A DNA stretch of 64,000 nt from Variovorax sp. TBS-050B. GTDB lineage: Bacteria; Pseudomonadota; Gammaproteobacteria; Burkholderiales; Burkholderiaceae_C. The stretch is from assembly GCF_029893635.1 (NCBI RefSeq), contig NZ_JARXYR010000002.1, positions 3,633,001 through 3,697,000 of the forward strand. Direction: 5' to 3'. Numbering within the stretch: position 1 is the first letter of the stretch; each line of letters opens with the position of its first letter. The notes beneath the pieces were generated by a model. The model was not told where the DNA came from. It was given only the letters and a program-made list of their open reading frames with translations, and made no database searches. This document shows, piece after piece, positions 1 to 64,000 of this stretch. The translations under genes and the position numbers were made by a program.

Positions 1-2
1 TG

Positions 3-1358
3 CAGATCCAGTCGAAGGAAAGCAACATCGCCGTGGCCGAGCGGCTCGAACTGCGCCAGCTCACGCTGCAGATCGTCTCGCACCTGGCCGACAGCGACGC
101 CACGCTGCAGCGGCTGGTGGCCGAGTCCTCGCTGATGCTGCGGCTCGCGCGCGCCAGCGGCGCGGCCGTGGTGCTCGACGACGAGGTCTGGAGCGTGGGT
201 GACGTGCCGGCGCGCGCGCAGGTGCTGGAGATGGCCGACTGGATCGCCGGCCTCGGCGTGGAGGTCTACGAGAGCAGCACGCTGCTCACGCACTTCGCGC
301 CGGCCGCCGAGTTCCGCGAGGTCGCGGCGGGCGTGCTCGCGATCTCGATCTCGCAGGTGCACCGGCACCTGATCCTCTGGTTCCGCCCCGAGGTCGTGCA
401 GACCATCCAGTGGGCCGGCGATCCGAAGAAGCCGAAGGCCGCCGCCAGCGGCCGCATCCATCCGCGGCGCAGCTTCGCGAGCTGGGTCGAGGAGGTGCGC
501 GGCCGCTCGGTGCCCTGGTCGCCGGCCGAGGTGGCCGTGGCCGGCGAGCTGCGGCAGGCGCTGATCGGCGTGGTGCTGCGCCGCGCCGAGGAACTGGCGG
601 CCGTGGCCACCGAACTCGGCCGCGTCAACAAGGAGCTCGAGGCCTTCTCGTACACCGTCTCGCACGACCTGCGCGCGCCGATGCGGCACATCGCGGGCTA
701 CGTCGACCTGGTGGCGCAGACCGAGGGCCGGCAGCTCAGCGAGCGCGCCCACCGCTACCTCGGCCACGTGAAGGACGCGGCGGCCTTCGCGGGGCAGATG
801 GTCGATGCGCTGCTGGACTTCTCGCGCATGGGGCGCGCCGCGCTCAAGCGGCGCATGGTGGACACCGGCTCGCTGGTCGAGGGACTGGTGCGCGAGCTCG
901 GGCGCATCGAGCCTTCGCGGCGCGTGGAGTGGCAGATCGACCCCGAGCTGCCCGCGCTGCATGCCGATCCGCTGCTGCTGCAGGTGGCGGTGCGCAACCT
1001 GCTCGCCAACGCCGTCAAGTACTCGCGCACGCGCGATCCGCAGCGCATCGCGGTGCGCGCGATCCACGGCGACCTGGGCAGCGGGCTGGAGGTCGAGGAC
1101 AACGGCGTGGGCTTCCAGATGAAGTACGTCGACAAGCTGTTCGGCGTGTTCCAGCGGCTGCACCAGGCCGAGGAATTCGAGGGCACGGGCATCGGCCTGG
1201 CCAACGTGAAGCGGATCGTCGAGCGCCACGGCGGCAGGGTCTGGGCCAAGGGGGCGACGGGCGAGGGTGCGACCTTCGGCTTCGTCCTGCCGCACGTGGA
1301 GCCGGGCAGCGACAACGCGGCGGGCACGCCGCAGCACAACGGAGAAGGACATGCTTAA
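3..1358 (+). CDS. Phytochrome-like sensor histidine kinase, 5' end cut by window
   Basis: This is the C-terminal part of a bacteriophytochrome-type light-sensing histidine kinase. The frame is open from base 3, before the first possible start (GTG at 33), so the true start lies outside the window. The first ~170 residues resemble the PHY domain that follows the chromophore-binding GAF domain. A HisKA domain follows with motif SHDLRAP (phosphoacceptor His codon at 663-665), then a HATPase domain with the N-box NLLANAVKYS, the G1 box DNGVGF and the G2 box GTGIGLANV. The chromophore Cys region is not visible. The 3' end overlaps the next receiver gene by 8 bases, so the kinase and the small receiver are very likely co-transcribed and probably partners. 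Without the N-terminus, the phytochrome call rests on PHY similarity and gene order. Confidence 0.8.
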   Translation, partial: QIQSKESNIAVAERLELRQLTLQIVSHLADSDATLQRLVAESSLMLRLARASGAAVVLDDEVWSVGDVPARAQVLEMADWIAGLGVEVYESSTLLTHFAPAAEFREVAAGVLAISISQVHRHLILWFRPEVVQTIQWAGDPKKPKAAASGRIHPRRSFASWVEEVRGRSVPWSPAEVAVAGELRQALIGVVLRRAEELAAVATELGRVNKELEAFSYTVSHDLRAPMRHIAGYVDLVAQTEGRQLSERAHRYLGHVKDAAAFAGQMVDALLDFSRMGRAALKRRMVDTGSLVEGLVRELGRIEPSRRVEWQIDPELPALHADPLLLQVAVRNLLANAVKYSRTRDPQRIAVRAIHGDLGSGLEVEDNGVGFQMKYVDKLFGVFQRLHQAEEFEGTGIGLANVKRIVERHGGRVWAKGATGEGATFGFVLPHVEPGSDNAAGTPQHNGEGHA

Positions 1359-1809
1359 GCCGATCCTGCTCGTCGAGGACGACAAGCGAGACCTGGAACT
1401 CACCCTGATCGCGCTCGAGCGCAGCCAGCTCGCGAACGACGTGATCGTGCTGCGCGACGGCGCGCAGGCGCTCGACTACCTGCGCCGCGAGGGCGAGTAC
1501 GCCCGGCGGCCCGAAGGCAACCCGGCCGTGATCCTGCTCGACCTCAAGCTGCCCAAGGTCACGGGCCTGGAGGTGCTGCAGGCGGTGCGCGCCGACGTGG
1601 CGCTGCGCAGCATCCCGGTGGTCATGCTGACCTCGTCGCAGGAGGAATCGGACGTGCTGCGCAGCTACGAACTCGGGGTCAACGCCTACGTGGTCAAGCC
1701 CGTGGCCTTCGACCAGTTCGTCTCGGCGATCGCCGAGCTCGGCGTCTTCTGGGCCGTGCTGAACGAGCCGCCGCCCGGCTCGCTGAAGGCCGCGCGCCGA
1801 CATGAATGA
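1351..1809 (+). CDS. Single-domain response regulator (Rcp1-like)
   Basis: A 152-residue stand-alone receiver domain. The acidic pocket is in LLVEDDKRD near the N-terminus, the phosphoacceptor Asp in ILLDLKLPKV, the conserved Thr/Ser in VVMLTSSQEES, and the switch Lys in YVVKPV. There is no output domain. The length and motifs match the Rcp1/CheY-like regulators encoded next to phytochrome kinases, so phosphotransfer from the upstream kinase is the likely role. The start ATG at 1351 has a good GGAGAAGG ribosome binding site about 4 bases upstream and overlaps the kinase stop; its own stop overlaps the start of the hybrid kinase. Translational coupling of all three is likely. Confidence 0.9.
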   Translation: MLKPILLVEDDKRDLELTLIALERSQLANDVIVLRDGAQALDYLRREGEYARRPEGNPAVILLDLKLPKVTGLEVLQAVRADVALRSIPVVMLTSSQEESDVLRSYELGVNAYVVKPVAFDQFVSAIAELGVFWAVLNEPPPGSLKAARRHE

Positions 1810-3997
1810 GCGGGAGCCCGCGGACGCGGCGGCCGATGCGATCGACGTGCTCATCGTCGAGGACTCGCGCTTCGACGTCGAGCTGCTGACCGAGGCGCTC
1901 TCGACCGCGCTGCCCGCGTCGCGCACGCACGTCGTGCGCGACGAGCACGGCCTGACCGCGGCGCTGGTCGAGGGCCGCTATGCGCTGATCCTGTCGGACT
2001 ACGAGCTGCCGGGCTTCTCGGGCGAGGAGGCGCTGGAGATCGCGCGGCGGCTCGCGCCCGAGACGCCCTTCATCTTCGTCTCGGGCGTGATCGGCGAGGA
2101 CAACGCGGTCGAGCTGCTGCGCCGCGGCGCGGTCGACTACGTGAGCAAGGGACGGCTCGCGCGCCTGCCGCTGGTGCTGGACCGCGCGCTCAAGGAAGCC
2201 GCCGACCGGCGCGCGAAGCGGGTGGCCGAGTTCCAGCTCCAGGTGGCGAGCGAGGCCTTCCGCGAGGCGGAGTCGCGCCGGCTCGCGCTGATGGAACTGG
2301 GCGACCGGATCCGCGACATCGACGATCCGGGCGAGATCGCCTACGTGGCCTCGACCATGCTGGGCCAGCGCCTGGGCGTGGACCGCGCGGGCTACGGGCT
2401 GGTGGACAAGGTGGCCGAAACCATCGTGATCGAGCGCGACTGGACCGCGCCCGGCGTGGCCAGCCTCGCGGGCCTGCTGCATTTCCGCGACTACGGCTCC
2501 TACATCGAGGACCTGCGGCGCGGCCTGACCGTGGCCTTCGCCGATGCGCGCACCGACCCGCGCACGCGCGACAACGCAGACGCGCTCGACGCCATCACCG
2601 CGCGCGCGGTGGTCAACATGCCGCTGACCGAGCGCGGCGGCCTGGTGGGGCTGCTGTACCTGAACCACGGCCAGGTGCGCCACTGGACGCGCGACGAGCT
2701 CGACTTCGTGCGCGAGACCGGCGAACGCGTGCGCTCGGCCATCGCGCGGCGCGAGGCGCAGATCGAGCTCGAGGCCTTCGCCGAATCGCTGGAGCGCCAG
2801 GTCGAGGAGCGCGCGGCCGAACTCGAGGCCGCGCGCGACCAGCTGCGCCAGAGCCAGAAGCTCGAGGCCGTGGGCCAGCTCACCGGCGGTCTCGCGCACG
2901 ACTTCAACAACCTGCTGGCCGCCATCAGCGGCAGCCTGGAACTGATGCAGCGGCGCGGGCTCGACGGCCAGCGCAGCGAGATGGAGCGCTACATCGGCGT
3001 GGCCCAGGGCGCGGTCAAGCGCGCGGCCGCGCTCACGCACAGGCTGCTCGCGTTCTCGCGGCGGCAGACGCTGGAGCCCAAGCCACTCAACCCCAACCGG
3101 CTCGTGGCCGGCATGGAGGAACTGCTGCGGCGCACGCTCGGCCCGCAGATCGCGCTCGAGGTGGTGGCGGCGGTGGGCCTGTGGAACGTGCATGCCGACC
3201 CGAGCCAGCTCGAGAACGCGCTGCTCAACCTCTGCATCAATGCGCGCGACGCCATGCCCGAAGGCGGCAAGCTGGTGATCGAGACCGCCAACCGCTGGAT
3301 CGACGCGCGCACCGCGCAGGAGCGCGACATGCCGATGGGGCGCTACGTCTCGCTCACCGTCAGCGACAACGGCGTGGGCATGGCGCCCGAGGTGGCGGCG
3401 CGCGCCTTTGATCCCTTCTTCACGACCAAGCCGATCGGCATGGGCACCGGCCTCGGGCTGTCGATGATCTACGGCTTCGCGAAGCAGTCGGGCGGCCAGG
3501 TGCGCATCTATTCGGAGCTCGGCCGCGGCACGGCGGTCAGCATCTACCTGCCGCGCCACGACGCGCAGGAGGAAGCCGCGAGCGAACCGGCCGAGGCCAC
3601 GCTCGCGCCACGCGCCGACCAGGGCGACACGGTGCTGGTGGTGGACGACGAGCCCGCGCTGCGCATGATCATCGCCGAGGTGATGCGCGGCCTGGGCTAC
3701 GCCACGCTCGAGGCCGGCGACGGCGCGGCGGCGCTGCGCATCCTGCAGGCGCCGCGCCAGCGCATCGACCTGCTCGTGACCGACGTGGGCCTGCCCGGCG
3801 GCATGAACGGCCGCCAGGTGGCGGACGCGGCGCGCAGCGCGCGGCCCGGGCTCAAGGTGCTGTTCATCACGGGCTATGCCGAGAACGCGGTGCTGAGCCA
3901 CGGCCACCTCGACCCGGGCATGCACGTGATGACCAAGCCCTTCGAGATGGACATGCTCGCGCGGCGCGTCAAGGCGCTGATCGAGGCGGGGCCCTAG
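1802..3997 (+). CDS. Hybrid kinase: REC-GAF-HisKA-HATPase-REC
   Basis: A 731-residue cytosolic hybrid kinase with no membrane segment. Order: an N-terminal receiver ([13 protein letters not shown], phosphoacceptor in [10 protein letters not shown]), a GAF-like domain around residues 160-310, a coiled coil rich in Glu/Arg, a HisKA domain with [12 protein letters not shown] (a common H-box in receiver-linked kinases), a HATPase domain ([24 protein letters not shown]), and a C-terminal receiver ([22 protein letters not shown], Lys in MTKPFE). Its start overlaps the upstream receiver stop by 8 bases. The receiver-at-both-ends design suggests it integrates the signal from the upstream phytochrome-type kinase and passes it on; the final output is not encoded here. 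Confidence 0.9.
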
Positions 3998-4015
3998 GCA
4001 GGGCCGCCGGCGCCC

Positions 4016-4834
4016 TCAGCGTGCCGCGATCGGCTCCAGGCCGGTCTTCGCGATGGTCGGCGCGGCCTCGGGCGACTGCAGGTAGCGGATCAATTGGCGC
4101 GCCGCCTCGGGCTGCTTCGAGGCGGTCGCGATGCCGGCCGAGAACACCGTCACGCGCTGCACCTCGGCCGGCAGCGGACCGATGTAGTCGATGCCCTCGA
4201 TCGGCAGCAGCTCGCTGACCTGCTGCAGGCCGAGCGCCGCGTCGCCGCGCGCCACCACCGCACCCACGCGCTCGCTGAGGATGCGCTTGCTCTTCGGCTT
4301 GACCTCGGACTCGATGCCGAGCTTCTTGAGCAGCTCGGTCTCGTAGTAGGTGCCGCTCGCGCTGGCGGAGTAGGCGATCGAGGGCGCGGCCAGCAGCGTG
4401 CGCCTGAGCGCCTCGACGGTGCCGATGTCGGGCCGGGGCGCACCCTTCCTCACCGCGAAGCCGATCGACGAGCGCACCAGGTCGACCTGGCTGCCCGGCA
4501 CCACCTTGCCCTGCGCGACCAGCGCATCGAGCGCGGGCCGCGCGAGGATCACCACGTCGGCCGGCTCGTTGCGCGCGAGGCGGCTCGGGATCGAATCCTG
4601 CGCATTGCCCATCGAGGCGCCGTAGGCGGTCTTGACCGTGCGCCCGCTCGCGCGCTCGAAGCCGGGGCGCAGGTCGTTGTAGGCCGCGGTGAAGCCGCCC
4701 GAGGTCATCACGTGCAGATCGCCGGCCGCGTGCTGGCCGCCGAGGCTGCCGCAGCCGGCCAGCACCGCCGCTGCGGCGAACAGCGCGGCGCGGCGGGTCA
4801 GGCGGGCGAGGGAGGGAGCGGGTGTGGTCGTCAT
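4016..4834 (-). CDS. Orphan extracellular binding lipoprotein (ModA-like fold)
   Basis: A 272-residue solute-binding protein of the molybdate/sulfate-like class (SBP_bac_11 type). The N-terminus has an Arg-rich start, a hydrophobic stretch and a lipobox ending VLAGC, so it is probably anchored to a membrane by a lipidated Cys. The mature part begins LHVMTSGGFTAAYNDL and includes the stretch PADVVILARPALDAL, typical of ModA-like proteins. The motif SASGTYYETELLKKLG lies near the ligand cleft. No permease or ATPase gene lies beside it, so either its transporter is elsewhere or it acts as a sensor protein. The ligand cannot be told from sequence. It faces the hybrid kinase end to end. Confidence 0.8.
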   Translation of the reverse strand: MTTTPAPSLARLTRRAALFAAAAVLAGCGSLGGQHAAGDLHVMTSGGFTAAYNDLRPGFERASGRTVKTAYGASMGNAQDSIPSRLARNEPADVVILARPALDALVAQGKVVPGSQVDLVRSSIGFAVRKGAPRPDIGTVEALRRTLLAAPSIAYSASASGTYYETELLKKLGIESEVKPKSKRILSERVGAVVARGDAALGLQQVSELLPIEGIDYIGPLPAEVQRVTVFSAGIATASKQPEAARQLIRYLQSPEAAPTIAKTGLEPIAAR

Positions 4835-5022
4835 GGTCTGGTGTCTCCTTGTGTGGTGCCGGCCACCTTAGGCCGCAAGGCTGTCAAAGGGCTTTCAGCC
4901 GCGTGGGGGTATTCACGGACCCGATGCGACCGGGCCGGCGCGGGGTAACGACTTTGGCCTACAAGGGCCCCCAAAGGGCGGTCCTAGCTTGCATTCATCG
5001 ACAACAACCCAAGGAGATTCCG

Positions 5023-5469
5023 ATGAAGCTCACGAAACGCATGGCCCCGACCGTGGTGGCCCTCCTGATGGGCGCCTGTGTCGCGCCGCTGGCCCTGGCC
5101 GCGGGTGGCGCTGGTGGTGGTGGCGGCGGCGGTGGCGGTGGTGCAGGGGGCGGCGGCAGCGGTGCGGGCAGCAGCGCCTCCGCCGGCGCGAACGGCAACG
5201 GCGCGGGCGCCTCGGGCAGCTCCAACGCTTCGGCCAATGCGGCCACCCCCGCCACCCCGGCCACGCCTGCGACACCCGCCACGGCCACGTCGCCCGCGAC
5301 GCCGGCCACGCCTGCGACACCGGCCACGCCTTCGCCGCAGTCGTCCTCTTCGACCTCGTCCACCTCGACGATGTCGACCACGCCTGCGACGCCCGCGGTG
5401 CCGGCCTCGAAATCGTCGACCGGCAAGACCACGCCCGCGGTCCCGGCCACGCCGGGCAGCAAGCAGTAG
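5023..5469 (+). CDS. Exported low-complexity protein: Gly-rich then TPA repeats
   Basis: A 148-residue protein of unknown function. The ATG at 5023 follows an AAGGAG site. Residues 1-26 form a signal peptide (MKLTKRM, a hydrophobic core, cleavage likely after LALAA). The rest is low complexity: a poly-Gly tract, a Gly/Ser/Ala/Asn tract, then runs of Thr-Pro-Ala with a short Ser/Thr tract and ending in PATPGSKQ. The TPA blocks are also repeated at DNA level, with two copies of a roughly 20-base unit around 5259-5330, so copy number may vary by slippage. Such Pro/Thr/Ala linkers usually span the cell wall or periplasm, but no catalytic or binding domain is present. It could be an envelope stress protein or a spurious product of a repetitive stretch; the signal peptide and ribosome binding site favour a real gene. 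Confidence 0.65.
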   Translation: MKLTKRMAPTVVALLMGACVAPLALAAGGAGGGGGGGGGGAGGGGSGAGSSASAGANGNGAGASGSSNASANAATPATPATPATPATATSPATPATPATPATPSPQSSSSTSSTSTMSTTPATPAVPASKSSTGKTTPAVPATPGSKQ

Positions 5470-5482
5470 CCGGCCGCAGGGC

Positions 5483-6394
5483 TCAGTCCAGCCGCCCGCT
5501 CGCCAGCGCGGCGGCCGCGGCCCGCGTCTCCACGCCGAGCTTCTCGAAGATGTGTTCGAGGTGCTTGTTCACGGTGCGCGGGCTGGTGCCGAGAATCTCG
5601 CCGATGTCGCGGTTGGTCTTGCCCTTGGCGAGCCACGAGAGCACTTCGGTCTCGCGCGGCGTGAGCGCGGCCTCGGCCAGCCGCGCCGAGGGGCCGCTGC
5701 CGGCCGCGCCGTCGCGCTGCAGCGCCAGCAGCAGCATGGTCTCGCCGAGCGCAGCGGCTCCGAGGTTGCGCACCGAGAGCCGGGTCCCGTCGGCTGTCGT
5801 GATGGCCGCGGCGGCGCCAGGCGCGAGCACGGGCTCGAGCGAGTCCGGCAGCAGCCCGCTCGCGGAGGGCACGCCCAGCGCCTGCAGCCAGCGCGCGGCC
5901 TGCGGCGAACGCCACGCGATGCGTCCGTGCGCATCGACGAACACCACGCCCATGCCGGCCACGTCGACCGCGTCGCGCGCCATGCGGGTGATGCGCGCGT
6001 TGCGCGCATGCGTGTGCAGCCGCGCGAGCACCTCCTGCGCGCGGATCGGCTTCACCACGTAGTCCACGCCGCCGCATTCGAAGCCCTCGACCACGTGCGA
6101 GGTCTCGGAGAGCCCGGTCATGAACAGCACCGGCACGTGCGCGAGCGCGGCATTGGCCTTGATGCGGCGGCAGGTCTCGAAGCCCGAGAGGCCGGGCATC
6201 ATGCCGTCGAGCAGGATGGCGTCGGGCACCACCAGCTCGAGCCGCTGCAGCGCGGCCTCGCCGTCGCCGGCCACCAGCACGGTGTAGCCGCTGGCCTCGA
6301 GCGTGTCGCAGAGCATGCCGAGGCTGCTGGGCGCGTCGTCCACGACCAGCACCACGGGGCGTTCGCTGTCGTCAGGGTGTGAAGGTGTCGGCAT
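5483..6394 (-). CDS. Response regulator: REC-PAS-like-LuxR HTH
   Basis: A DNA-binding response regulator of about 303 residues. The receiver has VVLVVDDAPSS, the phosphoacceptor Asp in AILLDGMMPG and the switch Lys in YVVKPIRA. A middle region (GMGVVFVDAHGRIAWRS) looks like a small PAS fold. The C-terminus is a NarL/LuxR helix-turn-helix with LTPRETEVL and GKTNRDIGEILGTS. I place the start at 6394, which overlaps the end of the hybrid kinase gene by 23 bases; an ATG at 6427 would add 11 residues. The overlap makes the kinase its partner almost by definition. The targets are not shown, but the divergent urt-fmd operon beyond the kinase gene is the obvious candidate. Confidence 0.9.
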   Translation of the reverse strand: MPTPSHPDDSERPVVLVVDDAPSSLGMLCDTLEASGYTVLVAGDGEAALQRLELVVPDAILLDGMMPGLSGFETCRRIKANAALAHVPVLFMTGLSETSHVVEGFECGGVDYVVKPIRAQEVLARLHTHARNARITRMARDAVDVAGMGVVFVDAHGRIAWRSPQAARWLQALGVPSASGLLPDSLEPVLAPGAAAAITTADGTRLSVRNLGAAALGETMLLLALQRDGAAGSGPSARLAEAALTPRETEVLSWLAKGKTNRDIGEILGTSPRTVNKHLEHIFEKLGVETRAAAAALASGRLD

Positions 6395-9300
6395 CTTCGG
6401 TTTCGGCAAGGGTCTTGCGGAGGGCATCGAGGTCGAAGCGCGCGAGCATGCCGCGCAGCCAGGTGCAGCTCGCGGCCGCCGCGGGCGAGGCGGCCGCGAG
6501 CCGGTCCAGCGCCTGGTGCAGGCCGCGCACGTGGCCCATCTGCACCAGCCGCATCAGCTCGGCGCGGTCGTCTTCCGAGAGCGCGAGCCGCGGCGGCCGC
6601 GGGGCCGCATCGACGGACGGCGGCATCGCATCGGCGGCGGCCAGCCATTCGAGGCCGAGGTGGCGCTCGAGCGTGGCGATCAGCTCCGATTCGATGACCG
6701 GCTTGCCCACGAAGGCCTGGCAGCCGGCCGCGCGCAGCAGCTCGCCCTGGTTCTCGAACATGTTGGCCGAGACGATGATGATCGGGATGCCGTCGAAGCC
6801 CGCGGCGCGCACCTGCGCCGCGGTCTGCCAGCCGTCCATGTCGTCCATGCTGAGGTCGAGCAGGATCGCGGCCGGCAGGTGCTCGCGCAGGCTGTCGAGG
6901 CATTCGGTGCCGCTCGCGGCCTCGCGCACCTCGAAGCCCAGCGGCGCGAGCATGCCCGCGAGCATCTGGCGCTGCACCGGCTGGTCGTCGACAACGAGCA
7001 GCGTGCGCCGCGCGCCGAGGTAGCCCGAGACCGGCCGCCGGGTCTCGGCCTGCGGGCCCGGGTCGGCCACCTCGCGCAGGTAGACGCGCACGCTGAAGGT
7101 GCTGCCCGCGGGCGAGCTGGCCGCGAGCCGCAGCTCGCCGCCCATGAGCGAGGTCAGCAGGCCGGTGATGGTGAGGCCGAGCCCGGTGCCCGGCTCGCCG
7201 CGCCGGCGGCCCGCGGCGCCGCGCTCGAAGGGCAGGAAGATGCGCTGGTGGTCCTGCGGCGCCACGCCGATGCCGGTGTCGACCACGTCGAAGCGCAGCA
7301 CCTCGCGCCGCGCGTCCACGTGCAGCGTGACCGTGCCGCTGTCGGTGAAGCGCACCGCGTTGGCCAGCAGGTTGATGAGGATCTGGCGCAGCCGCTTGGC
7401 GTCGGCATGCACCCAGGGCGGCAGCCGGCCGCTGCGCGTGTGGACAAAGGCCAGGCCCTTGTTCTCGGCCTGCGGGCGCACCATGTGGACCAGCTCGTCG
7501 AGGAAGGCCGGCAGCGCGAGCGGCGCCGGCTCGAGCTGCAGCCGGCCGGCCTCGATGCGCGCGAGGTCGAGCAGGCCGTCGATCAGGCCGAGCATGTGCT
7601 CGCCGCTGCGCTGGATGGTCTGCACCGCCTCGCGCGGCGGCGCCGCGGCCTCGCCCTTGAGCAGGATCTGCGAGTAGCCGAGGATGCTGTTCAGCGGCGT
7701 GCGCAGCTCGTGCGTCATGCCCGCGACGTAGCGGGTCTTGGCCTGGTTCGCGGCCTCGGCCGCTTCCTTGGCGGCCTGCAGCGCGGCATCGGTGCGCCGG
7801 TGCGCCTCGATCTCGACCGTGAGCAGGTGGTTGTGCCGGTTCGATTCCTCCTGCGCCATCTGCCGGCTCTCGCTGCCGAGCACGATCCACCAGGCCGCCA
7901 CCGCGGCCACCAGCGACAGCAGCGCGAAGACCTTGAGGAAGGCATTGCGCAGTGCCGGGTCGAGCGCATCGGCGCCGACGATGGTCTCCTGCGCGTACAC
8001 CACGCCCATCACGGTGGCGAGCAGCGCCACCAGCGAGGCGGCGACCATCAGGTAGTGCGCGACCCGGAAGTTGAGCCGGCCCGACAGCGCGGGCGGCAGC
8101 AGGGCGTCGAGCCAGCCGCTCATCTGCTCGGCCGCGCGCGAATCGGTCTTGCAGCGGTCGTGGCAGCGCGATTCGAGCGTGCAGCACAGCGAGCAGATCG
8201 GCGCGCTGTAGGCCGGGCAGTGCGCCATGTCCTCCGACTCGAAGCTGTTGTCGCAGACCGAACACTTGACGAGCTGGCCCGGCGTCCAGCGCTGCAGGTC
8301 GGTGCGCGCGAGGTAGTAGCGCCCGCGCGTGCGCCAGGCCAGCAGCGGCGACACCGCGAGCGCGGTGGCGAGCGCGATGAACGGCGAGAACGCGCGTGCC
8401 GCATGCCCGAGCAGGCCGGAGTAGGCCAGCATCGCGAAGGCGGCCGCCACCAGCATCGCGCCCAGGCCCACCGGGTTGATGTCGTAGAGGTGCGCGCGCT
8501 TGAACTCGACCGCCTTCGGGCTCCAGCCCAGCGGCTTGTTGATGACCAGGTCGGCCACCAGCGCGCCGACCCAGGCGATCGCGATGTTGCTGTAGAAGCC
8601 CAGCACATGCTCCAGCGCCGCGAACACGCCGAGCGTCATCAGCAGGATGGCGATCACCACGTTGAACACCAGCCACACCACGCGCCCCGGATGGCTGTGG
8701 GTGAGCCGCGCGAAGAAGTTCGACCAGGCGAGCGAGCCGGCATAGGCGTTCGTGAGGTTGATCTTCATCTGCGACACCACCACGAACAGCACCGTGACGC
8801 CGAGCACCCAGGCGGGGTCGCGCAGCACGTAGGAGAAGCCCGTGAGGTACATCTGCGTCGGCTCGACCGCATGCGCGGGCGGTATCTCGTGCTGCAGCGC
8901 CAGGAAGGCCAGGAAGGCGCCGCCCATCATCTTGAGCATGCCGGGCACGATCCAGCCCGGGCCCGCGACCAGCACCGCGCTCCACCAGCGCACGCGGTTG
9001 GCGGCGGTCTTCTCGGGCAGGAAGCGCAGGTAGTCCACCTGCTCGCCGATCTGCACCACGAGCGAGAAGGCCACGGTGGCGGCGGCGCCGAACAGCAGCG
9101 GGTCGAAGCCGCTGCTGTCGGCGCTGCGTCCGATCAGGCCGGTGAAGTCGGCGTACAGCGCGGGCTGCTTCACGAGCACCGCGACGAAGGGGCAGACGAA
9201 CAGCACGATCCAGATCGGCTGCGTCCACAGCTGCAGCCCCGAGATCAGCGTGATGCCGCGCGCCACCAGCGGAATGATCACGATCGAGGACACCAGGTAG

Positions 9301-9761
9301 AGCAGCCACAGCGGCCAGTCCAGGTACATCTGCAGCGCGAGCGCGAGGATCGCGGCCTCGAGCGCGAAGAAGATGAAGGTGAAGCTCGCGTAGATCAGCG
9401 AGGTGAGCGTCGAGCCCAGGTAGCCGAAGCCGGCGCCGCGCGTGAGCAGGTCCATGTCCACGCCGTGGCGCGCTGCGTAGTAGGAGATCGGCAGCCCGGT
9501 GAAGAAGGTGACGAGGCCCACCACCAGGATCGCCCAGAGCGCATTCCAGAAGCCGTAGCTCAGTGCGATCGCGCCGCCGATGGCCTCCAGCGCCAGGAAG
9601 GAGGTGGCGCCGAAGGCCGCGTTGGCGACGCGGAACTCCGACCACTTGCGGAAGCTGCGCGGCGTGTAGCGCAGCGCGTAGTCCTCCAGCGTCTCGTTCG
9701 CGACCCAGGCGTTGTAGTCGCGGCGGATGCGGAAGATCTTCTGTCCGGAGACGGAGGGCAT
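6372..9761 (-). CDS. NCS1-permease/hybrid histidine kinase fusion with Cys-rich module
   Basis: A 1129-residue membrane sensor. Residues 1 to about 475 look like a complete nucleobase:cation symporter-1 (NCS1/CodB-type) permease with around twelve hydrophobic helices. Residues 500-537 form a Cys cluster (C500, C503, C515, C523, C526, C527, C533, C537) suited to zinc or an iron-sulfur centre. Two further helices lie near 566-585 and 608-628, then a coiled coil, HisKA (His684 in GMTHELRTPLN), HATPase (NLLANAVRF, DTGIGV, GTGLGLT), a receiver (LLVVDDQP, ILLDLSMDD) and a 100-residue tail. The layout parallels CbrA, where an SLC5 transporter is fused to a kinase. ATG 9761 is chosen because the family-like sequence begins there; 9791 and 9806 are alternatives. 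It is divergent from urtABCDE-fmdAB, so sensing of urea, amides or a related N-source is inferred. Confidence 0.9.
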   Translation of the reverse strand: MPSVSGQKIFRIRRDYNAWVANETLEDYALRYTPRSFRKWSEFRVANAAFGATSFLALEAIGGAIALSYGFWNALWAILVVGLVTFFTGLPISYYAARHGVDMDLLTRGAGFGYLGSTLTSLIYASFTFIFFALEAAILALALQMYLDWPLWLLYLVSSIVIIPLVARGITLISGLQLWTQPIWIVLFVCPFVAVLVKQPALYADFTGLIGRSADSSGFDPLLFGAAATVAFSLVVQIGEQVDYLRFLPEKTAANRVRWWSAVLVAGPGWIVPGMLKMMGGAFLAFLALQHEIPPAHAVEPTQMYLTGFSYVLRDPAWVLGVTVLFVVVSQMKINLTNAYAGSLAWSNFFARLTHSHPGRVVWLVFNVVIAILLMTLGVFAALEHVLGFYSNIAIAWVGALVADLVINKPLGWSPKAVEFKRAHLYDINPVGLGAMLVAAAFAMLAYSGLLGHAARAFSPFIALATALAVSPLLAWRTRGRYYLARTDLQRWTPGQLVKCSVCDNSFESEDMAHCPAYSAPICSLCCTLESRCHDRCKTDSRAAEQMSGWLDALLPPALSGRLNFRVAHYLMVAASLVALLATVMGVVYAQETIVGADALDPALRNAFLKVFALLSLVAAVAAWWIVLGSESRQMAQEESNRHNHLLTVEIEAHRRTDAALQAAKEAAEAANQAKTRYVAGMTHELRTPLNSILGYSQILLKGEAAAPPREAVQTIQRSGEHMLGLIDGLLDLARIEAGRLQLEPAPLALPAFLDELVHMVRPQAENKGLAFVHTRSGRLPPWVHADAKRLRQILINLLANAVRFTDSGTVTLHVDARREVLRFDVVDTGIGVAPQDHQRIFLPFERGAAGRRRGEPGTGLGLTITGLLTSLMGGELRLAASSPAGSTFSVRVYLREVADPGPQAETRRPVSGYLGARRTLLVVDDQPVQRQMLAGMLAPLGFEVREAASGTECLDSLREHLPAAILLDLSMDDMDGWQTAAQVRAAGFDGIPIIIVSANMFENQGELLRAAGCQAFVGKPVIESELIATLERHLGLEWLAAADAMPPSVDAAPRPPRLALSEDDRAELMRLVQMGHVRGLHQALDRLAAASPAAAASCTWLRGMLARFDLDALRKTLAETEDADTFTP

Positions 9762-9876
9762 GGCGGTTTCTCGCGGCGGCGGGGATGGCATGCGGCAGCA
9801 GAGCAAGAAGCGCTCCCTGTGCCCGCTCCGGACCGCGCCGGCCTGCGAGTGTGCGGCCCGCGCGCGCTTCTGCTGC

Positions 9877-9892
9877 TACGTTGAATGACGTA
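9877..9892. promoter_or_regulatory. Inverted repeat in divergent kinase/urtA promoter region
   Basis: TACGT-N6-ACGTA, a perfect 5-base inverted repeat in the 246-base gap between the permease-kinase gene and urtA, about 115 bases before each start. NarL/LuxR-type regulators bind short inverted repeats of this general size, and the regulator paired with the kinase is of that class. A 5-base arm can occur by chance, so this is only a candidate operator. No convincing -35/-10 pair was seen in the gap. Confidence 0.3.
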
Positions 9893-10007
9893 TTCGCGCC
9901 GGCGCCACTGATTTCTAAAGTTCCAGCCATGGTGCTCGGGGCACCGTCCGATGCACTGCGATGGTGCGCGGTCCACCCGCTGTTCTTCAACCTGCTGGAG
10001 CTTCCTG

Positions 10008-11274
10008 ATGTCGCGTGATTCCGATCCTTCCCTCGATGCCCTCGCATTGCGCCGCCGCCGCCTGCTGCAGGGCGCGGCCGCACTGCCGGTGATGGGCCTG
10101 AGCGGCCTGAGCTTCGGCCAGGGCCAGTTCCCCACGGCCAAGGTCAACACCACCAAGCTCGCGGTGACCGACACCGAGGTCACGGTGGGCCAGCTGCATT
10201 CGTCCACCGGCACCATGGCGATCTCGGAGACCGGCTCGATCCAGGCCGAGCAGCTCGCGATCGACCAGATCAACGCGATGGGCGGCATCCTCGGCCGCAA
10301 GATCAAGGTCATCAAGGAGGACGGCGCCTCCGACTGGCCCACCTTCGCCGAGAAGTCGAAGAAGCTGCTGGTCAACGACAAGGTCGCGGCCGTGTTCGGC
10401 TGCTGGACCAGCGCCTCGCGCAAGGCCGTGCTGCCGGTGTTCGAGAAGGAGAACGGCCTGCTGTACTACCCGACCTTCTACGAGGGCCTCGAGCAGAGCA
10501 AGAACGTGATCTACACCGGCCAGGAGGCCACGCAGCAGATCATCTGGGGCCTGGACTGGGGCGCCAAGGAGAAGAAGGCGAAGACCTTCTTCCTCGTGGG
10601 CTCCGACTACATCTGGCCGCGCACCTCGATGAAGATCGCGCGCAAGCACATCGAGAACTTCCAGAAGGGCACGGTCAAGGGCGAGGAGTACTACCCGCTG
10701 GGCCACACCAACTTCAACTCGCTGATCAACAAGATCAAGGTCGCGAAGCCCGACTGCATCTTCGCGGCGGTGGTGGGCGGCTCGAACGTGGCGTTCTACA
10801 AGCAGCTCAAGGCCGCGGGCATCACGGGCGACAAGCAGTTCCTGCTGACGCTGGCCGTGACCGAGGACGAGATGACCGGCGTGGGCGGCGAGAACTTCGC
10901 GGGCTTCTATTCGTCGATGAAGTACTTCCAGTCGCTGGACAACCCGAACAACAAGAAGTTCGTCGAGGCCTTCAAGGCCAAGTACGGCAAGGATGCGGTT
11001 GATCGGCGACGTCACGCAGGCGGGCTACCTCGGCCCCTGGCTCTGGAAGGCCGCGGTCGAGAAGGCCGGCAGCTTCGACGTCGACAAGGTGGTGGCCGGC
11101 TCGCCGGGCATCGAGCTCAAGACCGCGCCCGAAGGCTACGTGAAGCTCGATGCGAACCACCACCTGTGGAGCAAGGCGCGCATCGGGCAGGGGCAGCCGG
11201 ACGGCAGCTTCAAGGTGGTGGCGGAGTCGAGCGAGCTGATCAAGCCGGATCCGTTCCCCAAGGGCTACCAGTGA
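10008..11274 (+). pseudogene. urtA: urtA, urea/amide ABC transporter binding protein, one-base frameshift
   Basis: The periplasmic binding protein of the urea or short-chain amide ABC transporter. It starts at ATG 10008 with a twin-arginine-type signal (LRRRRLLQG, then a hydrophobic stretch ending FGQ). The mature part has the UrtA landmarks VTVGQLHSSTGTMAISE, FGCWTSASRKAVLPVFE and GLLYYPTFYEGLEQS. The first frame stays coding for about 330 residues to KYGKDAV, then runs into nonsense; the missing C-terminus (IGDVTQAGYLGPWLWKAAVE to FPKGYQ) continues one frame over until 11274. One extra T in GCGGTTGATCGG at 10999-11000 explains it exactly. Both parts are otherwise intact and typical, so the lesion is either very recent or a sequencing error. 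It heads the urtBCDE-fmdAB operon. Confidence 0.9.
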
Positions 11275-11280
11275 CCTTTT

Positions 11281-11320
11281 CTCCCTCCCCCGCTGGGGGA
11301 GGGCAGGGGTGGGGGCAAGC
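11281..11320 (+). repeat. Dispersed C/G-rich intergenic repeat, copy 1
   Basis: A 40-base element between urtA and urtB with an inner hairpin (CTCCCCC / GGGGGAG) followed by GGGGTGGGGGCAAGC. An inverted second copy lies at 11342-11381 and a third at 19735-19773. It resembles REP-like intergenic elements. Together copies 1 and 2 could fold into a long hairpin between urtA and urtB in the mRNA, which might protect or attenuate the binding-protein message. Confidence 0.7.
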
Positions 11321-11341
11321 GACGCTTCCATCGTCACCGCC

Positions 11342-11381
11342 GCATGCCCCCATCCCGACCTTCCCCCAGAGGGGGAAGGAG
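11342..11381 (-). repeat. Dispersed C/G-rich intergenic repeat, copy 2 (inverted)
   Basis: The inverted partner of the copy at 11281-11320: GCCCCCATCCCGACC, then the hairpin CTTCCCCC-AGA-GGGGGAAG. It agrees with the copy at 19735-19773 at nearly every base. It lies just before the urtB start and partly in frame with a spurious upstream start at 11309. Confidence 0.7.
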
Positions 11382-11407
11382 CCAGAAAACCAGCAACGGA
11401 CATCGCC

Positions 11408-12322
11408 ATGACGCTCTCGGACATGTGGAACATCGGCCTGATGCAGGGCTTCGCGGGGCTCAGCCTCTTCGCGGTGCTGCTGCTCATGGGCCTGGGCCTC
11501 GCGATCATCTTCGGCCAGATGGGCGTGATCAACATGGCGCATGGCGAGTTCATGACCATCGGGGCCTATTCGATCTACCTCGCGGCGCAGGTGACCGAGC
11601 GGCTCTCGCCGGCCTGGATGCCGTACTACTTCCCGGTTGCGATCGCGCTGGCCTTCGTGTTCGCCTTCGTGGTCGGCTGGATTGTCGAATGGCTGCTGAT
11701 CCGGCACCTGTACCGCCGGCCGCTCGACACGCTGCTCGCCACCTGGGGCGTGAGCCTGGGGCTGCAGCAGGTCTTCCGCACCTTCATCGGGCCGAAGGAG
11801 GTGAGCCCCACGCTGCCCGACTGGCTCATGGGGTCGTGGACGCCGCACGAAGGCCTGGACATCCCGATCAACGGCCTGTTCGTGCTCGCGCTCACGGCAT
11901 TGGCCACGCTCGGCGTGCTGCTCGCGCTGCACAAGAGCCGCTGGGGCCTCAGGGTGCGCGCCACGGTCGCCAACCGCACCATGGCCAACGCCACCGGCAT
12001 CGACACGAAGAAGACCGACCGCCTGACCTTCGCCATCGGCTGTGGCATCGCGGGCGTGGCGGGCGCGGCCTTCACCACCATCGGCTCGACCGGGCCGACC
12101 TCGGGCTCGCTCTACATCGTCGATGCCTTTCTGGTCGTGACCTTCGGCGGCGCCGCGAGCCTGCTGGGCACCGTGGTCTCGGCCTTCGGCATCGCGCAGA
12201 CGCAATCGGTGTCGGAGTTCTTCATGACCGGCTCGATGGCCAAGGTGCTGACGCTCTCGCTGATCGTGCTGATCCTCATGCTGCGTCCCCAGGGCCTGTT
12301 CGCCGTGAAAGTCCGCCGTTGA
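11408..12322 (+). CDS. urtB: Urea/amide ABC transporter permease UrtB
   Basis: A 304-residue inner-membrane permease of the branched-chain amino acid (LivH) type. It has many hydrophobic helices and the family landmarks IIFGQMGVINMAHGEFMTIG, LIRHLYRRPLDTLLATWGVS and ALHKSRWGLRVRATVANRTM. Both the length and these motifs match UrtB. I chose ATG 11408 (MTLSDMWNIG) because the longer frame from 11309 runs through the intergenic repeat. It forms the membrane channel with UrtC. It is 28 bases upstream of urtC, and it should be co-transcribed with urtA. Confidence 0.93.
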   Translation: MTLSDMWNIGLMQGFAGLSLFAVLLLMGLGLAIIFGQMGVINMAHGEFMTIGAYSIYLAAQVTERLSPAWMPYYFPVAIALAFVFAFVVGWIVEWLLIRHLYRRPLDTLLATWGVSLGLQQVFRTFIGPKEVSPTLPDWLMGSWTPHEGLDIPINGLFVLALTALATLGVLLALHKSRWGLRVRATVANRTMANATGIDTKKTDRLTFAIGCGIAGVAGAAFTTIGSTGPTSGSLYIVDAFLVVTFGGAASLLGTVVSAFGIAQTQSVSEFFMTGSMAKVLTLSLIVLILMLRPQGLFAVKVRR

Positions 12323-12350
12323 AAACGTCACCCTCCTGGAGAACCCACCG

Positions 12351-13532
12351 ATGAATTTCATCAAGGCCTCGATCCGGCGCTACCAGCTCGGCAGCCTGTT
12401 GCTGCTGGTGCTGCTGCTCGCGGTGGTGCTGCCGCTCACGCTCGACATCTTCCGCCTCAACCTGGTGGGCAAGTACCTCACCTATGCCTTCGTCGCCGTC
12501 GGCCTGGTGATGGTGTGGGGCTACGGCGGCGTGCTGAGCCTGGGGCAGGGCGTTTTCTTCGGCATCGGCGGCTACGCGATGGCGATGTTCCTCAAGCTCG
12601 AGGCCTCCGATCCCGTGTCCACGAAGATCCAGACCACGCCCGGCATCCCGGACTTCATGGACTGGAACCAGATCACCGAGCTCCCTGCGCTGTGGCTGCC
12701 CTTCCGGAGCCTGCCGCTGAGCCTCGCGCTGGTGGTGCTGGCGCCGATGGCGCTCGCCTGGCTGATCAGCTTCGCGATGTTCAAGCGCCGCGTGGGCGGC
12801 GTGTACTTCGCGATCATCACGCAGGCGGTGGCGCTGATCCTCACGGTGCTGATCATCGGCCAGCAGGGCTACACCGGCGGCGTGAACGGCATGACCGACC
12901 TGAAGACGATGCTGGGCTGGGACACGCGCACCGACGGCGCGAAGTACGTCCTCTACTACGTCTGCGTGGGGCTGCTGGTGGCGAGCATCGTGCTGTGCCG
13001 CTGGATCCAGACCAGCAAGCTCGGCACGCTGCTGCTCGCGATGCGCGACAAGGAGGACCGGGTGCGCTTCTCGGGCTACGACGTGTCGAACTTCAAGGTC
13101 TTCACCTTCTGCCTGGCGGCGGCGCTCTCGGGCATCGGCGGCGCGCTGTTCGCGCTGCAGGTGGGCTTCATGTCGCCGAGCTTCGTGGGCATCGTGCCCT
13201 CGATCGAGATGGTGATCTTCTGCGCCGTGGGCGGGCGCATGAGCCTGGTCGGCGCGGTCTACGGCGCGCTGCTGGTGAACGCGGGCAAGACGCTGTTCTC
13301 CGAGAGCTTTCCGGACCTGTGGCTGTTCCTGATGGCTGCGCTCTTCATCGGCGTGACGATGGCCTTCCCGATGGGCCTGGCCGGCCTGTGGGACGAGAAG
13401 ATCCGGCCGTGGTGGAAGGCGCGCCGCCAGGCGCTGCGCGACGCCGCGGTGAAGCCGCCGCCCGCCGCGCATGCGCCGGCGCCCGTGGTCGAACCCCAGC
13501 TGCCCGACGGTGTCGGCAGCCAGCGCGCCTGA
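12351..13532 (+). CDS. urtC: Urea/amide ABC transporter permease UrtC
   Basis: A 393-residue LivM-type permease and partner of UrtB. Features are MVWGYGGVLSLGQGVFFGIG, a long loop with QTTPGIPDFMDWNQITELPA (typical of the UrtC insert), GQQGYTGGVNGMTDL and MRDKEDRVRFSGYDVSNFK. The C-terminus has a Pro/Ala-rich cytoplasmic tail. A GGAG ribosome binding site precedes ATG 12351. The next gene, urtD, begins 16 bases after the stop, which fits a single operon. Confidence 0.93.
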   Translation: MNFIKASIRRYQLGSLLLLVLLLAVVLPLTLDIFRLNLVGKYLTYAFVAVGLVMVWGYGGVLSLGQGVFFGIGGYAMAMFLKLEASDPVSTKIQTTPGIPDFMDWNQITELPALWLPFRSLPLSLALVVLAPMALAWLISFAMFKRRVGGVYFAIITQAVALILTVLIIGQQGYTGGVNGMTDLKTMLGWDTRTDGAKYVLYYVCVGLLVASIVLCRWIQTSKLGTLLLAMRDKEDRVRFSGYDVSNFKVFTFCLAAALSGIGGALFALQVGFMSPSFVGIVPSIEMVIFCAVGGRMSLVGAVYGALLVNAGKTLFSESFPDLWLFLMAALFIGVTMAFPMGLAGLWDEKIRPWWKARRQALRDAAVKPPPAAHAPAPVVEPQLPDGVGSQRA

Positions 13533-13548
13533 CCGCCGGAGCACAGCC

Positions 13549-14292
13549 ATGAGCAATACCGACTTCGCGCTCGCGGTGGAAGACCTGAGCGTTTCCTTCG
13601 ACGGTTTCAAGGCGATCGACGACCTGACGCTCTACATCGACCGCAACGAGCTGCGCGTGATCATCGGGCCCAACGGCGCCGGCAAGACCACGCTGCTCGA
13701 CCTGATCTGCGGCAAGACGCGCGCGAGCGCGGGCAGCATCAAGTTCAAGAACACCGAACTCACGCGCATGGCCGAGCACAAGCGCGTGCGGCTCGGCATC
13801 GGGCGCAAGTTCCAGACCCCGTCGATCTACGAGAACCTGAGCGTGTTCCAGAACCTCGAGGTGTCGTTCCCGAAGGGCCGCTCGGTCCTGGGCGCGCTGG
13901 CGTTCCGCTGCGACGACGAGGTGAAGGCCAGGGTGCATGCGGTGGCCGCGGACATCGGCCTGGGCGACCGCCTGGGCACCGAAGCCGGGCTCCTGAGCCA
14001 CGGGCAGAAGCAGTGGCTGGAGATCGGCATGCTGCTGATGCAGGAGCCCGAGCTGCTGATGCTCGACGAGCCGATCGCCGGCATGAGCGCGCGCGAACGC
14101 GAGCTCACGGCCGAGCTGCTCAAGCGCATCTGCCGCAACCGCGCGGTCATCGTGATCGAGCACGACATGGCTTTCGTGAAGCAGATCGCGCACAAGGTCA
14201 CGGTGATGCACCAGGGAAGGATCCTGGCCGAAGGGCCGATGGAGAAGGTGCAGGCCGATCCGAAGGTCATCGATGTGTACCTGGGGCACTGA
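13549..14292 (+). CDS. urtD: Urea/amide ABC transporter ATPase UrtD
   Basis: A 247-residue ABC ATPase of the LivG type. The Walker A is GPNGAGKT, the signature region is LSHGQKQWLEIG, the Walker B is LLMLDEP followed by IAGMSARE, and the H-loop His is in VIVIEHDM. The LSHGQ signature in place of LSGGQ is usual for UrtD. It pairs with UrtE to drive uptake. ATG 13549 is chosen from the alignment of MSNTDFALAVEDLSVSFDGF; an upstream in-frame start at 13471 would extend back into urtC. Confidence 0.93.
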   Translation: MSNTDFALAVEDLSVSFDGFKAIDDLTLYIDRNELRVIIGPNGAGKTTLLDLICGKTRASAGSIKFKNTELTRMAEHKRVRLGIGRKFQTPSIYENLSVFQNLEVSFPKGRSVLGALAFRCDDEVKARVHAVAADIGLGDRLGTEAGLLSHGQKQWLEIGMLLMQEPELLMLDEPIAGMSARERELTAELLKRICRNRAVIVIEHDMAFVKQIAHKVTVMHQGRILAEGPMEKVQADPKVIDVYLGH

Positions 14293-14295
14293 ACC

Positions 14296-14997
14296 ATGAG
14301 CAACATCATGCTGAAAGTCACCGACCTCCACGTCGCCTACGGCCAGAGCGAAGCGCTGCACGGCATTTCGTTCGAGGGCCGTGCCAACGAGACCGTGGCC
14401 ATCATGGGCCGCAACGGCATGGGCAAGACCACGCTGTTCAAGAGCCTGATGGGCGTGCTGCCGCTCAGGAGCGGGCGCATCGAGGTCGCGGGGCAGGATG
14501 TGTCGCGCGACGAGAGCTTCCGCCGCGTGGCCAAGGGCATCGCCTACGTGCCGCAGGGGCGCATGATCTTTCCGGCGCTCACGGTCGAGGAGAACATCCA
14601 GACCGGCCTGGAGAATTCCGCCACGCGCCGCATTCCCGACGAGATCTACGCGCTGTTCCCGGTGCTGTGGGACATGAAGCGCCGCAAGGGCGGCAATCTC
14701 TCGGGCGGCCAGCAGCAGCAGCTCGCGATCGCGCGCGCGCTCGTCACCGACCCCAAGGTGCTGCTGCTCGACGAGCCCACCGAGGGCATCCAGCCTTCGA
14801 TCATCAAGGACATCGCCAAGGCGCTCAACGAGATCCGCAAGCTGCGCGGCATCACCATCGTCGTGTCCGAGCAGGTGCTCAGCTTCGCGCTCGACGTGGC
14901 CGACCGGCTGTTCGTGATCGAAGGCGGCCGGCTCGTGCACGAGACCGCGCGCGACAAGACCGACGTCGAGCGCATCAAGGCCTATCTCTCCGTCTGA
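14296..14997 (+). CDS. urtE: Urea/amide ABC transporter ATPase UrtE
   Basis: A 233-residue ABC ATPase of the LivF type. The Walker A is GRNGMGKTTL (Met in place of the usual Val/Ala), the signature is LSGGQQQQLAIAR, the Walker B is VLLLDEPTEG followed by IQPSII, which is characteristic of UrtE, and the H-loop position has EQ in VVSEQVL, as is normal for this subfamily. It lies 3 bases after urtD. With UrtA, B, C and D it completes the five-part transporter. Confidence 0.94.
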   Translation: MSNIMLKVTDLHVAYGQSEALHGISFEGRANETVAIMGRNGMGKTTLFKSLMGVLPLRSGRIEVAGQDVSRDESFRRVAKGIAYVPQGRMIFPALTVEENIQTGLENSATRRIPDEIYALFPVLWDMKRRKGGNLSGGQQQQLAIARALVTDPKVLLLDEPTEGIQPSIIKDIAKALNEIRKLRGITIVVSEQVLSFALDVADRLFVIEGGRLVHETARDKTDVERIKAYLSV

Positions 14998-15042
14998 CCT
15001 CCGTCCGATTCCCGTTTCACCACAACCCAGGAGCCACTGCCC

Positions 15043-16275
15043 ATGACCGACACCCTGATCAAGGTCGACCTGACCCGCCCGCCGACCGAGAACGAGATGA
15101 TCCACAACCGCTGGCATCCCGACATCCCGATGGCCTGCTGGGTCGACCCGGGCGATGACTTCATCCTCGAGACCTTCGACTGGACCGGCGGCTTCATCAA
15201 GAACAACGACAGCGCCGACGACGTGCGCGACATCGACCTGAGTACGGTGCACTACCTCTCGGGCCCGGTGGGCGTGAAGGGCGCCGAGCCCGGCGACCTG
15301 CTGGTGGTGGACCTGCTCGACATCGGCGCCAAGCCCGACAGCCTCTGGGGCTTCAACGGCTTCTTCTCGAAGAAGAACGGCGGCGGCTTCCTGACCGATC
15401 ACTTCCCCGAGGCGCAGAAATCGATCTGGGACTTCAAGGGCATGTTCACGAGTTCGCGCCACGTGCCGGGCGTCAACTTCGCGGGGCTGATCCATCCCGG
15501 CCTGATCGGCTGCCTTCCCGACAAGCCGATGCTCGAGATGTGGAACGCGCGCGAGAAGGCGCTGATCGCCACCGACCCCGAGCGCGTGCCCGGCCTCGCC
15601 AACCCGCCCTTCGCGGGCACCGCGCACATGGGCAAGATGACCGGCGAGGCGAGGGCGAAGGCCGCGACCGAGGGCGCGCGCACCGTGCCGCCGCGCGAGC
15701 ACGGCGGCAACTGCGACATCAAGGACCTGTCGCGCGGCGCGAAGGTGTTCTTCCCGGTCTACGTCGACGGCGCGGGCCTCAGCGTGGGCGACCTGCACTT
15801 CAGCCAGGGCGACGGCGAGATCACCTTCTGCGGCGCGATCGAGATGGCGGGCTGGGTGCACATGCGGGTGACGCTGATCAAGGGCGGCATGGCCAAGTAC
15901 GGCATCAGGAATCCGATCTTCAAGCCGAGCCCGATCACGCCGCAGTACAACGACTACCTGATCTTCGAAGGCATCTCGGTCGACGAGAGCGGCAGGCAGC
16001 ACTACCTCGACGTGAACGTGGCCTACCGCCAGGCCTGCCTCAACGCCATCGAGTACCTGAAGAAGTTCGGCTACTCGGGCGCGCAGGCCTATTCGATCCT
16101 CGGCACCGCGCCGGTGCAGGGCCACATCAGCGGCGTGGTCGACGTGCCGAATTCCTGCGCCACGCTGTGGCTGCCCACGGGCATCTTCGACTTCGACATC
16201 AACCCGAGCGCGGCAGGCCCGGTGAAGATGATCGACGGCAGCATCCAGATGCCGCTGTCGCACGACCTGCGCTGA
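15043..16275 (+). CDS. fmdA: Formamidase FmdA
   Basis: A 410-residue enzyme of the acetamidase/formamidase family that hydrolyses formamide to formate and ammonia; FmdA of Methylophilus methylotrophus has about the same length. Typical stretches are NRWHPDIPMACWVDPGDDF, the metal-site region REHGGNCDIKDLSRG and SQGDGEITFCGAIEMAG. It is cytosolic, without a signal peptide. It follows urtE by 45 bases and precedes fmdB. This order, urtABCDE-fmdA-fmdB, matches known amide/urea utilisation operons and suggests that the transporter carries short-chain amides as well as, or instead of, urea. No urease genes are in the window. Confidence 0.93.
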   Translation: MTDTLIKVDLTRPPTENEMIHNRWHPDIPMACWVDPGDDFILETFDWTGGFIKNNDSADDVRDIDLSTVHYLSGPVGVKGAEPGDLLVVDLLDIGAKPDSLWGFNGFFSKKNGGGFLTDHFPEAQKSIWDFKGMFTSSRHVPGVNFAGLIHPGLIGCLPDKPMLEMWNAREKALIATDPERVPGLANPPFAGTAHMGKMTGEARAKAATEGARTVPPREHGGNCDIKDLSRGAKVFFPVYVDGAGLSVGDLHFSQGDGEITFCGAIEMAGWVHMRVTLIKGGMAKYGIRNPIFKPSPITPQYNDYLIFEGISVDESGRQHYLDVNVAYRQACLNAIEYLKKFGYSGAQAYSILGTAPVQGHISGVVDVPNSCATLWLPTGIFDFDINPSAAGPVKMIDGSIQMPLSHDLR

Positions 16276-16288
16276 AGGACCCCGCGCG

Positions 16289-16642
16289 ATGCCCACCTAC
16301 GACTACGCCTGCGGCCGGTGCGGCGGCTTCGAGGCGCTGCGGCCTTCTGGCCTGCGCGACGAACCCGCCGTCTGCCCCGACTGCGGCGCGGCCGCGCCGC
16401 GCGTGCTCACGGCCGCGCCGCGGCTGGCGCTGATGGCCTCCGACACGCGCCGCGCGATGGCGACCAACGAGCGCGCGCGCCACGAGCCCGCGAGTTCGCG
16501 CGACTATGCGCGGCTGCGGCATCCGGCGGGCTGCGGCTGCTGCTCGTCCGCGTCCGGCAGCGGGCGGCGCGGCGCCACCGTGACGGCCGCGAACGGCGCC
16601 AAGGCGGCGCCGTCGCGGCGGCCGTGGATGATTTCTCACTGA
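16289..16642 (+). CDS. fmdB: FmdB zinc-ribbon regulatory protein
   Basis: A 117-residue FmdB-family protein. The N-terminal zinc ribbon is formed by CGRCGGFEAL and CPDCGAAAPR, which supply four Cys ligands. The remainder is basic and Ala-rich with a second Cys group (GCGCCSS) near residue 85. In Methylophilus, FmdB is proposed to regulate formamidase expression; the family's biochemical role is unsettled. It lies 13 bases after fmdA and is followed by a strong terminator, so it is probably the last gene of the operon. Confidence 0.88.
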   Translation: MPTYDYACGRCGGFEALRPSGLRDEPAVCPDCGAAAPRVLTAAPRLALMASDTRRAMATNERARHEPASSRDYARLRHPAGCGCCSSASGSGRRGATVTAANGAKAAPSRRPWMISH

Positions 16643-16685
16643 TCTTCAGGCGCGCCCGCCGGGGCCGCATTGTTTCAATCCCGTG

Positions 16686-16715
16686 AACGCCGCGATTCTT
16701 TTTGCGGCGTTTTTT
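16686..16715 (+). terminator. Rho-independent terminator after fmdB
   Basis: The stem AACGCCGC (16686-16693) pairs with GCGGCGTT (16704-16711) and is followed by six T residues. It sits 43 bases after the fmdB stop and ends the urt-fmd transcript. The separate downstream gene has its own upstream region. Confidence 0.85.
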
Positions 16716-16772
16716 CGAGGGTGTTCAGGATCAAACTTCTCCTCACCAACCAACCGATTGAAGGAGATTGAA

Positions 16773-17123
16773 ATGAATGCCTCGAAGATCCTCGCCGCTG
16801 CGGCCCTCTCGCTCCTCGCCGCCGCCGGCGCCCAAGCCGAAACCTACGAAGGCGTGATGTCCGTGAACTCGGGCATCTCGCGCGCCGAAGTCGCACCGCA
16901 GGCCGTGGCCGCCGCACGTGCCGGCAACGAGTACAGCGAAGCCTCTGCCGCCGGCGCCCAGCGCTTCACCTCGACCGCCGACCGCTCGGTGATCCAGGCC
17001 GAAGCCGTGGCCAAGGCACACGACCCGCTCGCGAGCCTCGACCGCCGCGCCTTCTACCGCGACGAAGTGCCGCAAGCCTACAAGAAGCCCAGCGTGTCGT
17101 TCACGCGCCAAGCCGGCCTCTAA
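16773..17123 (+). CDS. DUF4148 exported protein
   Basis: A 116-residue periplasmic protein of the DUF4148 family, small proteins common in Burkholderiales with no established function. The signal peptide is MNASKILAAAALSLLAAAGA, cleaved likely after AQA. The mature part has the family pattern SGISRAEVAPQAVAAARAGN and a C-terminal motif DPLASLDRRAFYRDEVPQ. The ATG at 16773 has a strong AAGGAG site. It stands alone between two terminators. Confidence 0.85.
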   Translation: MNASKILAAAALSLLAAAGAQAETYEGVMSVNSGISRAEVAPQAVAAARAGNEYSEASAAGAQRFTSTADRSVIQAEAVAKAHDPLASLDRRAFYRDEVPQAYKKPSVSFTRQAGL

Positions 17124-17146
17124 GCCCTTCGCGCACCGCGCGCAGG

Positions 17147-17176
17147 CCCTCCCGCCCCATGGCCGGAGGGCTTTGT
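17147..17176 (+). terminator. Terminator after DUF4148 gene
   Basis: GCCCTCC (17147-17153) pairs with GGAGGGC (17166-17172), followed by TTTG. It lies 23 bases after the stop. The T tract is short, so the strength is uncertain. From here to 17395 I see no gene, only shadow frames. Confidence 0.65.
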
Positions 17177-17395
17177 GCTTCGAGGGAATCCGTCGACCCT
17201 GGACCGGCTCGACCACCGTCGGCACGAGTCGGCGCCGGTGCGTAGCTTGAGCAGTTCGCCCTCGACGTGCGGCGTGCTGCTGGTGCCGGCATTGCCGCAC
17301 GAAACGCCGTCTGGCTGCGAGACTGGCGACATGCCGGTTCGGCGCTGCGGCGGGACGACGGCAACTGACCTCGCGTCCTCGGCCCTTGCGCGCCG

Positions 17396-19654
17396 CTACT
17401 CGCGCGCCAGCACGAAGCTCTTGCGGATGCCGCCCGCCGCCGACGGCCCGACCCAGAGGTCGAACGCGCCCGGCTCCACCTGCGGCCGCAGGTCGCGCCC
17501 GAGGAAGCGCAATTCGTCGGCCGTGAGGCGGAAGTCCACCTCGGTCGTCGCGCCCGGCGCGACGCGCACCTTGCGGAAGGCCTTGAGCTCGCGCACCGGC
17601 CGCGTCACGCTCGCCGCGCGCTGCGCCACGTAGAGCTGCACCACTTCCTCGGCCTCGCGGTTGCCGGTGTTGGTGACCTTGGCGCGCACCTCGATCGCGC
17701 CGCCGGGCGGCATGCGGTCGCGGTCCAGCGCCACGCCGTCGTAGCGCACCGGCGCGTAGCCCATGCCCCAGCCGAAGGGATAGAGCGCCTCGTTCGTCGC
17801 ATCGATGTAGCGGGTGCGGAAGGCCATCTGCGGATCGCTGTCCGGCAGCGGCCGCCCGGTGCGCTTGTGCGCGTAGTAGAACGGCACCTGGCCCGCCGTC
17901 TGCGGAAAGCTCACCGGCAGCCGGGCCGAGGGATTGAAGTCGCCGAACACCACGTCGGCGATGGCGTTGCCGGTCTGCACGCCGAGGAACCACGTCACGA
18001 GGATCGCGCGCGCCTGGCGCACCGCGCCCTTGAGCGCCATCGCGCGCCCGTTGCTCAGCAGCACCACCACCGGCTTGCCGGTGGCGGCCACGGCTTCGGC
18101 CAGATCCTGCTGCGCCTGCGGCAGGCCGATGTCGGTGCGCGAGCGCGACTCGCCCGACATGCGCTCGCTCTCGCCGACCGCGAGCACCACCACGTCGGCC
18201 GCGCGCGCGGCGGCCACCGCGGCCTCGATGCCGCCGGGCAGGGCGGCATCGATGGCCGAGCCGCGCACCACCGTGAGCGAGGCCGCATCGCCCAGCGCGG
18301 CGCGCAGGCCCTCGTCGATGCCGACCGGCGCCTGCTGGCCCGGGAACAGGCTCCAGGCGCCGAGCAGATCGTGCGTGCCCGAGGCGAAGGGCCCGACGAG
18401 CGCGATCTTCTGGCCGCTCTTCTTCAGCGGCAGCAGGTTGTCCTCGTTGCGCAGCAGCACGATCGAGCGGCGCGCGCTCTCGCGCGCGAGCGCCACCGTG
18501 GCGGGATCGGAAGGGCGCTCCGCCGCCGGCGCGCCGTCGAGCCCGCGGAAGGGGTCGTCGAACAGGCCGAGCTTCTGCTTCACGCGCAGCACGCGGCGCA
18601 CCGCGTCGTCGAGCCGCGCCATCGGCACCTCGCCCGAGGCCACCAGGCCGGGCAGCTCGCGCATGTAGAGGCCGCTCTGCATGCTCACGTCGGTGCCCGC
18701 GAGAAAGGCCTGCTTCGCGGCCTCGCGGCCGTCGGCGGCATAGCCGTGCGCGATCAGTTCCTCGTCCGCGGTGTAGTCCGACACCACGAAGCCCTGGAAC
18801 TTCCACTCGCGGTGCAGCACGTCCCTGAGCAGTGCGGGATTGGCGATCGAGGGGATGCCCGCGATCTCGTTGAAGGCGCTCATCATCGAGAGCGCGCCCG
18901 CGTCCACCGCGGCCTTGAAGGGCGGCAGGTAGACCTCGCGCAGCGTGCGCTCGGAGATGTCGGTGGTGTTGTAGTCCAGCCCGCCCTCGGCCGCGCCGTA
19001 GGCCGCGAAGTGCTTGGGCGTGGCGAGCAGCGCGTCGCCGCGCGACAGGTCGTTGCCCTGGAAGCCGCGCACGCGCGCCGCGGCGAACAGGCTGCCGAGG
19101 TACGGGTCCTCGCCGATGCCTTCGATGCCGCGGCCCCAGCGCGCATCGCGTGCGATGTCGAGCATCGGCGCGAAGGTCCAGCGGAAGCCGTCGGCACTCG
19201 CTTCGACCGCCGCCGCGCGCGCGGTGCGCTCCGCGAGCCCGGGCTCCCAGCTCGCTGTCTCGGCCAGCGGCATCGGAAAGATGGTGCGAAAGCCGTGGAT
19301 CACGTCCGCGCCGTAGAGCAGCGGAATGCCGAGCCGCGACTCGCGCACCGCCACCTCCTGCAGCCGGCGCTTGCGCGCCAGCCCCTCGTTGTTGAACAGC
19401 CCCGTGACGCGGCCCGCACGCACGTCGTCGATCTCGCGCTGGGCATTGCGCTGGTTGGCGGCGGGGTTGCCCGGGATGTTGGTGTCGGCCGGGCCGTATA
19501 GGCTCAGCTGGCCGACCTTTTCCTCCACGGTCATGCGTGCGATCAGCGCCTCGATGCGGGCGTCGGCATCGGCCGCGGGCGGCGCCGTGGGGGTGGCGCA
19601 GGCGGTGAAGAGAAGGGGGAGGGCAAGCAGAAGGGCGGGGAAACGGAGGCGCAT
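17396..19654 (-). CDS. bglX: GH3 beta-glucosidase lipoprotein (BglX-like)
   Basis: A 752-residue glycoside hydrolase family 3 enzyme, similar in layout to periplasmic BglX. The start has a lipoprotein signal with lipobox FTAC (Cys19). The catalytic (beta/alpha)8 domain carries KHF at residues 214-216, GEDPYLG at 181-187 and the nucleophile Asp293 in GFVVSDY. The second domain has KIALVGPFA and VVLLSNGRAMA; the C-terminus is a fibronectin III-like domain (TGNREAEEVVQLYV). It releases glucose from beta-linked oligosaccharides. It is a single gene with no sugar transporter beside it. An uptake or plant-glycoside role is inferred only. Confidence 0.92.
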   Translation of the reverse strand: MRLRFPALLLALPLLFTACATPTAPPAADADARIEALIARMTVEEKVGQLSLYGPADTNIPGNPAANQRNAQREIDDVRAGRVTGLFNNEGLARKRRLQEVAVRESRLGIPLLYGADVIHGFRTIFPMPLAETASWEPGLAERTARAAAVEASADGFRWTFAPMLDIARDARWGRGIEGIGEDPYLGSLFAAARVRGFQGNDLSRGDALLATPKHFAAYGAAEGGLDYNTTDISERTLREVYLPPFKAAVDAGALSMMSAFNEIAGIPSIANPALLRDVLHREWKFQGFVVSDYTADEELIAHGYAADGREAAKQAFLAGTDVSMQSGLYMRELPGLVASGEVPMARLDDAVRRVLRVKQKLGLFDDPFRGLDGAPAAERPSDPATVALARESARRSIVLLRNEDNLLPLKKSGQKIALVGPFASGTHDLLGAWSLFPGQQAPVGIDEGLRAALGDAASLTVVRGSAIDAALPGGIEAAVAAARAADVVVLAVGESERMSGESRSRTDIGLPQAQQDLAEAVAATGKPVVVLLSNGRAMALKGAVRQARAILVTWFLGVQTGNAIADVVFGDFNPSARLPVSFPQTAGQVPFYYAHKRTGRPLPDSDPQMAFRTRYIDATNEALYPFGWGMGYAPVRYDGVALDRDRMPPGGAIEVRAKVTNTGNREAEEVVQLYVAQRAASVTRPVRELKAFRKVRVAPGATTEVDFRLTADELRFLGRDLRPQVEPGAFDLWVGPSAAGGIRKSFVLARE

Positions 19655-19734
19655 CGGGCCTATTTTTAAACCATCGTGCGGGAGCGGGCCGGAAATTCAG
19701 CCCTGAAAGGCCGCGGCGCTTGAGTGGAAACGCC

Positions 19735-19773
19735 GCTTGCCCCATCCCGGCCTTCCCCCGGAGGGGGAAGGAG
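19735..19773 (-). repeat. Dispersed C/G-rich intergenic repeat, copy 3
   Basis: GCTTGCCCCATCCCGGCC followed by the hairpin CTTCCCCC-GGA-GGGGGAAG. It matches the urtA-urtB intergenic copy at 11342-11381 in the same orientation at almost every position. It lies between bglX and the symporter gene. Confidence 0.7.
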
Positions 19774-19796
19774 CAAGGCAGCAAAATCTTCGCGTC

Positions 19797-19816
19797 CTCT
19801 GCGTCCGGCTGTCCGC
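19797..19816. repeat. Short copy of second dispersed repeat
   Basis: This 20-base stretch (CTCTGCGTCCGGCTGTCCGC) agrees with 21704-21723 at all but one base. The longer copy at 21609-21715 has two inverted arms. This one looks like a single arm left near the end of the symporter gene. Confidence 0.6.
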
Positions 19817-19824
19817 TCCCCTGG

Positions 19825-20703
19825 TCAACCCGCCGCGGCAGCGCCGGACTGCCGCCGGCGCAGCAACAGCCATCCGAAGAGCGGCGCGGTGACGTACATC
19901 ACGACCGAGTAGATCGCCGCCGGCAGCGCAAGCGGAAAGCTTCCGAGCACGCTGACCGCGATGAAGATGGCGAGCGTGGAATTGTGGATGCCGATCTCGT
20001 AGCTGATGGCCGTGGCGAGCGGCTTGTCGAGGCCCACCGCGCGGCTCAGGTAATAGCCGGCGAAGAGGCTCAGCAGGTTGAACAGCAGCACGGGCGCGCC
20101 GATCTGGGCGAAGGTGCCGGTGAGCGTCTTCCACTCGCTGGCGATCGCGAGCACCGTGACCACGGCCAGCACCACGGCGCTGAAGATCTTGGTGGGCTTT
20201 TCCATGCGCGCCGCGAAGGCCGGCCGGCGCGCGGCCACGTACATGCCGATGGCCACCGGCACCAGCACGATGGCGATCACCTCGACCAGCTTGCGCGTCT
20301 GCAGCGGCACCACCTGGCCGCCGTCGGCGAAGTGTCCGATCGCCCAGTTGGCGATCAGTGGCAGCGTGACGATCGACAGCAGCGTGTTCACCGCCGTGAG
20401 CGAGATGTTCATCGCCACGTTGCCGCCGAAGAGGTGCGAGAAAAGGTTGGCCGAGATGCCGCCGGGGGACGCCGCCAGCAGCATCAGCCCGACCGCGAAC
20501 ACCGGTGGGAGGCCGAAGCCCGCGATGATCGCCCAGCAGGCCAGCGGCAGGCCGACGACCTGGAGCAGGAGCGCAATGGTCACCGCTTTGGGATGCCGGA
20601 AGAGGCGCCGGAAGTCGTCGAGCGACAGCGACAGTCCGAGTCCGAACATCACGAGCGCGAGCGCGCCGAACAGGAATCGGGTCACGATGAGGGCGGCATC
20701 CAT
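19825..20703 (-). CDS. Bile acid:sodium symporter family protein
   Basis: A 292-residue integral membrane protein of the BASS family (bile-acid:Na+ symporter) with about nine hydrophobic helices. Typical sequence: FGLGLSLSLDDFRRLFRHPK in the first loop, and LAASPGGISANLFSHLFGGN, the conserved crossover and sodium-binding region. I use ATG 20703, preceded by GAGGAG, not the longer frame from 20742. The substrate is unknown; bacterial members carry bile acids, pantoate-like acids or other organic anions. It is the last of three minus-strand genes with the aldolase and the HD protein, so the substrate may be an acid used by them. Confidence 0.88.
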   Translation of the reverse strand: MDAALIVTRFLFGALALVMFGLGLSLSLDDFRRLFRHPKAVTIALLLQVVGLPLACWAIIAGFGLPPVFAVGLMLLAASPGGISANLFSHLFGGNVAMNISLTAVNTLLSIVTLPLIANWAIGHFADGGQVVPLQTRKLVEVIAIVLVPVAIGMYVAARRPAFAARMEKPTKIFSAVVLAVVTVLAIASEWKTLTGTFAQIGAPVLLFNLLSLFAGYYLSRAVGLDKPLATAISYEIGIHNSTLAIFIAVSVLGSFPLALPAAIYSVVMYVTAPLFGWLLLRRRQSGAAAAG

Positions 20704-20806
20704 GTTTCGTTGTCTCCTCGATGTTGGTTGCTGGCGGGCCAAAAAAAAGCCGCCGGCACCTGTCGCGCAGGCCCCGGCAGCCGTGAAACCCGGATTCCGG
20801 ACCGCC

Positions 20807-21574
20807 TTACTGCCTGTACCCCGGATCGATGCGGTCGAGCTTGCGGATGAGCGCGGGCCAGACGAACTGGCCGCCCAGGCCGCCGGTCTGGACCTTCATC
20901 GCATGGCCCACGCCTTCGACGATGCGCGGGTCCACCTGCGTGAGTTCGCCGCCGCCGGCCTGGGCCGCGATCTGGATCTGGCAGGTGTTCTCGAAGGTGT
21001 ACATCGACAGGAAGGCGTCGGCGATGGTCTTGCCGCAGGTCAGCAGGCCGTGGTTGCGCAGCATCAGGAAGTTCGCGCTGCCCAGGTCGGCCTGCAGCCG
21101 CGGCTTCTCGTCGTCGCGGAAGGCCACGCCCTCGTAGTCGTGGTAGGCGAGCGAGGCCAGCACGAAGGTCGACTGCTGGCTGATCGGCAGCACGCCGTTC
21201 TTCTGCGCGCTGACCGCGATGCCGGCGCGCGTGTGCGTGTGCAGCACGCACTGGATGTCCTCGCGCGCGGCATGCACCGCGCTGTGGATCACGAAGCCGG
21301 CCGGGTTGACGGGGTAGGGCGAGTCGATCACCTTGTTGCACTGCTGGTCGACCTTCACCAGGCTCGAAGCGGTGATCTCGTCGAACATCAGGCCATAGGG
21401 ATTGATGAGGAAGTGGTGCTCCGGGCCCGGAATGCGCGCGCTGATGTGGGTGAACACCAGGTCGCTCCAGCCGTGCAGCGCCACGAGGCGGTAGCAGGCC
21501 GCGAGATCGACGCGCAGCTGCCATTCCTCGGCGGAGACGAGCTGCTGAACTTCGGAGGGGGTGGTGGCGTTCAT
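20807..21574 (-). CDS. Class II aldolase/adducin family protein
   Basis: A 255-residue cytosolic member of the class II aldolase/adducin family (fuculose-phosphate aldolase fold). The metal site is visible as HTHT at residues 112-115 and His in MLRNHGLLTCG about 60 residues later. LVFTHISARIPGPEHHFLIN is the usual N-terminal block. Members cleave or decarboxylate hydroxy-acid or sugar phosphates; the exact substrate cannot be read here. It lies between the symporter and the HD-domain gene on the same strand, with about 100 bases to the symporter. Confidence 0.85.
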   Translation of the reverse strand: MNATTPSEVQQLVSAEEWQLRVDLAACYRLVALHGWSDLVFTHISARIPGPEHHFLINPYGLMFDEITASSLVKVDQQCNKVIDSPYPVNPAGFVIHSAVHAAREDIQCVLHTHTRAGIAVSAQKNGVLPISQQSTFVLASLAYHDYEGVAFRDDEKPRLQADLGSANFLMLRNHGLLTCGKTIADAFLSMYTFENTCQIQIAAQAGGGELTQVDPRIVEGVGHAMKVQTGGLGGQFVWPALIRKLDRIDPGYRQ

Positions 21575-21608
21575 GGGGTGTCCTTTGGAGGTTGTCGAAT
21601 TCGGGTTT

Positions 21609-21715
21609 CCGAACGCAGAGGGCGCGAAGGTTCCGCAGAAGTCGCAGAAGAAATCCAGGAAAAATTTGGTTTTGCTTTTGCGTCCTTCGCGAAACCTCGC
21701 GCACTCTGCGTTCGG
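21609..21715. repeat. Inverted-repeat element with long arms
   Basis: The left arm at 21609-21636 (CCGAACGCAGAGGGCGCGAA then GGTTCCGC) is the near-perfect inverse of the right arm at 21689-21715, with a 52-base loop that is relatively AT-rich. Part of the right arm and what follows (21704-21723) recurs at 19797-19816. The element sits in the 155-base gap between the HD gene and the aldolase gene, so it would form a large hairpin in their shared transcript. It has the look of a REP/MITE-like mobile intergenic repeat. Confidence 0.7.
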
Positions 21716-21729
21716 CTGTCCGCCTTATC

Positions 21730-22320
21730 TCAAGCCGCCGCGGGCGCCTGCAGCGCCGCCTTGTAGATGCTCTGCCGGGGCTGCGCCATCAGGCGCCGCA
21801 GCATCGGTTCGAACTCGGCGATCGGCAGGGTCTCGGCCTTGGGATCGAAGGCGGGGTTGTCGTAGAGCGCGCAGAACTCGGCCGTGCGCTCGTAGTGCGG
21901 ATGGTCCTTGAAGCCGTCGCGCATGTCGCGGTCGAGGCCGATGTGGTGGAAGAAGTAGTGGCCCTGGAAGATGCCGTGGTGCTGCACCATCCAGAGGTTG
22001 GCCTCGCTCACGAAGGGCTTGAGGATGGCCGCGGCGACGTCGGGGTGGTTGAAGCTGCCGAGCGTGTCGCCGATGTCGTGCAGCAGCGCGCACACCACGT
22101 ACTCCTCGTCGCGTCCGTCGCGCAGCGCGCGCGTGGCGGTCTGCAGCGAATGGGTGTAGCGGTCGACCGGAAAGCCGCCGTAGTCGCCTTCGAGCAGCTG
22201 CAGGTGCTGGATCACGCGGGCGGGCAGGCCGCCCGCGAACTGCCTGAACTCGCCGCCGATCAGCTGCCAGTCCTCGCGCGTGCTGTGCTGCATGCTCGTG
22301 AAACCCGCGCGTTCGCCCAT
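21730..22320 (-). CDS. HD-domain protein, PhnZ-like (possible mixed-valent diiron oxygenase)
   Basis: A 196-residue HD-superfamily protein. The metal-binding pattern is His57 (RYTHSLQTA), His81-Asp82 (LLHDIGD), His92 (FNHPD), and His114/115 and His121 (QHHGIFQGHYFFHH). The arrangement and the N-terminal stretch QLLEGDYGGFPVD resemble PhnZ and MIOX-type diiron oxygenases that cleave organophosphonates or inositol, more than ordinary phosphohydrolases. Whether it is an oxygenase cannot be settled from the sequence alone. It is the first of three minus-strand genes with an aldolase and a symporter, and it is divergent from a Crp-type regulator. Confidence 0.8.
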   Translation of the reverse strand: MGERAGFTSMQHSTREDWQLIGGEFRQFAGGLPARVIQHLQLLEGDYGGFPVDRYTHSLQTATRALRDGRDEEYVVCALLHDIGDTLGSFNHPDVAAAILKPFVSEANLWMVQHHGIFQGHYFFHHIGLDRDMRDGFKDHPHYERTAEFCALYDNPAFDPKAETLPIAEFEPMLRRLMAQPRQSIYKAALQAPAAA

Positions 22321-22382
22321 CGTGTCGTCTCCGTGTGTTGTGGGGGATGGCGGCCACTGTAGACCGGCGCTTGACCATCAAC

Positions 22383-22398
22383 TGTCAAGAATTTGACA
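22383..22398. promoter_or_regulatory. Palindromic Crp/Fnr-type site between HD gene and regulator
   Basis: TGTCAA-GAAT-TTGACA is a perfect 6-base inverted repeat with a 4-base spacer in the 124-base divergent gap, 47 bases before the regulator start and 63 before the HD gene start. A half-site TTGAC lies just upstream at 22371-22375. The spacing is that of Crp/Fnr-family operators. TTGACA could also act as a -35 box on either strand, so the site may overlap RNA polymerase binding. Confidence 0.55.
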
Positions 22399-22444
22399 AT
22401 GCAAGGCCCTGGTTAACCCCGCCCCCGAAGCGGCGTCCTTCCGC

Positions 22445-23164
22445 ATGCCAGCCCCCAAGCCGCGCCTTTCCGCCCCGCACCGGGCCGCGCTGGAACGCAA
22501 TCCGTGGTTCATGAGCCTGCCGCGCGCGCAGCGCGACACGCTGCTCGCCGCGGCCGAGCTGATCCACGTGCGGCGCGGCGCGATGGTGTTTCGCCAGGGC
22601 GACCCGATCCATGCCGCGGGCGGCGGCTTCTACGGGCTGGTGGCGGGCTCGATCAAGATCTCCTCGCTGCGGCGCGACGGGCGCGAGGCGATCCTCGCGG
22701 TGCTCGAACCCGGCAACTGGTTCGGCGAGATCACGCTGATCGACGGCTCCCCGCGCACGCACGATGCGACCGCGCTCGAGGCGCTCGACCTGCTCGTGGT
22801 GCCGCCCGCGGCCTTCGCGCAGCAGATGCGCGACGTGGTGTTCGCCAACGCCATGGCCGCGCTGCTGTCGGCGCGCGTGCGCATGCTCTACGGACTGGCC
22901 GAGGACGCGACGCTGCGCAGCCTGCGCGCGCGCGTGGCGCACCGGCTGCTGGTGCTGGCGCGCGGCGACGCCACGCAGTCGGTGCACCTGCGGCGCGAGC
23001 TGATGCTGCCGCAGGAGGCGCTCGCGATGATGCTCGGCGTGACGCGCCAGACGCTTTCGAAGGAACTCAATGCCCTGGCTGCCGAAGGCGTGATCGCGCT
23101 GGGCTACGGGCGCATCGCGCTTTCGTCGCCCGATGCGCTGCAGGCGCTGGTGAGTGCCGGTTGA
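22445..23164 (+). CDS. Crp/Fnr-family transcription regulator without cysteines
   Basis: A 239-residue regulator: an N-terminal cyclic-nucleotide-binding-like beta-barrel (VFRQGDPIHAAGGGFYGLV, FGEITLIDGSPRTHDATA) and a C-terminal winged helix (LPQEALAMMLGVTRQTLSKE). It contains no cysteine, so it cannot carry an Fnr-type iron-sulfur cluster; the phosphate-binding cassette resembles cAMP binders but lacks the exact Crp pattern. The ligand is unknown. It is divergent from the HD-aldolase-symporter set, with a palindrome between, so it probably controls that set, itself, or both. Confidence 0.9.
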   Translation: MPAPKPRLSAPHRAALERNPWFMSLPRAQRDTLLAAAELIHVRRGAMVFRQGDPIHAAGGGFYGLVAGSIKISSLRRDGREAILAVLEPGNWFGEITLIDGSPRTHDATALEALDLLVVPPAAFAQQMRDVVFANAMAALLSARVRMLYGLAEDATLRSLRARVAHRLLVLARGDATQSVHLRRELMLPQEALAMMLGVTRQTLSKELNALAAEGVIALGYGRIALSSPDALQALVSAG

Positions 23165-23171
23165 CCGCTGC

Positions 23172-24329
23172 CTACCGCAGCACGCGCCCGTCGGCCGAGA
23201 TGCTGATCAGGTCGATGCTGCGCGAAGGATCGCGCAGGCCTGGGCGCAGGTTGATGCGGAAGCCGCCGACGTCGTAGTCGGTCATCGCGCTCATCACCTT
23301 CTGCAGGCTCGCGCTGGTGAAGCCGCGCCCCGCGCGGCGCACCGCTTCGCCGAGCGTCTTGACGGCGATGAAGCCTTCGAGGCCGGCATAGGAGGGCGTC
23401 TCGTCGGAGTTGTCGAGCGCGGCGCGGTATTCCTTGACGATCGGAATGGCCGAGGGTCGCGGCGAGGGCACCACCTGCGTGATCACGACGCCGCCGGCGT
23501 CCTTGCCGAGCTGCGAATAGAGCGGATCGGTGCCGACGATCGAGAAGGCCATGAAGCTGCTGCTGTAGCCGCTCTTGCGCAGCGAGCGGATCGCGCCGGC
23601 CGTGACGCCCGAGAGCGAGACCAGCACCACGGCCTGGGGCTTCTGCGCGAGCACCGGCTTCAGCAGCGCGTCGAGCTTGTCGTCGCCGCCCGGCGGCACC
23701 ATCGCGGTGGCGACCAGCGCGGGCATCTTGAGTTCGGCCAGCGCCTGTTCGACCGCGGTGCGGCCCGCCTGGCCCATGGCGTTGTCGTCGCCCACGAGCG
23801 CGATGCGCGTCTGCCCCACGGTGGCGCACTGGCGCACGATCTTGAGCGCCTCGTCGATCATGCCGGGGCGCACGTGGAAGACATGGGGATGGCTCGCGTC
23901 GCGCAGCGTGTCGGCGGCCGCGAAGGGGGCGAACAGCAGGTTGCCCTGGCGCGCGGCGACATCGGCGCCGGCGCTGCTGCTCGCGGTGCCGACGAAGCCG
24001 AACAGCAGGTCGGCCTTGTCCTTGGCAAGCAGCGTCTGGGCGTTGCGCGCGGCCGTGGCGGCGTCGTAGCCGTCGTCGAGCTGCACCAGCTTGAGCTGCA
24101 GGCCGCTGTCGGCGTGGCGCTCGTTGAAGTCGTTCACGCCGAGCCGGCTGCCGCCCGCGAAGGCGAGGCCGATCTCGCTCGCCGCGCCGGTGAGCGGCAC
24201 CGACTGTCCCAGCACCACGACCCTGGCGCCGGCGCCTCGACCGGCCTGCGCCAGCGAGGGCAGATGGACGCCGCTGCCGAGCAGTGCCGCACCGCATGCC
24301 TTCAACCATTCCCTGCGTGCGATTCCCAT
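23172..24329 (-). CDS. Branched-chain amino acid-type ABC binding protein, orphan
   Basis: A 385-residue periplasmic binding protein of the LivJ/Leu-Ile-Val type (Peripla_BP_6). The N-terminus RREWLKACGAALLG is a possible Tat signal. The mature domain opens VVVLGQSVPLTGAASEIG and has the usual hinge segments (LLFGFVGTASSSAG, RIALVGDDNAMGQAG, EYRAALDN). The start ATG 24329 has an AGGGGG site; the longer frame (24389) would start within the promoter. No permease or ATPase genes adjoin, so it is an orphan that may feed a transporter elsewhere or report to a sensor. It converges with the Crp-type regulator. Confidence 0.85.
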   Translation of the reverse strand: MGIARREWLKACGAALLGSGVHLPSLAQAGRGAGARVVVLGQSVPLTGAASEIGLAFAGGSRLGVNDFNERHADSGLQLKLVQLDDGYDAATAARNAQTLLAKDKADLLFGFVGTASSSAGADVAARQGNLLFAPFAAADTLRDASHPHVFHVRPGMIDEALKIVRQCATVGQTRIALVGDDNAMGQAGRTAVEQALAELKMPALVATAMVPPGGDDKLDALLKPVLAQKPQAVVLVSLSGVTAGAIRSLRKSGYSSSFMAFSIVGTDPLYSQLGKDAGGVVITQVVPSPRPSAIPIVKEYRAALDNSDETPSYAGLEGFIAVKTLGEAVRRAGRGFTSASLQKVMSAMTDYDVGGFRINLRPGLRDPSRSIDLISISADGRVLR

Positions 24330-24361
24330 GAGGACCCCCTGGTGACAAAAGTGTAAGAAAA

Positions 24362-24389
24362 AGTGTAGCAATTCCGATGCCTGCCGCAA
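24362..24389 (-). promoter_or_regulatory. Candidate sigma70 promoter of orphan binding protein
   Basis: On the minus strand, TTGCGG (24389-24384), 16 bases, then TACACT (24367-24362). The start codon is 33 bases after the -10 box. It fits a vegetative promoter, with an imperfect -35. Confidence 0.4.
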
Positions 24390-24477
24390 AGCGCGGGCAT
24401 GCGGTGCTTACACCTAGGCGGGGGGCCTGTGCGACGCCCCGCCGCGCGAGGCGGGCGGGGCGGGAAGGAGAGAGGAC

Positions 24478-25212
24478 TCAGGCGCGCTCGAACACCAGGT
24501 CCCAGACGCCGTGGCCCAGCTTGAGGCCGCGGTTCTCGAACTTGGTCAGTGGCCGGTAGTCGGGCTTGGGCGCATAGCCCTCGGCCGTGTTGCGCAGCAG
24601 CGGCTCGGCGGCGAGCACTTCGAGCATCTGCTCGGCATAGGGCTGCCAGTCGGTCGCGCAGTGGATGTAGCCGCCGGGGCGCAGGTGCTCGGCGAGCTTC
24701 TTCACGAAGCCGGGCTGGATCAGCCGGCGCTTGTTGTGGCGCTTCTTGTGCCAGGGATCGGGAAAGAACACGTGCACGCCGGCGAGCGTGCCGGGCTGCA
24801 GCATGTGGTCGAGCACGTCGACCGCGTCGTGCGCGCAGATGCGGATGTTGGGAATGGACTGTTCGCCGATGCGCTTGAGCAGCGCGCCCACGCCGGGCTC
24901 GTGCACTTCGCAGCACAGGAAGTTGGTGTCGGGCCGCACGGTCGCGATGTGCGCGGTGGCCTCGCCCATGCCGAAGCCGATCTCGAGCACGGTCGGCGCG
25001 GCGCGGCCGCCGAAGGCGGCGGTCAGGTCGAGCGGCTCGGGCTTGTAGGGCAGCAGGAACAGCGGGCCCAGCTCGGCGAAGGCGCGGGCCTGGCCTTCGG
25101 TGGTGCGGCCGCCGCGCTTCACGAAGCTCTTGAGGCGGCGGTGCAGCGGATGCGGCTTGTCGTCGTCCGGCGCGTCGCCGGGCGGGGAATCTGGATTGTC
25201 GGGAATGTTCAT
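24478..25212 (-). CDS. trmB: tRNA (guanine-N7-)-methyltransferase TrmB
   Basis: A 244-residue SAM-dependent enzyme that methylates G46 of tRNA. The SAM site is [16 protein letters not shown]; the catalytic and tRNA-binding region is [16 protein letters not shown] with the family signature PDPWxKxRHxKRR. The C-terminal TKFENRG motif is also present. ATG 25212 overlaps the gluQ stop as ATGA, so the two are coupled. A TACAAT box lies 11 bases before the start (25224-25229, minus strand), so trmB may also have its own very short-leader transcript. Confidence 0.95.
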
Positions 25213-26126
25213 GAGGCCCGCGGATTGTAGAGAGCGCGCCATTGCGGCACCCAGCCCGCGAGCGCTTCGGCGCAGCTGGCGCCCTGCGCGGCGCCCAGGC
25301 CGAGCACCCGCGCGGCAGCATCGAGCGCGGCCCGCGCGGCCGCGGGCGTGGCGGTGTCGATGGCGCTGGCGCCGTTCTGCTTCGAGAGCTTCTCGCCGTC
25401 GGCGCCACGCACCAGCGGCGTGTGCAGGTAGCCCGGCGTGGGCAGGCCGAGCGCGCGCTGCAGCAGGATCTGGCGCGCGGTGTTGTCGGCCAGGTCCTCG
25501 CCGCGGACCACGTCGGTCACGCCCTGCGCGGCATCGTCGACCACCACCGCGAGCTGGTACGCCCAGGGGCCGTCGGCGCGGCGCAGCACGAAGTCGCCGA
25601 CCTCGCGCGCCACGTCCTGCTGCTGGCGGCCGAGGCGGCGGTCGGTCCACGCGAGCACCGGCGCCGGCTGCAGGGCCTGGAACTTCTCGACCGCGAAGCG
25701 CCATGCCCTCGCGGGCTTGCCGTGCAGGCCGCTGCGGCAGGTGCCGGGGTACACGCGCTCGCCATGGCGCGCGTGCCGCTGCCCGAGCCGCTCGAGCGCC
25801 AGGTCGATGTCCTTGCGCGAACAGCCGCAGGGGTAGGCGAGGCCGAGGGCCTGCAGCTTCGCGAGTGCCGCTTCGTACGACGCGGTGCGCTGCGTCTGCC
25901 ACACGGGCGCCTCGTCGGGCACGAGGCCGCAGTCGGCGAGCTGGCGCAGGATGTGTTCGCCCATGCCGGGCAGGCAGCGCTCGGTGTCGGCGTCCTCGAT
26001 GCGGACCAGCCAGCGTGCCCGTGCGCCGCGCGCACGCACGTCGAGCCAGCTCGCGAGCGCGGCCACGAGCGAGCCGGCATGCAGCGCACCGGTGGGCGAG
26101 GGCGCGAAACGGCCGGTTTCACGCAT
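25209..26126 (-). CDS. gluQ: Glutamyl-Q tRNA(Asp) synthetase GluQ
   Basis: A 305-residue short relative of glutamyl-tRNA synthetase that attaches glutamate to the queuosine of tRNA(Asp). It has the class I features: a HIGH-like [12 protein letters not shown] near the start and a KMSKS-like DGEKLSKQN. The zinc ligands appear in [10 protein letters not shown] and YPGTCRSG. The anticodon-binding domain of true GluRS is absent, which sets this apart from gltX. It precedes trmB with a 4-base overlap; both act on tRNA. Confidence 0.93.
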
Positions 26127-26141
26127 CGTGCGTTCAGCGCG

Positions 26142-27224
26142 TCAGATCACCGCCAGTGCGAGCGAAAGGCCCGAGAGGAAGGCGTCCTCCACGCGGTGGC
26201 CGGTGCACCAGTCGCCGGCCACGCCGATGCGCGCCTTGGCGTCCCACAGGTGGGTCTTGCCGACCGGCACCTGGGTCTGGGCTTCGGTCCAGCAGCGCGC
26301 CTGGGCATGCGTGGGCGCGGCATGGATGCCGGTGATCTCGGCGAAGGCGCGCAGCAGCTTGGCCTGCACGCGCGCGGGGTCGTCGCGCAGATGCTCCTGC
26401 GACCAGGCGGCGCTGGCCTGCAGCGTCCAGCGCTCGATGCGCTCGCGGCCGGGCTTGGACGATTCGCGCGCGAGCCAGGCCACGCGGTGGTGGGTGCTGC
26501 GCGCCGCGTTCCACTGCGGACCGAGGTGCGACATGGTCGGCTGGTTGGCCTGCGGGAAGGCGATCATCAGCGTCCAGCAGGGCGCGATGCGCACCGGCTC
26601 GATCTTCTGGCTGATGCCGGCGGAGAGCCGGCCGTCACCGAGCAGCGCGCGCGTGCGCAGCGGCGGCACCGCGAGCAGCACGGCATCGAAGCCCGAGTAC
26701 ACATGCTGCGAATCGTCGGCGCCCACGGTGCGCAACTGCCAGCGCCTGGCGTCGAGCGCATCGCGCTCGATCTGCGTGACCTGCGTGTTCAGCACCAGGC
26801 GCTCGCCCAGCGGCGCGGCCCAGTGCGCCACCAGCGCGTCCATGCCGGGCTGCGCGACCCAGTGCGATTCGTGCCCCGGCAAGGCGGCCTCGGCGACGCG
26901 GCCATGCGCATCGAGCACGCGCACGAGGTTGGCGCTCCACGGCCGGCAGAGGCCCGGCGTGGGTTCGAGCGCCAGCGCGAAGCGCGGATCGCGCACGGTG
27001 AAGTACTGCGCGCCGCTGTCGAAGCGGCCGAAGGCGGTGTCCACGCTGGCCATGCGCCCGCCCGGCGCGGCCTCGCGTTCGAACACGGTGACCTGGTGGC
27101 CGGCCTGCACCAGCGTGCGTGCGCAGGCGACGCCGGCGATGCCGGCGCCGATGACGGCGTAGTGGCGCGGTGCGGCCGGGGTTCGGTGGCGGTCGGTGGA
27201 CTTCGACGCGGCGCGAGTGCTCAT
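26142..27224 (-). CDS. FAD-dependent amine oxidase/NAD(P)-binding protein (renalase-like)
   Basis: A 360-residue flavoprotein. The N-terminal dinucleotide-binding motif is YAVIGAGIAGVACARTL, followed by VFEREAAPGGRM, the usual FAD-binding Glu/Arg segment. The motif FDSGAQYFTVRDPRF and the C-terminal GDWCTGHRVEDAFLSGL are shared with renalase-like and protoporphyrinogen-oxidase-like proteins. No signal peptide is evident. The substrate is unknown. It lies 15 bases before gluQ on the same strand, so it may head the gluQ-trmB transcript. Confidence 0.82.
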   Translation of the reverse strand: MSTRAASKSTDRHRTPAAPRHYAVIGAGIAGVACARTLVQAGHQVTVFEREAAPGGRMASVDTAFGRFDSGAQYFTVRDPRFALALEPTPGLCRPWSANLVRVLDAHGRVAEAALPGHESHWVAQPGMDALVAHWAAPLGERLVLNTQVTQIERDALDARRWQLRTVGADDSQHVYSGFDAVLLAVPPLRTRALLGDGRLSAGISQKIEPVRIAPCWTLMIAFPQANQPTMSHLGPQWNAARSTHHRVAWLARESSKPGRERIERWTLQASAAWSQEHLRDDPARVQAKLLRAFAEITGIHAAPTHAQARCWTEAQTQVPVGKTHLWDAKARIGVAGDWCTGHRVEDAFLSGLSLALAVI

Positions 27225-27311
27225 GAGGGACTCTTTTCTTTGGCGGGGAGACGTTTGGATGTGGGAGCGACTCTACAACGGTCTGCCGAGGGGCCTGCCG
27301 CGCACCGCGCC

Positions 27312-28265
27312 TCAGCGCCCGCGGTGGCGTTCGAGCAGCGCGCGCCGCGTGGCCTCGTGCTCGAACTGCGCCAGCCACCATTCGAGCGCGCGACCGGGCC
27401 GCCCGGCGCTGCGCACGCGCCAGGCGCAGTGCATGGTGGCGAGCGGCGGCTGGCGTTCCGTCTTGCGTTCGACCAGGTGGCCGGCCTCGATGTACGGCCG
27501 GGCCATGGGCTCGGGCAGGAAGCCGCCGCCGAGCCCGTGCAGCTGCGCCGCCAGCTTGGCCTGCATCGTCGGCACGGTCAGCACGTCCTGCCCGCCGACG
27601 AGGTTCACGGTCATGCTCGGCCCGCTGCGCACCGAGTCGGCCGCGGCCACCGCGCGGTACTGCCGCAGCACCGCATCGCTCAGCGGTTCGTCGAGCCGCG
27701 CCAGCGGATGGTGCGGCGCCACCGCATAGACGAAGCAGAGTTCGCCGATCGGGCGGCTGCGGATGCCGGTGGCGGTGAAGGCGAGGCTCGCGGCATCGAG
27801 CACCGCGCCCACGGCCAGGTCCGCCTCGCCGCTCGTGAGCGCCTCGATGGTGCCGAGCAGCGTCTCGTCGCGCAGCTTGAGCCGCGTGGGCGGTTCGAGC
27901 GCGAAGAAGGCGGTGGCGAGGTCGAGCAGCGGATCGCGCGCGATCACCCCGTCGACCGCGATCGTGAGCATCGGCTCCCAGCCGGTGGCCACGCGCTTCA
28001 CGCGGTTGGCGACCGCATCGATCTCGCCGAGCAGCCGCGCGGCCTCGCGCAGCAGCTCGGCGCCGGCCTCGGTGAGGCGGGCCTGGCGCGCGCTGCGGTC
28101 GAACAGCAGCACGTCGAGCGCGTCCTCCACCTGCCGCACGCGATAGCTCAGCGCACTCGGCACGAGGTCGAGCGCGCGCGCGGCCGCGGCGAAGCTGCCG
28201 GTGCTCGCCACCGTCTGCAGCATGGCGAGTGCATCGGGGGTCAGTACGTCTCTGGCGCTGGGCAT
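27312..28265 (-). CDS. LysR-family transcription regulator
   Basis: A 317-residue LysR-type regulator: an N-terminal winged helix (LQTVASTGSFAAAARALDLV, SALSYRVRQVEDAL) and a C-terminal effector-binding domain. It is divergent from pirin-doxX-flavodoxin-pirin. I chose ATG 28265; the longer frame begins with TTG at 28289, inside a perfect palindrome. LysR proteins usually sit beside the genes they control and repress their own gene, and the palindrome 16-38 bases upstream fits that. The inducer is unknown; the neighbours suggest quinone or electrophile stress. Confidence 0.9.
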   Translation of the reverse strand: MPSARDVLTPDALAMLQTVASTGSFAAAARALDLVPSALSYRVRQVEDALDVLLFDRSARQARLTEAGAELLREAARLLGEIDAVANRVKRVATGWEPMLTIAVDGVIARDPLLDLATAFFALEPPTRLKLRDETLLGTIEALTSGEADLAVGAVLDAASLAFTATGIRSRPIGELCFVYAVAPHHPLARLDEPLSDAVLRQYRAVAAADSVRSGPSMTVNLVGGQDVLTVPTMQAKLAAQLHGLGGGFLPEPMARPYIEAGHLVERKTERQPPLATMHCAWRVRSAGRPGRALEWWLAQFEHEATRRALLERHRGR

Positions 28266-28280
28266 TTGGAGCGGTTTCCG

Positions 28281-28303
28281 ATCATTCAAAAAATTTGAAT
28301 GAT
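28281..28303. promoter_or_regulatory. Perfect palindrome, probable LysR operator
   Basis: ATCATTCAAA-N3-TTTGAATGAT, a perfect 10-base inverted repeat with a 3-base spacer. It lies 16-38 bases before the LysR start and 134 before the pirin start. It contains the T-N11-A type core expected of LysR binding sites. It is strikingly AT-rich against this genome. Binding by the adjacent LysR protein is inferred. Confidence 0.7.
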
Positions 28304-28436
28304 GCCATCAAAACACGGCGCTTTTCGCTCGGGGGTGCGGACCTAAAGTTCTTCCCATCCGCTGCGCATCCGGCGCGGCATCAAGCAAAGGCCCGAAGCT
28401 CCCGCGACGGGACAGGGCCTCAAAAGGAGTTCGACG

Positions 28437-29138
28437 ATGTTGCAAGTTCGCAAGTCCCAGGAACGCGGTTATGCCGACCACGGCTGGCTGCGCTCGTTCC
28501 ACAGTTTCTCGTTCGCGGGCTACTACGACCCGGCCTACATGGGCTTCGGCAACCTGCGCGTGATCAACGAAGACCGCGTGGCCGCGGGCGCCGGTTTCGG
28601 CACCCACGGGCACCGCGACATGGAGATCATCAGCTACGTGCTTTCGGGCGAGCTGGCGCACAAGGACAGCCTGGGCAACGTGGAATCCATCCCGCCCGGC
28701 GACGTGCAGCGCATGAGCGCCGGCCGCGGCGTGATGCACAGCGAGTTCAACCACAAGGCCGACGAGACCACGCACTTCCTGCAGATCTGGATCGAGCCGA
28801 ACGTGCGCGGCATCGAGCCCGGCTACGAGCAGAAGAAGTTCGGCGACGCCGAGAAGCGCGGCAAGCTGCGCCTGGTGGCCTCGCCCGACGGTGCCGACGG
28901 TTCCGTGACCGTGCATGCCGATGCGCGCCTCATGGCCGGGCTGTTCGACGGCGACGAGACCGCGAGCCTGGCGCTCGACCCGGCGCGCAAGAGCTACGTG
29001 CACCTCGTGCGCGGCGAGCTCGAAGTCAACGGCCGGAAGCTCTCGGGCGGCGACGCCGCGATGCTCGAAGGCGAATCGCAGCTCACGCTCGGCGCCGGCA
29101 AGGACGCCGAAGTGCTGGTGTTCGACCTGGCCGCCTGA
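28437..29138 (+). CDS. Pirin family protein (YhaK-type bicupin)
   Basis: A 233-residue pirin-like bicupin. The metal site is in the N-terminal cupin: GTHGHRDMEIISYVLSGEL and VMHSEFNH supply the His/Glu ligands. Bacterial pirins can show quercetinase activity or bind partner proteins; the natural role is unclear. An AGGAG site precedes ATG 28437. It opens a co-directional set with doxX, a flavodoxin and a second pirin, divergent from LysR, but a hairpin terminator follows the gene. Confidence 0.88.
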   Translation: MLQVRKSQERGYADHGWLRSFHSFSFAGYYDPAYMGFGNLRVINEDRVAAGAGFGTHGHRDMEIISYVLSGELAHKDSLGNVESIPPGDVQRMSAGRGVMHSEFNHKADETTHFLQIWIEPNVRGIEPGYEQKKFGDAEKRGKLRLVASPDGADGSVTVHADARLMAGLFDGDETASLALDPARKSYVHLVRGELEVNGRKLSGGDAAMLEGESQLTLGAGKDAEVLVFDLAA

Positions 29139-29149
29139 TCACCCCCTTG

Positions 29150-29178
29150 CCGGGCGCCTGCCGGCCCGGCCTTTTTCT
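29150..29178 (+). terminator. Terminator or attenuator after first pirin gene
   Basis: GCCGGGC (29150-29156) pairs with GCCCGGC (29165-29171), followed by CTTTTTC. It begins 12 bases after the pirin stop. It may end most transcripts and limit expression of doxX, or doxX may have its own promoter after it. Confidence 0.7.
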
Positions 29179-29195
29179 TCCTTCTTTTTTCCTTT

Positions 29196-29214
29196 CATTC
29201 ATTCATTCATTCAT
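29196..29214 (+). repeat. CATT tetranucleotide tandem repeat before doxX
   Basis: Four and three-quarter units of CATT, within a pyrimidine-rich run, end 16 bases before the doxX start and just before its GAGGAG ribosome binding site. Tandem tetranucleotides can gain or lose units by slippage, which here would change the promoter or leader spacing and not the reading frame. Confidence 0.75.
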
Positions 29215-29230
29215 ACCGAGGAGTTTCACC

Positions 29231-29671
29231 ATGACCACCGCTTCCATCGCCACCACCCCCGCCACCGCCAACCCCAACGCCCTGCAGGACACGCTCGCGC
29301 TGGTCGGCCGCATCCTGATCGCACTGCTGTTCGTGCCGGCGGGCTTCGCCAAGCTCACGGGCTTCGCGGGCACCGTGGGCTACATCGCGTCCGTGGGCGC
29401 ACCGCTGCCGCAGGTGGCCGCCGTGATCGCGATCCTGGTCGAACTGGGCGTGGGCCTGATGCTGCTGGTCGGTTTCAAGACGCGCTTCGCGGCCGTGGTG
29501 CTGGCGCTGTTCACCCTGGCGGCCTCGGTGCTGTTCCACAACTACTGGAGCATGCCCGCCGACAAGGCCTTCGTGAACCAGCTGATGTTCTTCAAGAACA
29601 TCGCAGTGGCCGGCGGCCTGTTCGTGATCGCAGCCCTCGGCGCCGGCCGTTTCGGCATCGACAGGAAGTAA
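29231..29671 (+). CDS. DoxX family membrane protein
   Basis: A 146-residue protein with four hydrophobic helices and the DoxX signature LVGRILIALLFVPAGFAKLT near the N-terminus, VELGVGLMLLVGFKTRF in the middle and FKNIAVAGGLFVIA near the end. DoxX-family proteins in other bacteria are linked to thiol and quinone redox handling in the membrane, but this one's activity is unproven. ATG 29231 follows GAGGAG. It lies between a pirin and a flavodoxin gene. Confidence 0.88.
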   Translation: MTTASIATTPATANPNALQDTLALVGRILIALLFVPAGFAKLTGFAGTVGYIASVGAPLPQVAAVIAILVELGVGLMLLVGFKTRFAAVVLALFTLAASVLFHNYWSMPADKAFVNQLMFFKNIAVAGGLFVIAALGAGRFGIDRK

Positions 29672-29714
29672 GCTCGTTCATCCCCCCATCCACCGATTTC
29701 AGGAGAAAACATCC

Positions 29715-30266
29715 ATGGCCGACATCGTCGTTGTCTTCCATTCCGGCTACGGCCACACCCAGCGCGTGGCGCAGGCCGTGGCCGAGGGGGCGGGCGCCCA
29801 GCTGCTCGCGATCGACGCCGACGGCAACCTGCCCGCGGGCGGCTGGGAAACCCTGGCCGCGGCCGACGCGATCATCTTCGGCTCGCCGACCTACATGGGC
29901 GGCGTGAGCTGGCAGTTCAAGAAATTCGCCGACGCCTCGTCGAAGGTCTGGTTCACGCAGGGCTGGAAGGACAAGCTCTTCGCCGGCTTCACCAACAGCG
30001 CCACGATGAACGGCGACAAGGTCACGACGCTGGCCTACCTCTGGACGCTCGCGATGCAGCACAGCGGCCTCTGGGTCAGCATGGGCATCATGCCGACCAA
30101 CAACAAGGCCGCGACGCGCGATTCGACCAACTACGTGGGCGGCTACGGCGGCCTGCTGACGCAGTCGCCGTCGGACGCGAGCCCGGCCGAGATCCCGAAG
30201 GGCGACCTGGAGACCGCGCGCGCCTTCGGCGAGCGCATCGCCGCAGTCGCAGCATCGCGCGGCTGA
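29715..30266 (+). CDS. WrbA-like flavodoxin (NAD(P)H:quinone oxidoreductase type)
   Basis: A 183-residue flavodoxin-fold protein. The FMN phosphate loop is HSGYGHTQRVAQ, and the second FMN-binding loop is IIFGSPTYMGG. The stretch FTNSATMNGDKVTTL matches the WrbA/NADPH-dependent FMN reductase group; it is a little shorter than typical WrbA (~198). It probably reduces quinones by two electrons and so limits semiquinone stress. An AGGAG-like site precedes ATG 29715. It sits between doxX and the second pirin. Confidence 0.87.
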   Translation: MADIVVVFHSGYGHTQRVAQAVAEGAGAQLLAIDADGNLPAGGWETLAAADAIIFGSPTYMGGVSWQFKKFADASSKVWFTQGWKDKLFAGFTNSATMNGDKVTTLAYLWTLAMQHSGLWVSMGIMPTNNKAATRDSTNYVGGYGGLLTQSPSDASPAEIPKGDLETARAFGERIAAVAASRG

Positions 30267-30291
30267 ACCGCCTGAAACCACGGAGCACACG

Positions 30292-31224
<933 letters not shown>

Positions 31225-31231
31225 GCGCCCT

Positions 31232-32020
31232 TCAGCGCTTGCGCGCGAGGTCGGGGTCTTCGGCCGCGCGCGCCGAGGCCTTGTTGGCGCGCGCGCTGAG
31301 GTCGGGCGCCAGCGCCTCGCGGCCGTCGAAGACGAAGCAGTCGCCGCGGTAGTGCGCGCCGCCGACGAGCTCGAAGTACTTGAGGATGCCGCCCTCGAGC
31401 TGCAGCACGTTCTCCACGCCTTCCTCGCGCATCAGGATCGCGGCCTTCTCGCAGCGGATGCCGCCGGTGCAGAAGCTCACGACCGTCTTGCCCGCGAACT
31501 CCGCGCGGTGTTCGCGCAGCGCGGGCGGGAACTCGGTGAACTTGCCGATGCGCCAGTCGATCGCGCCCTCGAAGCTGCCGTGGTCGACCTCGAAGGCGTT
31601 GCGCGTGTCGAGCAGCGCGATCTCGCGGCCTTCGTCGTCGTGGCCCTGGTCGAGCCAGCGCTTGAGCGTGGGCGCATCCACGCCGGGCGCGCGGCCGGCC
31701 GCGGGCTGGATCGCGGGATGGTCCATGCGGATGATCTCGCGCTTCAATTTCACGAGCATGCGGCGGAAGGGCTGCGCGGCCGACCAGCTTTCCTTGGTTT
31801 CGAGGTCCGAGAAGCGCGCATCGGCGCGCAGTTCGGCCACGAAGGTGTGGATCGCCTCGGCGGTGCCCGCGAGGAACAGGTTGATGCCCTCGGGCGCGAG
31901 CAGGATGGTGCCCATCAGGCCGAGCGACCGGGTGCTGTCGAGCAGCCGTTCGCGCAGCGCGGGCGCGTCGTCGATGGCCACGAACTTGTAGGCCGCGATA
32001 TTCAGAATCTCTTGTTCCAC
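31232..32020 (-). CDS. trhO: tRNA U34 hydroxylase TrhO (rhodanese domain)
   Basis: A 262-residue protein of the TrhO/YceA family, which uses oxygen to form 5-hydroxyuridine at tRNA position 34. The N-terminal acylphosphatase-like part ([18 protein letters not shown]) is followed by a rhodanese domain with the active-site loop [11 protein letters not shown], and by the Cys/Arg region near the C-terminus (YRGDCFVF). I chose GTG 32020 because the family begins [12 protein letters not shown]; the ATG at 32080 would add 20 unrelated residues. A TACAAT box lies 8 bases before the GTG, which supports a leaderless mRNA. Confidence 0.9.
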
Positions 32021-32028
32021 GGGGGGCG

Positions 32029-32034
32029 ATTGTA
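32029..32034 (-). promoter_or_regulatory. TACAAT -10 box of trhO
   Basis: TACAAT on the minus strand, ending 8 bases before the GTG start of trhO. With the usual distance, transcription would begin at or next to the start codon. No clear -35 box was found. Confidence 0.5.
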
Positions 32035-32100
32035 GGTGCCGCCCCCGGGGCGGACCGGGTTTCAGGGATTGCCAACCCACATCGTGGAGCGGGCCCTTCC

Positions 32101-32106
32101 TACAAT
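32101..32106 (+). promoter_or_regulatory. TACAAT -10 box of dnaE
   Basis: TACAAT ends 6 bases before the dnaE ATG. The expected start of transcription falls on the A of the ATG, giving a leaderless message. No ribosome binding site is visible, which agrees. The -35 region is poor. Confidence 0.5.
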
Positions 32107-32112
32107 CGACGG

Positions 32113-35100
32113 ATGTTCGTTCACCTGCGCCTGCACACCGAGTTTTCCGTCGTCGACGGCACCATCCGCATCGACGACGTCGTCAAGGCCGCCGCTGCCG
32201 ACAAGCAGCCCGCGCTCGCCATCACCGACCTGAACAACCTGTTCGGGGCCATCAAGTTCTACAAGCAGGGGCGCGGCAAGGGCGTCAAACCGATCATCGG
32301 CGCCGAGGTCTTCGTCGACGGGCTCGGCAAGGAGCCCGGCGCGCTCACGCGCATCGTGCTGCTGGTGCAGAACATGGAAGGCTATCTGCACCTGTGCGAG
32401 CTGCTCGCGCGCGCCTGGACGCAGAACGTGGGCCGCGGCCAGTCGCAGGCCGCCTGCCGGCTCGAATGGCTGGAGGAGCTGCAGGGCGGGCTGATCGCGC
32501 TGTCGGGCGCCCAGGCGGGGCCGCTCGGCCAGCCGCTGCTGCAGGGGCAGGACGAGCGCGCCGCCGAACTGGCGCTGCAGCTCGCGGGCATCTTTCCGCA
32601 CCGCTTCTACATCGAGCTGCAGCGTGCCGGCCGCGCCGACGACGAGCCGCACGTGGTCGCGGCCGTCAAGCTCGCGGCGCGGCTCAGGCTGCCGGTGGTC
32701 GCGACGCATCCGGTGCAGTTCGCCGAACGCGAGGACTACGAGGCGCACGAGGCGCGCGTGTGCATCTCCGAAGGCGAGATCCTCGGCAACCCGCGCCGCG
32801 TGCGCAAGTTCACCGAGGAGCAGTACTTCAAGTCGGCCGCCGAGATGGAGGCGCTGTTCGCCGACGTACCGAGCGCCATCGCCAACACGGTGGAGATCGC
32901 CAAGCGCTGCAGCCTCACGCTGGTGCTCGGCAAGCCGCAGCTGCCCGATTTTCCGACGCCTTTCATCAGCGAAGGCGTGCGCATGCCGATCGAGGAGTTC
33001 TTCCGCCAGGAGTCCTACGCCGGCCTGGAGGAGCGCCTCGCGCACCTGTACCCCGACGCGGCCAAGCGCGACGCCGAGCGGCCGCGCTACGTCGAGCGCC
33101 TGGAGTTCGAGATCAACACCATCCTGAAGATGGGGTTCCCCGGCTACTTCCTGATCGTGGGCGACTTCATCAAGTGGGCCAAGAACAACGGCTGCCCGGT
33201 GGGTCCGGGCCGGGGCTCGGGCGCCGGTTCGCTGGTGGCCTATGCGCTCAAGATCACCGACCTCGATCCGCTCGAATACAAGCTGCTGTTCGAACGCTTC
33301 CTGAACCCGGAGCGCGTGTCGATGCCCGACTTCGACATCGACTTCTGCCAGGGCAATCGCGACCGCGTGATCGACTACGTGAAGGACAAGTACGGCCGCG
33401 ACGCCGTGAGCCAGATCGCCACCTTCGGCACCATGGCCGCGCGCGCCGCGATCCGCGACGTGGGCCGCGTGATGGACATGAGCTACATGTTCTGCGACGG
33501 CATCAGCAAGCTCATTCCCAACAAGCCGGGCAAGCCCGTCACGCTGCAGTACCCGCCGAGCGACCTGTCGGAAGAGGACAAGGAGAAGTACGCCATCGCG
33601 GCCGAGCCGCAGCTCGCGCAGCGCATCGAGCGCGAGGAAGAGGTCAAGTCGCTGGTCGAGATGGCGCAGAAGCTCGAAGGCATGACACGCAACATCGGCA
33701 TGCACGCGGGCGGCGTGCTGATCGCGCCCGGCAAGCTGACCGACTTCTGCCCGTTGTACCAGCAGCCCGGCAGCGACTCGGCCGTGAGCCAGTACGACAA
33801 GGACGACGTGGAGGCCATCGGCCTCGTGAAGTTCGACTTCCTGGGGTTGGCGACGCTGACCATCCTCGAGATCGCGAAGGAATTCATCGTCAAGCGCCAC
33901 AAGGGCCAGGAGAACTTCGCCTACGAGAACATCCGGCTCGACGACCGCGAGACCTACCGGCTGTTCTCCGAAGGCAAGACCGAAGCCGTGTTCCAGTTCG
34001 AAAGCCGCGGCATGCAGGGCATGCTGAAGGACGCGCGGCCGACGCGGCTGGAGGATCTGATCGCGCTCAACGCGCTGTACCGCCCGGGCCCGATGGACCT
34101 GATCCCCAGCTTCGTGGCGCGCAAGCACGGCCGCGAAGAGGTCGAGTACCCGCACCCGGCTGTGGCCGAGATGCTCTCCGAGACCTACGGGATCATGGTC
34201 TACCAGGAGCAGGTGATGCAGACGGCGCAGATCCTGGGCGGCTACTCGCTGGGCGGCGCCGACCTGCTGCGCCGCGCGATGGGCAAGAAGAAGGCCGAGG
34301 AAATGGCCGAGCACCGCGAGAAGTTCCGCGCGGGCGCGCTCGCGACGCACGGCATTCCGCAGGACAAGGCCGACGAGATCTTCGACTTGATGGAGAAGTT
34401 CGCGGGCTATGGCTTCAACAAGTCGCATGCCGCCGCGTACTCGCTGCTCGCGTACCACACGGGCTGGCTCAAGGTCCACTACACGGCCGAGTTCTTCTGC
34501 GCCAACATGACCGTGGAAATGGACAACACCGACAAGCTCAAGGTGCTGTTCGAGGACGCGCAGAAGAACTTCGGCATCACTTTCGAGCCGCCGGACGTGA
34601 ACCGCGGCAACTACCGCTTCGAGCCGGTGACCGACAAGGTGATCCGCTACGGACTCGGCGCCGTCAAGGGCACGGGCCAGCTCGCGGTCGAGGCGCTGGT
34701 ACGCGCGCGCGAGGAGGGCGGTCCGTTCAAGAGCCTGTACGACTTCTGCGTGCGCATCGACCGCCAGCGCATCAACAAGCGCACGGTCGAGGCGCTGATC
34801 AAGGCCGGCGCCTTCGACTCGATCCAGCAGAACCGCGCCTCGCTCGTGGCCTCGGTCGACCGCGCCTTCGAATTCGCGGCCGCCACCGAGGCCAACGCGG
34901 CGCAGGTCGACATCTTCGGCGACAGCGAACACGGCTCGGCCACGGCCGAGCCCGAGCTCGTCGACGCCACGCCATGGGGCGTGAAGGAGCGGCTGACCTT
35001 CGAGAAGACGGCGATCGGCTTCTATCTCTCGGGCCATCTGTTCGACGAGGTGGCGCACGAGGTGCGGCGTTTCTGCAAGCGCGAGATCGGCGACCTGATG

Positions 35101-35631
35101 GACACGCGCGAACAGCAGGTGATCGCAGGCATCGTGAGCGACTTGCGCATCATCAACGGCCAGCGCGGCCGGCTCGCGATCTTCAAACTCGACGACAAGT
35201 CCGATTCGATCGAGGCCACGGCCGACGAGGCGCTGATCAATGCCAACCGCAACACGCTCAAGGACGACGAGCTGGTGATCGTGAGCGGCCGGCTGCAGCC
35301 GGGCCGCGGCGGCTTCGAGGCGCGCTTCCAGGTGCAGCAGGTCTGGGACCTGGCCTCGGCGCGCTGCCGCTTCGGCAAGTTCCTGCGCGTGGCGGTCAAC
35401 GGCAAGGCGCCCGACATCGCGCGGCTCGTGAAGGACTTTCCGCCGCGCACCGAGCAGAGCGAGCACGGCGACCTGGTGCAGGGCCTGCCGGTGCGGCTGT
35501 CGATGGCACGCGGCGGCGCACAGGTGGAACTGCAGCTCGGCGAGCGCGCGAAGTTCTTCCCGACCGATGCCGCACTCGCGAGCTGGACGGCGCAGGCGGA
35601 GGCGGGCAAGGCCTCGGTGGTCTACGAGTGA
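32113..35631 (+). CDS. dnaE: DNA polymerase III alpha subunit DnaE
   Basis: The 1172-residue replicative polymerase. It opens with the PHP domain ([15 protein letters not shown]). The catalytic aspartates are in [20 protein letters not shown] (Asp406 and Asp408), and the palm region has [18 protein letters not shown]. The fingers include [13 protein letters not shown] and [18 protein letters not shown], and the C-terminal part carries an OB fold ([11 protein letters not shown]). The start is ATG 32113, which lies at the expected transcription start. The order of trhO and dnaE back to back suggests shared, non-overlapping control. It is intact, full length and typical. Confidence 0.96.
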
Positions 35632-35691
35632 GAAGGCGCCGGCGAGGCGGCCGCCCCGTGGGACGGCCGCGGCCGGCGATCCGGCTGACGG

Positions 35692-36618
35692 CTAGCGCTT
35701 GGGCCTGAGCGACACGATCAGCGACGGGAAGATCCGTCCGTCGGTGTCGCGCGGCAGCTTGTCGGTCTTGTGCAGGCCGCGCTCGGCGGCTTCGTCCCAG
35801 CTCGGCAGGCCGCTCGACTTGGTGAGCCGCACGCCGACGATGGTGCCGTCGGGCGCGAGCTTGACCTCGAACTCCGCGGCCGGGTTGCCGCTCACCGTGT
35901 CGGCCTCGGGGAAGGTGATGTTCGGCCGCACCGCGGCGGCGATGCGGCCCGCATAGCCGCTCGACGGACCCGCCGAACGCAGCGCGTTGCCCTGGGCCTC
36001 GTCGCCGCCGCTCGCGCCGGCCATGCCCTGCATGCGCTTGAGCACCGCGGCGCGGTCGGCCGCAGCCTGCTTGGCGGCGGCTTCGGCCTTCTTCGCCTCG
36101 GCCTGCTTGGCCTCGGCTTCCTGGCGCTTCTTCTGCTCGGCCAGCTTCTTCTGCTGTTCCTGCTTGCGCTCGGCTTCTTCCTCGGCGCGCTGCTTGGCCT
36201 CGAGCTCCTTCTTGCGCTGCTCCTGGCGCTGGCGCTCGAGTTCGCGCTCCTTCTGTTCCTTCTGCTCCTTGAGCTTCTTCTCGCGTTCGAGCGCGATGTC
36301 GGGCGCCTTCGGCGCGGGGGCGGGCTCGGGGGCCCTGACCTGCGGCGGCGGGGGAGGCGGGGGCGGCGGTGCGGGCGGCGGCGGCGCCGGCGTGGGCTGC
36401 GGCGGCTCCGGCACCGACAGGCGCGGCGCGGCCTGCTGCACCGTCGAGGACCAGAGCTCCGCGTCGACCGCGCCTTCGTCGGTCTCGCTGCGCCAGCGCA
36501 CGCCCCAGGTCAGGGCCGCGATCAGGAGCGCATGCGCGACCAGTGCCAGCAGCACGGCCCGCGGCGTGCCGCGCTGCGGCGGCGGTGCGAATTCGGGACG
36601 GTCGAGGGCGAGCGACAT
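35692..36618 (-). CDS. tolA: TolA, cell-envelope periplasmic linker
   Basis: A 308-residue protein: a single N-terminal membrane helix ([18 protein letters not shown]), a Pro/Ala-rich stretch, a long charged coiled coil of Lys/Glu/Gln repeats (about residues 108-190), and a TonB/TolA C-terminal domain ([29 protein letters not shown]). It links the TolQR motor to the outer membrane for envelope constriction at division. It is the last gene of the ybgC-tolQ-tolR-tolA unit, converging on dnaE. Confidence 0.93.
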
Positions 36619-36621
36619 GCC

Positions 36622-37059
<438 letters not shown>

Positions 37060-37074
37060 GGGCTGGAACTCCGC

Positions 37075-37794
37075 TCAGCGGCTGCCCGGCGTGGCCGAGG
37101 CCGCCGTCGCGGCGGCCGGGTTGGCCGACAGGTTGCGCTGCAGGATGTTGGAGAACTCCTCGATGTAGGTCTCGAGGGCGATGGCGATCTTGTCGATCTC
37201 GCGCGCGAAGCGGTTGTAGCCCACCACCGCCGGAATGGCGGCGAACAGGCCGATCGCGGTGGCCACGAGCGCCTCGGCGATGCCGGGCGCCACGGTGGCG
37301 AGCGTCACCTGCGCGAGCGCGGCCAGGCCGGTGAAGGCATGCATGATCCCCCAGACCGTGCCGAACAGGCCGACGTAGGGCGAGACCGAGCCGACGGTGG
37401 CGAGGAACGAGAGGTTCTGCTCGGCCGCGTCGAGCTCGCGCTGGAAGCTCGCGCGCATGGCGCGGCGGGCGCCGTCGAGCAGCGTGCCGGGGTCGCTCAC
37501 GTGGCGCTCGCGCAGCTTCTGGTATTCGCGCATGCCGGAGGCGAAGATGCGCTCCATCGGGCCCGCGAACTTGGCGTTCTGGGCGGCCGAGGCGAACAGC
37601 TCGTTGAGGCTGGTGCCCGACCAGAATTCGCGCTCGAAGTCGTCGTTGAGCGCGCGCATGCGGCGCAGCGCGAAGTACTTGCGGATGATCGCGGCCCAGC
37701 TCGCGATCGAGACGATCACGAGCAGCGCCACGACGAGCTGCACCACGAAGCTCGCATGGAGCAGGAGATTGATGATGGAAAGGTCTTGGTTCAT
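37075..37794 (-). CDS. tolQ: TolQ, Tol-Pal motor subunit
   Basis: A 239-residue TolQ/ExbB-family protein with three hydrophobic helices. The third helix and preceding loop are in [20 protein letters not shown] and [20 protein letters not shown], which are the usual TolQ landmarks. ATG 37794 ([12 protein letters not shown]) is chosen; an upstream in-frame ATG would run into ybgC. It is 15 bases before tolR and 16 after ybgC. Confidence 0.93.
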
Positions 37795-37810
37795 GGCTTG
37801 AAAGTTTGAG

Positions 37811-38248
37811 TCATGGAGCCGCGCGGCGCTCGAGGGTTCCCGCCACCTGGCCCGGTATGCGCGCGGGGCGCAGGGTGGCGGCATCCACCCAGCCGATGCG
37901 GATCGTTCCCTCGCACAGCAGAACGGGTGCCGCTGCGCCCGTCCGCTCTTGCTCTGTTTTTGATAGCACCTGCTGACCGATTGTCAATGATGCACTTCCC
38001 AATTGTCGGAGTTCTGCCGTCACCAGCAGTTCGTCGTCGAGCCGGGAAGGCCGATGGTATTTGAGCTGGGTCTCGCTCACCACGAACTGGCCGCCGGTTT
38101 GCTCGCGCAGCTTGCGCTGCTCCACGCCGAGCGAGCGCAGCCATTCGGTGCGGCCGCGCTCCATGAACTTGAGGTAGTTGGCGTAGAACACGATGCCGCC
38201 GGCGTCGGTGTCCTCCCAGTAGACGCGGATCGGGAAGGCGTAGCTCAT
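37811..38248 (-). CDS. ybgC: YbgC acyl-CoA thioesterase of the Tol-Pal operon
   Basis: A 145-residue hotdog-fold thioesterase. The catalytic Asp is in VYWEDTDAGGIVFYANYL, and the second motif is FMERGRTEWLRSLG. YbgC is encoded at the head of tol-pal operons in many Proteobacteria and acts on acyl-CoA or acyl-carrier groups. Its start overlaps the aminotransferase stop as ATGA. Confidence 0.93.
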   Translation of the reverse strand: MSYAFPIRVYWEDTDAGGIVFYANYLKFMERGRTEWLRSLGVEQRKLREQTGGQFVVSETQLKYHRPSRLDDELLVTAELRQLGSASLTIGQQVLSKTEQERTGAAAPVLLCEGTIRIGWVDAATLRPARIPGQVAGTLERRAAP

Positions 38249-39432
38249 TGCGCGATCATGGCCCGCAGGCGTTCGATCGACGTCTCGAGGTGCGCCATCG
38301 AACTGGCGGTGGAGAAGCGCACGAAGCGCGAGGTGTCGGCGCTGCCGAAGTCGCGGCCCGGCGTGACGGCGACGTGCGCACGCTTCATGGTCTCGAAGGC
38401 GAAGTCCCAGCTGCCCTCGATGCCGAGCTGCTGCGCCACGCGGGTGCAGTCGGCCCAGGCGTAGAAGGCGCCGTCGGGCACCACGGGCACCGTGAGGCCG
38501 AGCGCGTTCAGCTGCGGGATGAACCAGTCGCGCCGCGCCTTGAACTCGGCCCGGCGCCGCTCGTACTCGGCGATGCTCGCGTCCTCGAAGCAGGCGAGCG
38601 CCGCGTACTGCGACACGGTGCTCGCGCAGATGAAGAGGTTCTGCGCCAGCCGTTCGACCACCGGGACCAGCGCCTCGGGCACCACGAGCCAGCCGAGGCG
38701 CCAGCCGGTCATGTTGAAGTACTTGCTGAAGCTGTTGATGCTGATGACGTTCTCGTCGATCGCGAGCGCGGTGTGGCCGAAGGCGTCGTCGTAGGAGAGG
38801 CCGAGGTAGATCTCGTCGACCAGGGTGATGCCGCCGCGCTGCGACACCAGCCGGTGGATGCGGCGCAGCTCGTCGGGCGCGATCGAGGTGCCGGTGGGGT
38901 TGGAAGGCGAGGCCAGCAGCACGCCGCGCGTCTTCGCGGTCCAGGCGGCTTCGACCTTGTCGGCCGTGAGCTGGAAGCGCTCCGCGGCCGTGGTCGGCAC
39001 CATCACGGCCTTGCCCTCGGCCGCGCTCACGAAGTGGCGGTTGCAGGGGTAGCTCGGGTCCGGCATGAGGATCTCGTCGCCCGCCTCGATCAGCGCGAGG
39101 CAGGCGAGCTGCAGCGCCGCCGAGGCCCCGGCCGTCACCACGATGCGCCGCGCCGGCACCGCGACGCCGAAGCGCTGCGCATACCAGGCGGCGATGCGCT
39201 CGCGCAGCGGCTCCAGGCCGGTGGCCTGCGTGTACTGCGTGGCGCCGGCGCGCACCGCGCGTGCCGCGGCTTCCTGCACCAGCGGCGGCGCAGTGAAGTC
39301 GGGCTCGCCGATGTTGAGGAAGATCATCGGCCGGTCGGTGTGGGCCACCTCGCGCGCGAGCGCGCCGGCGGCCTTGGCGACCTCCATCACGTAGAAGGGT
39401 TCGATGCGCTGTGCGCGCTGCGAGATTCTCAT
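38245..39432 (-). CDS. Class I/II PLP-dependent aminotransferase
   Basis: A 395-residue fold-type I aminotransferase. Landmarks are SPSNPTGT (binding the substrate and cofactor), the loop around the Schiff-base lysine SINSFSKYFNMTGWRLGW, and VRFSTASS near the end (the carboxylate-binding Arg). It resembles aspartate/alanine-type aminotransferases; the exact pair of amino acids is not deducible. It is 53 bases after nusB and overlaps ybgC, so it belongs to the rib-nusB-tol transcription run. Confidence 0.9.
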   Translation of the reverse strand: MRISQRAQRIEPFYVMEVAKAAGALAREVAHTDRPMIFLNIGEPDFTAPPLVQEAAARAVRAGATQYTQATGLEPLRERIAAWYAQRFGVAVPARRIVVTAGASAALQLACLALIEAGDEILMPDPSYPCNRHFVSAAEGKAVMVPTTAAERFQLTADKVEAAWTAKTRGVLLASPSNPTGTSIAPDELRRIHRLVSQRGGITLVDEIYLGLSYDDAFGHTALAIDENVISINSFSKYFNMTGWRLGWLVVPEALVPVVERLAQNLFICASTVSQYAALACFEDASIAEYERRRAEFKARRDWFIPQLNALGLTVPVVPDGAFYAWADCTRVAQQLGIEGSWDFAFETMKRAHVAVTPGRDFGSADTSRFVRFSTASSMAHLETSIERLRAMIAQ

Positions 39433-39484
39433 CGCACCCCCAGGCTGCGGCGCTGCGCGCCTTCGGGCGACCGGGCGGCGCTCC

Positions 39485-40030
39485 TCACGTCCTGGCCTTG
39501 CCTGCGGCGCGGTCGGCCTCGACCTCGGTGGCGCGCAGCTGCGGCGCCAGGCCGTTGAGCACCGCGTTGACGTATTTGTGGCCGTCGGTGCCGCCGAATT
39601 CCTTCGCGAGCTCGATGCATTCGTTGAGCACCACGCGCCACGGCACGTCCAGGCAGTGCTGGAACTCGTAGGCGCCGATCCACATCACCGCATGCTCGAT
39701 GGGCGAGATTTCCTCGAACTTGCGGTCGAGCAGCGGCCGGATGAGGGCGTCGAGCTGCTCGGCGCTTTCGATCGAGCCGTGGAGCAGCGCGTCGTAGTGC
39801 GCGGCATCGGCCTTGTGGAAGCCCGCGAGGTCGCGCGTGAAATGGTCGATGTCGGTCGGGTCGTTGCGGCCCACCAGATGCTGGTAGAGCGCCTGCAGCG
39901 CGAACTCGCGCGCGCGGCTGCGGTTCGACTTGGCCGAGGCCTTGCGCGCGCCCGTGCTCTTGAGGCCGGTGCGCGACTGGCGCGGCTTGGCGCTGGCGGC
40001 CTTGTTGTTGTCGTTGTGGTCGTCGGTCAT
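39485..40030 (-). CDS. nusB: Transcription antitermination factor NusB
   Basis: A 181-residue NusB protein. After a basic, disordered N-terminal extension of about 40 residues comes the helical domain: [41 protein letters not shown] and [20 protein letters not shown], the strongest family signature. It binds rRNA boxA with NusE. ATG 40030 overlaps the ribH stop as ATGA, the classic ribH-nusB coupling. The extended N-terminus is longer than the E. coli protein. Confidence 0.94.
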
Positions 40031-40488
40031 TGGAGGGAGGCCAGCAGTTGCGCCATCTCGACCGCCACTTGCGCCGCGTCGCGGCCCTTGTCGGTCTGGC
40101 GGGCCACGGCCTGCTCGAGGTTCTCGGTGGTGAGGATCGCGTTGGCGATGGGAAGGCGGTAGTCGAGTGCGATGCGGCTCACGCTCGCGCCCGATTCGTT
40201 GGCCACGAGCTCGAAGTGGTAGGTCTCGCCGCGGATGATGCAGCCCAGCGCCACCAGCGCGTGGTAGCCGCCGCGCTCGGCCATGGCCTGCAGCGCGACC
40301 GGCACTTCGAGCGCGCCGGGCACCTGCACGTGGTGGATGTCGGCGGCGGCCACGCCGAGCGCCTCGAGTTCCGAAAGGCAGGCGTGGGCCAGCGCGTCGG
40401 TGATGTCGGCGTTGAAGCGCGCCTGCACGATGCCGATGCGCAGTCCTTTGCCGTCGAGCGCCTTGGCTCCCTTGTTTGCACCTTGCAT
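40027..40488 (-). CDS. ribH: 6,7-dimethyl-8-ribityllumazine synthase RibH
   Basis: A 153-residue lumazine synthase, the penultimate enzyme of riboflavin synthesis. Features: [16 protein letters not shown] (binding the pyrimidine substrate), [14 protein letters not shown], and [19 protein letters not shown]. It assembles as a capsid-like or pentameric shell. It sits between ribBX (15 bases upstream) and nusB (overlapping) in the rib run. Confidence 0.95.
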
Positions 40489-40503
40489 GTCGTGTCCGTG
40501 TTG

Positions 40504-41661
40504 TCAGTCTTTGGTGAGGTAGCCGGCGATCTCGAGGCCGTAGCCCGCCGCCATGCTCGGCATGCGGCGCGGCGTGCCGAGCAGGTTCATGCGGTGCACG
40601 CCGCATTCGCGCAGGATCTGCGCGCCGATGCCGTAGCTGCGCAGGTCCATGCGGCCGCGCTCGGGCGCCTGCGCGGGGCGGGCGGTGCCGTCGAACTGGG
40701 CGAGCAGCTCGGCGCCGGTCTCGCCGCAGTTGAGCAGCACCGCCACGCCCTTGTCTTCCTTCGCGATGTGCGCGAGGCTGGCATCGAGGCTCCACGAGTG
40801 CAGCGAGCGGTTGATCTCGAGCGCGTCGAGCACCGACAGCGGCTCGTGCACGCGCACCGACACGGTTTCTTCGGGCGCCCAGCGGCCGCGCACCAGCGCG
40901 AGGTGCACCCCGCGGCTCGGCTTGTCGGTGAAGGCATGGGCGGTGAAGCTGCCCCAGGCGGTCTGGATCTCGCGGCAGCCGACCTTCTCGATCAGCGATT
41001 CGGTCCGGCTGCGGTGCTCGATAAGGGCGGCGATGGTGCCGATCTTGAGCCCGTGCTCGGCCGCGAACAGCTGCAGGTCCGGCAGGCGGGCCATGGTGCC
41101 GTCCTCGTTCATGACCTCGCAGATCACCGAGGCGGGCGAGCAGCCGGCCATCGCCGCGAGGTCGCAGCCGGCTTCGGTATGGCCGGCGCGCATCAGCACG
41201 CCGCCGTCGACCGCCTGCAGCGGGAAGATGTGGCCCGGCTGGACCAGGTCGCTCGCGACCGCGTTGCGCGCCACGGCCGCCTGCACGGTGCGCGCGCGGT
41301 CGGCGGCCGAGATGCCGGTGGTCACGCCTTCGGCGGCCTCGATCGAGACGGTGAAGGCGGTCGAATGCTTGGCGCCGTTGCGCGACACCATCGGCGGCAA
41401 TTGCAGCCGCTCGCACATCTCGCGTGAGAGCGTGAGGCAGATCAGGCCGCGCGCGTGGCGCGCCATGAAGTTGATCGCCTCGGGCGTGATGTGGTCGGCC
41501 GCGATGACGATGTCGCCTTCGTTCTCGCGGTCTTCCTCGTCCACGAGGATGACCATGCGGCCCGCGGCCAGCTCGGCGACGATCTCCTCGACCGGGGAGA
41601 TCGGCGCGGGTGCCCGCGTGCCGCGGGAGGCTGCGCCGATGGGCGTGACGGAGGCGTTCAT
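40504..41661 (-). CDS. ribB: RibBX: DHBP synthase fused to degenerate GTP cyclohydrolase II-like domain
   Basis: A 385-residue fusion. The N-terminal half is 3,4-dihydroxy-2-butanone 4-phosphate synthase (RibB), with the metal-binding acidic loop [20 protein letters not shown] and [16 protein letters not shown]. The C-terminal half has the GTP cyclohydrolase II fold ([33 protein letters not shown]) but lacks the zinc-binding Cys cluster and the catalytic loop normally near HSECLTGD and RCDCG: the equivalent is [19 protein letters not shown]. It should not make the pyrimidine precursor from GTP. This matches the RibBX variant described in Proteobacteria, so a separate ribA is expected elsewhere. 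Its start overlaps the ribE stop. Confidence 0.9.
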
Positions 41662-42323
41662 TCGGCGGTGTCCTTGGAATACGTGGAAGTGGGCGGCACC
41701 AGCACGCCGGCCTGGAGCATGCGCTCCACGTAGCGCGCCACGGTGTCGATTTCGAGGTTGACCTTCGAGCCGGCCTGCAGGCTGCCGAGGGAGGTGTTCT
41801 CGACGGTGTGCGGGATCAGGTTGATGCTGATCTCGGCGCCGTCGGCGATGTCGGCCACGCTGTTGACCGTGAGGCTCACGCCGTTCACGGTGATCGAGCC
41901 CTTGTAGGCCAGGAAGCGCGCCAGCGCGGGCGGCGCGACCACGCGCAGTTCCCAGCTTTCGCCGACCGGCGCGAAGCGGCTCACGGTGCCGATGCCGTCG
42001 ACGTGGCCCGAGACGATGTGGCCGCCGAGCCGGTCGTTCGCGCGCAGCGCCTTCTCGAGGTTGATGCGCGCGTCCTGCGCGACCAGGCCCGCGGTCTTGT
42101 CGAGCGATTCGGCCGAGATGTCGATGGTGAACTGCCGCTCTGCCAGGTCGAGGCCGGTCACGGTCATGCAGGCGCCGTTGAGCGCGATGCTGTCGCCGAG
42201 GCCGACGTCGTCGAGGTAGCCCCCGGGCGCGGCGATGGTGAGTCTCTTGCCGTGGGTGGGGGAGGGGCCGAGGTCGTGGACGGCGGCGATGCGCCCCACG
42301 CCGGTGATGATTCCGGTGAACAT
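41658..42323 (-). CDS. ribE: Riboflavin synthase alpha subunit RibE (RibC)
   Basis: A 221-residue riboflavin synthase made of two similar halves. The first half starts [15 protein letters not shown] and has [13 protein letters not shown]; the second has [13 protein letters not shown] and [13 protein letters not shown]. The enzyme dismutates two lumazines to one riboflavin, with RibH supplying the lumazine. Overlap with ribBX is ATGA at 41658-41661, and the ribD gene lies 54 bases upstream. Confidence 0.94.
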
Positions 42324-42377
42324 CCGCGTATTTTCGCAGACATCCCGGCCGGGGCGGCCCGGCCGGGGCTTCGGTCG

Positions 42378-43496
42378 CTAGAAAGCGTCCCGGCCGCGGA
42401 CCCGCGCCACGATCCGCAGGTCCGGTCCGAGCAGGTCGACCGACCGGAAGTCGAGCGGCAGCGCGCCCGCCAGCTCGGCGAGCGGGCCGCCCCGATGCAT
42501 GCCCGAGGCGATCTCGAGGCCGTCGCCGATGAGCTTCGGCGCCAGGTACAGCAGCAGCTCGTCGACCAGCCCCTCGCGCAGCAGCGAACCGTTGAGCTTG
42601 TGGCCGGCCTCGACGTGCAGCTCGTTGACCTCGCGCCGGGCCAGGTCGGCGAGCATCGCCGCGAGTTCGACCTTGCCCTGTGCGTTCGGCAGGCAGGTGA
42701 TGGTGGCGCCGCGGGCCTCCAGCGCGGCAGCTGCGGCGCGGTCCTCGGTAGCGGCGTAGATCCAGACCGCGCGGCCCGCGTCGAAGATGCGCGCATCGGG
42801 GGGCGTCTGCAGCCGGCTGTCGACCACCACCAGATGCGGCTGCCGCGTGGTCGGCACCAGCCGCACGTCGAGCCGCGGATCGTCCTCGAGCACCGTGCCC
42901 ACGCCGGTGAGCACCGCGCTGGCGCGCGCGCGCCAGGCGTGGCCGTCGGCCCGCGCCGCCTCGCCGGTGATCCACTGGCTCACCCCGTTGCGCAGCGCGG
43001 TCTTGCCGTCGAGCGAAGCCGCGGCCTTGAGCCTGAGCCACGGCGTCTTGCGGACCATGCGGCTGAAGAAGCCGATGTTGAGTTCCCGTGCCGCGTCGGC
43101 ACCGGCGCCCACCTCGACCGCGACGCCTGCGGCGCGCAGCCGCTCGAAGCCCTGGCCCGCGACCAGCGGGTTGGGATCGGCCATCGCTGCCACGACCCGG
43201 CCGACGCCGGCCGCGATCAGTGCGTCGCAGCAGGGGCCGGTCCGGCCGTGGTGGGCGCAGGGTTCGAGCGTCACCCAGGCCGTGGCGCCGACCACCGAAT
43301 TTCCGCGCGCCGCCGCGTCGCGCAGCGCCATCACCTCGGCATGCGGGCCGCCGACCTGCTGGGTCCGGCCTTCGCCGAGCACGGTGCCGTCGGGCGCTGC
43401 CAGCACGCAGCCGACGCGCGGGTTCGGGTCGGTTCCGGGGCCGGCCTGGCGCGCGAGATCGAGCGCACGCGCCATGAGATCGTTTTCAGCTTTCAT
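42378..43496 (-). CDS. ribD: Riboflavin bifunctional deaminase/reductase RibD
   Basis: A 372-residue fusion of a cytidine-deaminase-like domain (zinc ligands in GPHAEVMALRDA and TLEPCAHHGRTGPCC) and a C-terminal DHFR-like reductase (LKAAASLDGKTALRNGVSQW). It does the second and third steps of riboflavin synthesis. ATG 43496 is chosen because MKAENDLMARAL begins the family; the longer frame from 43673 adds 59 unrelated residues. No FMN riboswitch was found upstream. It heads the rib-nusB-tol run. Confidence 0.94.
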   Translation of the reverse strand: MKAENDLMARALDLARQAGPGTDPNPRVGCVLAAPDGTVLGEGRTQQVGGPHAEVMALRDAAARGNSVVGATAWVTLEPCAHHGRTGPCCDALIAAGVGRVVAAMADPNPLVAGQGFERLRAAGVAVEVGAGADAARELNIGFFSRMVRKTPWLRLKAAASLDGKTALRNGVSQWITGEAARADGHAWRARASAVLTGVGTVLEDDPRLDVRLVPTTRQPHLVVVDSRLQTPPDARIFDAGRAVWIYAATEDRAAAAALEARGATITCLPNAQGKVELAAMLADLARREVNELHVEAGHKLNGSLLREGLVDELLLYLAPKLIGDGLEIASGMHRGGPLAELAGALPLDFRSVDLLGPDLRIVARVRGRDAF

Positions 43497-43699
43497 TTTT
43501 TTCGTCTCTTCTTCTCGACGGATGCATCTGAAAAATTTCCTTCGGGTCCGAGTGTGCCGAAGACCGCCGGGTCGATGGTTCGCACCGCCGGTCGCGCCAC
43601 GGGCCCTCGAAGGAAAAGAAAAAAATAGGATTCCGGTCCATTGAATCAGGGAGATGCGTCGGCCCGGGCACAAGGTCCGGAGCGGGCGCAGCGTACAAG

Positions 43700-44236
43700 A
43701 TGGATCACGGATTCTGCGCGGAAGCGCGGGCGTTCCGGGGCGCCTGCATATCGCCAGCGGGTTTCACGCTGGTCGAGATGATGGTCGTCCTCGTGCTGAT
43801 GGCCGTCATGGCCGGGCTGGCGCTGCCCGGATTTCGCGGACTGGTCGAGCGATACCGCATCGAGCGCCTGTCCACGGCGCTGGTCGCGAGCGTGAGCCAC
43901 GCGCGTTCCGAGGCCATCCGGCGCGGACGCACTGTGCGCATCCAGCCCGGCGCGCAATGCGGCGGCACCGATTGGAGCTGCGGCTGGGAGACGGTGGTCG
44001 AGGTCGGAAAGGACACGGAGGTCCTCCGGCGGCAGGACCCGGACGGCGCGGTTCAGGTCGAGCGGACCGCCTCCGGAGCCCTGAGCTTCGACGCGATGGG
44101 CCACACGCCGAGCGCCGCGGGTTTCAAGCTCTTTCCGGCCGCCAATCCGGCATCGCCGCGCAGGGCTGTCGTGTGCATGTCGCTCGGCGGCCGTGTCCTG
44201 CTCGCGACCGGGGTTGAGAAATGCCCCGCGTCCTGA
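43700..44236 (+). CDS. fimT: Minor pilin FimT/GspH family
   Basis: A 178-residue type IV pilin-like protein. The type III signal is PAGFTLVEMMVVLVLMA: a short basic lead, cleavage before Phe, Glu at +5, then a hydrophobic helix. The C-terminal GspH-like domain has a Cys pair (QCGGTDWSCGWE). Minor pilins of this class help start pilus assembly and bind DNA in some species. It overlaps pilV by 16 bases and opens the minor-pilin operon. Confidence 0.9.
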   Translation: MDHGFCAEARAFRGACISPAGFTLVEMMVVLVLMAVMAGLALPGFRGLVERYRIERLSTALVASVSHARSEAIRRGRTVRIQPGAQCGGTDWSCGWETVVEVGKDTEVLRRQDPDGAVQVERTASGALSFDAMGHTPSAAGFKLFPAANPASPRRAVVCMSLGGRVLLATGVEKCPAS

Positions 44237-44760
44237 ACAGCGCCGCGGCGGGGCAGCGCGGGTTCTCGATGATCGAAGCCCTTGTCTCGATCCTGCTGCT
44301 CTCCTTCGGCCTGCTCGCACTGGCCGGCCTCCAGCTGCGCGTGCTCTCCGACAGCTCGGGCGCGAGCAGCCAGAACATCGCGGCACGGCTGGCCGGCGAA
44401 ATGGCCGAGCGCATTCGGGCCAATCCGCTGCAGGGGGCGACGGCCGCGAGCCCCTACAGGACCGGCTTCTCGCCGGCACCCGAGAAGGAGCCCGACCCCT
44501 CCTGCGCCGCGTCCGGTGCACTCTGCGATCCGGCCCAGCTCGCCGCGTGGGACCTGTGGGCCTGGAAGCGCAGGGTGGCCGCTGCGCTGCCGGGCGGGCT
44601 CGCGGACGTGCAATCCCGGGACGCGGCCGGGGGGCTTCTGTTCGTGCACGTCGCCTGGGACGAACCCGCGGCCCTCTACTCGGTCCAGCCCGACACGGCC
44701 TGGGGCTGCCCGGAGGGCAAGACCTGCCAGGAACTCATCGTTGCGGTCCCTCAGCCATGA
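44221..44760 (+). CDS. pilV: Minor pilin PilV
   Basis: A 179-residue minor pilin. The prepilin site is QRGFSMIEALVSILLLSFGL, with cleavage after Gly and the conserved Glu at +5. The PilV pattern AGLQLRVLSDSSGASSQNIA and the Cys-containing C-terminal region with an EPDPSCAASGALCDP stretch follow. It is coupled to pilW by an ATGA overlap. Confidence 0.9.
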   Translation: MPRVLNSAAAGQRGFSMIEALVSILLLSFGLLALAGLQLRVLSDSSGASSQNIAARLAGEMAERIRANPLQGATAASPYRTGFSPAPEKEPDPSCAASGALCDPAQLAAWDLWAWKRRVAAALPGGLADVQSRDAAGGLLFVHVAWDEPAALYSVQPDTAWGCPEGKTCQELIVAVPQP

Positions 44761-45560
44761 ACAGGACCATCCTTCGCCGCCGGCCGCGCTCGGGCTTCAC
44801 GCTGATCGAGTTTCTCGTCGCGCTGATCATCGGCATGCTGGTGATGCTGGCCGCCGTCGCCAGCCTGCTCGGCACGCGCGCCACCGCCGTGACGGTGGGC
44901 GAGCTCAACACCCTGAACGAATCCTCGGTGCTTGCGTTGCGGTTGCTGGGCCAGGAGATCCGCCAGGCCGGCTATCTGCCGATCGATCCGGGCGGGCCGC
45001 TGTCGTATTTCGACGTGCGCCTGAAGACGAACCTCGATGGCGCGCCCGCCTTCTTTGCCATCCAGGGCCAGGAGGCGCCGAAGGGCGCCGTGAACGACAC
45101 GCTGGTCGTCGGCTATGCGCCGGCGCCCGACTACTTTCGCGATTGCCTCGGTCAGAAAGCGAAGGGCGACGGCGACAAGACCTACGACCCGGCCGACCCG
45201 GCCAACGTGTCGAACGTGCGGCTGATCACCAGCGAGTTCTCCGTGATGAACGGAACCTTGCGCTGCAAGGGCAGCGGCGGCAAAGCCGCGCAGCCGATCA
45301 TCGACGGCGTGGAGCGCTTCGACGTGCTGTACGGCATCGCGGGGGCGGGCGGCGGCGAGCCGGTGGTGCGCTATGTCGCGGCCAATGGGGTGACCGACTT
45401 CGCCGGGGTGCGTACCGTTCGCGTGTGCCTGCAACTGGCGGGAAGTTCGCGTGCCAATCCGAACGCCAGCTACACCGATTGCGACGGCAAGGTGCAGACC
45501 GGCAGCGACGGCAGGCTGCGGCGCGTCTACACGGCGGTGTTCGCGCTGAGGAACCAATGA
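44757..45560 (+). CDS. pilW: Minor pilin PilW
   Basis: A 267-residue minor pilin. The prepilin signal is SGFTLIEFLVALIIGMLVML. PilW-specific sequence includes LLGQEIRQAGYLP and GVERFDVLYGI. It takes part with PilV, PilX and PilY1 in the pilus-tip priming complex. Starts and ends overlap the genes on both sides (ATGA with pilV and with pilX). Confidence 0.91.
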   Translation: MNRTILRRRPRSGFTLIEFLVALIIGMLVMLAAVASLLGTRATAVTVGELNTLNESSVLALRLLGQEIRQAGYLPIDPGGPLSYFDVRLKTNLDGAPAFFAIQGQEAPKGAVNDTLVVGYAPAPDYFRDCLGQKAKGDGDKTYDPADPANVSNVRLITSEFSVMNGTLRCKGSGGKAAQPIIDGVERFDVLYGIAGAGGGEPVVRYVAANGVTDFAGVRTVRVCLQLAGSSRANPNASYTDCDGKVQTGSDGRLRRVYTAVFALRNQ

Positions 45561-46249
45561 AGCCCATCGAGCGCCCGCGCCACCTTCATGCCCTTGAACC
45601 GCGTGAGCGCGGGTTCTCGCTGTTCATCGTTGTGGTCATGCTGCTGCTGTCGGCGCTGCTCGCCGTCGGCGGCGCGCGCGTTGCCGCGCTGCTCGAATCG
45701 ATGGCCGGCAATCAGCGCGAGTACCAGCGCGCCTTCGAGGCGGCCGAGGCGGCGCTGGTGGATGCGGAGCGGGACATCCGGCAACTGGCTTACGACCCCG
45801 CCACGCAGACCTACGTGCACTGCAGTGCGCTGGCCGCCTCGCCATGCCGCAAGCCCGGCATCGACCGCGTGTTCCCTGAGGCGGACACCGGCGGCGTGAC
45901 GGTTTACGCGGCGGAGGGCGACAACAGCTGCGCGCAGGGCATCTGCTTCTTCGCCGGCGCCGCGTCGGCATCGGCCGCCTCCGGCAGCGAAGCCTACGGG
46001 TTCTGGACACGCGACGCCCATGCCAAGGCGCACACCGCATATGGAAGGTACACGGGCGCACCCAAGGCAGGCAGCCTTGCGCTGGAGAACACCCGGTACT
46101 GGATCGAGGTGATCGACCGCCCGAACAGCCGGCCGCTCTACCGGATCACGGCGCTTTCCACGGGCGCGCGCAGTGCGGGCACGGCCGGGGGGACGCGGGT
46201 GGTGCTGCAGATGGCCTTCGATCCGGATCCCGTGAGGAATGTGAATTGA
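45557..46249 (+). CDS. pilX: Minor pilin PilX
   Basis: A 230-residue minor pilin. It has RERGFSLFIVVVMLLLSALL in place of the usual GFTLIE: the +5 residue is not Glu (SLFIV), typical of PilX, which is tolerant at that site. The next region ESMAGNQREYQRAFEAAEAA is a strong PilX marker, and paired Cys residues lie in the C-terminal half. It lies 19 bases before pilY1. Confidence 0.9.
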   Translation: MKPIERPRHLHALEPRERGFSLFIVVVMLLLSALLAVGGARVAALLESMAGNQREYQRAFEAAEAALVDAERDIRQLAYDPATQTYVHCSALAASPCRKPGIDRVFPEADTGGVTVYAAEGDNSCAQGICFFAGAASASAASGSEAYGFWTRDAHAKAHTAYGRYTGAPKAGSLALENTRYWIEVIDRPNSRPLYRITALSTGARSAGTAGGTRVVLQMAFDPDPVRNVN

Positions 46250-46268
46250 GCAGAGGGAGACCAGGCAT

Positions 46269-49200
46269 ATGAACATCGCGCGGCTGTCGAAAGGCGCCAT
46301 GGCATGCGGATGGGTCCTGGCGCACGCCGGTGCCCAATGCGCGCCGTATCCACTGGCCGAGGAGCCGCGCAACGCCGCGGTCAGGGAGCCGGCGCCGAAT
46401 GTGATCGTCTCGATCGACAACTCGGCCAGCATGGGCTATTCGTCGCTGGCGTCGGATGGCAACGTCAACCCGGCCGCCGGGTCCGGAATACCCAACCGGG
46501 ATGCGAGCGTTGAAGGCGGCCATCGCGGACAACTTCACGGAGGCGAAGATTCCCGACGGCAGGATCCGCCTCGCCTGGCAGGAGATGAACGCCATCCCGA
46601 ACAAGAACACCTGCGTCGGTTTCGCCGACGGCAGCTCGCCGCCCCCTTTCGGCGCTACCGAATGCAAGATCAACGGCATTGCGAACGCGAACCGGATGCG
46701 CACGTTGGACGCGGCCCACCGGACCAACTTCCTGGCGTGGGCCGCAGACCTAGGCTGGGGTGGTCGCACGCCGTCGCACGCGATGATGACCCGCGCAGGG
46801 GAGTACATGAAGACCACAGGGCCACTCAGTCCCTATTCCGACGATCCGGGCGTGGAGGGTGCCACCCGGTCGAGCTGCCGCAGATCCTTCCACATCTTCA
46901 TGACGGACGGCGAGTACACCATGTTCGGATTCCAGCGGAATCCCAAACAGCTCGGCATGCCGCCGATCGGGAATGCGGATGGAACGGGGCGTGACCTGCC
47001 CGACGGCACGACGTATGAGCCGCGCGCGCCGTACATGGACGGCGTGGGTGCAGTCAACAGGGTGACAAGTTGGAAGGAGTCCCCGACCGGCGTCTGGACG
47101 CCCACGGCGGAATACCGGCCCACGCTGGCGGACATGGCCTTCGAGTACTGGGCCACCGACCTGCAGCCCGACTTGCCGGACAGGCTCCAGCCGGTGTTCA
47201 AGGAGCCGCAGGAGACGGTTGTAGGAGCGAAAAAGATATCCCGGTACTGGAATCCAAAGAACGATCCGGCGACCTGGCAGCATCTGAACACCTACGTCAT
47301 CGGCTTCGGCAGCGCCTCGTCCTGGAACGGCGCACCGCGCATTTCGGCAACAGCAGCACAACCGACCTACAGCGGCGACTACGCGGGTCTGGTCGATGGT
47401 TCGATCGCCTGGCCCGATCCGCTGAGCGGGACCTTGCCCGGCGCCACGGGCAGCAACGGATTCCAGGGTTGGAAGTCCGAAACCGGGTCCGGCGGCTACC
47501 ACCATGAAAATCCATTGACCTTCGAGGCGTTGCGCATGGATCTCTGGCACGCGGCGCTCAACAGCCGCGGCAGCTTCACGCCAGCCGTGAACGAGGCGGC
47601 ACTCGATAACGCATTCAAGTCGATCCTCGCGCAGATCATCTCGAACACGAGCGCTCCGCTGAGCTCGCTCGCCGCCAGCGCGTCGAAGGTGTCCGCGGAC
47701 ACGGCGACCTACCAGGCCGGCTATGACACGGCCAACTGGTCGGGCACCCTCAACGCTGTTCGGTTCGGAAGCGATGGCAAACTGGCCGACACCCCCCTGT
47801 GGTCCGCGGGTGCCCTGCTCGACGCCCGCATGGCGCAGCCCGGTGCCTACGACATCGATCGCCAGGTGCTGAGCTTCTCGGGCACCGTGGTGGGCACGGC
47901 CGACGCGGGCACAGTGATCGGTTCTGGCGTGCCGTTTCGGTGGGACAGCCTGAGCGATGCGCAGCGTGCGGCCCTCGCGGGCTCCGCCGATGCCAAAGCG
48001 GAAGGCACCGCGCGCGGCCAGGCCGTGCTCGCTTTTCTCCGCGGTGATCGCAGCAACGAGGGCGCTGCCGGCCAGAAGCTGCGCAGGCGTGACCACCTGC
48101 TCGGCGACATCGTGGGTTCCAGCGTCTGGTACGCGGGCCAGCCCAGGAGCGGCTTCACGCGCGACGGCTATGCGGCGTTCGCCAAGATCGCCCGCCCGCC
48201 GATGGTCTACGTGGGTGCCAACGACGGCATGTTGCATGCCTTCAATGCCGGCACCGACGTTGCAGCGGATGGCGGCAAGGAGGTCTTCGCCTACGTGCCG
48301 GAAGGTCTCTACGGCACGGCAGCGAAGTCTCCCCTCCGGGCCCTCAGCGAGTCCGGCTACAAGCACAGGTACTACGTCGACGGCAGTCCTTTCGTCGCCG
48401 ACGTCTACCTGCAGCCAGGCGCTCCGGCCACCGACAAGTCCGGAGAGTGGAAGTCCCTGCTCGTTGGCACCTTGGGTGCGGGCGGCAAGGGGTACTTCGT
48501 GCTCGACGTCACATGGCCTCAAGACATCCGCGAGAGCGGCGCTGCCGCAGTGGCCTTGATCGACACGACGGCGCTCGCCGACGAAGACCTCGGCCACCAG
48601 TTTCAGCAACCTGCAGTCGATTCCTTCTCGCGGCGGGCTTTGCAGGTGGCGTTGCTGAACAACGGCCGCACGGCCGTGATCCTGGGCAACGGCTACAACA
48701 GCGCGAGTGAAAGGGCGGTGCTCTGGATCCAATATCTCGACGGTGACAGGTCGATCCTGAAGATTCCCGCGCCGCCCGGGCAGGACCTGGACACCGGCAA
48801 TGGGCTCTCGGCCCCGGTGCCGGTCGACCGCAACGGTGACGGCAAGATCGATCTTGTCTATGCCGGCGACCTTCTGGGAAACCTCTGGAAGTTCGACCTC
48901 AGCGCCGCGGAGAGCAGCAAGTGGAAAGCCACCATGGGTTCGAGCGCGACCCCGTCGAAACTGGATGGTGTGCCGCTGTTCAGATCCGGTGCCACGCAGC
49001 CCATCACGGCTGCGCCGGTGGTGGTCGGGCACCCGAGGGGCGGCTACATGGTGGTTTTCGGTACGGGGCGACTGTTTGCCGAGGGTGACGAAGGCACCAC
49101 CCACGCCCAGTATCTCTACGGCATCTGGGATCCCGCCAACGCCGGCACGGCCACGGCGGCATGGACCGAACTGGTCCAGCAGACCATTGCAGACAAGACC

Positions 49201-49668
49201 GTCGCGCAGGGCGATACCGAATTCCGTACCGCATCGAACAACGGCGTGAGCTACGGAGGTTCGAGTGGCAAGCGCGGCTGGTATGTCCAGCTGCCAAGCA
49301 GCAAGGAGCGAATCGTGTATCCGGGCGACGTGCTCGGCAACAGCGTGGGCCTGTTCTCGACGACCATCCCGGGTGCCTCCAGCAACTCGATCGATTGCAC
49401 GCCCGGTACGGCGGACGACGGCTGGACGATGGTGGTGGATTTCTTCAGTGGCGCGGCGCCCGACGGCATCGTCTACGGCGACTTCGCCGCCGCAGGCACC
49501 TACCTGGGCTTTCGCAATCGTTCGGGCCGCGACGACATTGTCTTCAGACCCTCGGGCGATGCTAAGAACGTGGACGTGATCTGCAACGCGGCAGGCGATT
49601 GCCTCACCGCGAAGCGGCCGGACGTGGTGCGGCGCTTCGGCTGGCGCGATCTGTTCCTGCCCCATTGA
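46269..49668 (+). pseudogene. pilY1: pilY1, pilus tip adhesin, one-base frameshift
   Basis: The large PilY1 tip adhesin and retraction regulator. ATG 46269 begins a short signal (ending GAQCA) and a von Willebrand A-like start with a MIDAS-like DNSASM motif. After about 75 residues the frame shifts: from 46494 the rest of the protein (ALKAAIADNFTEAKIPDG to DLFLPH at 49668) is one frame over. An extra A in CCCAACCGGG (46491-46500) restores the expected GIPTGMRALKAAI. The C-terminal beta-propeller is intact, with YVGANDGMLHAFNAGT and the calcium site DRNGDGKIDLVYAGD. Both fragments are long and normal in composition, so the lesion is either recent or an error. If real, the MIDAS segment is not translated with the propeller. 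Confidence 0.88.
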
Positions 49669-49680
49669 GCGGATCGAGTC

Positions 49681-50148
49681 ATGGCCATGAAAAGGAAGAC
49701 CGCAGCCCGGAGGCAAGCGCCCGACCACGCGCACGGCTTCACCCTGATCGAACTCATGATCGTCGCCGCGGTCATTGCCGTCCTCGCATCGATCGCCTAC
49801 CCGAGCTACACGCGCTATGTGCTGAGGGCGAAGCGCGCGGATGCCAAGCAGCAGCTGCTGCAGGCGGCGCAATGGAGCGAGCGCTACATGACGGCGAACG
49901 GCCGGTATCCGCCGGAGACGGTCGACCTGCCGGCCGGGCTGCAACGTTCGCCGCCGTCGGGCGCTGCGAGCTACAGGATCGGATATGCGGCGAGAACCGC
50001 GACCACCTACGTCCTGCAAGCGGTGCCGCAGGGCGCATCGACGGCCGACGATTGCGGGACGCTCTCGATCAACCACCAGGGCGCCAAACTGTCCAACACC
50101 GGCGCAGAGGCCTCGGCGGCGCAGATGCAGGCCTGCTGGGACCGCTGA
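49681..50148 (+). CDS. pilE: Type IV pilin PilE-like
   Basis: A 155-residue pilin. The prepilin signal is HGFTLIELMIVAAVIAVLAS with cleavage after Gly and Glu at +5; AYPSYTRYVLRAKRADAKQQ follows. Two Cys residues near the C-terminus (ADDCGTL, MQACWD) can form the usual D-loop disulfide. It lies 12 bases after pilY1 and converges with nrdR. In this operon position it acts as a minor pilin and is not necessarily the major subunit. Confidence 0.9.
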   Translation: MAMKRKTAARRQAPDHAHGFTLIELMIVAAVIAVLASIAYPSYTRYVLRAKRADAKQQLLQAAQWSERYMTANGRYPPETVDLPAGLQRSPPSGAASYRIGYAARTATTYVLQAVPQGASTADDCGTLSINHQGAKLSNTGAEASAAQMQACWDR

Positions 50149-50163
50149 GCCGGCGGCCGCGCC

Positions 50164-50607
50164 TCAGATGTCGCGCAGCAACTGCCTGAACTCGTCCACG
50201 TCCTCGAAGCTGCGGTACACCGAGGCAAAGCGCACGTAGGCCACCTTGTCGAGCTTCTTGAGCTCGCGCATCACGAGTTCGCCGACCTTGGTCGATTCGA
50301 TCTCGCGCAGGCCGCTCGCCAGCAGCTTCTGCTCGATGCGCAGGAGGGCGTTGTCGATCTGCTCGATGCTGACCGGGCGCTTGCGCAGCGCGAGCATCAT
50401 CGAGGCGCGGACTTTGGTCGAGTCGAAGTCGGCGCGGCTGCCGTCCTTCTTGACCACCACCGGGAAGTTGACGTCCGGCCGCTCGTAGGTGGTGAAGCGC
50501 TTGTCGCAGGCACCGCACTGGCGGCGCCGGCGCACGAAGTCGGCGTCTTCCGAGACGCGGGTCTCGACGACCTGCGTTTCGAGATGACCGCAAAAAGGGC
50601 ATTTCAT
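50164..50607 (-). CDS. nrdR: Ribonucleotide reductase repressor NrdR
   Basis: A 147-residue repressor. The zinc ribbon is formed by [15 protein letters not shown] and [16 protein letters not shown]; the ATP-cone follows ([20 protein letters not shown]). It binds dATP/ATP and represses nrd genes at NrdR boxes. It lies 34 bases after glyA, so both are probably read from the riboswitch-controlled promoter. Confidence 0.95.
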
Positions 50608-50641
50608 GCGGCCACCTCTTCGCTGGCGATGGCGGCGGCGA

Positions 50642-51886
50642 TCAGCGGTAGACCGGGAAGCGGCTCGTGAGCGCGTGCACCTTGGCGCGCACCGCGTCGA
50701 TGTTGGCCGCGTCGCGCGGGTTCTCGAGCACGTCGGCGATCAGGTTCGCGGTCAGGCGCGCCTCTTCGTCCTTGAAGCCGCGCGTGGTCATGGCGGGCGT
50801 GCCGATGCGCACGCCGCTGGTCACCATCGGCTTCTCGGGGTCGTTGGGGATCGCGTTCTTGTTGATCGTCATGTGGGCGCTGCCGAGCACGGCTTCGGCT
50901 TCCTTGCCGGTGATGCCCTTGGCGCGCAGGTCGACCAGCATGACGTGGCTTTCGGTGCGTCCGCTCACGATGCGCAGGCCGCGCTGCGTGAGGGTGTCGG
51001 CGACGATCTGGGCGTTCTTGACCACCTGCTGCTGGTAGGCCTTGAACTCCGGCGTCATCGCTTCCTTGAACGCGACGGCCTTGGCGGCGATCACGTGCAT
51101 CAGCGGGCCGCCCTGCAGGCCCGGGAAGATGGCGCTGTTGATGGCCTTCTCGTGCTGCGACTTCATCAGGATGATGCCGCCGCGCGGGCCGCGCAGGCTC
51201 TTGTGGGTGGTGGAGGTCACCACGTCGGCATGCGGCACCGGGTTGGGGTACACGCCCGCGGCCACGAGGCCGGCGTAGTGGGCGATGTCGACCATGAAGA
51301 TGGCGCCCACGTCCTTGGCCACCTTGGCGAAGCGCTCGAAGTCGATGCGCAGCGAATAGGCCGAGGCGCCGGCGATGATGAGCTTGGGCATGTGCTCGTG
51401 CGCCTTGCGCTCCATCGCGTCGTAGTCGATCTCTTCCTTCTCGTTCAGGCCGTAGCTCACCACGTTGAACCACTTGCCGCTCATGTTGAGCGGCATGCCG
51501 TGCGTGAGGTGGCCGCCTTCGGCCAGGCTCATGCCCATGATGGTGTCGCCGGGCTTGAGGAAGGCCAGCATCACGGCCTCGTTGGCCGAGGCGCCGCAGT
51601 GCGGCTGCACGTTCGCGGCGTCGGCACCGAAGATCTGCTTGATGCGGTCGATCGCGAGCTGCTCGGCCACGTCCACGTGCTCGCAGCCGCCGTAATAGCG
51701 CTTGCCTGGATAGCCTTCGGCGTACTTGTTGGTGAGCTGCGAGCCCTGTGCGGCCATCACGGCCGGCGAGGCGTAGTTCTCGCTCGCGATCAGCTCGATG
51801 TGGTGTTCCTGGCGCGCGTGCTCGGCCTGGATGGCAGCCCAGATTTCGGGATCGGTCTGTTCGACCAGGATGTTGCGTTGGTACAT
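50642..51886 (-). CDS. glyA: Serine hydroxymethyltransferase GlyA
   Basis: A 414-residue PLP enzyme that converts serine and tetrahydrofolate to glycine and methylene-THF, a main source of one-carbon units. Landmarks: [32 protein letters not shown], the PLP lysine in [16 protein letters not shown], and [21 protein letters not shown] 51886 ([12 protein letters not shown]) has an AAAGGAC site; the longer frame (51925) begins inside the leader. A ZTP-type riboswitch lies just upstream, which fits one-carbon control of this step. Confidence 0.96.
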
Positions 51887-51908
51887 GGCAGTCCTTTGAA
51901 GACGAGGT

Positions 51909-51931
51909 CCTTGTTCTTCAACCAAACAAGG
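51909..51931 (-). promoter_or_regulatory. Hairpin after riboswitch, before glyA start
   Basis: On the minus strand, CCTTGTT pairs with AACAAGG around a 9-base loop. It overlaps the 3' edge of the ZTP aptamer and ends 22 bases before the glyA ATG. The right arm also offers GAAGA, which can pair with TCTTC just before the ribosome binding site. It is not followed by U residues, so translational control looks more likely than termination. Confidence 0.5.
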
Positions 51932-52053
51932 GCTGCCCAGGCGAACGGCTGAACGCCTGATTGGATGCCAGGCGGCACGCTTCCCAGTGGTATTCCACGT
52001 CAGCGCGTGGCATCTTGGAGGATGCTGCGCCTATCGCCAGTCGCGTACGGCGC
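51930..52053 (-). ncRNA. ZTP (pfl-type) riboswitch upstream of glyA
   Basis: The minus-strand leader carries the three conserved blocks of the ZTP/pfl riboswitch in order: CGCGACTGGCG near the 5' end, GTGGAATACCACTGGGAAGC plus GTG in the middle, and CGCCTGGGCAG at the 3' end. The loop between is variable. ZTP and ZMP accumulate when 10-formyl-THF is short, and the family is known upstream of purine and one-carbon genes. Binding here should raise glyA, and perhaps nrdR, expression. A candidate -10 TACACT lies just upstream (52061-52056). This is pattern recognition by eye; a covariance search would settle it. Confidence 0.82.
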
Positions 52054-52095
52054 CAAGTGTAGCGCACACCCCATGGCCGCAGCCATGGGCGGGAC

Positions 52096-52953
52096 TCAGG
52101 AAACGTCCGAAAGCAGGGCGACCTTCTGGTGGTCGGCCGCAGGCTCGGCAGGCTGTTCGGACTTGGGCGGCGCGGCGACCGGGATGGCCTGCGCACGCAC
52201 GACGGGCGGCGTCACCACGGTGGTGGTCGAGGGATTGCGGCCATTGGCGACCTGCTGCAGTCGGTCGCGCTCGGCCAGCACCTTGCCCGCGTAGCCGCCG
52301 TCGTCGTCGAGATTGGCCGCGCCGACGTAGTAGCGCAGGCCGCCCTCGAGCGAGCCGGCGCGGGAGATGCACTCCTGCAGCACCTTCACGCCGACGCGCA
52401 TGTTGGTCACCGGGTCGAAGGCGGTGAGGGTGCCGCCCGCGCTTTCGTACTTGTCGCCATGCACGCGCGTCATGACCTGCATCAGGCCCTGAGCGCCCAC
52501 GTGGCTCTGCGCGAACGGGTTGAAGCTCGATTCCACGGCCATGATGGCGAGGATCAGCGTCGGGTCGAGCTTGGTGCGCTTGCCGAGGTTGTAGGCCTCC
52601 GCCACCAGCACGCTCAGCGGCTCGGGCGCGACGCGGTACTTCTTGCTGAGCCAGTAGGCCACGGCCGCCTGCTGCTTGGGCAGGTCGTCCGGGCTCGCGG
52701 CCGTGGTGCGCACGATGGCGGTCGGCTCCAGGTCGGTGGCTTCGGGCGCTGGCTTGCGCGACTCCAGCCAGCCCATGAGCTGTTGCTCGCCGGTCTGGCG
52801 CAGGTCGGGCCGTGCCGCGAGTGCCAGCACCACGAAGACGATCGCCAGGCCGACCAGGGCGAAGCCGTTGTGGGTGATTTCAAAAAAGCCGTCTGCCACG
52901 TCGGACAGAAAAGTCCGGAGCCCTCGGGCTGTGGCATCGAACGCCTTGTTCAT
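52096..52953 (-). CDS. Lytic transglycosylase, membrane-anchored (SLT domain)
   Basis: A 285-residue protein with an N-terminal membrane helix (ALVGLAIVFVVLALAA) and a soluble-lytic-transglycosylase domain. The catalytic Glu is in LAIMAVESSFNPFAQS, and the family motif GAQGLMQVM follows, then NMRVGVKVL and a Y-x-G-A pattern near GLRYYVGAAN. It cleaves peptidoglycan to 1,6-anhydromuropeptides. ATG 52953 follows GGAAGAG. The Pro/Thr-rich C-terminus is unusual but common among such enzymes. It is upstream of glyA on the same strand, separated by the riboswitch region. Confidence 0.88.
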   Translation of the reverse strand: MNKAFDATARGLRTFLSDVADGFFEITHNGFALVGLAIVFVVLALAARPDLRQTGEQQLMGWLESRKPAPEATDLEPTAIVRTTAASPDDLPKQQAAVAYWLSKKYRVAPEPLSVLVAEAYNLGKRTKLDPTLILAIMAVESSFNPFAQSHVGAQGLMQVMTRVHGDKYESAGGTLTAFDPVTNMRVGVKVLQECISRAGSLEGGLRYYVGAANLDDDGGYAGKVLAERDRLQQVANGRNPSTTTVVTPPVVRAQAIPVAAPPKSEQPAEPAADHQKVALLSDVS

Positions 52954-53290
52954 CGCTCTTCCTTTCTTATGCGGCACCTGTTCTCAGCGCCTGGTCGGGC
53001 GATGGAAGGAAGGCGGCGGCGCTTGGATTGGTACGAATCAGGCTCCGCGCATGAGGAGGGGGTGGGGTGCGAGCGCGGCGACCTGATCAAGCCGGGGGAA
53101 TTCGGCGGCGGATTCAAGAGGCTCCTGCTGGGTCTCGGCAGCCAGGAGCAGGCGGGATTCTAGCGTGGCTAAATACTCGGTCAAGAATAACGTTCTCGAT
53201 CTTTATGCTATTACAAGATTAAACAATGTCCTAGTGAAATCCCTGATAGGTGACCATTGCAATGGCCCGCCGGGGCGCCTAATCTGGATC

Positions 53291-53313
53291 CCGCCTGAGT
53301 TCTCAGGCGGCTT
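53291..53313 (+). terminator. Tetraloop hairpin, possible terminator
   Basis: CCGCCTGA-GTTC-TCAGGCGG is a perfect 8-base stem with a 4-base loop at 53291-53310, followed by CTTT. It could terminate a short transcript starting in the AT-rich stretch upstream. The T run is short. Confidence 0.5.
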
Positions 53314-53455
53314 TCCGAAGTCAGTCGACCCGAGGTGCAAGTCAAGGGCTCGAACGATGGAGGATCCACGGCGGCAATCTCTTGCTGCCAGTTCGGCAGG
53401 AACCATTGACTTCCGGTCGACGAAACGATGGCATGGGTCTCGTGCCCGCCATCAG

Positions 53456-53496
53456 GCCCGGTAACAAGACATAACGTCGCGTTACCGGGCTTTCTT
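53456..53496 (+). terminator. Strong terminator in front of the DUF748 gene
   Basis: GCCCGGTAAC (53456-53465) pairs perfectly with GTTACCGGGC (53481-53490), then TTTCTTGTTTCTTT. It points in the plus direction but no protein gene lies before it on that strand, so something untranslated seems to end here. The next gene begins 39 bases later. Confidence 0.7.
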
Positions 53497-53534
53497 GTTT
53501 CTTTGCTTGCACTTCTTTGCGGCACACTCCCGCG

Positions 53535-56500
53535 ATGGATGCAGCTTCGCTCAGGCAAAACAAATGGCTGCGACGTGGGATCGTCGCCTTGCTGATTCTT
53601 CTGGGCCTCTGGCTTGTTGCCTGGCTCGCCGTCCCGCCGATCGCTAAAAGCCAGCTCCAGAAGATCGCCAGCGAGAAACTGGGCCGGCAGGTCACGGTGG
53701 GCAAGATCGACTTCAAGCCCTGGACGCTCGAACTGGCGCTGAACGACCTGCGCATCGCCACGGCCGACGGCGCCCGGCCGCAGGTGGTGGTCAAGCGCAT
53801 CTATGCCGATGCGGAACTGCAGTCGATCCTGCGCCTCGCGCCGGTGATCGATGCGGTGTCGGTCGAGTCGCCCGCGATCCTGCTCACGCACCTGGCCGAC
53901 GGCAAGTACGACATCGACGACATCCTGCAGCGACTCGCCGCCGGGCCGCCGCCCGATCCGAAGGCCGAGCCTGCGCGCTTCGCGATCTACAACATCGCCA
54001 TCACGCACGGCGCGGTCGATTTCGACGACCAGAGCGTCAAGCGCAGGCACGAGCTGCGCGATTTCGAGCTCAAGGTGCCGTTCCTGAGCAATCTCGCCTC
54101 CCAGCGCGACATCAACACGGAGCCCAAGCTCGCGTTCTCGCTCAACGGCAGCAAGTTCGATTCGGCCGCGCTCACCACGCCTTTCGCCGAAAGCCGCAAG
54201 ACCGATGCCCATGTCCGGTTCAAGGGGCTCGACCTGGCGCCGTACCTCGGTTACATCCCGGGCGGCCTGCCGGTCAAGTTGCAGGCGGGCAGCCTGGACG
54301 CCGACCTGAAGATCGATTTCCAGCGGGCGGCAACCGCCGGCCTCAAGATCACCGGCACCGTGGAGGCCCATGGCGCCAAGCTCGGCGATGCCAGGGGCCG
54401 CGACCTGCTGGCCTTCGAGTCGCTGAAGCTGGCGCTGGCGGACGTGCGTCCGCTCGAATCGGTGTTCCATCTGAGCGAGGTGGCGCTTTCCAATCCGGAA
54501 CTCGCGGTCGCGCGCGATGCGCAGGGCCAGCTCAACCTGCTGGCCACCGATCCGGCCAGCGGATCGGCCGAGAAGGTGGCGGCCGTCCCGGCGCCCGCCG
54601 CCAGTGCGCCCAATGGCCAGGCGCCCGAGAAGCCGAAGCTCCAGGTCCGGGTCGACAAGATCGCGCTCGCCGGCGGCCGCATCGGCTGGCGCGACGAGAC
54701 CGTGCAGCCCGCGGCCGCGGTCCAGCTGACCGCGCTCGGCGTCGATGCCACCGGCGTTTCGTGGCCGATGGACAAGGCGGCCGAATTCAGCGGCAGCACC
54801 GCCGTCGCCGGTGCAACGCTCAAGTTCAAGGGCGATGCCACGGACAAGGTCGCCAACGTCCAGACCGAGGTCGAGGCGCTGCCGCTGTCGCTCGCGGCGC
54901 CTTATCTTGCGCACAGCCTCGAACCCACGCTCGACGGCAAGCTCAGCGGGCAGATCGACATCGCCTGGGCCGAACCCCATCTCAAGTTCAAGGCGCGTCG
55001 CCTCGCCGCCGACGGGCTGGCGCTCACGCAGCAGAAGACCGCGCTCGCGAGCGTGGGCCGCTTCGAGCTGATCGACGCCGAGGCCGACATGACGAAGCAC
55101 ACGCTCGACGTGGCCTCGTTCACCGCCACCGATCCCAAGATCCACATCGAGCGCGACAGCGAGAAGCGCTGGATGTTCGAGCGCTGGCTCAAGACGCCGG
55201 CCGGCGGCGCCACGGCCGAGGCCAAGGTGGCCGCGCCCAAGCCCGCGGCCGCGGGCCCCGCGGCGGCCCCGCCGGGCGCCAACACCAAGCCGTGGGCGCT
55301 GACGATCGGCACGCTGGCCGTGGCCAACGGCACGCTGTCCTATGCGGACAAGGCCAGCGCCACGCCGGTGGCGGTCGAGATCACCGCCTTCAAGCTCGAG
55401 GCCCAGAAGCTCGCGCCCGAGACGGCCGCAAAGTCGCCGCTGCAGGTGTCGGGTCGCATCGGTGCGGGGCGGCGGGCCGATCCGGGGCGCTTCGACTACA
55501 AGGGCCACGTCGTGCTGAAGCCGCTGGCCGCGGAGGGGCGGCTCGAAGTGGCCTCGTTCCCGGCCCACGCGTTCAAGGCCTACTACGCCGATGCGCTCAA
55601 CGTGGACATCCGGCGTGCCTTCGTGAGCTACCGCGGCACCGTGAACTACGCGAGCGCGCCGGCCGGCATGAGCCTCAGGCTCGCGGGCGACACCGCCCTC
55701 GACGACTTCCGCGCGAACAGCGTCTCGCTGACGCAGTCGCCCGGCTTCGACCGCAGCAACAACCAGCTGCTGAGCTGGAAGACGCTGAGCCTGCGCGGCC
55801 TGCAGGTGGGCCTGGCGCCCAACGCGGCGCCCACGGTCGACGTGCGCGAGACCACGCTGACCGATTTCTTCGCCCGCGTCATCGTCGACCCCAACGGTCA
55901 GCTCAACCTCTTGAGCCTGACCAAGAAGGGCGAGGCCGAGGCCAACGCCGCCACGGCCGCCGCCGCCGAAACCCGCTCGCGCCGCGGCCTGGGCGGCACC
56001 ACGACCACCACGCGCGGGCCGACGCAGCCGCAGCAGCGTTCGGCCGGCACGCCGGTCTCGGCCGAAGCCATGGTGGGCGGGGCTCCCGAGGCCGCGACCG
56101 CGGCGCCCGCGCCGGTGGCCGCTGCGCCCGCCGATGCCGACCCCGGACCGAAGCCCGTCATCAACTTCGGTCCCATGAGCCTGGTGAACGGCAAGATCGA
56201 TTTCACCGACCTGTTCGTCAAGCCCAACTACTCGGCCGACCTGAGCGAGCTGACCGGCAAGCTCAGTGCCTTCTCGTCGAACCCGCCCAAGGGCGAGAGC
56301 GGCCGGCCGGCGCTCGCCGACCTCGAGCTGCGCGGCAAGGCGCAGCAGACGGCGGCGCTGGAGATCACGGGCAAGCTCAACCCGCTCGCCAAGCCGCTCG
56401 AACTCGACATCACCGCGAAGATGCGCGACCTCGACCTGGCGCCGCTCTCGCCGTATTCGGTGCGCTACGCGGGTCACGGCATCGAGCGCGGCAAGATGAG

Positions 56501-57359
56501 CATGGACGTCAACTACAAGGTCGCGCCCGATGGCCAGCTCACGGCCACCAACAAGCTGGTGCTCAACCAGCTGCAGTTCGGCGAGGAAGTGCAGGGCGCG
56601 CCCAACAGCCTGCCGGTGCGCCTCGCGGTGGCGCTGCTGGCCGACCGCAACGGCGTCATCGACGTCGACCTGCCGCTCAGCGGCTCGCTCAACGATCCGC
56701 AGTTCAGCATCGGCCCGCTGATCTTCAAGGCGGTGGTCAATCTGATCGTCAAGGCGGTGACGGCGCCGTTCAGCCTGCTGACGGGCGGGCTGGGCGGCGG
56801 CAGCGGCGAGTCGAGCACCATCGCCTTCGAGCCCGGCAGCGCCGTGCTCGGCGATGCGGCCCGGCAGAGCCTCGACAAGGTCGCCAAGGCGCTGACCGAC
56901 CGTCCCACGCTGCAGATGACCGTGGTCGGCACCGCCAGCCTGGAGCGCGAGCGCGACGCCTACCAGCGCCAGCGCCTGCGCCAGCTCGCCCAGGCCGAGA
57001 AGCGGCGCATCGCGGTGCGCGGCGGCCAGGCCGGCACCGACGTGCCGCCGGTCACCGATGCCGAATACCCCGAGCTGCTGACCGCCGTCTACAAGCGCGC
57101 CGACATCACCAAGCCGCGCAACATGGTCGGCCTGACCAAGGACCTGCCGGTGAAGGAGATGGAAAACCTGCTGCTCGCGAGCATTCCGGTGGACGAGGAG
57201 TCGATGCGCCAGCTGGCCGTGGAACGCGGCGCCGCGGTGCGCGACTACCTGCTGGCCCAGAAGCTCCCGAGCGAGCGCCTGTTCCTCGGCGCGGTCAAGA
57301 CCAGGGCCACGGGCACCGACTGGAAGCCCGGGGCCGAGCTCGATCTGGCCATGAAATAG
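53535..57359 (+). CDS. Large AsmA-like DUF748 protein with OmpA-like C-terminus
   Basis: A 1274-residue envelope protein. One N-terminal membrane helix (RGIVALLILLGLWLVAWLAV) is followed by a long periplasmic body of DUF748/AsmA-type repeats (VTVGKIDFKPWTLELAL near the start; GKINFTDLF-type segments at several points). The C-terminal part has a FEPGSAVLGDAARQSLDKVA region resembling the OmpA peptidoglycan-binding fold, and an adjacent TASLERERDAYQRQR helix. AsmA-like proteins bridge the membranes and are linked to lipid transport. I start at ATG 53535; a TTG at 53517 is less likely. An Ala/Pro-rich linker lies near residues 820-880. Confidence 0.85.
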   Translation: MDAASLRQNKWLRRGIVALLILLGLWLVAWLAVPPIAKSQLQKIASEKLGRQVTVGKIDFKPWTLELALNDLRIATADGARPQVVVKRIYADAELQSILRLAPVIDAVSVESPAILLTHLADGKYDIDDILQRLAAGPPPDPKAEPARFAIYNIAITHGAVDFDDQSVKRRHELRDFELKVPFLSNLASQRDINTEPKLAFSLNGSKFDSAALTTPFAESRKTDAHVRFKGLDLAPYLGYIPGGLPVKLQAGSLDADLKIDFQRAATAGLKITGTVEAHGAKLGDARGRDLLAFESLKLALADVRPLESVFHLSEVALSNPELAVARDAQGQLNLLATDPASGSAEKVAAVPAPAASAPNGQAPEKPKLQVRVDKIALAGGRIGWRDETVQPAAAVQLTALGVDATGVSWPMDKAAEFSGSTAVAGATLKFKGDATDKVANVQTEVEALPLSLAAPYLAHSLEPTLDGKLSGQIDIAWAEPHLKFKARRLAADGLALTQQKTALASVGRFELIDAEADMTKHTLDVASFTATDPKIHIERDSEKRWMFERWLKTPAGGATAEAKVAAPKPAAAGPAAAPPGANTKPWALTIGTLAVANGTLSYADKASATPVAVEITAFKLEAQKLAPETAAKSPLQVSGRIGAGRRADPGRFDYKGHVVLKPLAAEGRLEVASFPAHAFKAYYADALNVDIRRAFVSYRGTVNYASAPAGMSLRLAGDTALDDFRANSVSLTQSPGFDRSNNQLLSWKTLSLRGLQVGLAPNAAPTVDVRETTLTDFFARVIVDPNGQLNLLSLTKKGEAEANAATAAAAETRSRRGLGGTTTTTRGPTQPQQRSAGTPVSAEAMVGGAPEAATAAPAPVAAAPADADPGPKPVINFGPMSLVNGKIDFTDLFVKPNYSADLSELTGKLSAFSSNPPKGESGRPALADLELRGKAQQTAALEITGKLNPLAKPLELDITAKMRDLDLAPLSPYSVRYAGHGIERGKMSMDVNYKVAPDGQLTATNKLVLNQLQFGEEVQGAPNSLPVRLAVALLADRNGVIDVDLPLSGSLNDPQFSIGPLIFKAVVNLIVKAVTAPFSLLTGGLGGGSGESSTIAFEPGSAVLGDAARQSLDKVAKALTDRPTLQMTVVGTASLERERDAYQRQRLRQLAQAEKRRIAVRGGQAGTDVPPVTDAEYPELLTAVYKRADITKPRNMVGLTKDLPVKEMENLLLASIPVDEESMRQLAVERGAAVRDYLLAQKLPSERLFLGAVKTRATGTDWKPGAELDLAMK

Positions 57360-57516
57360 CCGGCAGAGAAGCCGCGGTCGGCCACGATCGGCCGACTTTT
57401 GGCTGCAGTTGCGGCATGGAATTCAACCACCCGCCCCAAGTGGGTGAAAATGTCGATGTGCGCCGGCCTCTGCCGGCGCCTTCGCTTTCTCTCTTCAAGA
57501 CAACGACTTCGCGCAA

Positions 57517-60384
57517 GTGACCTCTACTTCTTCCAAGCCCAACGACCTCCAGGCCCTCGACACGCTCACCGGCGGCGCCTTCACCGCGCCCACCTCCGGC
57601 GAGCGCGCCGCGCGCATCCGCGAATGGCTCGCGGGCAATCCCGCGCCCGAGCAGATGCAGGAAGTCTTCAAGGAGCTGAGCGGTCGCGACAAGGGCGCGG
57701 CGCGCCTGCTGCGCGAAAAACTCGACGAACTCAAGCGTGCCAAAGGCCAGGAGGCGATCGCCGCCGAATGGGCGCAGAAGGCCCAGGCGCTGCTGGCGCA
57801 GGCCAAGCTCAACATCGCCGATGCGCTCGCCTGGCAGCGCGACGCCGCCAAAGCCGGCGCGCCGCTCTCGCGCGAACCGCTCGCGGGCTTCAAGGTGCAG
57901 CTCGCCGAACGCGTCAAGGGCATCGAAGACCTGCAGCACCGCGCGCAGGTGCACCGCGAAGCCGCCGTGCTGCTGGCGCAGCGTTTCGAAGTGCTGTCGA
58001 CCAAGGGCTGGCAGGATGCCCAGACGGCCGAGGAGTCGCTGCGCACCGACGTCGGCCACTGGCAGCAGCAGGCGGACGAGATCACCGCCGATCCCAACTG
58101 GGGCAGCCTCGACGCCCGCTTCGCGCCGCAGCTCGAAGCCTCCAAGGCCCAGCTGCTCGTCGTGTCCGATGCCTTCCACGCCGCCCTCGCGCAGGCCCAG
58201 GCGGCAGCGGCCGACGCGGCCGCGCCGCTGCCGCCGGTGCCGGTCTGGGCCGACGAGCTGCGCGCCGCGCGCGGCGAGGTGGTCGCACCCAAGGCGGCGC
58301 CGCCCAAGCCCGCGGCGCCCAAGGTCGATCCGGCCGTGCGCGCCGCCGCGCAGGAGGCCGTTCTGGCAGCGCTCGCCAAGCTCGAGCAGGAAACCGCCGA
58401 AGGCCACGGCAAGGCGAGCGCCGGCGCCGCCGCCGCGCTGCGCGCGGTGCTGAAGGAACACGGCAAGCTGGTCGACGCAGCGCTCGAAGCCCGCGTGCAT
58501 GCGGCGCTGGTCGCGGCCGGCGAGCTCGAAGGCTGGCAGCGCTGGAGCGCCGACAAGGTGCGCGAAGACCTCGTCGCCAAGGCCGAAGGCCTGCTCAAGC
58601 GGCCCGAGGGCCAGGCACTCGGCGGCCGCAAGATGCAGGAAACGCTGCGCTCGCTGCGCGACCAGTGGAAGCAGGCCGACCAGGGCGGCGTGCCGAACCA
58701 TGCGCTGTGGAAGCGCTTCGACGAGGCCTGCAACGAAGCCCACAAGGTGGTCGAGGCATGGCTCGAGAAGGTGCGCGCCGACGCGGCCGAGCACCGCGCC
58801 CACCGCGTGGCGCTGATCGAGGAGGTCCGCGCCTGGGCCGCCGCCAATTCACAGCCCACCGACCTGAAGGCGCACAACCGCGCGCTGCATCAGTTCGCCG
58901 ACCGCTGGCGCGAAGCGGGCCACGTGGGCGAGAAGGTGTTCGCCGAACTGCAACCGCAATGGAACGAGGTGTTCGGCGCTGCGCGCGCGCCCGTCGATGC
59001 GGCGCAGAAGGCCAGCATCGAGCGGCGCCAGGCCATGATCGCCGAGGCGACGGAGCTGGGCGCGCAGCCGGTGCTGCGCATCGATGCCGTGAAGTCGCTG
59101 CAGCAGCGCTGGCAGGCCGAGGCGCAGAGCGTGCCGCTCGACCGGCGCCATGAACAGAAGCTGTGGGACGCCTTCCGCGCCCCCATCGACGAAGCCTTCA
59201 ACCGCAAGACGGCCGAGCGCGAGAAGGCCTCGGCCGCGATGAGCGAACACGATCGCCATGTGCTCGAGGCCTCCAAGGCCCTCGATGCCGCCAATGCCGA
59301 GGGCGACGCGCAGAAGATCCGCGCCGCCGTCGCGCGCCTCGAAGCCGCGGTGCGCGGCGAGGTGCCGCCGCCGGCACCGGCCGCCGCCAGGCCCGCAGCT
59401 GCTGCATCGAACGACGGCCCGCCGGTCGGCGCCACCGAGGTGGTGGCACCCGGCCAAGCCGCTGCCGAGTTCGGCGAGAGCGCCGAGCAGGCGCCCGCGC
59501 CGGGCGATGCCGAGGCCCAGCCCGGCACGCCCGTCGCGCCCGCACCCGCCGCGAGCGTCGACCTGGTGGCGCCCGCCGATGGTGCCGATGCCTCCGCGCG
59601 CGCCGACAGCGGCGCGCACGACGCCGCCGAGCCCGCGGGATCCGAGGAAGCCAAGGCACCGCCGAAGCCGGCTCCGAAGCCCGTGGTCGCCATGCGCGGC
59701 GACGACCGCCCCGGCAGTCGCAAGACCGAAGCCGCACCCGCAGGCCGCGGTGCCGGCGGCCGTTTCGGCGATCGCCGCGACGGTGGCCGTCCGGGCGCCG
59801 GCGGTCCGGGCCGCGCGGGCGACCGCGGCGCACCGCGCGGCGATGCGCGTGGTGGCGATCGCGGCGCGCCGGGCGGGCGTTTCGGCGACCGGCCGCCGCG
59901 TTTCGAGGACCGCGGTCCGCGCCTCGGCGATGCGGCCTTCCGCGCCCAGCGCGAGGCGCTCGAGCGTGCCGACCTCGCGCTGCGCAAGCTCGCGGCGCAG
60001 GCGCATGGCGAAGCGCTCACGCAGGTGCTCGGCGCCTGGGAGCAGCGCGATGCCTCGCGGCTGCCGAGCGTGCAGGAACTGGGCCGCGCGGTGACGCCCG
60101 CGGTGCGCAGCGGCTGGTCGCAGGCGCTCGGCGCGGCGCCCAAGGCGGCCGCCGACGAAGCCGCCGAAGCGCTGCTGCGGCTCGAAATGGCGGCCGAGGT
60201 GCCGACCCCGGCCGAGCAGCTCGACGCACGCCGCGCGCTGCAACTCAAGCTGCTCACCAAGCGCGGCGATCCGACGCCGGCACAGACCTGGGGCCAGGAT
60301 GCCGGCAAGGTGCTGGCCGCGCCGCACGATCCCGCGAGCGCACGCCGCCTGCAGAACGCGCTGAAGGCCCTGCTGCGCAAGTAA
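57517..60384 (+). CDS. DUF349 protein with Arg/Gly-rich tract
   Basis: A 955-residue, mostly helical protein with several DUF349-like helical repeats (e.g. ETLRSLRDQWKQADQGGVPN, ALHQFADRWREAGHVGEKVF, VKSLQQRWQAEAQSVPLDRR). Near residues 620-740 it becomes Ala/Pro-rich, and around 742-792 there is an Arg/Gly-rich stretch (AGRGAGGRFGDRRDGGRPGA) like an RGG box, before a final helical domain. DUF349 repeats have no assigned chemistry; an RGG tract suggests RNA or nucleic-acid contact. The start is GTG 57517. A clear terminator follows. The function is unknown; a scaffold or RNA-linked role is a guess. Confidence 0.8.
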   Translation: MTSTSSKPNDLQALDTLTGGAFTAPTSGERAARIREWLAGNPAPEQMQEVFKELSGRDKGAARLLREKLDELKRAKGQEAIAAEWAQKAQALLAQAKLNIADALAWQRDAAKAGAPLSREPLAGFKVQLAERVKGIEDLQHRAQVHREAAVLLAQRFEVLSTKGWQDAQTAEESLRTDVGHWQQQADEITADPNWGSLDARFAPQLEASKAQLLVVSDAFHAALAQAQAAAADAAAPLPPVPVWADELRAARGEVVAPKAAPPKPAAPKVDPAVRAAAQEAVLAALAKLEQETAEGHGKASAGAAAALRAVLKEHGKLVDAALEARVHAALVAAGELEGWQRWSADKVREDLVAKAEGLLKRPEGQALGGRKMQETLRSLRDQWKQADQGGVPNHALWKRFDEACNEAHKVVEAWLEKVRADAAEHRAHRVALIEEVRAWAAANSQPTDLKAHNRALHQFADRWREAGHVGEKVFAELQPQWNEVFGAARAPVDAAQKASIERRQAMIAEATELGAQPVLRIDAVKSLQQRWQAEAQSVPLDRRHEQKLWDAFRAPIDEAFNRKTAEREKASAAMSEHDRHVLEASKALDAANAEGDAQKIRAAVARLEAAVRGEVPPPAPAAARPAAAASNDGPPVGATEVVAPGQAAAEFGESAEQAPAPGDAEAQPGTPVAPAPAASVDLVAPADGADASARADSGAHDAAEPAGSEEAKAPPKPAPKPVVAMRGDDRPGSRKTEAAPAGRGAGGRFGDRRDGGRPGAGGPGRAGDRGAPRGDARGGDRGAPGGRFGDRPPRFEDRGPRLGDAAFRAQREALERADLALRKLAAQAHGEALTQVLGAWEQRDASRLPSVQELGRAVTPAVRSGWSQALGAAPKAAADEAAEALLRLEMAAEVPTPAEQLDARRALQLKLLTKRGDPTPAQTWGQDAGKVLAAPHDPASARRLQNALKALLRK

Positions 60385-60413
60385 GCAGGCCTTCGCCGCG
60401 CTGCAACGACAAA

Positions 60414-60436
60414 GGCGCCCGATGGGCGCCTTTTTT
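60414..60436 (+). terminator. Rho-independent terminator after DUF349 gene
   Basis: GGCGCCC-GAT-GGGCGCC (60414-60430) followed by six T residues. A compact, strong terminator that also lies before the end of mtfA on the other strand, with three A residues before the stem. Confidence 0.9.
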
Positions 60437-60465
60437 CTTTGCTGATCGCTGCGCGTGTGCGCCGG

Positions 60466-61260
60466 TCAGCCCTTGCGGCGGCGGCCGAAGAACGCGTCGA
60501 ACAGCGCGAGCACCGCGGGAAAGTCCCGTTCAAAAGCCGCGCGATTCACGAAGTAGGCCTCGCAGGCCACCGCGAAGAATTCGCTGATCGACGTGGCTGC
60601 ATAGTCGTCGAGCCACGGCGGCTCGGCGCCGAAGCGCTCCGCAAGAATCGTCTTTTCGCGGAAGTCCTCGTAGGCGGGCTGCAGCACCGCCAGCCAGGCG
60701 GCACGGGCTTCGCGCGCGCTGCGTTGGCCGGCAAAGCCGGGCGGCAGCGGCGGGCAGCCGTCGGCGTCGCCGCCGCGCATGTCGATCTTGTGCGCGAACT
60801 CGTGGATCACCACGTTGTAGCCGCCGTTGCGCGTGATGCCGCTCGCGAGCACGTCCTGCCAGCTCAGCATGACGGGGCCGCGGTCCATGGCTTCGCCGGC
60901 CACGACTTCGTCGTATTCGTGCACCACCTGCGCGTCGTCGACCACCTTGCGGCGCGCGACCACCTCGGAGGGATGGACGACGATGCCAACGAAATCGTCG
61001 TACCAGTCCAGGCCGCCTTCGAGGTGCAGCACGGGCAGCACCGCCTGGGCCGCGATCGCGAGTGCGACCTCGTCGGTGATCACGAATCCCTGCGTGCCGT
61101 GGAATTCCTTGTCGCGCAGGAATTCGGCCGACAAGGTGCGCAGCCGCTCGCGGTCGGCCGCGGGCAGCTCGCGCAGGAAGGTGTAGCGATCGAGCGTCGC
61201 CTGCCAGGCGGCCTCCGGGATCGGGGGCAGGGCGCGCAGACGGCGCAGCCACTTGAACAT
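60466..61260 (-). CDS. mtfA: Zinc-dependent peptidase MtfA (M90)
   Basis: A 264-residue protein of peptidase family M90. The zinc motif HEFAH is at residues 153-157, with NVVIHEFAHKIDM around it and a third ligand probably in SEFFAVACEAYF. E. coli MtfA is a gluzincin that binds Mlc and so affects glucose PTS control; whether this holds here is unknown. ATG 61260 (MFKWLRRLRALPP) is chosen. It lies 14 bases after lpxH on the same strand. Confidence 0.92.
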   Translation of the reverse strand: MFKWLRRLRALPPIPEAAWQATLDRYTFLRELPAADRERLRTLSAEFLRDKEFHGTQGFVITDEVALAIAAQAVLPVLHLEGGLDWYDDFVGIVVHPSEVVARRKVVDDAQVVHEYDEVVAGEAMDRGPVMLSWQDVLASGITRNGGYNVVIHEFAHKIDMRGGDADGCPPLPPGFAGQRSAREARAAWLAVLQPAYEDFREKTILAERFGAEPPWLDDYAATSISEFFAVACEAYFVNRAAFERDFPAVLALFDAFFGRRRKG

Positions 61261-61274
61261 CGGCGGTGCGGGCG

Positions 61275-62045
61275 CTAGCGCAGATCGACGCGTTGCGCGC
61301 CGGCCGGGGAAAGGCACAGCAGCTGCGCGCGCGGCGGATGCGCGGCCACGTCCCAGTCGCTGAGCACCATGCGGCGCAGGCCGTCGCCCAGGTCGTGATC
61401 GGCGGGCCGGTGCGTGTGACCGTGCACCAGCGTGCTTGCGCGCGCCTGCCGCAGCCATTCGCGCGCGGCATCGCCATCGACGTCGGCCCAGACGGCGGAC
61501 GGATCGCGCTTGCGGTCCTCGCTTTGCGTGCGCATCGAGCGCGCGAGCGCGCGGCGCTCGGCGAGCGGGCGCGCGAGGAACGCGGCCTGCCACTCGGGCG
61601 TGCGCACCTGGGCCCGGAAGCGCAGGTAGTCGGTGTCGTCGAGGCAGAGGATGTCGCCGTGGCTCAGCAGCCAGCGTTCGCCGTGCAGCACGAGCACCGT
61701 CGGATCGCCGAGCAGCGTGAAGCCGCATCTTTCGGCGAGCGGCGGGCCGACGAGGAAATCGCGGTTGCCGTGCATGAAGTACACCGGCAGCCGCGCGGCT
61801 GTGCGGCGCAGCAGTTCGGCGCAGTCGGCCTCGAAGCCGGGCAGGGCGGCGGCGTCGTCGCCCACCCACACCTCGAACAGGTCGCCGAGGATGATCAGCG
61901 CATCGGCCGGCGTGGTTTCGAGGTAGCCGCGCCATGCCTCGAAGGTGGCGGGCTCGCCGGCCTGCAGATGCAGGTCGGAGATCAGGTCGACGGTGCGCCA
62001 GGCGGGCGGGGCGATGAGTTCCTGGAACGTCGGATTCGCCGTCAT
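61275..62045 (-). CDS. lpxH: UDP-2,3-diacylglucosamine diphosphatase LpxH
   Basis: A 256-residue metallophosphoesterase of lipid A synthesis that hydrolyses UDP-2,3-diacylglucosamine to lipid X. The metal motifs are all visible: DLISDLHLQAG, LIILGDLFEVWVGDD, FMHGNRDFLVG, LSHGDILCLDDTDY and VHGHTHRPADH. It is an essential step in Gram-negative bacteria and marks the organism as one. It lies 35 bases after ppiB on the same strand. Confidence 0.94.
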   Translation of the reverse strand: MTANPTFQELIAPPAWRTVDLISDLHLQAGEPATFEAWRGYLETTPADALIILGDLFEVWVGDDAAALPGFEADCAELLRRTAARLPVYFMHGNRDFLVGPPLAERCGFTLLGDPTVLVLHGERWLLSHGDILCLDDTDYLRFRAQVRTPEWQAAFLARPLAERRALARSMRTQSEDRKRDPSAVWADVDGDAAREWLRQARASTLVHGHTHRPADHDLGDGLRRMVLSDWDVAAHPPRAQLLCLSPAGAQRVDLR

Positions 62046-62080
62046 GCCCTTGCCGTGCCCTTCGCCGGTTCGCGCGTTGC

Positions 62081-62593
62081 TTACTCGGAGACCAGGACGG
62101 CCTTCTCGATCACCACGTCCTCGAGCGGCACGTCGTCGTGGAAGCCCTTGCGGCCCGTCTTCACGGCCTTGATCTTGTCGACCACGTCGGTGCCGCCGGT
62201 GACCTTGCCGAATACCGCATAGCCCCAGCCCTGGGCCGACGGCGCGGTGTGGTTCAGGAAGCCGTTGTCCGCCACGTTGATGAAGAACTGGGCCGTGGCC
62301 GAGTGCGGTGCGCTGGTGCGTGCCATGGCCACGGTGTAGACGTCGTTCTTGAGGCCGTTGTTGGCCTCGTTCTCGATCTCGGCGCCGGTGGGCTTCTGCT
62401 TCATGCCGGGCTCGAAACCGCCGCCCTGCACCATGAAGCCGGGGATCACGCGATGGAACACGGTGTTGTCGTAGTGACCGTTCTTCACGTAGCTGACGAA
62501 GTTCTCGGCCGACTTCGGCGCCTTGGCGCTGTCGAGTTCGAGCGTGATCACGCCGAAGTTCTTGATGTGCAGTTCGACTTTGGGGTTGCTCAT
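62081..62593 (-). CDS. ppiB: Cytosolic peptidyl-prolyl isomerase PpiB
   Basis: A 170-residue cyclophilin with no signal peptide. The active-site Arg and core are in [20 protein letters not shown], and [19 protein letters not shown] follows. It catalyses cis-trans isomerisation of prolyl bonds in the cytosol. It is paired with the exported ppiA 29 bases upstream, so the two are probably one transcript with lpxH. Confidence 0.93.
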
Positions 62594-62622
62594 GGGAGGT
62601 CCTTCTTTGATGTGGGGAAAGA

Positions 62623-63222
62623 TCAGTTCGCCAGCGCGGCGGACTTGATGATGATGGGGTCGAGCGGCACGTTCTGCATGCCGCCCTTGTTACCGGTTGG
62701 CACGGCGCGGATCTTGTCGACCACGTCGGTGCCGGCCACGACCTTGCCGAACACGGTATAGCCGTAGCCGTCGGGATTGGGCGCGTTGAGCGAATCGTTG
62801 TTCTTCACGTTGATGAAGAACTGCGAGGTGGCCGAGTTGGGGTTGCCGGTGCGCGCCATCGCGATGGTGTAGCGGTCGTTCTTGAGGCCGTTCGAGGCCT
62901 CCAGCGGGACCGGTGCGCGCGTAGGCTTTTGTTGCATCTCGGCCGTGAAGCCGCCGCCCTGGATCATGAAGCCGTCGATCACGCGGTGGAACACCGTGCC
63001 GTCGTAGTGCTTGTCCTTCACGTACTGCAGGAAGTTCTCGACCGTCTTCGGCGCCTTGGCCGCATCGAGTTCGACCACGATGTCGCCGGCCGAGGTGGCG
63101 AGCTTCACGCGCGGCGCGGCCTGCTGCGCATGCACGGCACCGGCGAAGGCCAGTGCGGCGGCCAGCGCGAGCGCGCCGCGGCGGTTGAAGCGGGCGGACA
63201 GGGAAAGGGCTTGGATCGTCAA
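62623..63222 (-). CDS. ppiA: Periplasmic peptidyl-prolyl isomerase PpiA
   Basis: A 199-residue cyclophilin with a signal peptide ([20 protein letters not shown]). The core is [37 protein letters not shown] and [18 protein letters not shown]. No ATG lies in frame near the start; TTG 63222, preceded by GGAG, gives the right signal-peptide length. The long open frame upstream is not coding. It is a paralogue of the cytosolic ppiB next to it. Confidence 0.88.
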
Positions 63223-63296
63223 GGATGGCTCCGTGTGCAGATGATGTAGGGCGCGGGCCCGGCACCACAAGGGCGGCCGCTCCGCGCGGACGGCGA

Positions 63297-63890
63297 CTAC
63301 TTGCTGATGCGGCCGACGGGCTTGCGGACCTCGGGCGGCGCGGCCGGCAGGGCGGCGGCTTCGGCTTCGGTCTTGGGATTGAAAATCTGGCGGATCAGCG
63401 AGAGCTTGGGCGCGACGCTGGCGTTGGTGCTCGCGAACTGCTGCGCGCGGACGTACTCCTGCGCGGCGAGCCTGGCGTAGACGTCGCCCAGGTTCTCGTG
63501 CGCGGTGGCGTAGTTCGGGTTGAGCCGGAGCGCCTGCTCGAGCGCGGCGCGGGCCTGGTCGAACTTGCTCTGCGCGGCATAGAGCGCGGCCAGGTTGTTG
63601 TAGGGCTCGGGCAGTTCGGGGAAGTCCTGCGTGAGCTGCGTGAACGCGGCGATCGCCTCGTTCTGCTTCTTCTGTTCGGTGAGGATCACGCCGCGCAGGA
63701 AGCGCATCTGCGGATCGCGCGGCTTGCCGACGATGTAGGCGTCGGCCTTGGCGAGCGCCTCGTTCGACTTGCCCTGGCGCAGCAGCTGGTTGACGTCGTC
63801 GTAGTCGTTGGCGTGCGCGGCCGAACCGAGCAGGCCGAGGAGCAGTGCAAGGGCGATGGCGGAGAGTCTGGTGAACGCGACGTGCTTCAT
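63297..63890 (-). CDS. Exported TPR-repeat protein
   Basis: A 197-residue protein with a signal peptide (MKHVAFTRLSAIALALLLGL, cleavage after AHA) and about three tetratricopeptide repeats (MRFLRGVILTEQKKQNEAIA, PYNNLAALYAAQSKFDQARA, ATAHENLGDVYARLAAQEYV). TPRs bind partner proteins. ATG 63890 is chosen because the longer frame from 63944 adds 18 residues that do not resemble a signal. It lies before ppiA on the same strand, 74 bases apart, and seems to head the ppiA-ppiB-lpxH-mtfA run. Confidence 0.85.
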   Translation of the reverse strand: MKHVAFTRLSAIALALLLGLLGSAAHANDYDDVNQLLRQGKSNEALAKADAYIVGKPRDPQMRFLRGVILTEQKKQNEAIAAFTQLTQDFPELPEPYNNLAALYAAQSKFDQARAALEQALRLNPNYATAHENLGDVYARLAAQEYVRAQQFASTNASVAPKLSLIRQIFNPKTEAEAAALPAAPPEVRKPVGRISK

Positions 63891-63958
63891 GAAGCCTCGG
63901 CAGGGTTGGGGAACGCGGGCCTCGAAAACACCCGGCATGCACACGGCAGGCAGCCGTT

Positions 63959-63977
63959 TATACTGCGGTGCATTGTA
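63959..63977. promoter_or_regulatory. Back-to-back -10 boxes: TPR gene and next gene
   Basis: On the minus strand TACAAT (63977-63972) would start the TPR gene transcript about 75 bases before its ATG. On the plus strand TATACT (63959-63964) points to a gene beginning beyond the window, perhaps at ATG 63989 (MSNP...), of which only four codons are seen. The two boxes lie close and face away from each other. Confidence 0.45.
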
Positions 63978-64000
63978 GCCGAGGGGCCATGTCCAACCCC

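Follow-up and report, generated by a model that had tools for sequence, protein, structure and literature searches.

An NCS1-type transporter domain fused to a hybrid histidine kinase: a probable urea/amide receptor divergent from an urt-fmd operon

We analysed a 64,000-nucleotide stretch of the genome of Variovorax sp. TBS-050B (hereafter the window), in which a large open reading frame (ORF) on the minus strand, 6372-9761 with its start ATG at 9761, encodes a hybrid sensor kinase of 1129 amino acids. The features at the locus are the following:

5483..6427, minus strand: LuxR-type response regulator, receiver at residues 26-137 and GerE at residues 254-309 (Pfam), helix SPRTVNKHLE
6372..9761, minus strand: hybrid sensor kinase, 1129 aa (ORF; Pfam HisKA, HATPase and REC)
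8301..9761, minus strand: NCS1-type transporter module of the kinase, residues 1-487, TM1 break at 55, E59
8139..8273, minus strand: eight-Cys module, residues 497-541 (Cys conserved in 114 of 114 kinases)
7866..8075, minus strand: two extra hydrophobic helices, residues ~563-632 (hydropathy)
7545..7742, minus strand: HisKA, residues 674-739, H684 (PF00512, E 2.2e-19)
7077..7403, minus strand: HATPase_c, residues 787-895 (PF02518, E 1.2e-23)
6669..6998, minus strand: receiver, residues 922-1031 (PF00072, E 6.6e-19)
6375..6668, minus strand: C-terminal tail, residues 1032-1129, without recognised domain
9877..9892, no strand: palindrome TACGTTGAATGACGTA, TACGT-N6-ACGTA, proposed regulator site
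10008..11274, plus strand: urtA, ends set by eye (longest ORF 9951-11411; TIGR03407, 412.8 bits, profile positions 1-275 of 361)
11408..12322, plus strand: urtB (TIGR03409, 394.9 bits, cut-off 250.3)
12351..13532, plus strand: urtC (TIGR03408, 432 bits)
13471..14292, plus strand: urtD, longest ORF, profile match from residue 33 (TIGR03411, 375.2 bits)
14296..14997, plus strand: urtE (TIGR03410, 334.5 bits)
15043..16275, plus strand: fmdA, formamidase (NF045496, 764.1 bits)
16289..16642, plus strand: FmdB-family Zn ribbon / RPWMISH protein (NF053663, TIGR02605)

The domain order proposed in the first-pass annotation, namely a permease-like region, an eight-cysteine cluster, two helices, HisKA, HATPase, receiver and tail, was confirmed by the ORF, Pfam, hydropathy and a fold model. 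HisKA, HATPase_c and receiver domains lie in a single chain, which makes the protein a hybrid histidine kinase, and the LLDLSM context points to D969 as the likely phospho-acceptor of its receiver. No Hpt domain or motif was recognised in the tail by Pfam scan or by eye. The Pfam scan brought up neither a PAS nor any other soluble input domain, and at full length it gave no match before residue 674. Hydropathy places the extra helices at residues ~563-596 and 603-632; the first is modelled at low confidence and the second falls outside the modelled residues 1-600. The overlap between the kinase and its own regulator, also proposed earlier, amounts to 56 nt between the longest ORFs, that of the regulator starting at 6427, and the receiver and GerE helix-turn-helix of the latter are those of a LuxR/NarL-type protein.

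The divergent genes had been read as a urea/amide transport and formamidase operon, and they are indeed urtA, urtB, urtC, urtD, urtE, fmdA and an FmdB-type gene, with NCBIfam profiles above cut-off for every member except UrtA. The UrtA score is under its cut-off (412.8 vs 492.75 bits) because the reading frame breaks near 11000, the 3' part continuing in another frame. Judging from the sequence, the ATG at 10008 is the likely urtA start.

The permease module alone gave no Pfam hit and a direct PDB sequence search with it gave no match. Because these direct searches failed, standalone relatives and the fold were used instead. The module shares roughly half of its residues with standalone proteins annotated as purine-cytosine or allantoin permease. 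One standalone relative, L097, is 49% identical to the module and scores 31.8 bits against PF02133 (cut-off 23.5); another, L152, is 31% identical over 475 residues (E 6e-34) and scores 36.4 bits against the same profile, while two further ones, L086 and L269, gave no Pfam hit. The predicted structure of residues 1-600 (mean pLDDT 86.3, pTM 0.86) shows a LeuT-type fold nearest to solved NCS1 structures, its best structural alignments being with CodB and Mhp1, both NCS1 proteins, at 15-18% identity to the module. SLC5-fold structures also align to the model; NCS1 structures rank first, and neither the kinase nor the isolated module gave a Pfam hit for an SSF (SLC5) domain. Thus, the permease similarity on which the first reading depended was found both by profile, through the relatives, and in the NCS1 fold. 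CodB and Mhp1 are not known to carry a kinase fusion or a Cys tail.

The module is present in 17 of 369 genomes of a class-level sample, 53 of 398 of a phylum-level sample and 35 of 200 of an order-level sample, these samples overlapping, and kinases of the NCS1-fused design occur widely among the Proteobacteria sampled. Neighbourhoods were compared in 97 stretches plus L009 and the window, without hits G574, G586, G749 and G780; 97 of these 99 stretches hold 98 fused-kinase genes. Genes were picked by a script based on length and composition, whose starts are often too long and whose antisense picks hide some genes, and the gene counts are lower bounds because the picks miss genes (fmdA is hidden in the window's own stretch). 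Cluster names were profile-checked on one member for amiE, urtD, ureD, ureE, ureF, ureG and the porin and otherwise taken from genes of the window and L009; family labels from the genome samples are the sole kinship correction of the counts.

Genes of the urt, fmdA, amiE or ure type lie within 8.5 kb of at least 83 of the 98 fused kinases (by gene, urt at least 69, fmdA at least 48, ure at least 26 and amiE at least 25), and N-compound neighbours occur in 33 of 44 family labels, with differing layouts, which upholds the earlier expectation that the neighbours of homologues would be related to N-compounds. A regulator lies directly downstream on the same strand, mostly overlapping, in 87 of the 98, three of these regulators coming from other regulator clusters (L137, L139, L175). 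Fifteen of the 98 kinases have no urt, fmdA, amiE or ure neighbour; six of them (L092, L094, L096, L122, L168, L169) have at most ~5 kb of contig upstream and nine have more. One unlinked kinase (L087) shares its stretch with a second, urt-linked kinase, another (L166) lies beside a nitrogenase-type gene, and a phosphorylase-superfamily gene (PF01048) is found near kinases in 5 stretches.

The palindrome at 9877-9892 stands 115 bases from the kinase ATG at 9761 and 115 bases from the likely urtA ATG at 10008. It is the only exact TACGT-N6-ACGTA in the host genome, a uniqueness that proves nothing because ~1.0 is expected by base composition (the reversed control pattern occurs 5 times); its place and conservation carry the weight. 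Upstream of the kinase, 17 of 42 divergent kinase/urtA loci have the exact palindrome and 31 have the looser TACGY-N6-RCGTA, which is absent from 11, while in a shuffle control of these loci any exact dyad reached at most 3 in 50 shuffles. For this count the kinase start was set to the ORF start in 13 loci; in the subset of 23 of the 42 whose start could be placed by pattern, the palindrome was found in 18. Across the 99 stretches (1.85 Mb) there are 44 exact sites, 37 of them near the ORF start of a kinase, urtA or fmdA gene, 6 inside over-long picks of these genes (longer than the median of their own cluster) and 1 elsewhere (L158:367). The density of the looser form is 1.06 per kb in the 500 bases before kinases vs 0.012 per kb outside, where 14 of 22 sites are near fmdA or urtA; a control palindrome occurs 0 times before kinases and 8 times elsewhere. 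By locus type, the looser form occurs within 500 bases before the kinase in 38 of the 53 loci with urt alone, in 3 of the 16 with both urt and ure, in 1 of the 10 with ure alone and in 3 of the remaining 19; it is also found in 16 of 16 kinase/transporter intergenic regions of Acinetobacter (one genus). The palindrome's span of 16 bases fits a 7-2-7 site of NarL-type regulators. A sigma-54-like promoter upstream of kinase/urtA was seen in 2 of 23 regions, within the shuffle range.

Plasmids of B. vietnamiensis, Klebsiella and Raoultella, one examined for each, show the kinase/urt layout together with the palindrome, and the kinase/urt unit is carried by conjugative plasmids, including in Klebsiella. 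An ordinary kinase might thus travel with a mobile urt-fmd island without controlling it. However, the exact palindrome also precedes fmdA genes that lie apart from the kinase (L084, L113, L130 and L133, at 88-101 bases) and a urtA gene likewise apart from it (L151, at 88 bases), and the pairing holds across the 33 family labels in different layouts; we regard a passenger role as very improbable. The link between the kinase and urt-fmd, drawn earlier from position, is strengthened by a palindrome that lies between both and recurs before separate fmdA and urtA genes elsewhere.

The host genome contains one other full-length family member, 58% identical over residues 6-674 and placed divergently to a gene set comprising ureA, hupE/ureJ, ureB, ureC and other urease genes. 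UreC has a single match in the host genome, and UrtC has one further match, 37% identical, which adjoins a second urtA and urtB; the host's sole UreC and its urt-fmd operon each adjoin a kinase of this NCS1-fused family. No match to the palindrome within two mismatches was found at the urease-side paralogue. In the host genome the looser pattern is matched three times (~11 expected by composition; reversed control 55): at 9877-9892, 91 bases before the second urtA, and where an unrelated ORF starts. The site before the second urtA reads TACGCC-N4-GGCGTA, and we scanned eleven urease-linked loci for this sequence with up to two mismatches. Four matches had at most one mismatch: two at ureA/kinase (L117, L126), one in L119, which is exact and 104 bases upstream of urtA, and one in L110, inside an over-long urtA pick and ~95 bases upstream as estimated from the usual UrtA length. 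Among seven two-mismatch matches, two were at a kinase or ureA (L009, L119) and five were not; L085, L109, L163, L143 and L150 had none within two mismatches. Six regulators of urease-linked loci carry SPATxKKHLE, and the urt-linked ones mostly S(P/A)RTVxKHLE. These sites and motifs suggest that the two paralogous kinase/regulator pairs may have separate targets.

We then compared the sensors with their standalone relatives. Each of the eight cysteines (C500, C503, C515, C523, C526, C527, C533 and C537) is present in 114 of 114 fused kinases examined. Among 82 standalone transporters, C500, C503, C523 and C526 are present in all, C515 in 25, and C527, C533 and C537 in 1. The idea of a Cys module specific to the kinase was dropped, because four of the eight cysteines occur in all 82 standalone transporters counted; the full eight are found in 120 standalone transporters. 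The cysteine pattern would fit a predicted cross-brace, with Cys pairs 1 and 3 on one metal and the remaining ones on another. Conceivably, this module is the true sensor, of a metal (nickel for urease, or zinc) or of redox, with the permease as its anchor, and the contrast at C515, C527, C533 and C537 between kinases and the 82 transporters would be in keeping with that. The same cysteines in standalone proteins and the urea/amide nature of the named neighbours speak against it, and we consider it improbable.

Two trees were computed, both rooted on the distant L152. The first comprised 197 sequences (114 fused, 82 standalone and L152 as outgroup) and the second 397 (the same 114 fused, L086, L097, L152, half of 80 standalone loci, taken as every second one, and all 240 proteins P0121-P0360). 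In the 397-sequence tree the 114 kinases form a clade (support 0.97) that is sister (0.976) to a clade, supported at 0.95, of 120 eight-Cys transporters and one odd member; 160 four-Cys transporters, again with one odd member, form another (support 0.985). The fused kinases form one clade in both trees. The named members of the eight-Cys transporter clade are largely acidophiles. The simplest order of events is acquisition of the second Cys site, followed by the fusion together with a change in TM1; alternatively, the eight-Cys transporters may once have had a kinase and lost it.

The change in TM1 is sharp. Every one of the 114 kinases pairs L, M, I or Y at position 58 with Glu at 59. The residue at 58 is Asp in all 160 four-Cys transporters and in 119 of the 120 eight-Cys ones, and in nearly all transporters F, Q, L or M follows it; the exception to Asp58, the standalone P0337, has the kinase-like pair LE. 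At the same time, sensors and transporters share 83 conserved alignment columns, of which many are polar (E26, D27, D102, E135, Q237, E240, Q241, D243, R246, K277, Q331, K333, N335, N338, Y340 and D404). These observations bear on whether the transporter domain is the receptor. In CbrA, the SLC5 domain transports histidine and is described as dispensable for signalling (PMC7096432), and the domain here could likewise transport or merely modulate, the kinase reading an internal nitrogen or metabolic signal. Retention of transport-type polar residues in the sensors is consistent with such a role. However, the TM1 substitution speaks for an altered role of the pocket in the kinases, and the Pfam scan offers no soluble input domain through which an internal signal would be read, so that a CbrA-like arrangement appears doubtful. 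Between urt-only (n = 53) and ure-only (n = 10) kinases residue differences are few and mostly conservative, and we therefore do not claim a ligand switch between them.

The surroundings of the standalone transporters were examined in the best 80 of 573 loci, from named genomes. Of these 80 loci, 24 have at least one urease gene (ureC in 22), 16, all from Acinetobacter, have a fused kinase with its regulator, and 7 pair urea carboxylase with allophanate hydrolase (profile-checked on one member). In Acinetobacter baylyi DSM 14961 (L205) the kinase and transporter genes are adjacent. Altogether 47 of the 80 have a urease, urea carboxylase or kinase neighbour; the other 33 lack all of these, and Streptomyces and other actinobacteria account for many of them. 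The transporter gene follows ureG in Klebsiella, Raoultella and Salinisphaera, and in three genomes of one genus it is followed by fmdA and amiE, divergent from a kinase; one of these three transporters is named Acidihalobacter prosperus. The eight-Cys relative L269 lies among purine genes, with adenosine deaminase, a Bmp-type binding protein and an amidase.

Because the standalone transporters repeatedly pair with urea/amide genes, we favour urea, or urea plus short-chain amides, as the ligand, a reading weakened by the 33 unlinked loci. A nucleobase, hydantoin or allantoin could instead be sensed, with the urea genes acting downstream in purine breakdown; the source names of relatives ('allantoin permease', 'cytosine permease'), the setting of L269 and the PF01048 genes near kinases agree with this. 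The genes found most often beside kinases and standalone relatives, though, are those for urea transport, urease, urea carboxylase and amidase (mostly the top ~twenty clusters were named). Urea or short-chain amides are the likely ligand, and a nucleobase-type ligand seems rather remote.

Taken with the neighbours and the palindrome, from which a urea receptor role may be deduced, we propose, with a probability of about 0.65, that the protein is a transporter turned urea/short-chain-amide receptor kinase which, with its LuxR-type regulator, activates urtABCDE-fmdAB through the palindrome. In this model, the NCS1-fold domain would bind urea and/or short-chain amides, and binding would rearrange the LeuT-type core. 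The C-terminal Cys module and the added pair of helices would relay this change to the HisKA dimer, and H684 would then be autophosphorylated. The phosphoryl group would go directly to the overlapping regulator, with the kinase's own receiver (D969) tuning the transfer; direct transfer is assumed, and the receiver read as a modulator, because no Hpt was found. The regulator would then bind TACGT-N6-ACGTA midway between the divergent genes and activate urtABCDE-fmdAB and probably also the kinase operon. A separate NCS1-based nutrient-sensing design beside an N-source operon, as envisaged in the first-pass annotation, is supported by the fold, by the 83 of 98 neighbourhoods and by the palindrome.

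A wider account is offered tentatively, as plausible but short of probable. Here, a dedicated urea/amide receptor kinase, widespread in Proteobacteria, would have arisen once from an NCS1-type urea transporter with a four-Cys tail, which gained a second four-Cys site, then the kinase, then the D58-to-E59 shift from carrier to receptor. Coupling would take place at the second Cys site, and the paralogous pairs would have split the code into TACGT-type sites for urt-fmd and TACGCC-type sites for urease and the second urt. If the proposal holds, it supplies the sensor for urea/amide induction of urt-fmd and urease operons, and makes NCS1 one of the few transporter folds that serve as receptors; the standalone relatives flanking the transporter-to-receptor change make it testable by swapping a few residues.

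The protein belongs to a known kind, the transporter-linked sensor kinases, here with an NCS1 fold and a probable urea/amide role. CbrA and MxtR(CrbS) likewise begin with a complete transporter domain, followed by a HisKA kinase that has a regulator of its own (PMC7096432, PMC7918813). In contrast to their SLC5-STAC arrangement, the protein studied here has an NCS1 domain with the eight-Cys module and two helices as linker, a LuxR-type regulator and urea/amide neighbours. Ks-Amt5 of Kuenenia, an Amt-histidine kinase fusion, is similarly a nitrogen-compound transporter fused to a kinase as a receptor; as described in PMC5764959, it binds without transport, unlike CbrA, which transports (PMC7096432), and it is an Amt trimer without a HAMP/PAS/STAC linker, for which the text consulted names no regulator. 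It is described there for one anammox bacterium, whereas NCS1-fused kinases occur in many Proteobacteria. The fmdCABDEF genes of Methylophilus methylotrophus serve urea and short-chain amide uptake with formamidase and are induced by formamide and urea and repressed by ammonia; the review passage that reports this (PMC10781810) names a putative positive regulator and no sensor kinase, and the terms 'histidine kinase' and 'two-component' are absent from the review.

Within the open-licence PubMed Central literature, as far as its texts were covered, we found no description of an NCS1-fused kinase as a urea sensor and no paper joining cytosine permease and hybrid sensor histidine kinase. A preprint on one Klebsiella lineage discusses an operon for a urea ABC transporter whose genes bear the names used here (PMC13060141), and the words kinase, sensor and two-component are absent from its text. 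JGI automatic annotation names the kinase as a fusion with a purine-cytosine permease-like protein, so that the architecture, if not the role, is already visible in databases. In a Dechloromonas genome table, a histidine kinase of 1131 aa and a receiver protein of 308 aa stand next to UrtA (PMC2907700).

The kinase, its LuxR-type regulator, urtABCDE, a formamidase gene and the palindrome are also found on two conjugative plasmids, one from Klebsiella (L273, 5897-16252) and one from Raoultella (L274). Klebsiella plasmid records matching the kinase or its module number 340.

Within the window, the frame of urtA is broken near 11000 (about 10990-11010), and because of this break the match to the UrtA profile ends at position 275 of 361. 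The break reflects either real damage to the gene or a sequencing error. The host genome also has a second urtA-urtB(-urtC) operon (L278, 6232-9318; G000:C2:291231-294317), with a palindrome of the TACGCC type (TACGCC-N4-GGCGTA) located 91 bases upstream of its urtA.

The part of the regulator between the receiver and the HTH (residues about 140-250, window 5678-6010) gave no match in a Pfam scan and, by eye, looks PAS-like. Further two-component-like genes lie on the + strand about 1.5 kb past the regulator (window 33-3997), and include a kinase match at 2813-3871.

Relatives were also observed in other settings. In L269, a standalone eight-Cys relative, i.e. a transporter without the kinase, is located at 8306-10051; its TM1 resembles by its look neither the transporter group (D58) nor the kinase group (E59), and it shares the stretch 1471-11624 with genes for a Bmp-type binding protein, adenosine deaminase and amidases as well as one of the M20 family. 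In L166 (4968-6437), a fused kinase with no urt, fmdA, amiE or ure genes within 8.5 kb adjoins a nitrogenase-type gene (PF00148), which is another nitrogen setting.
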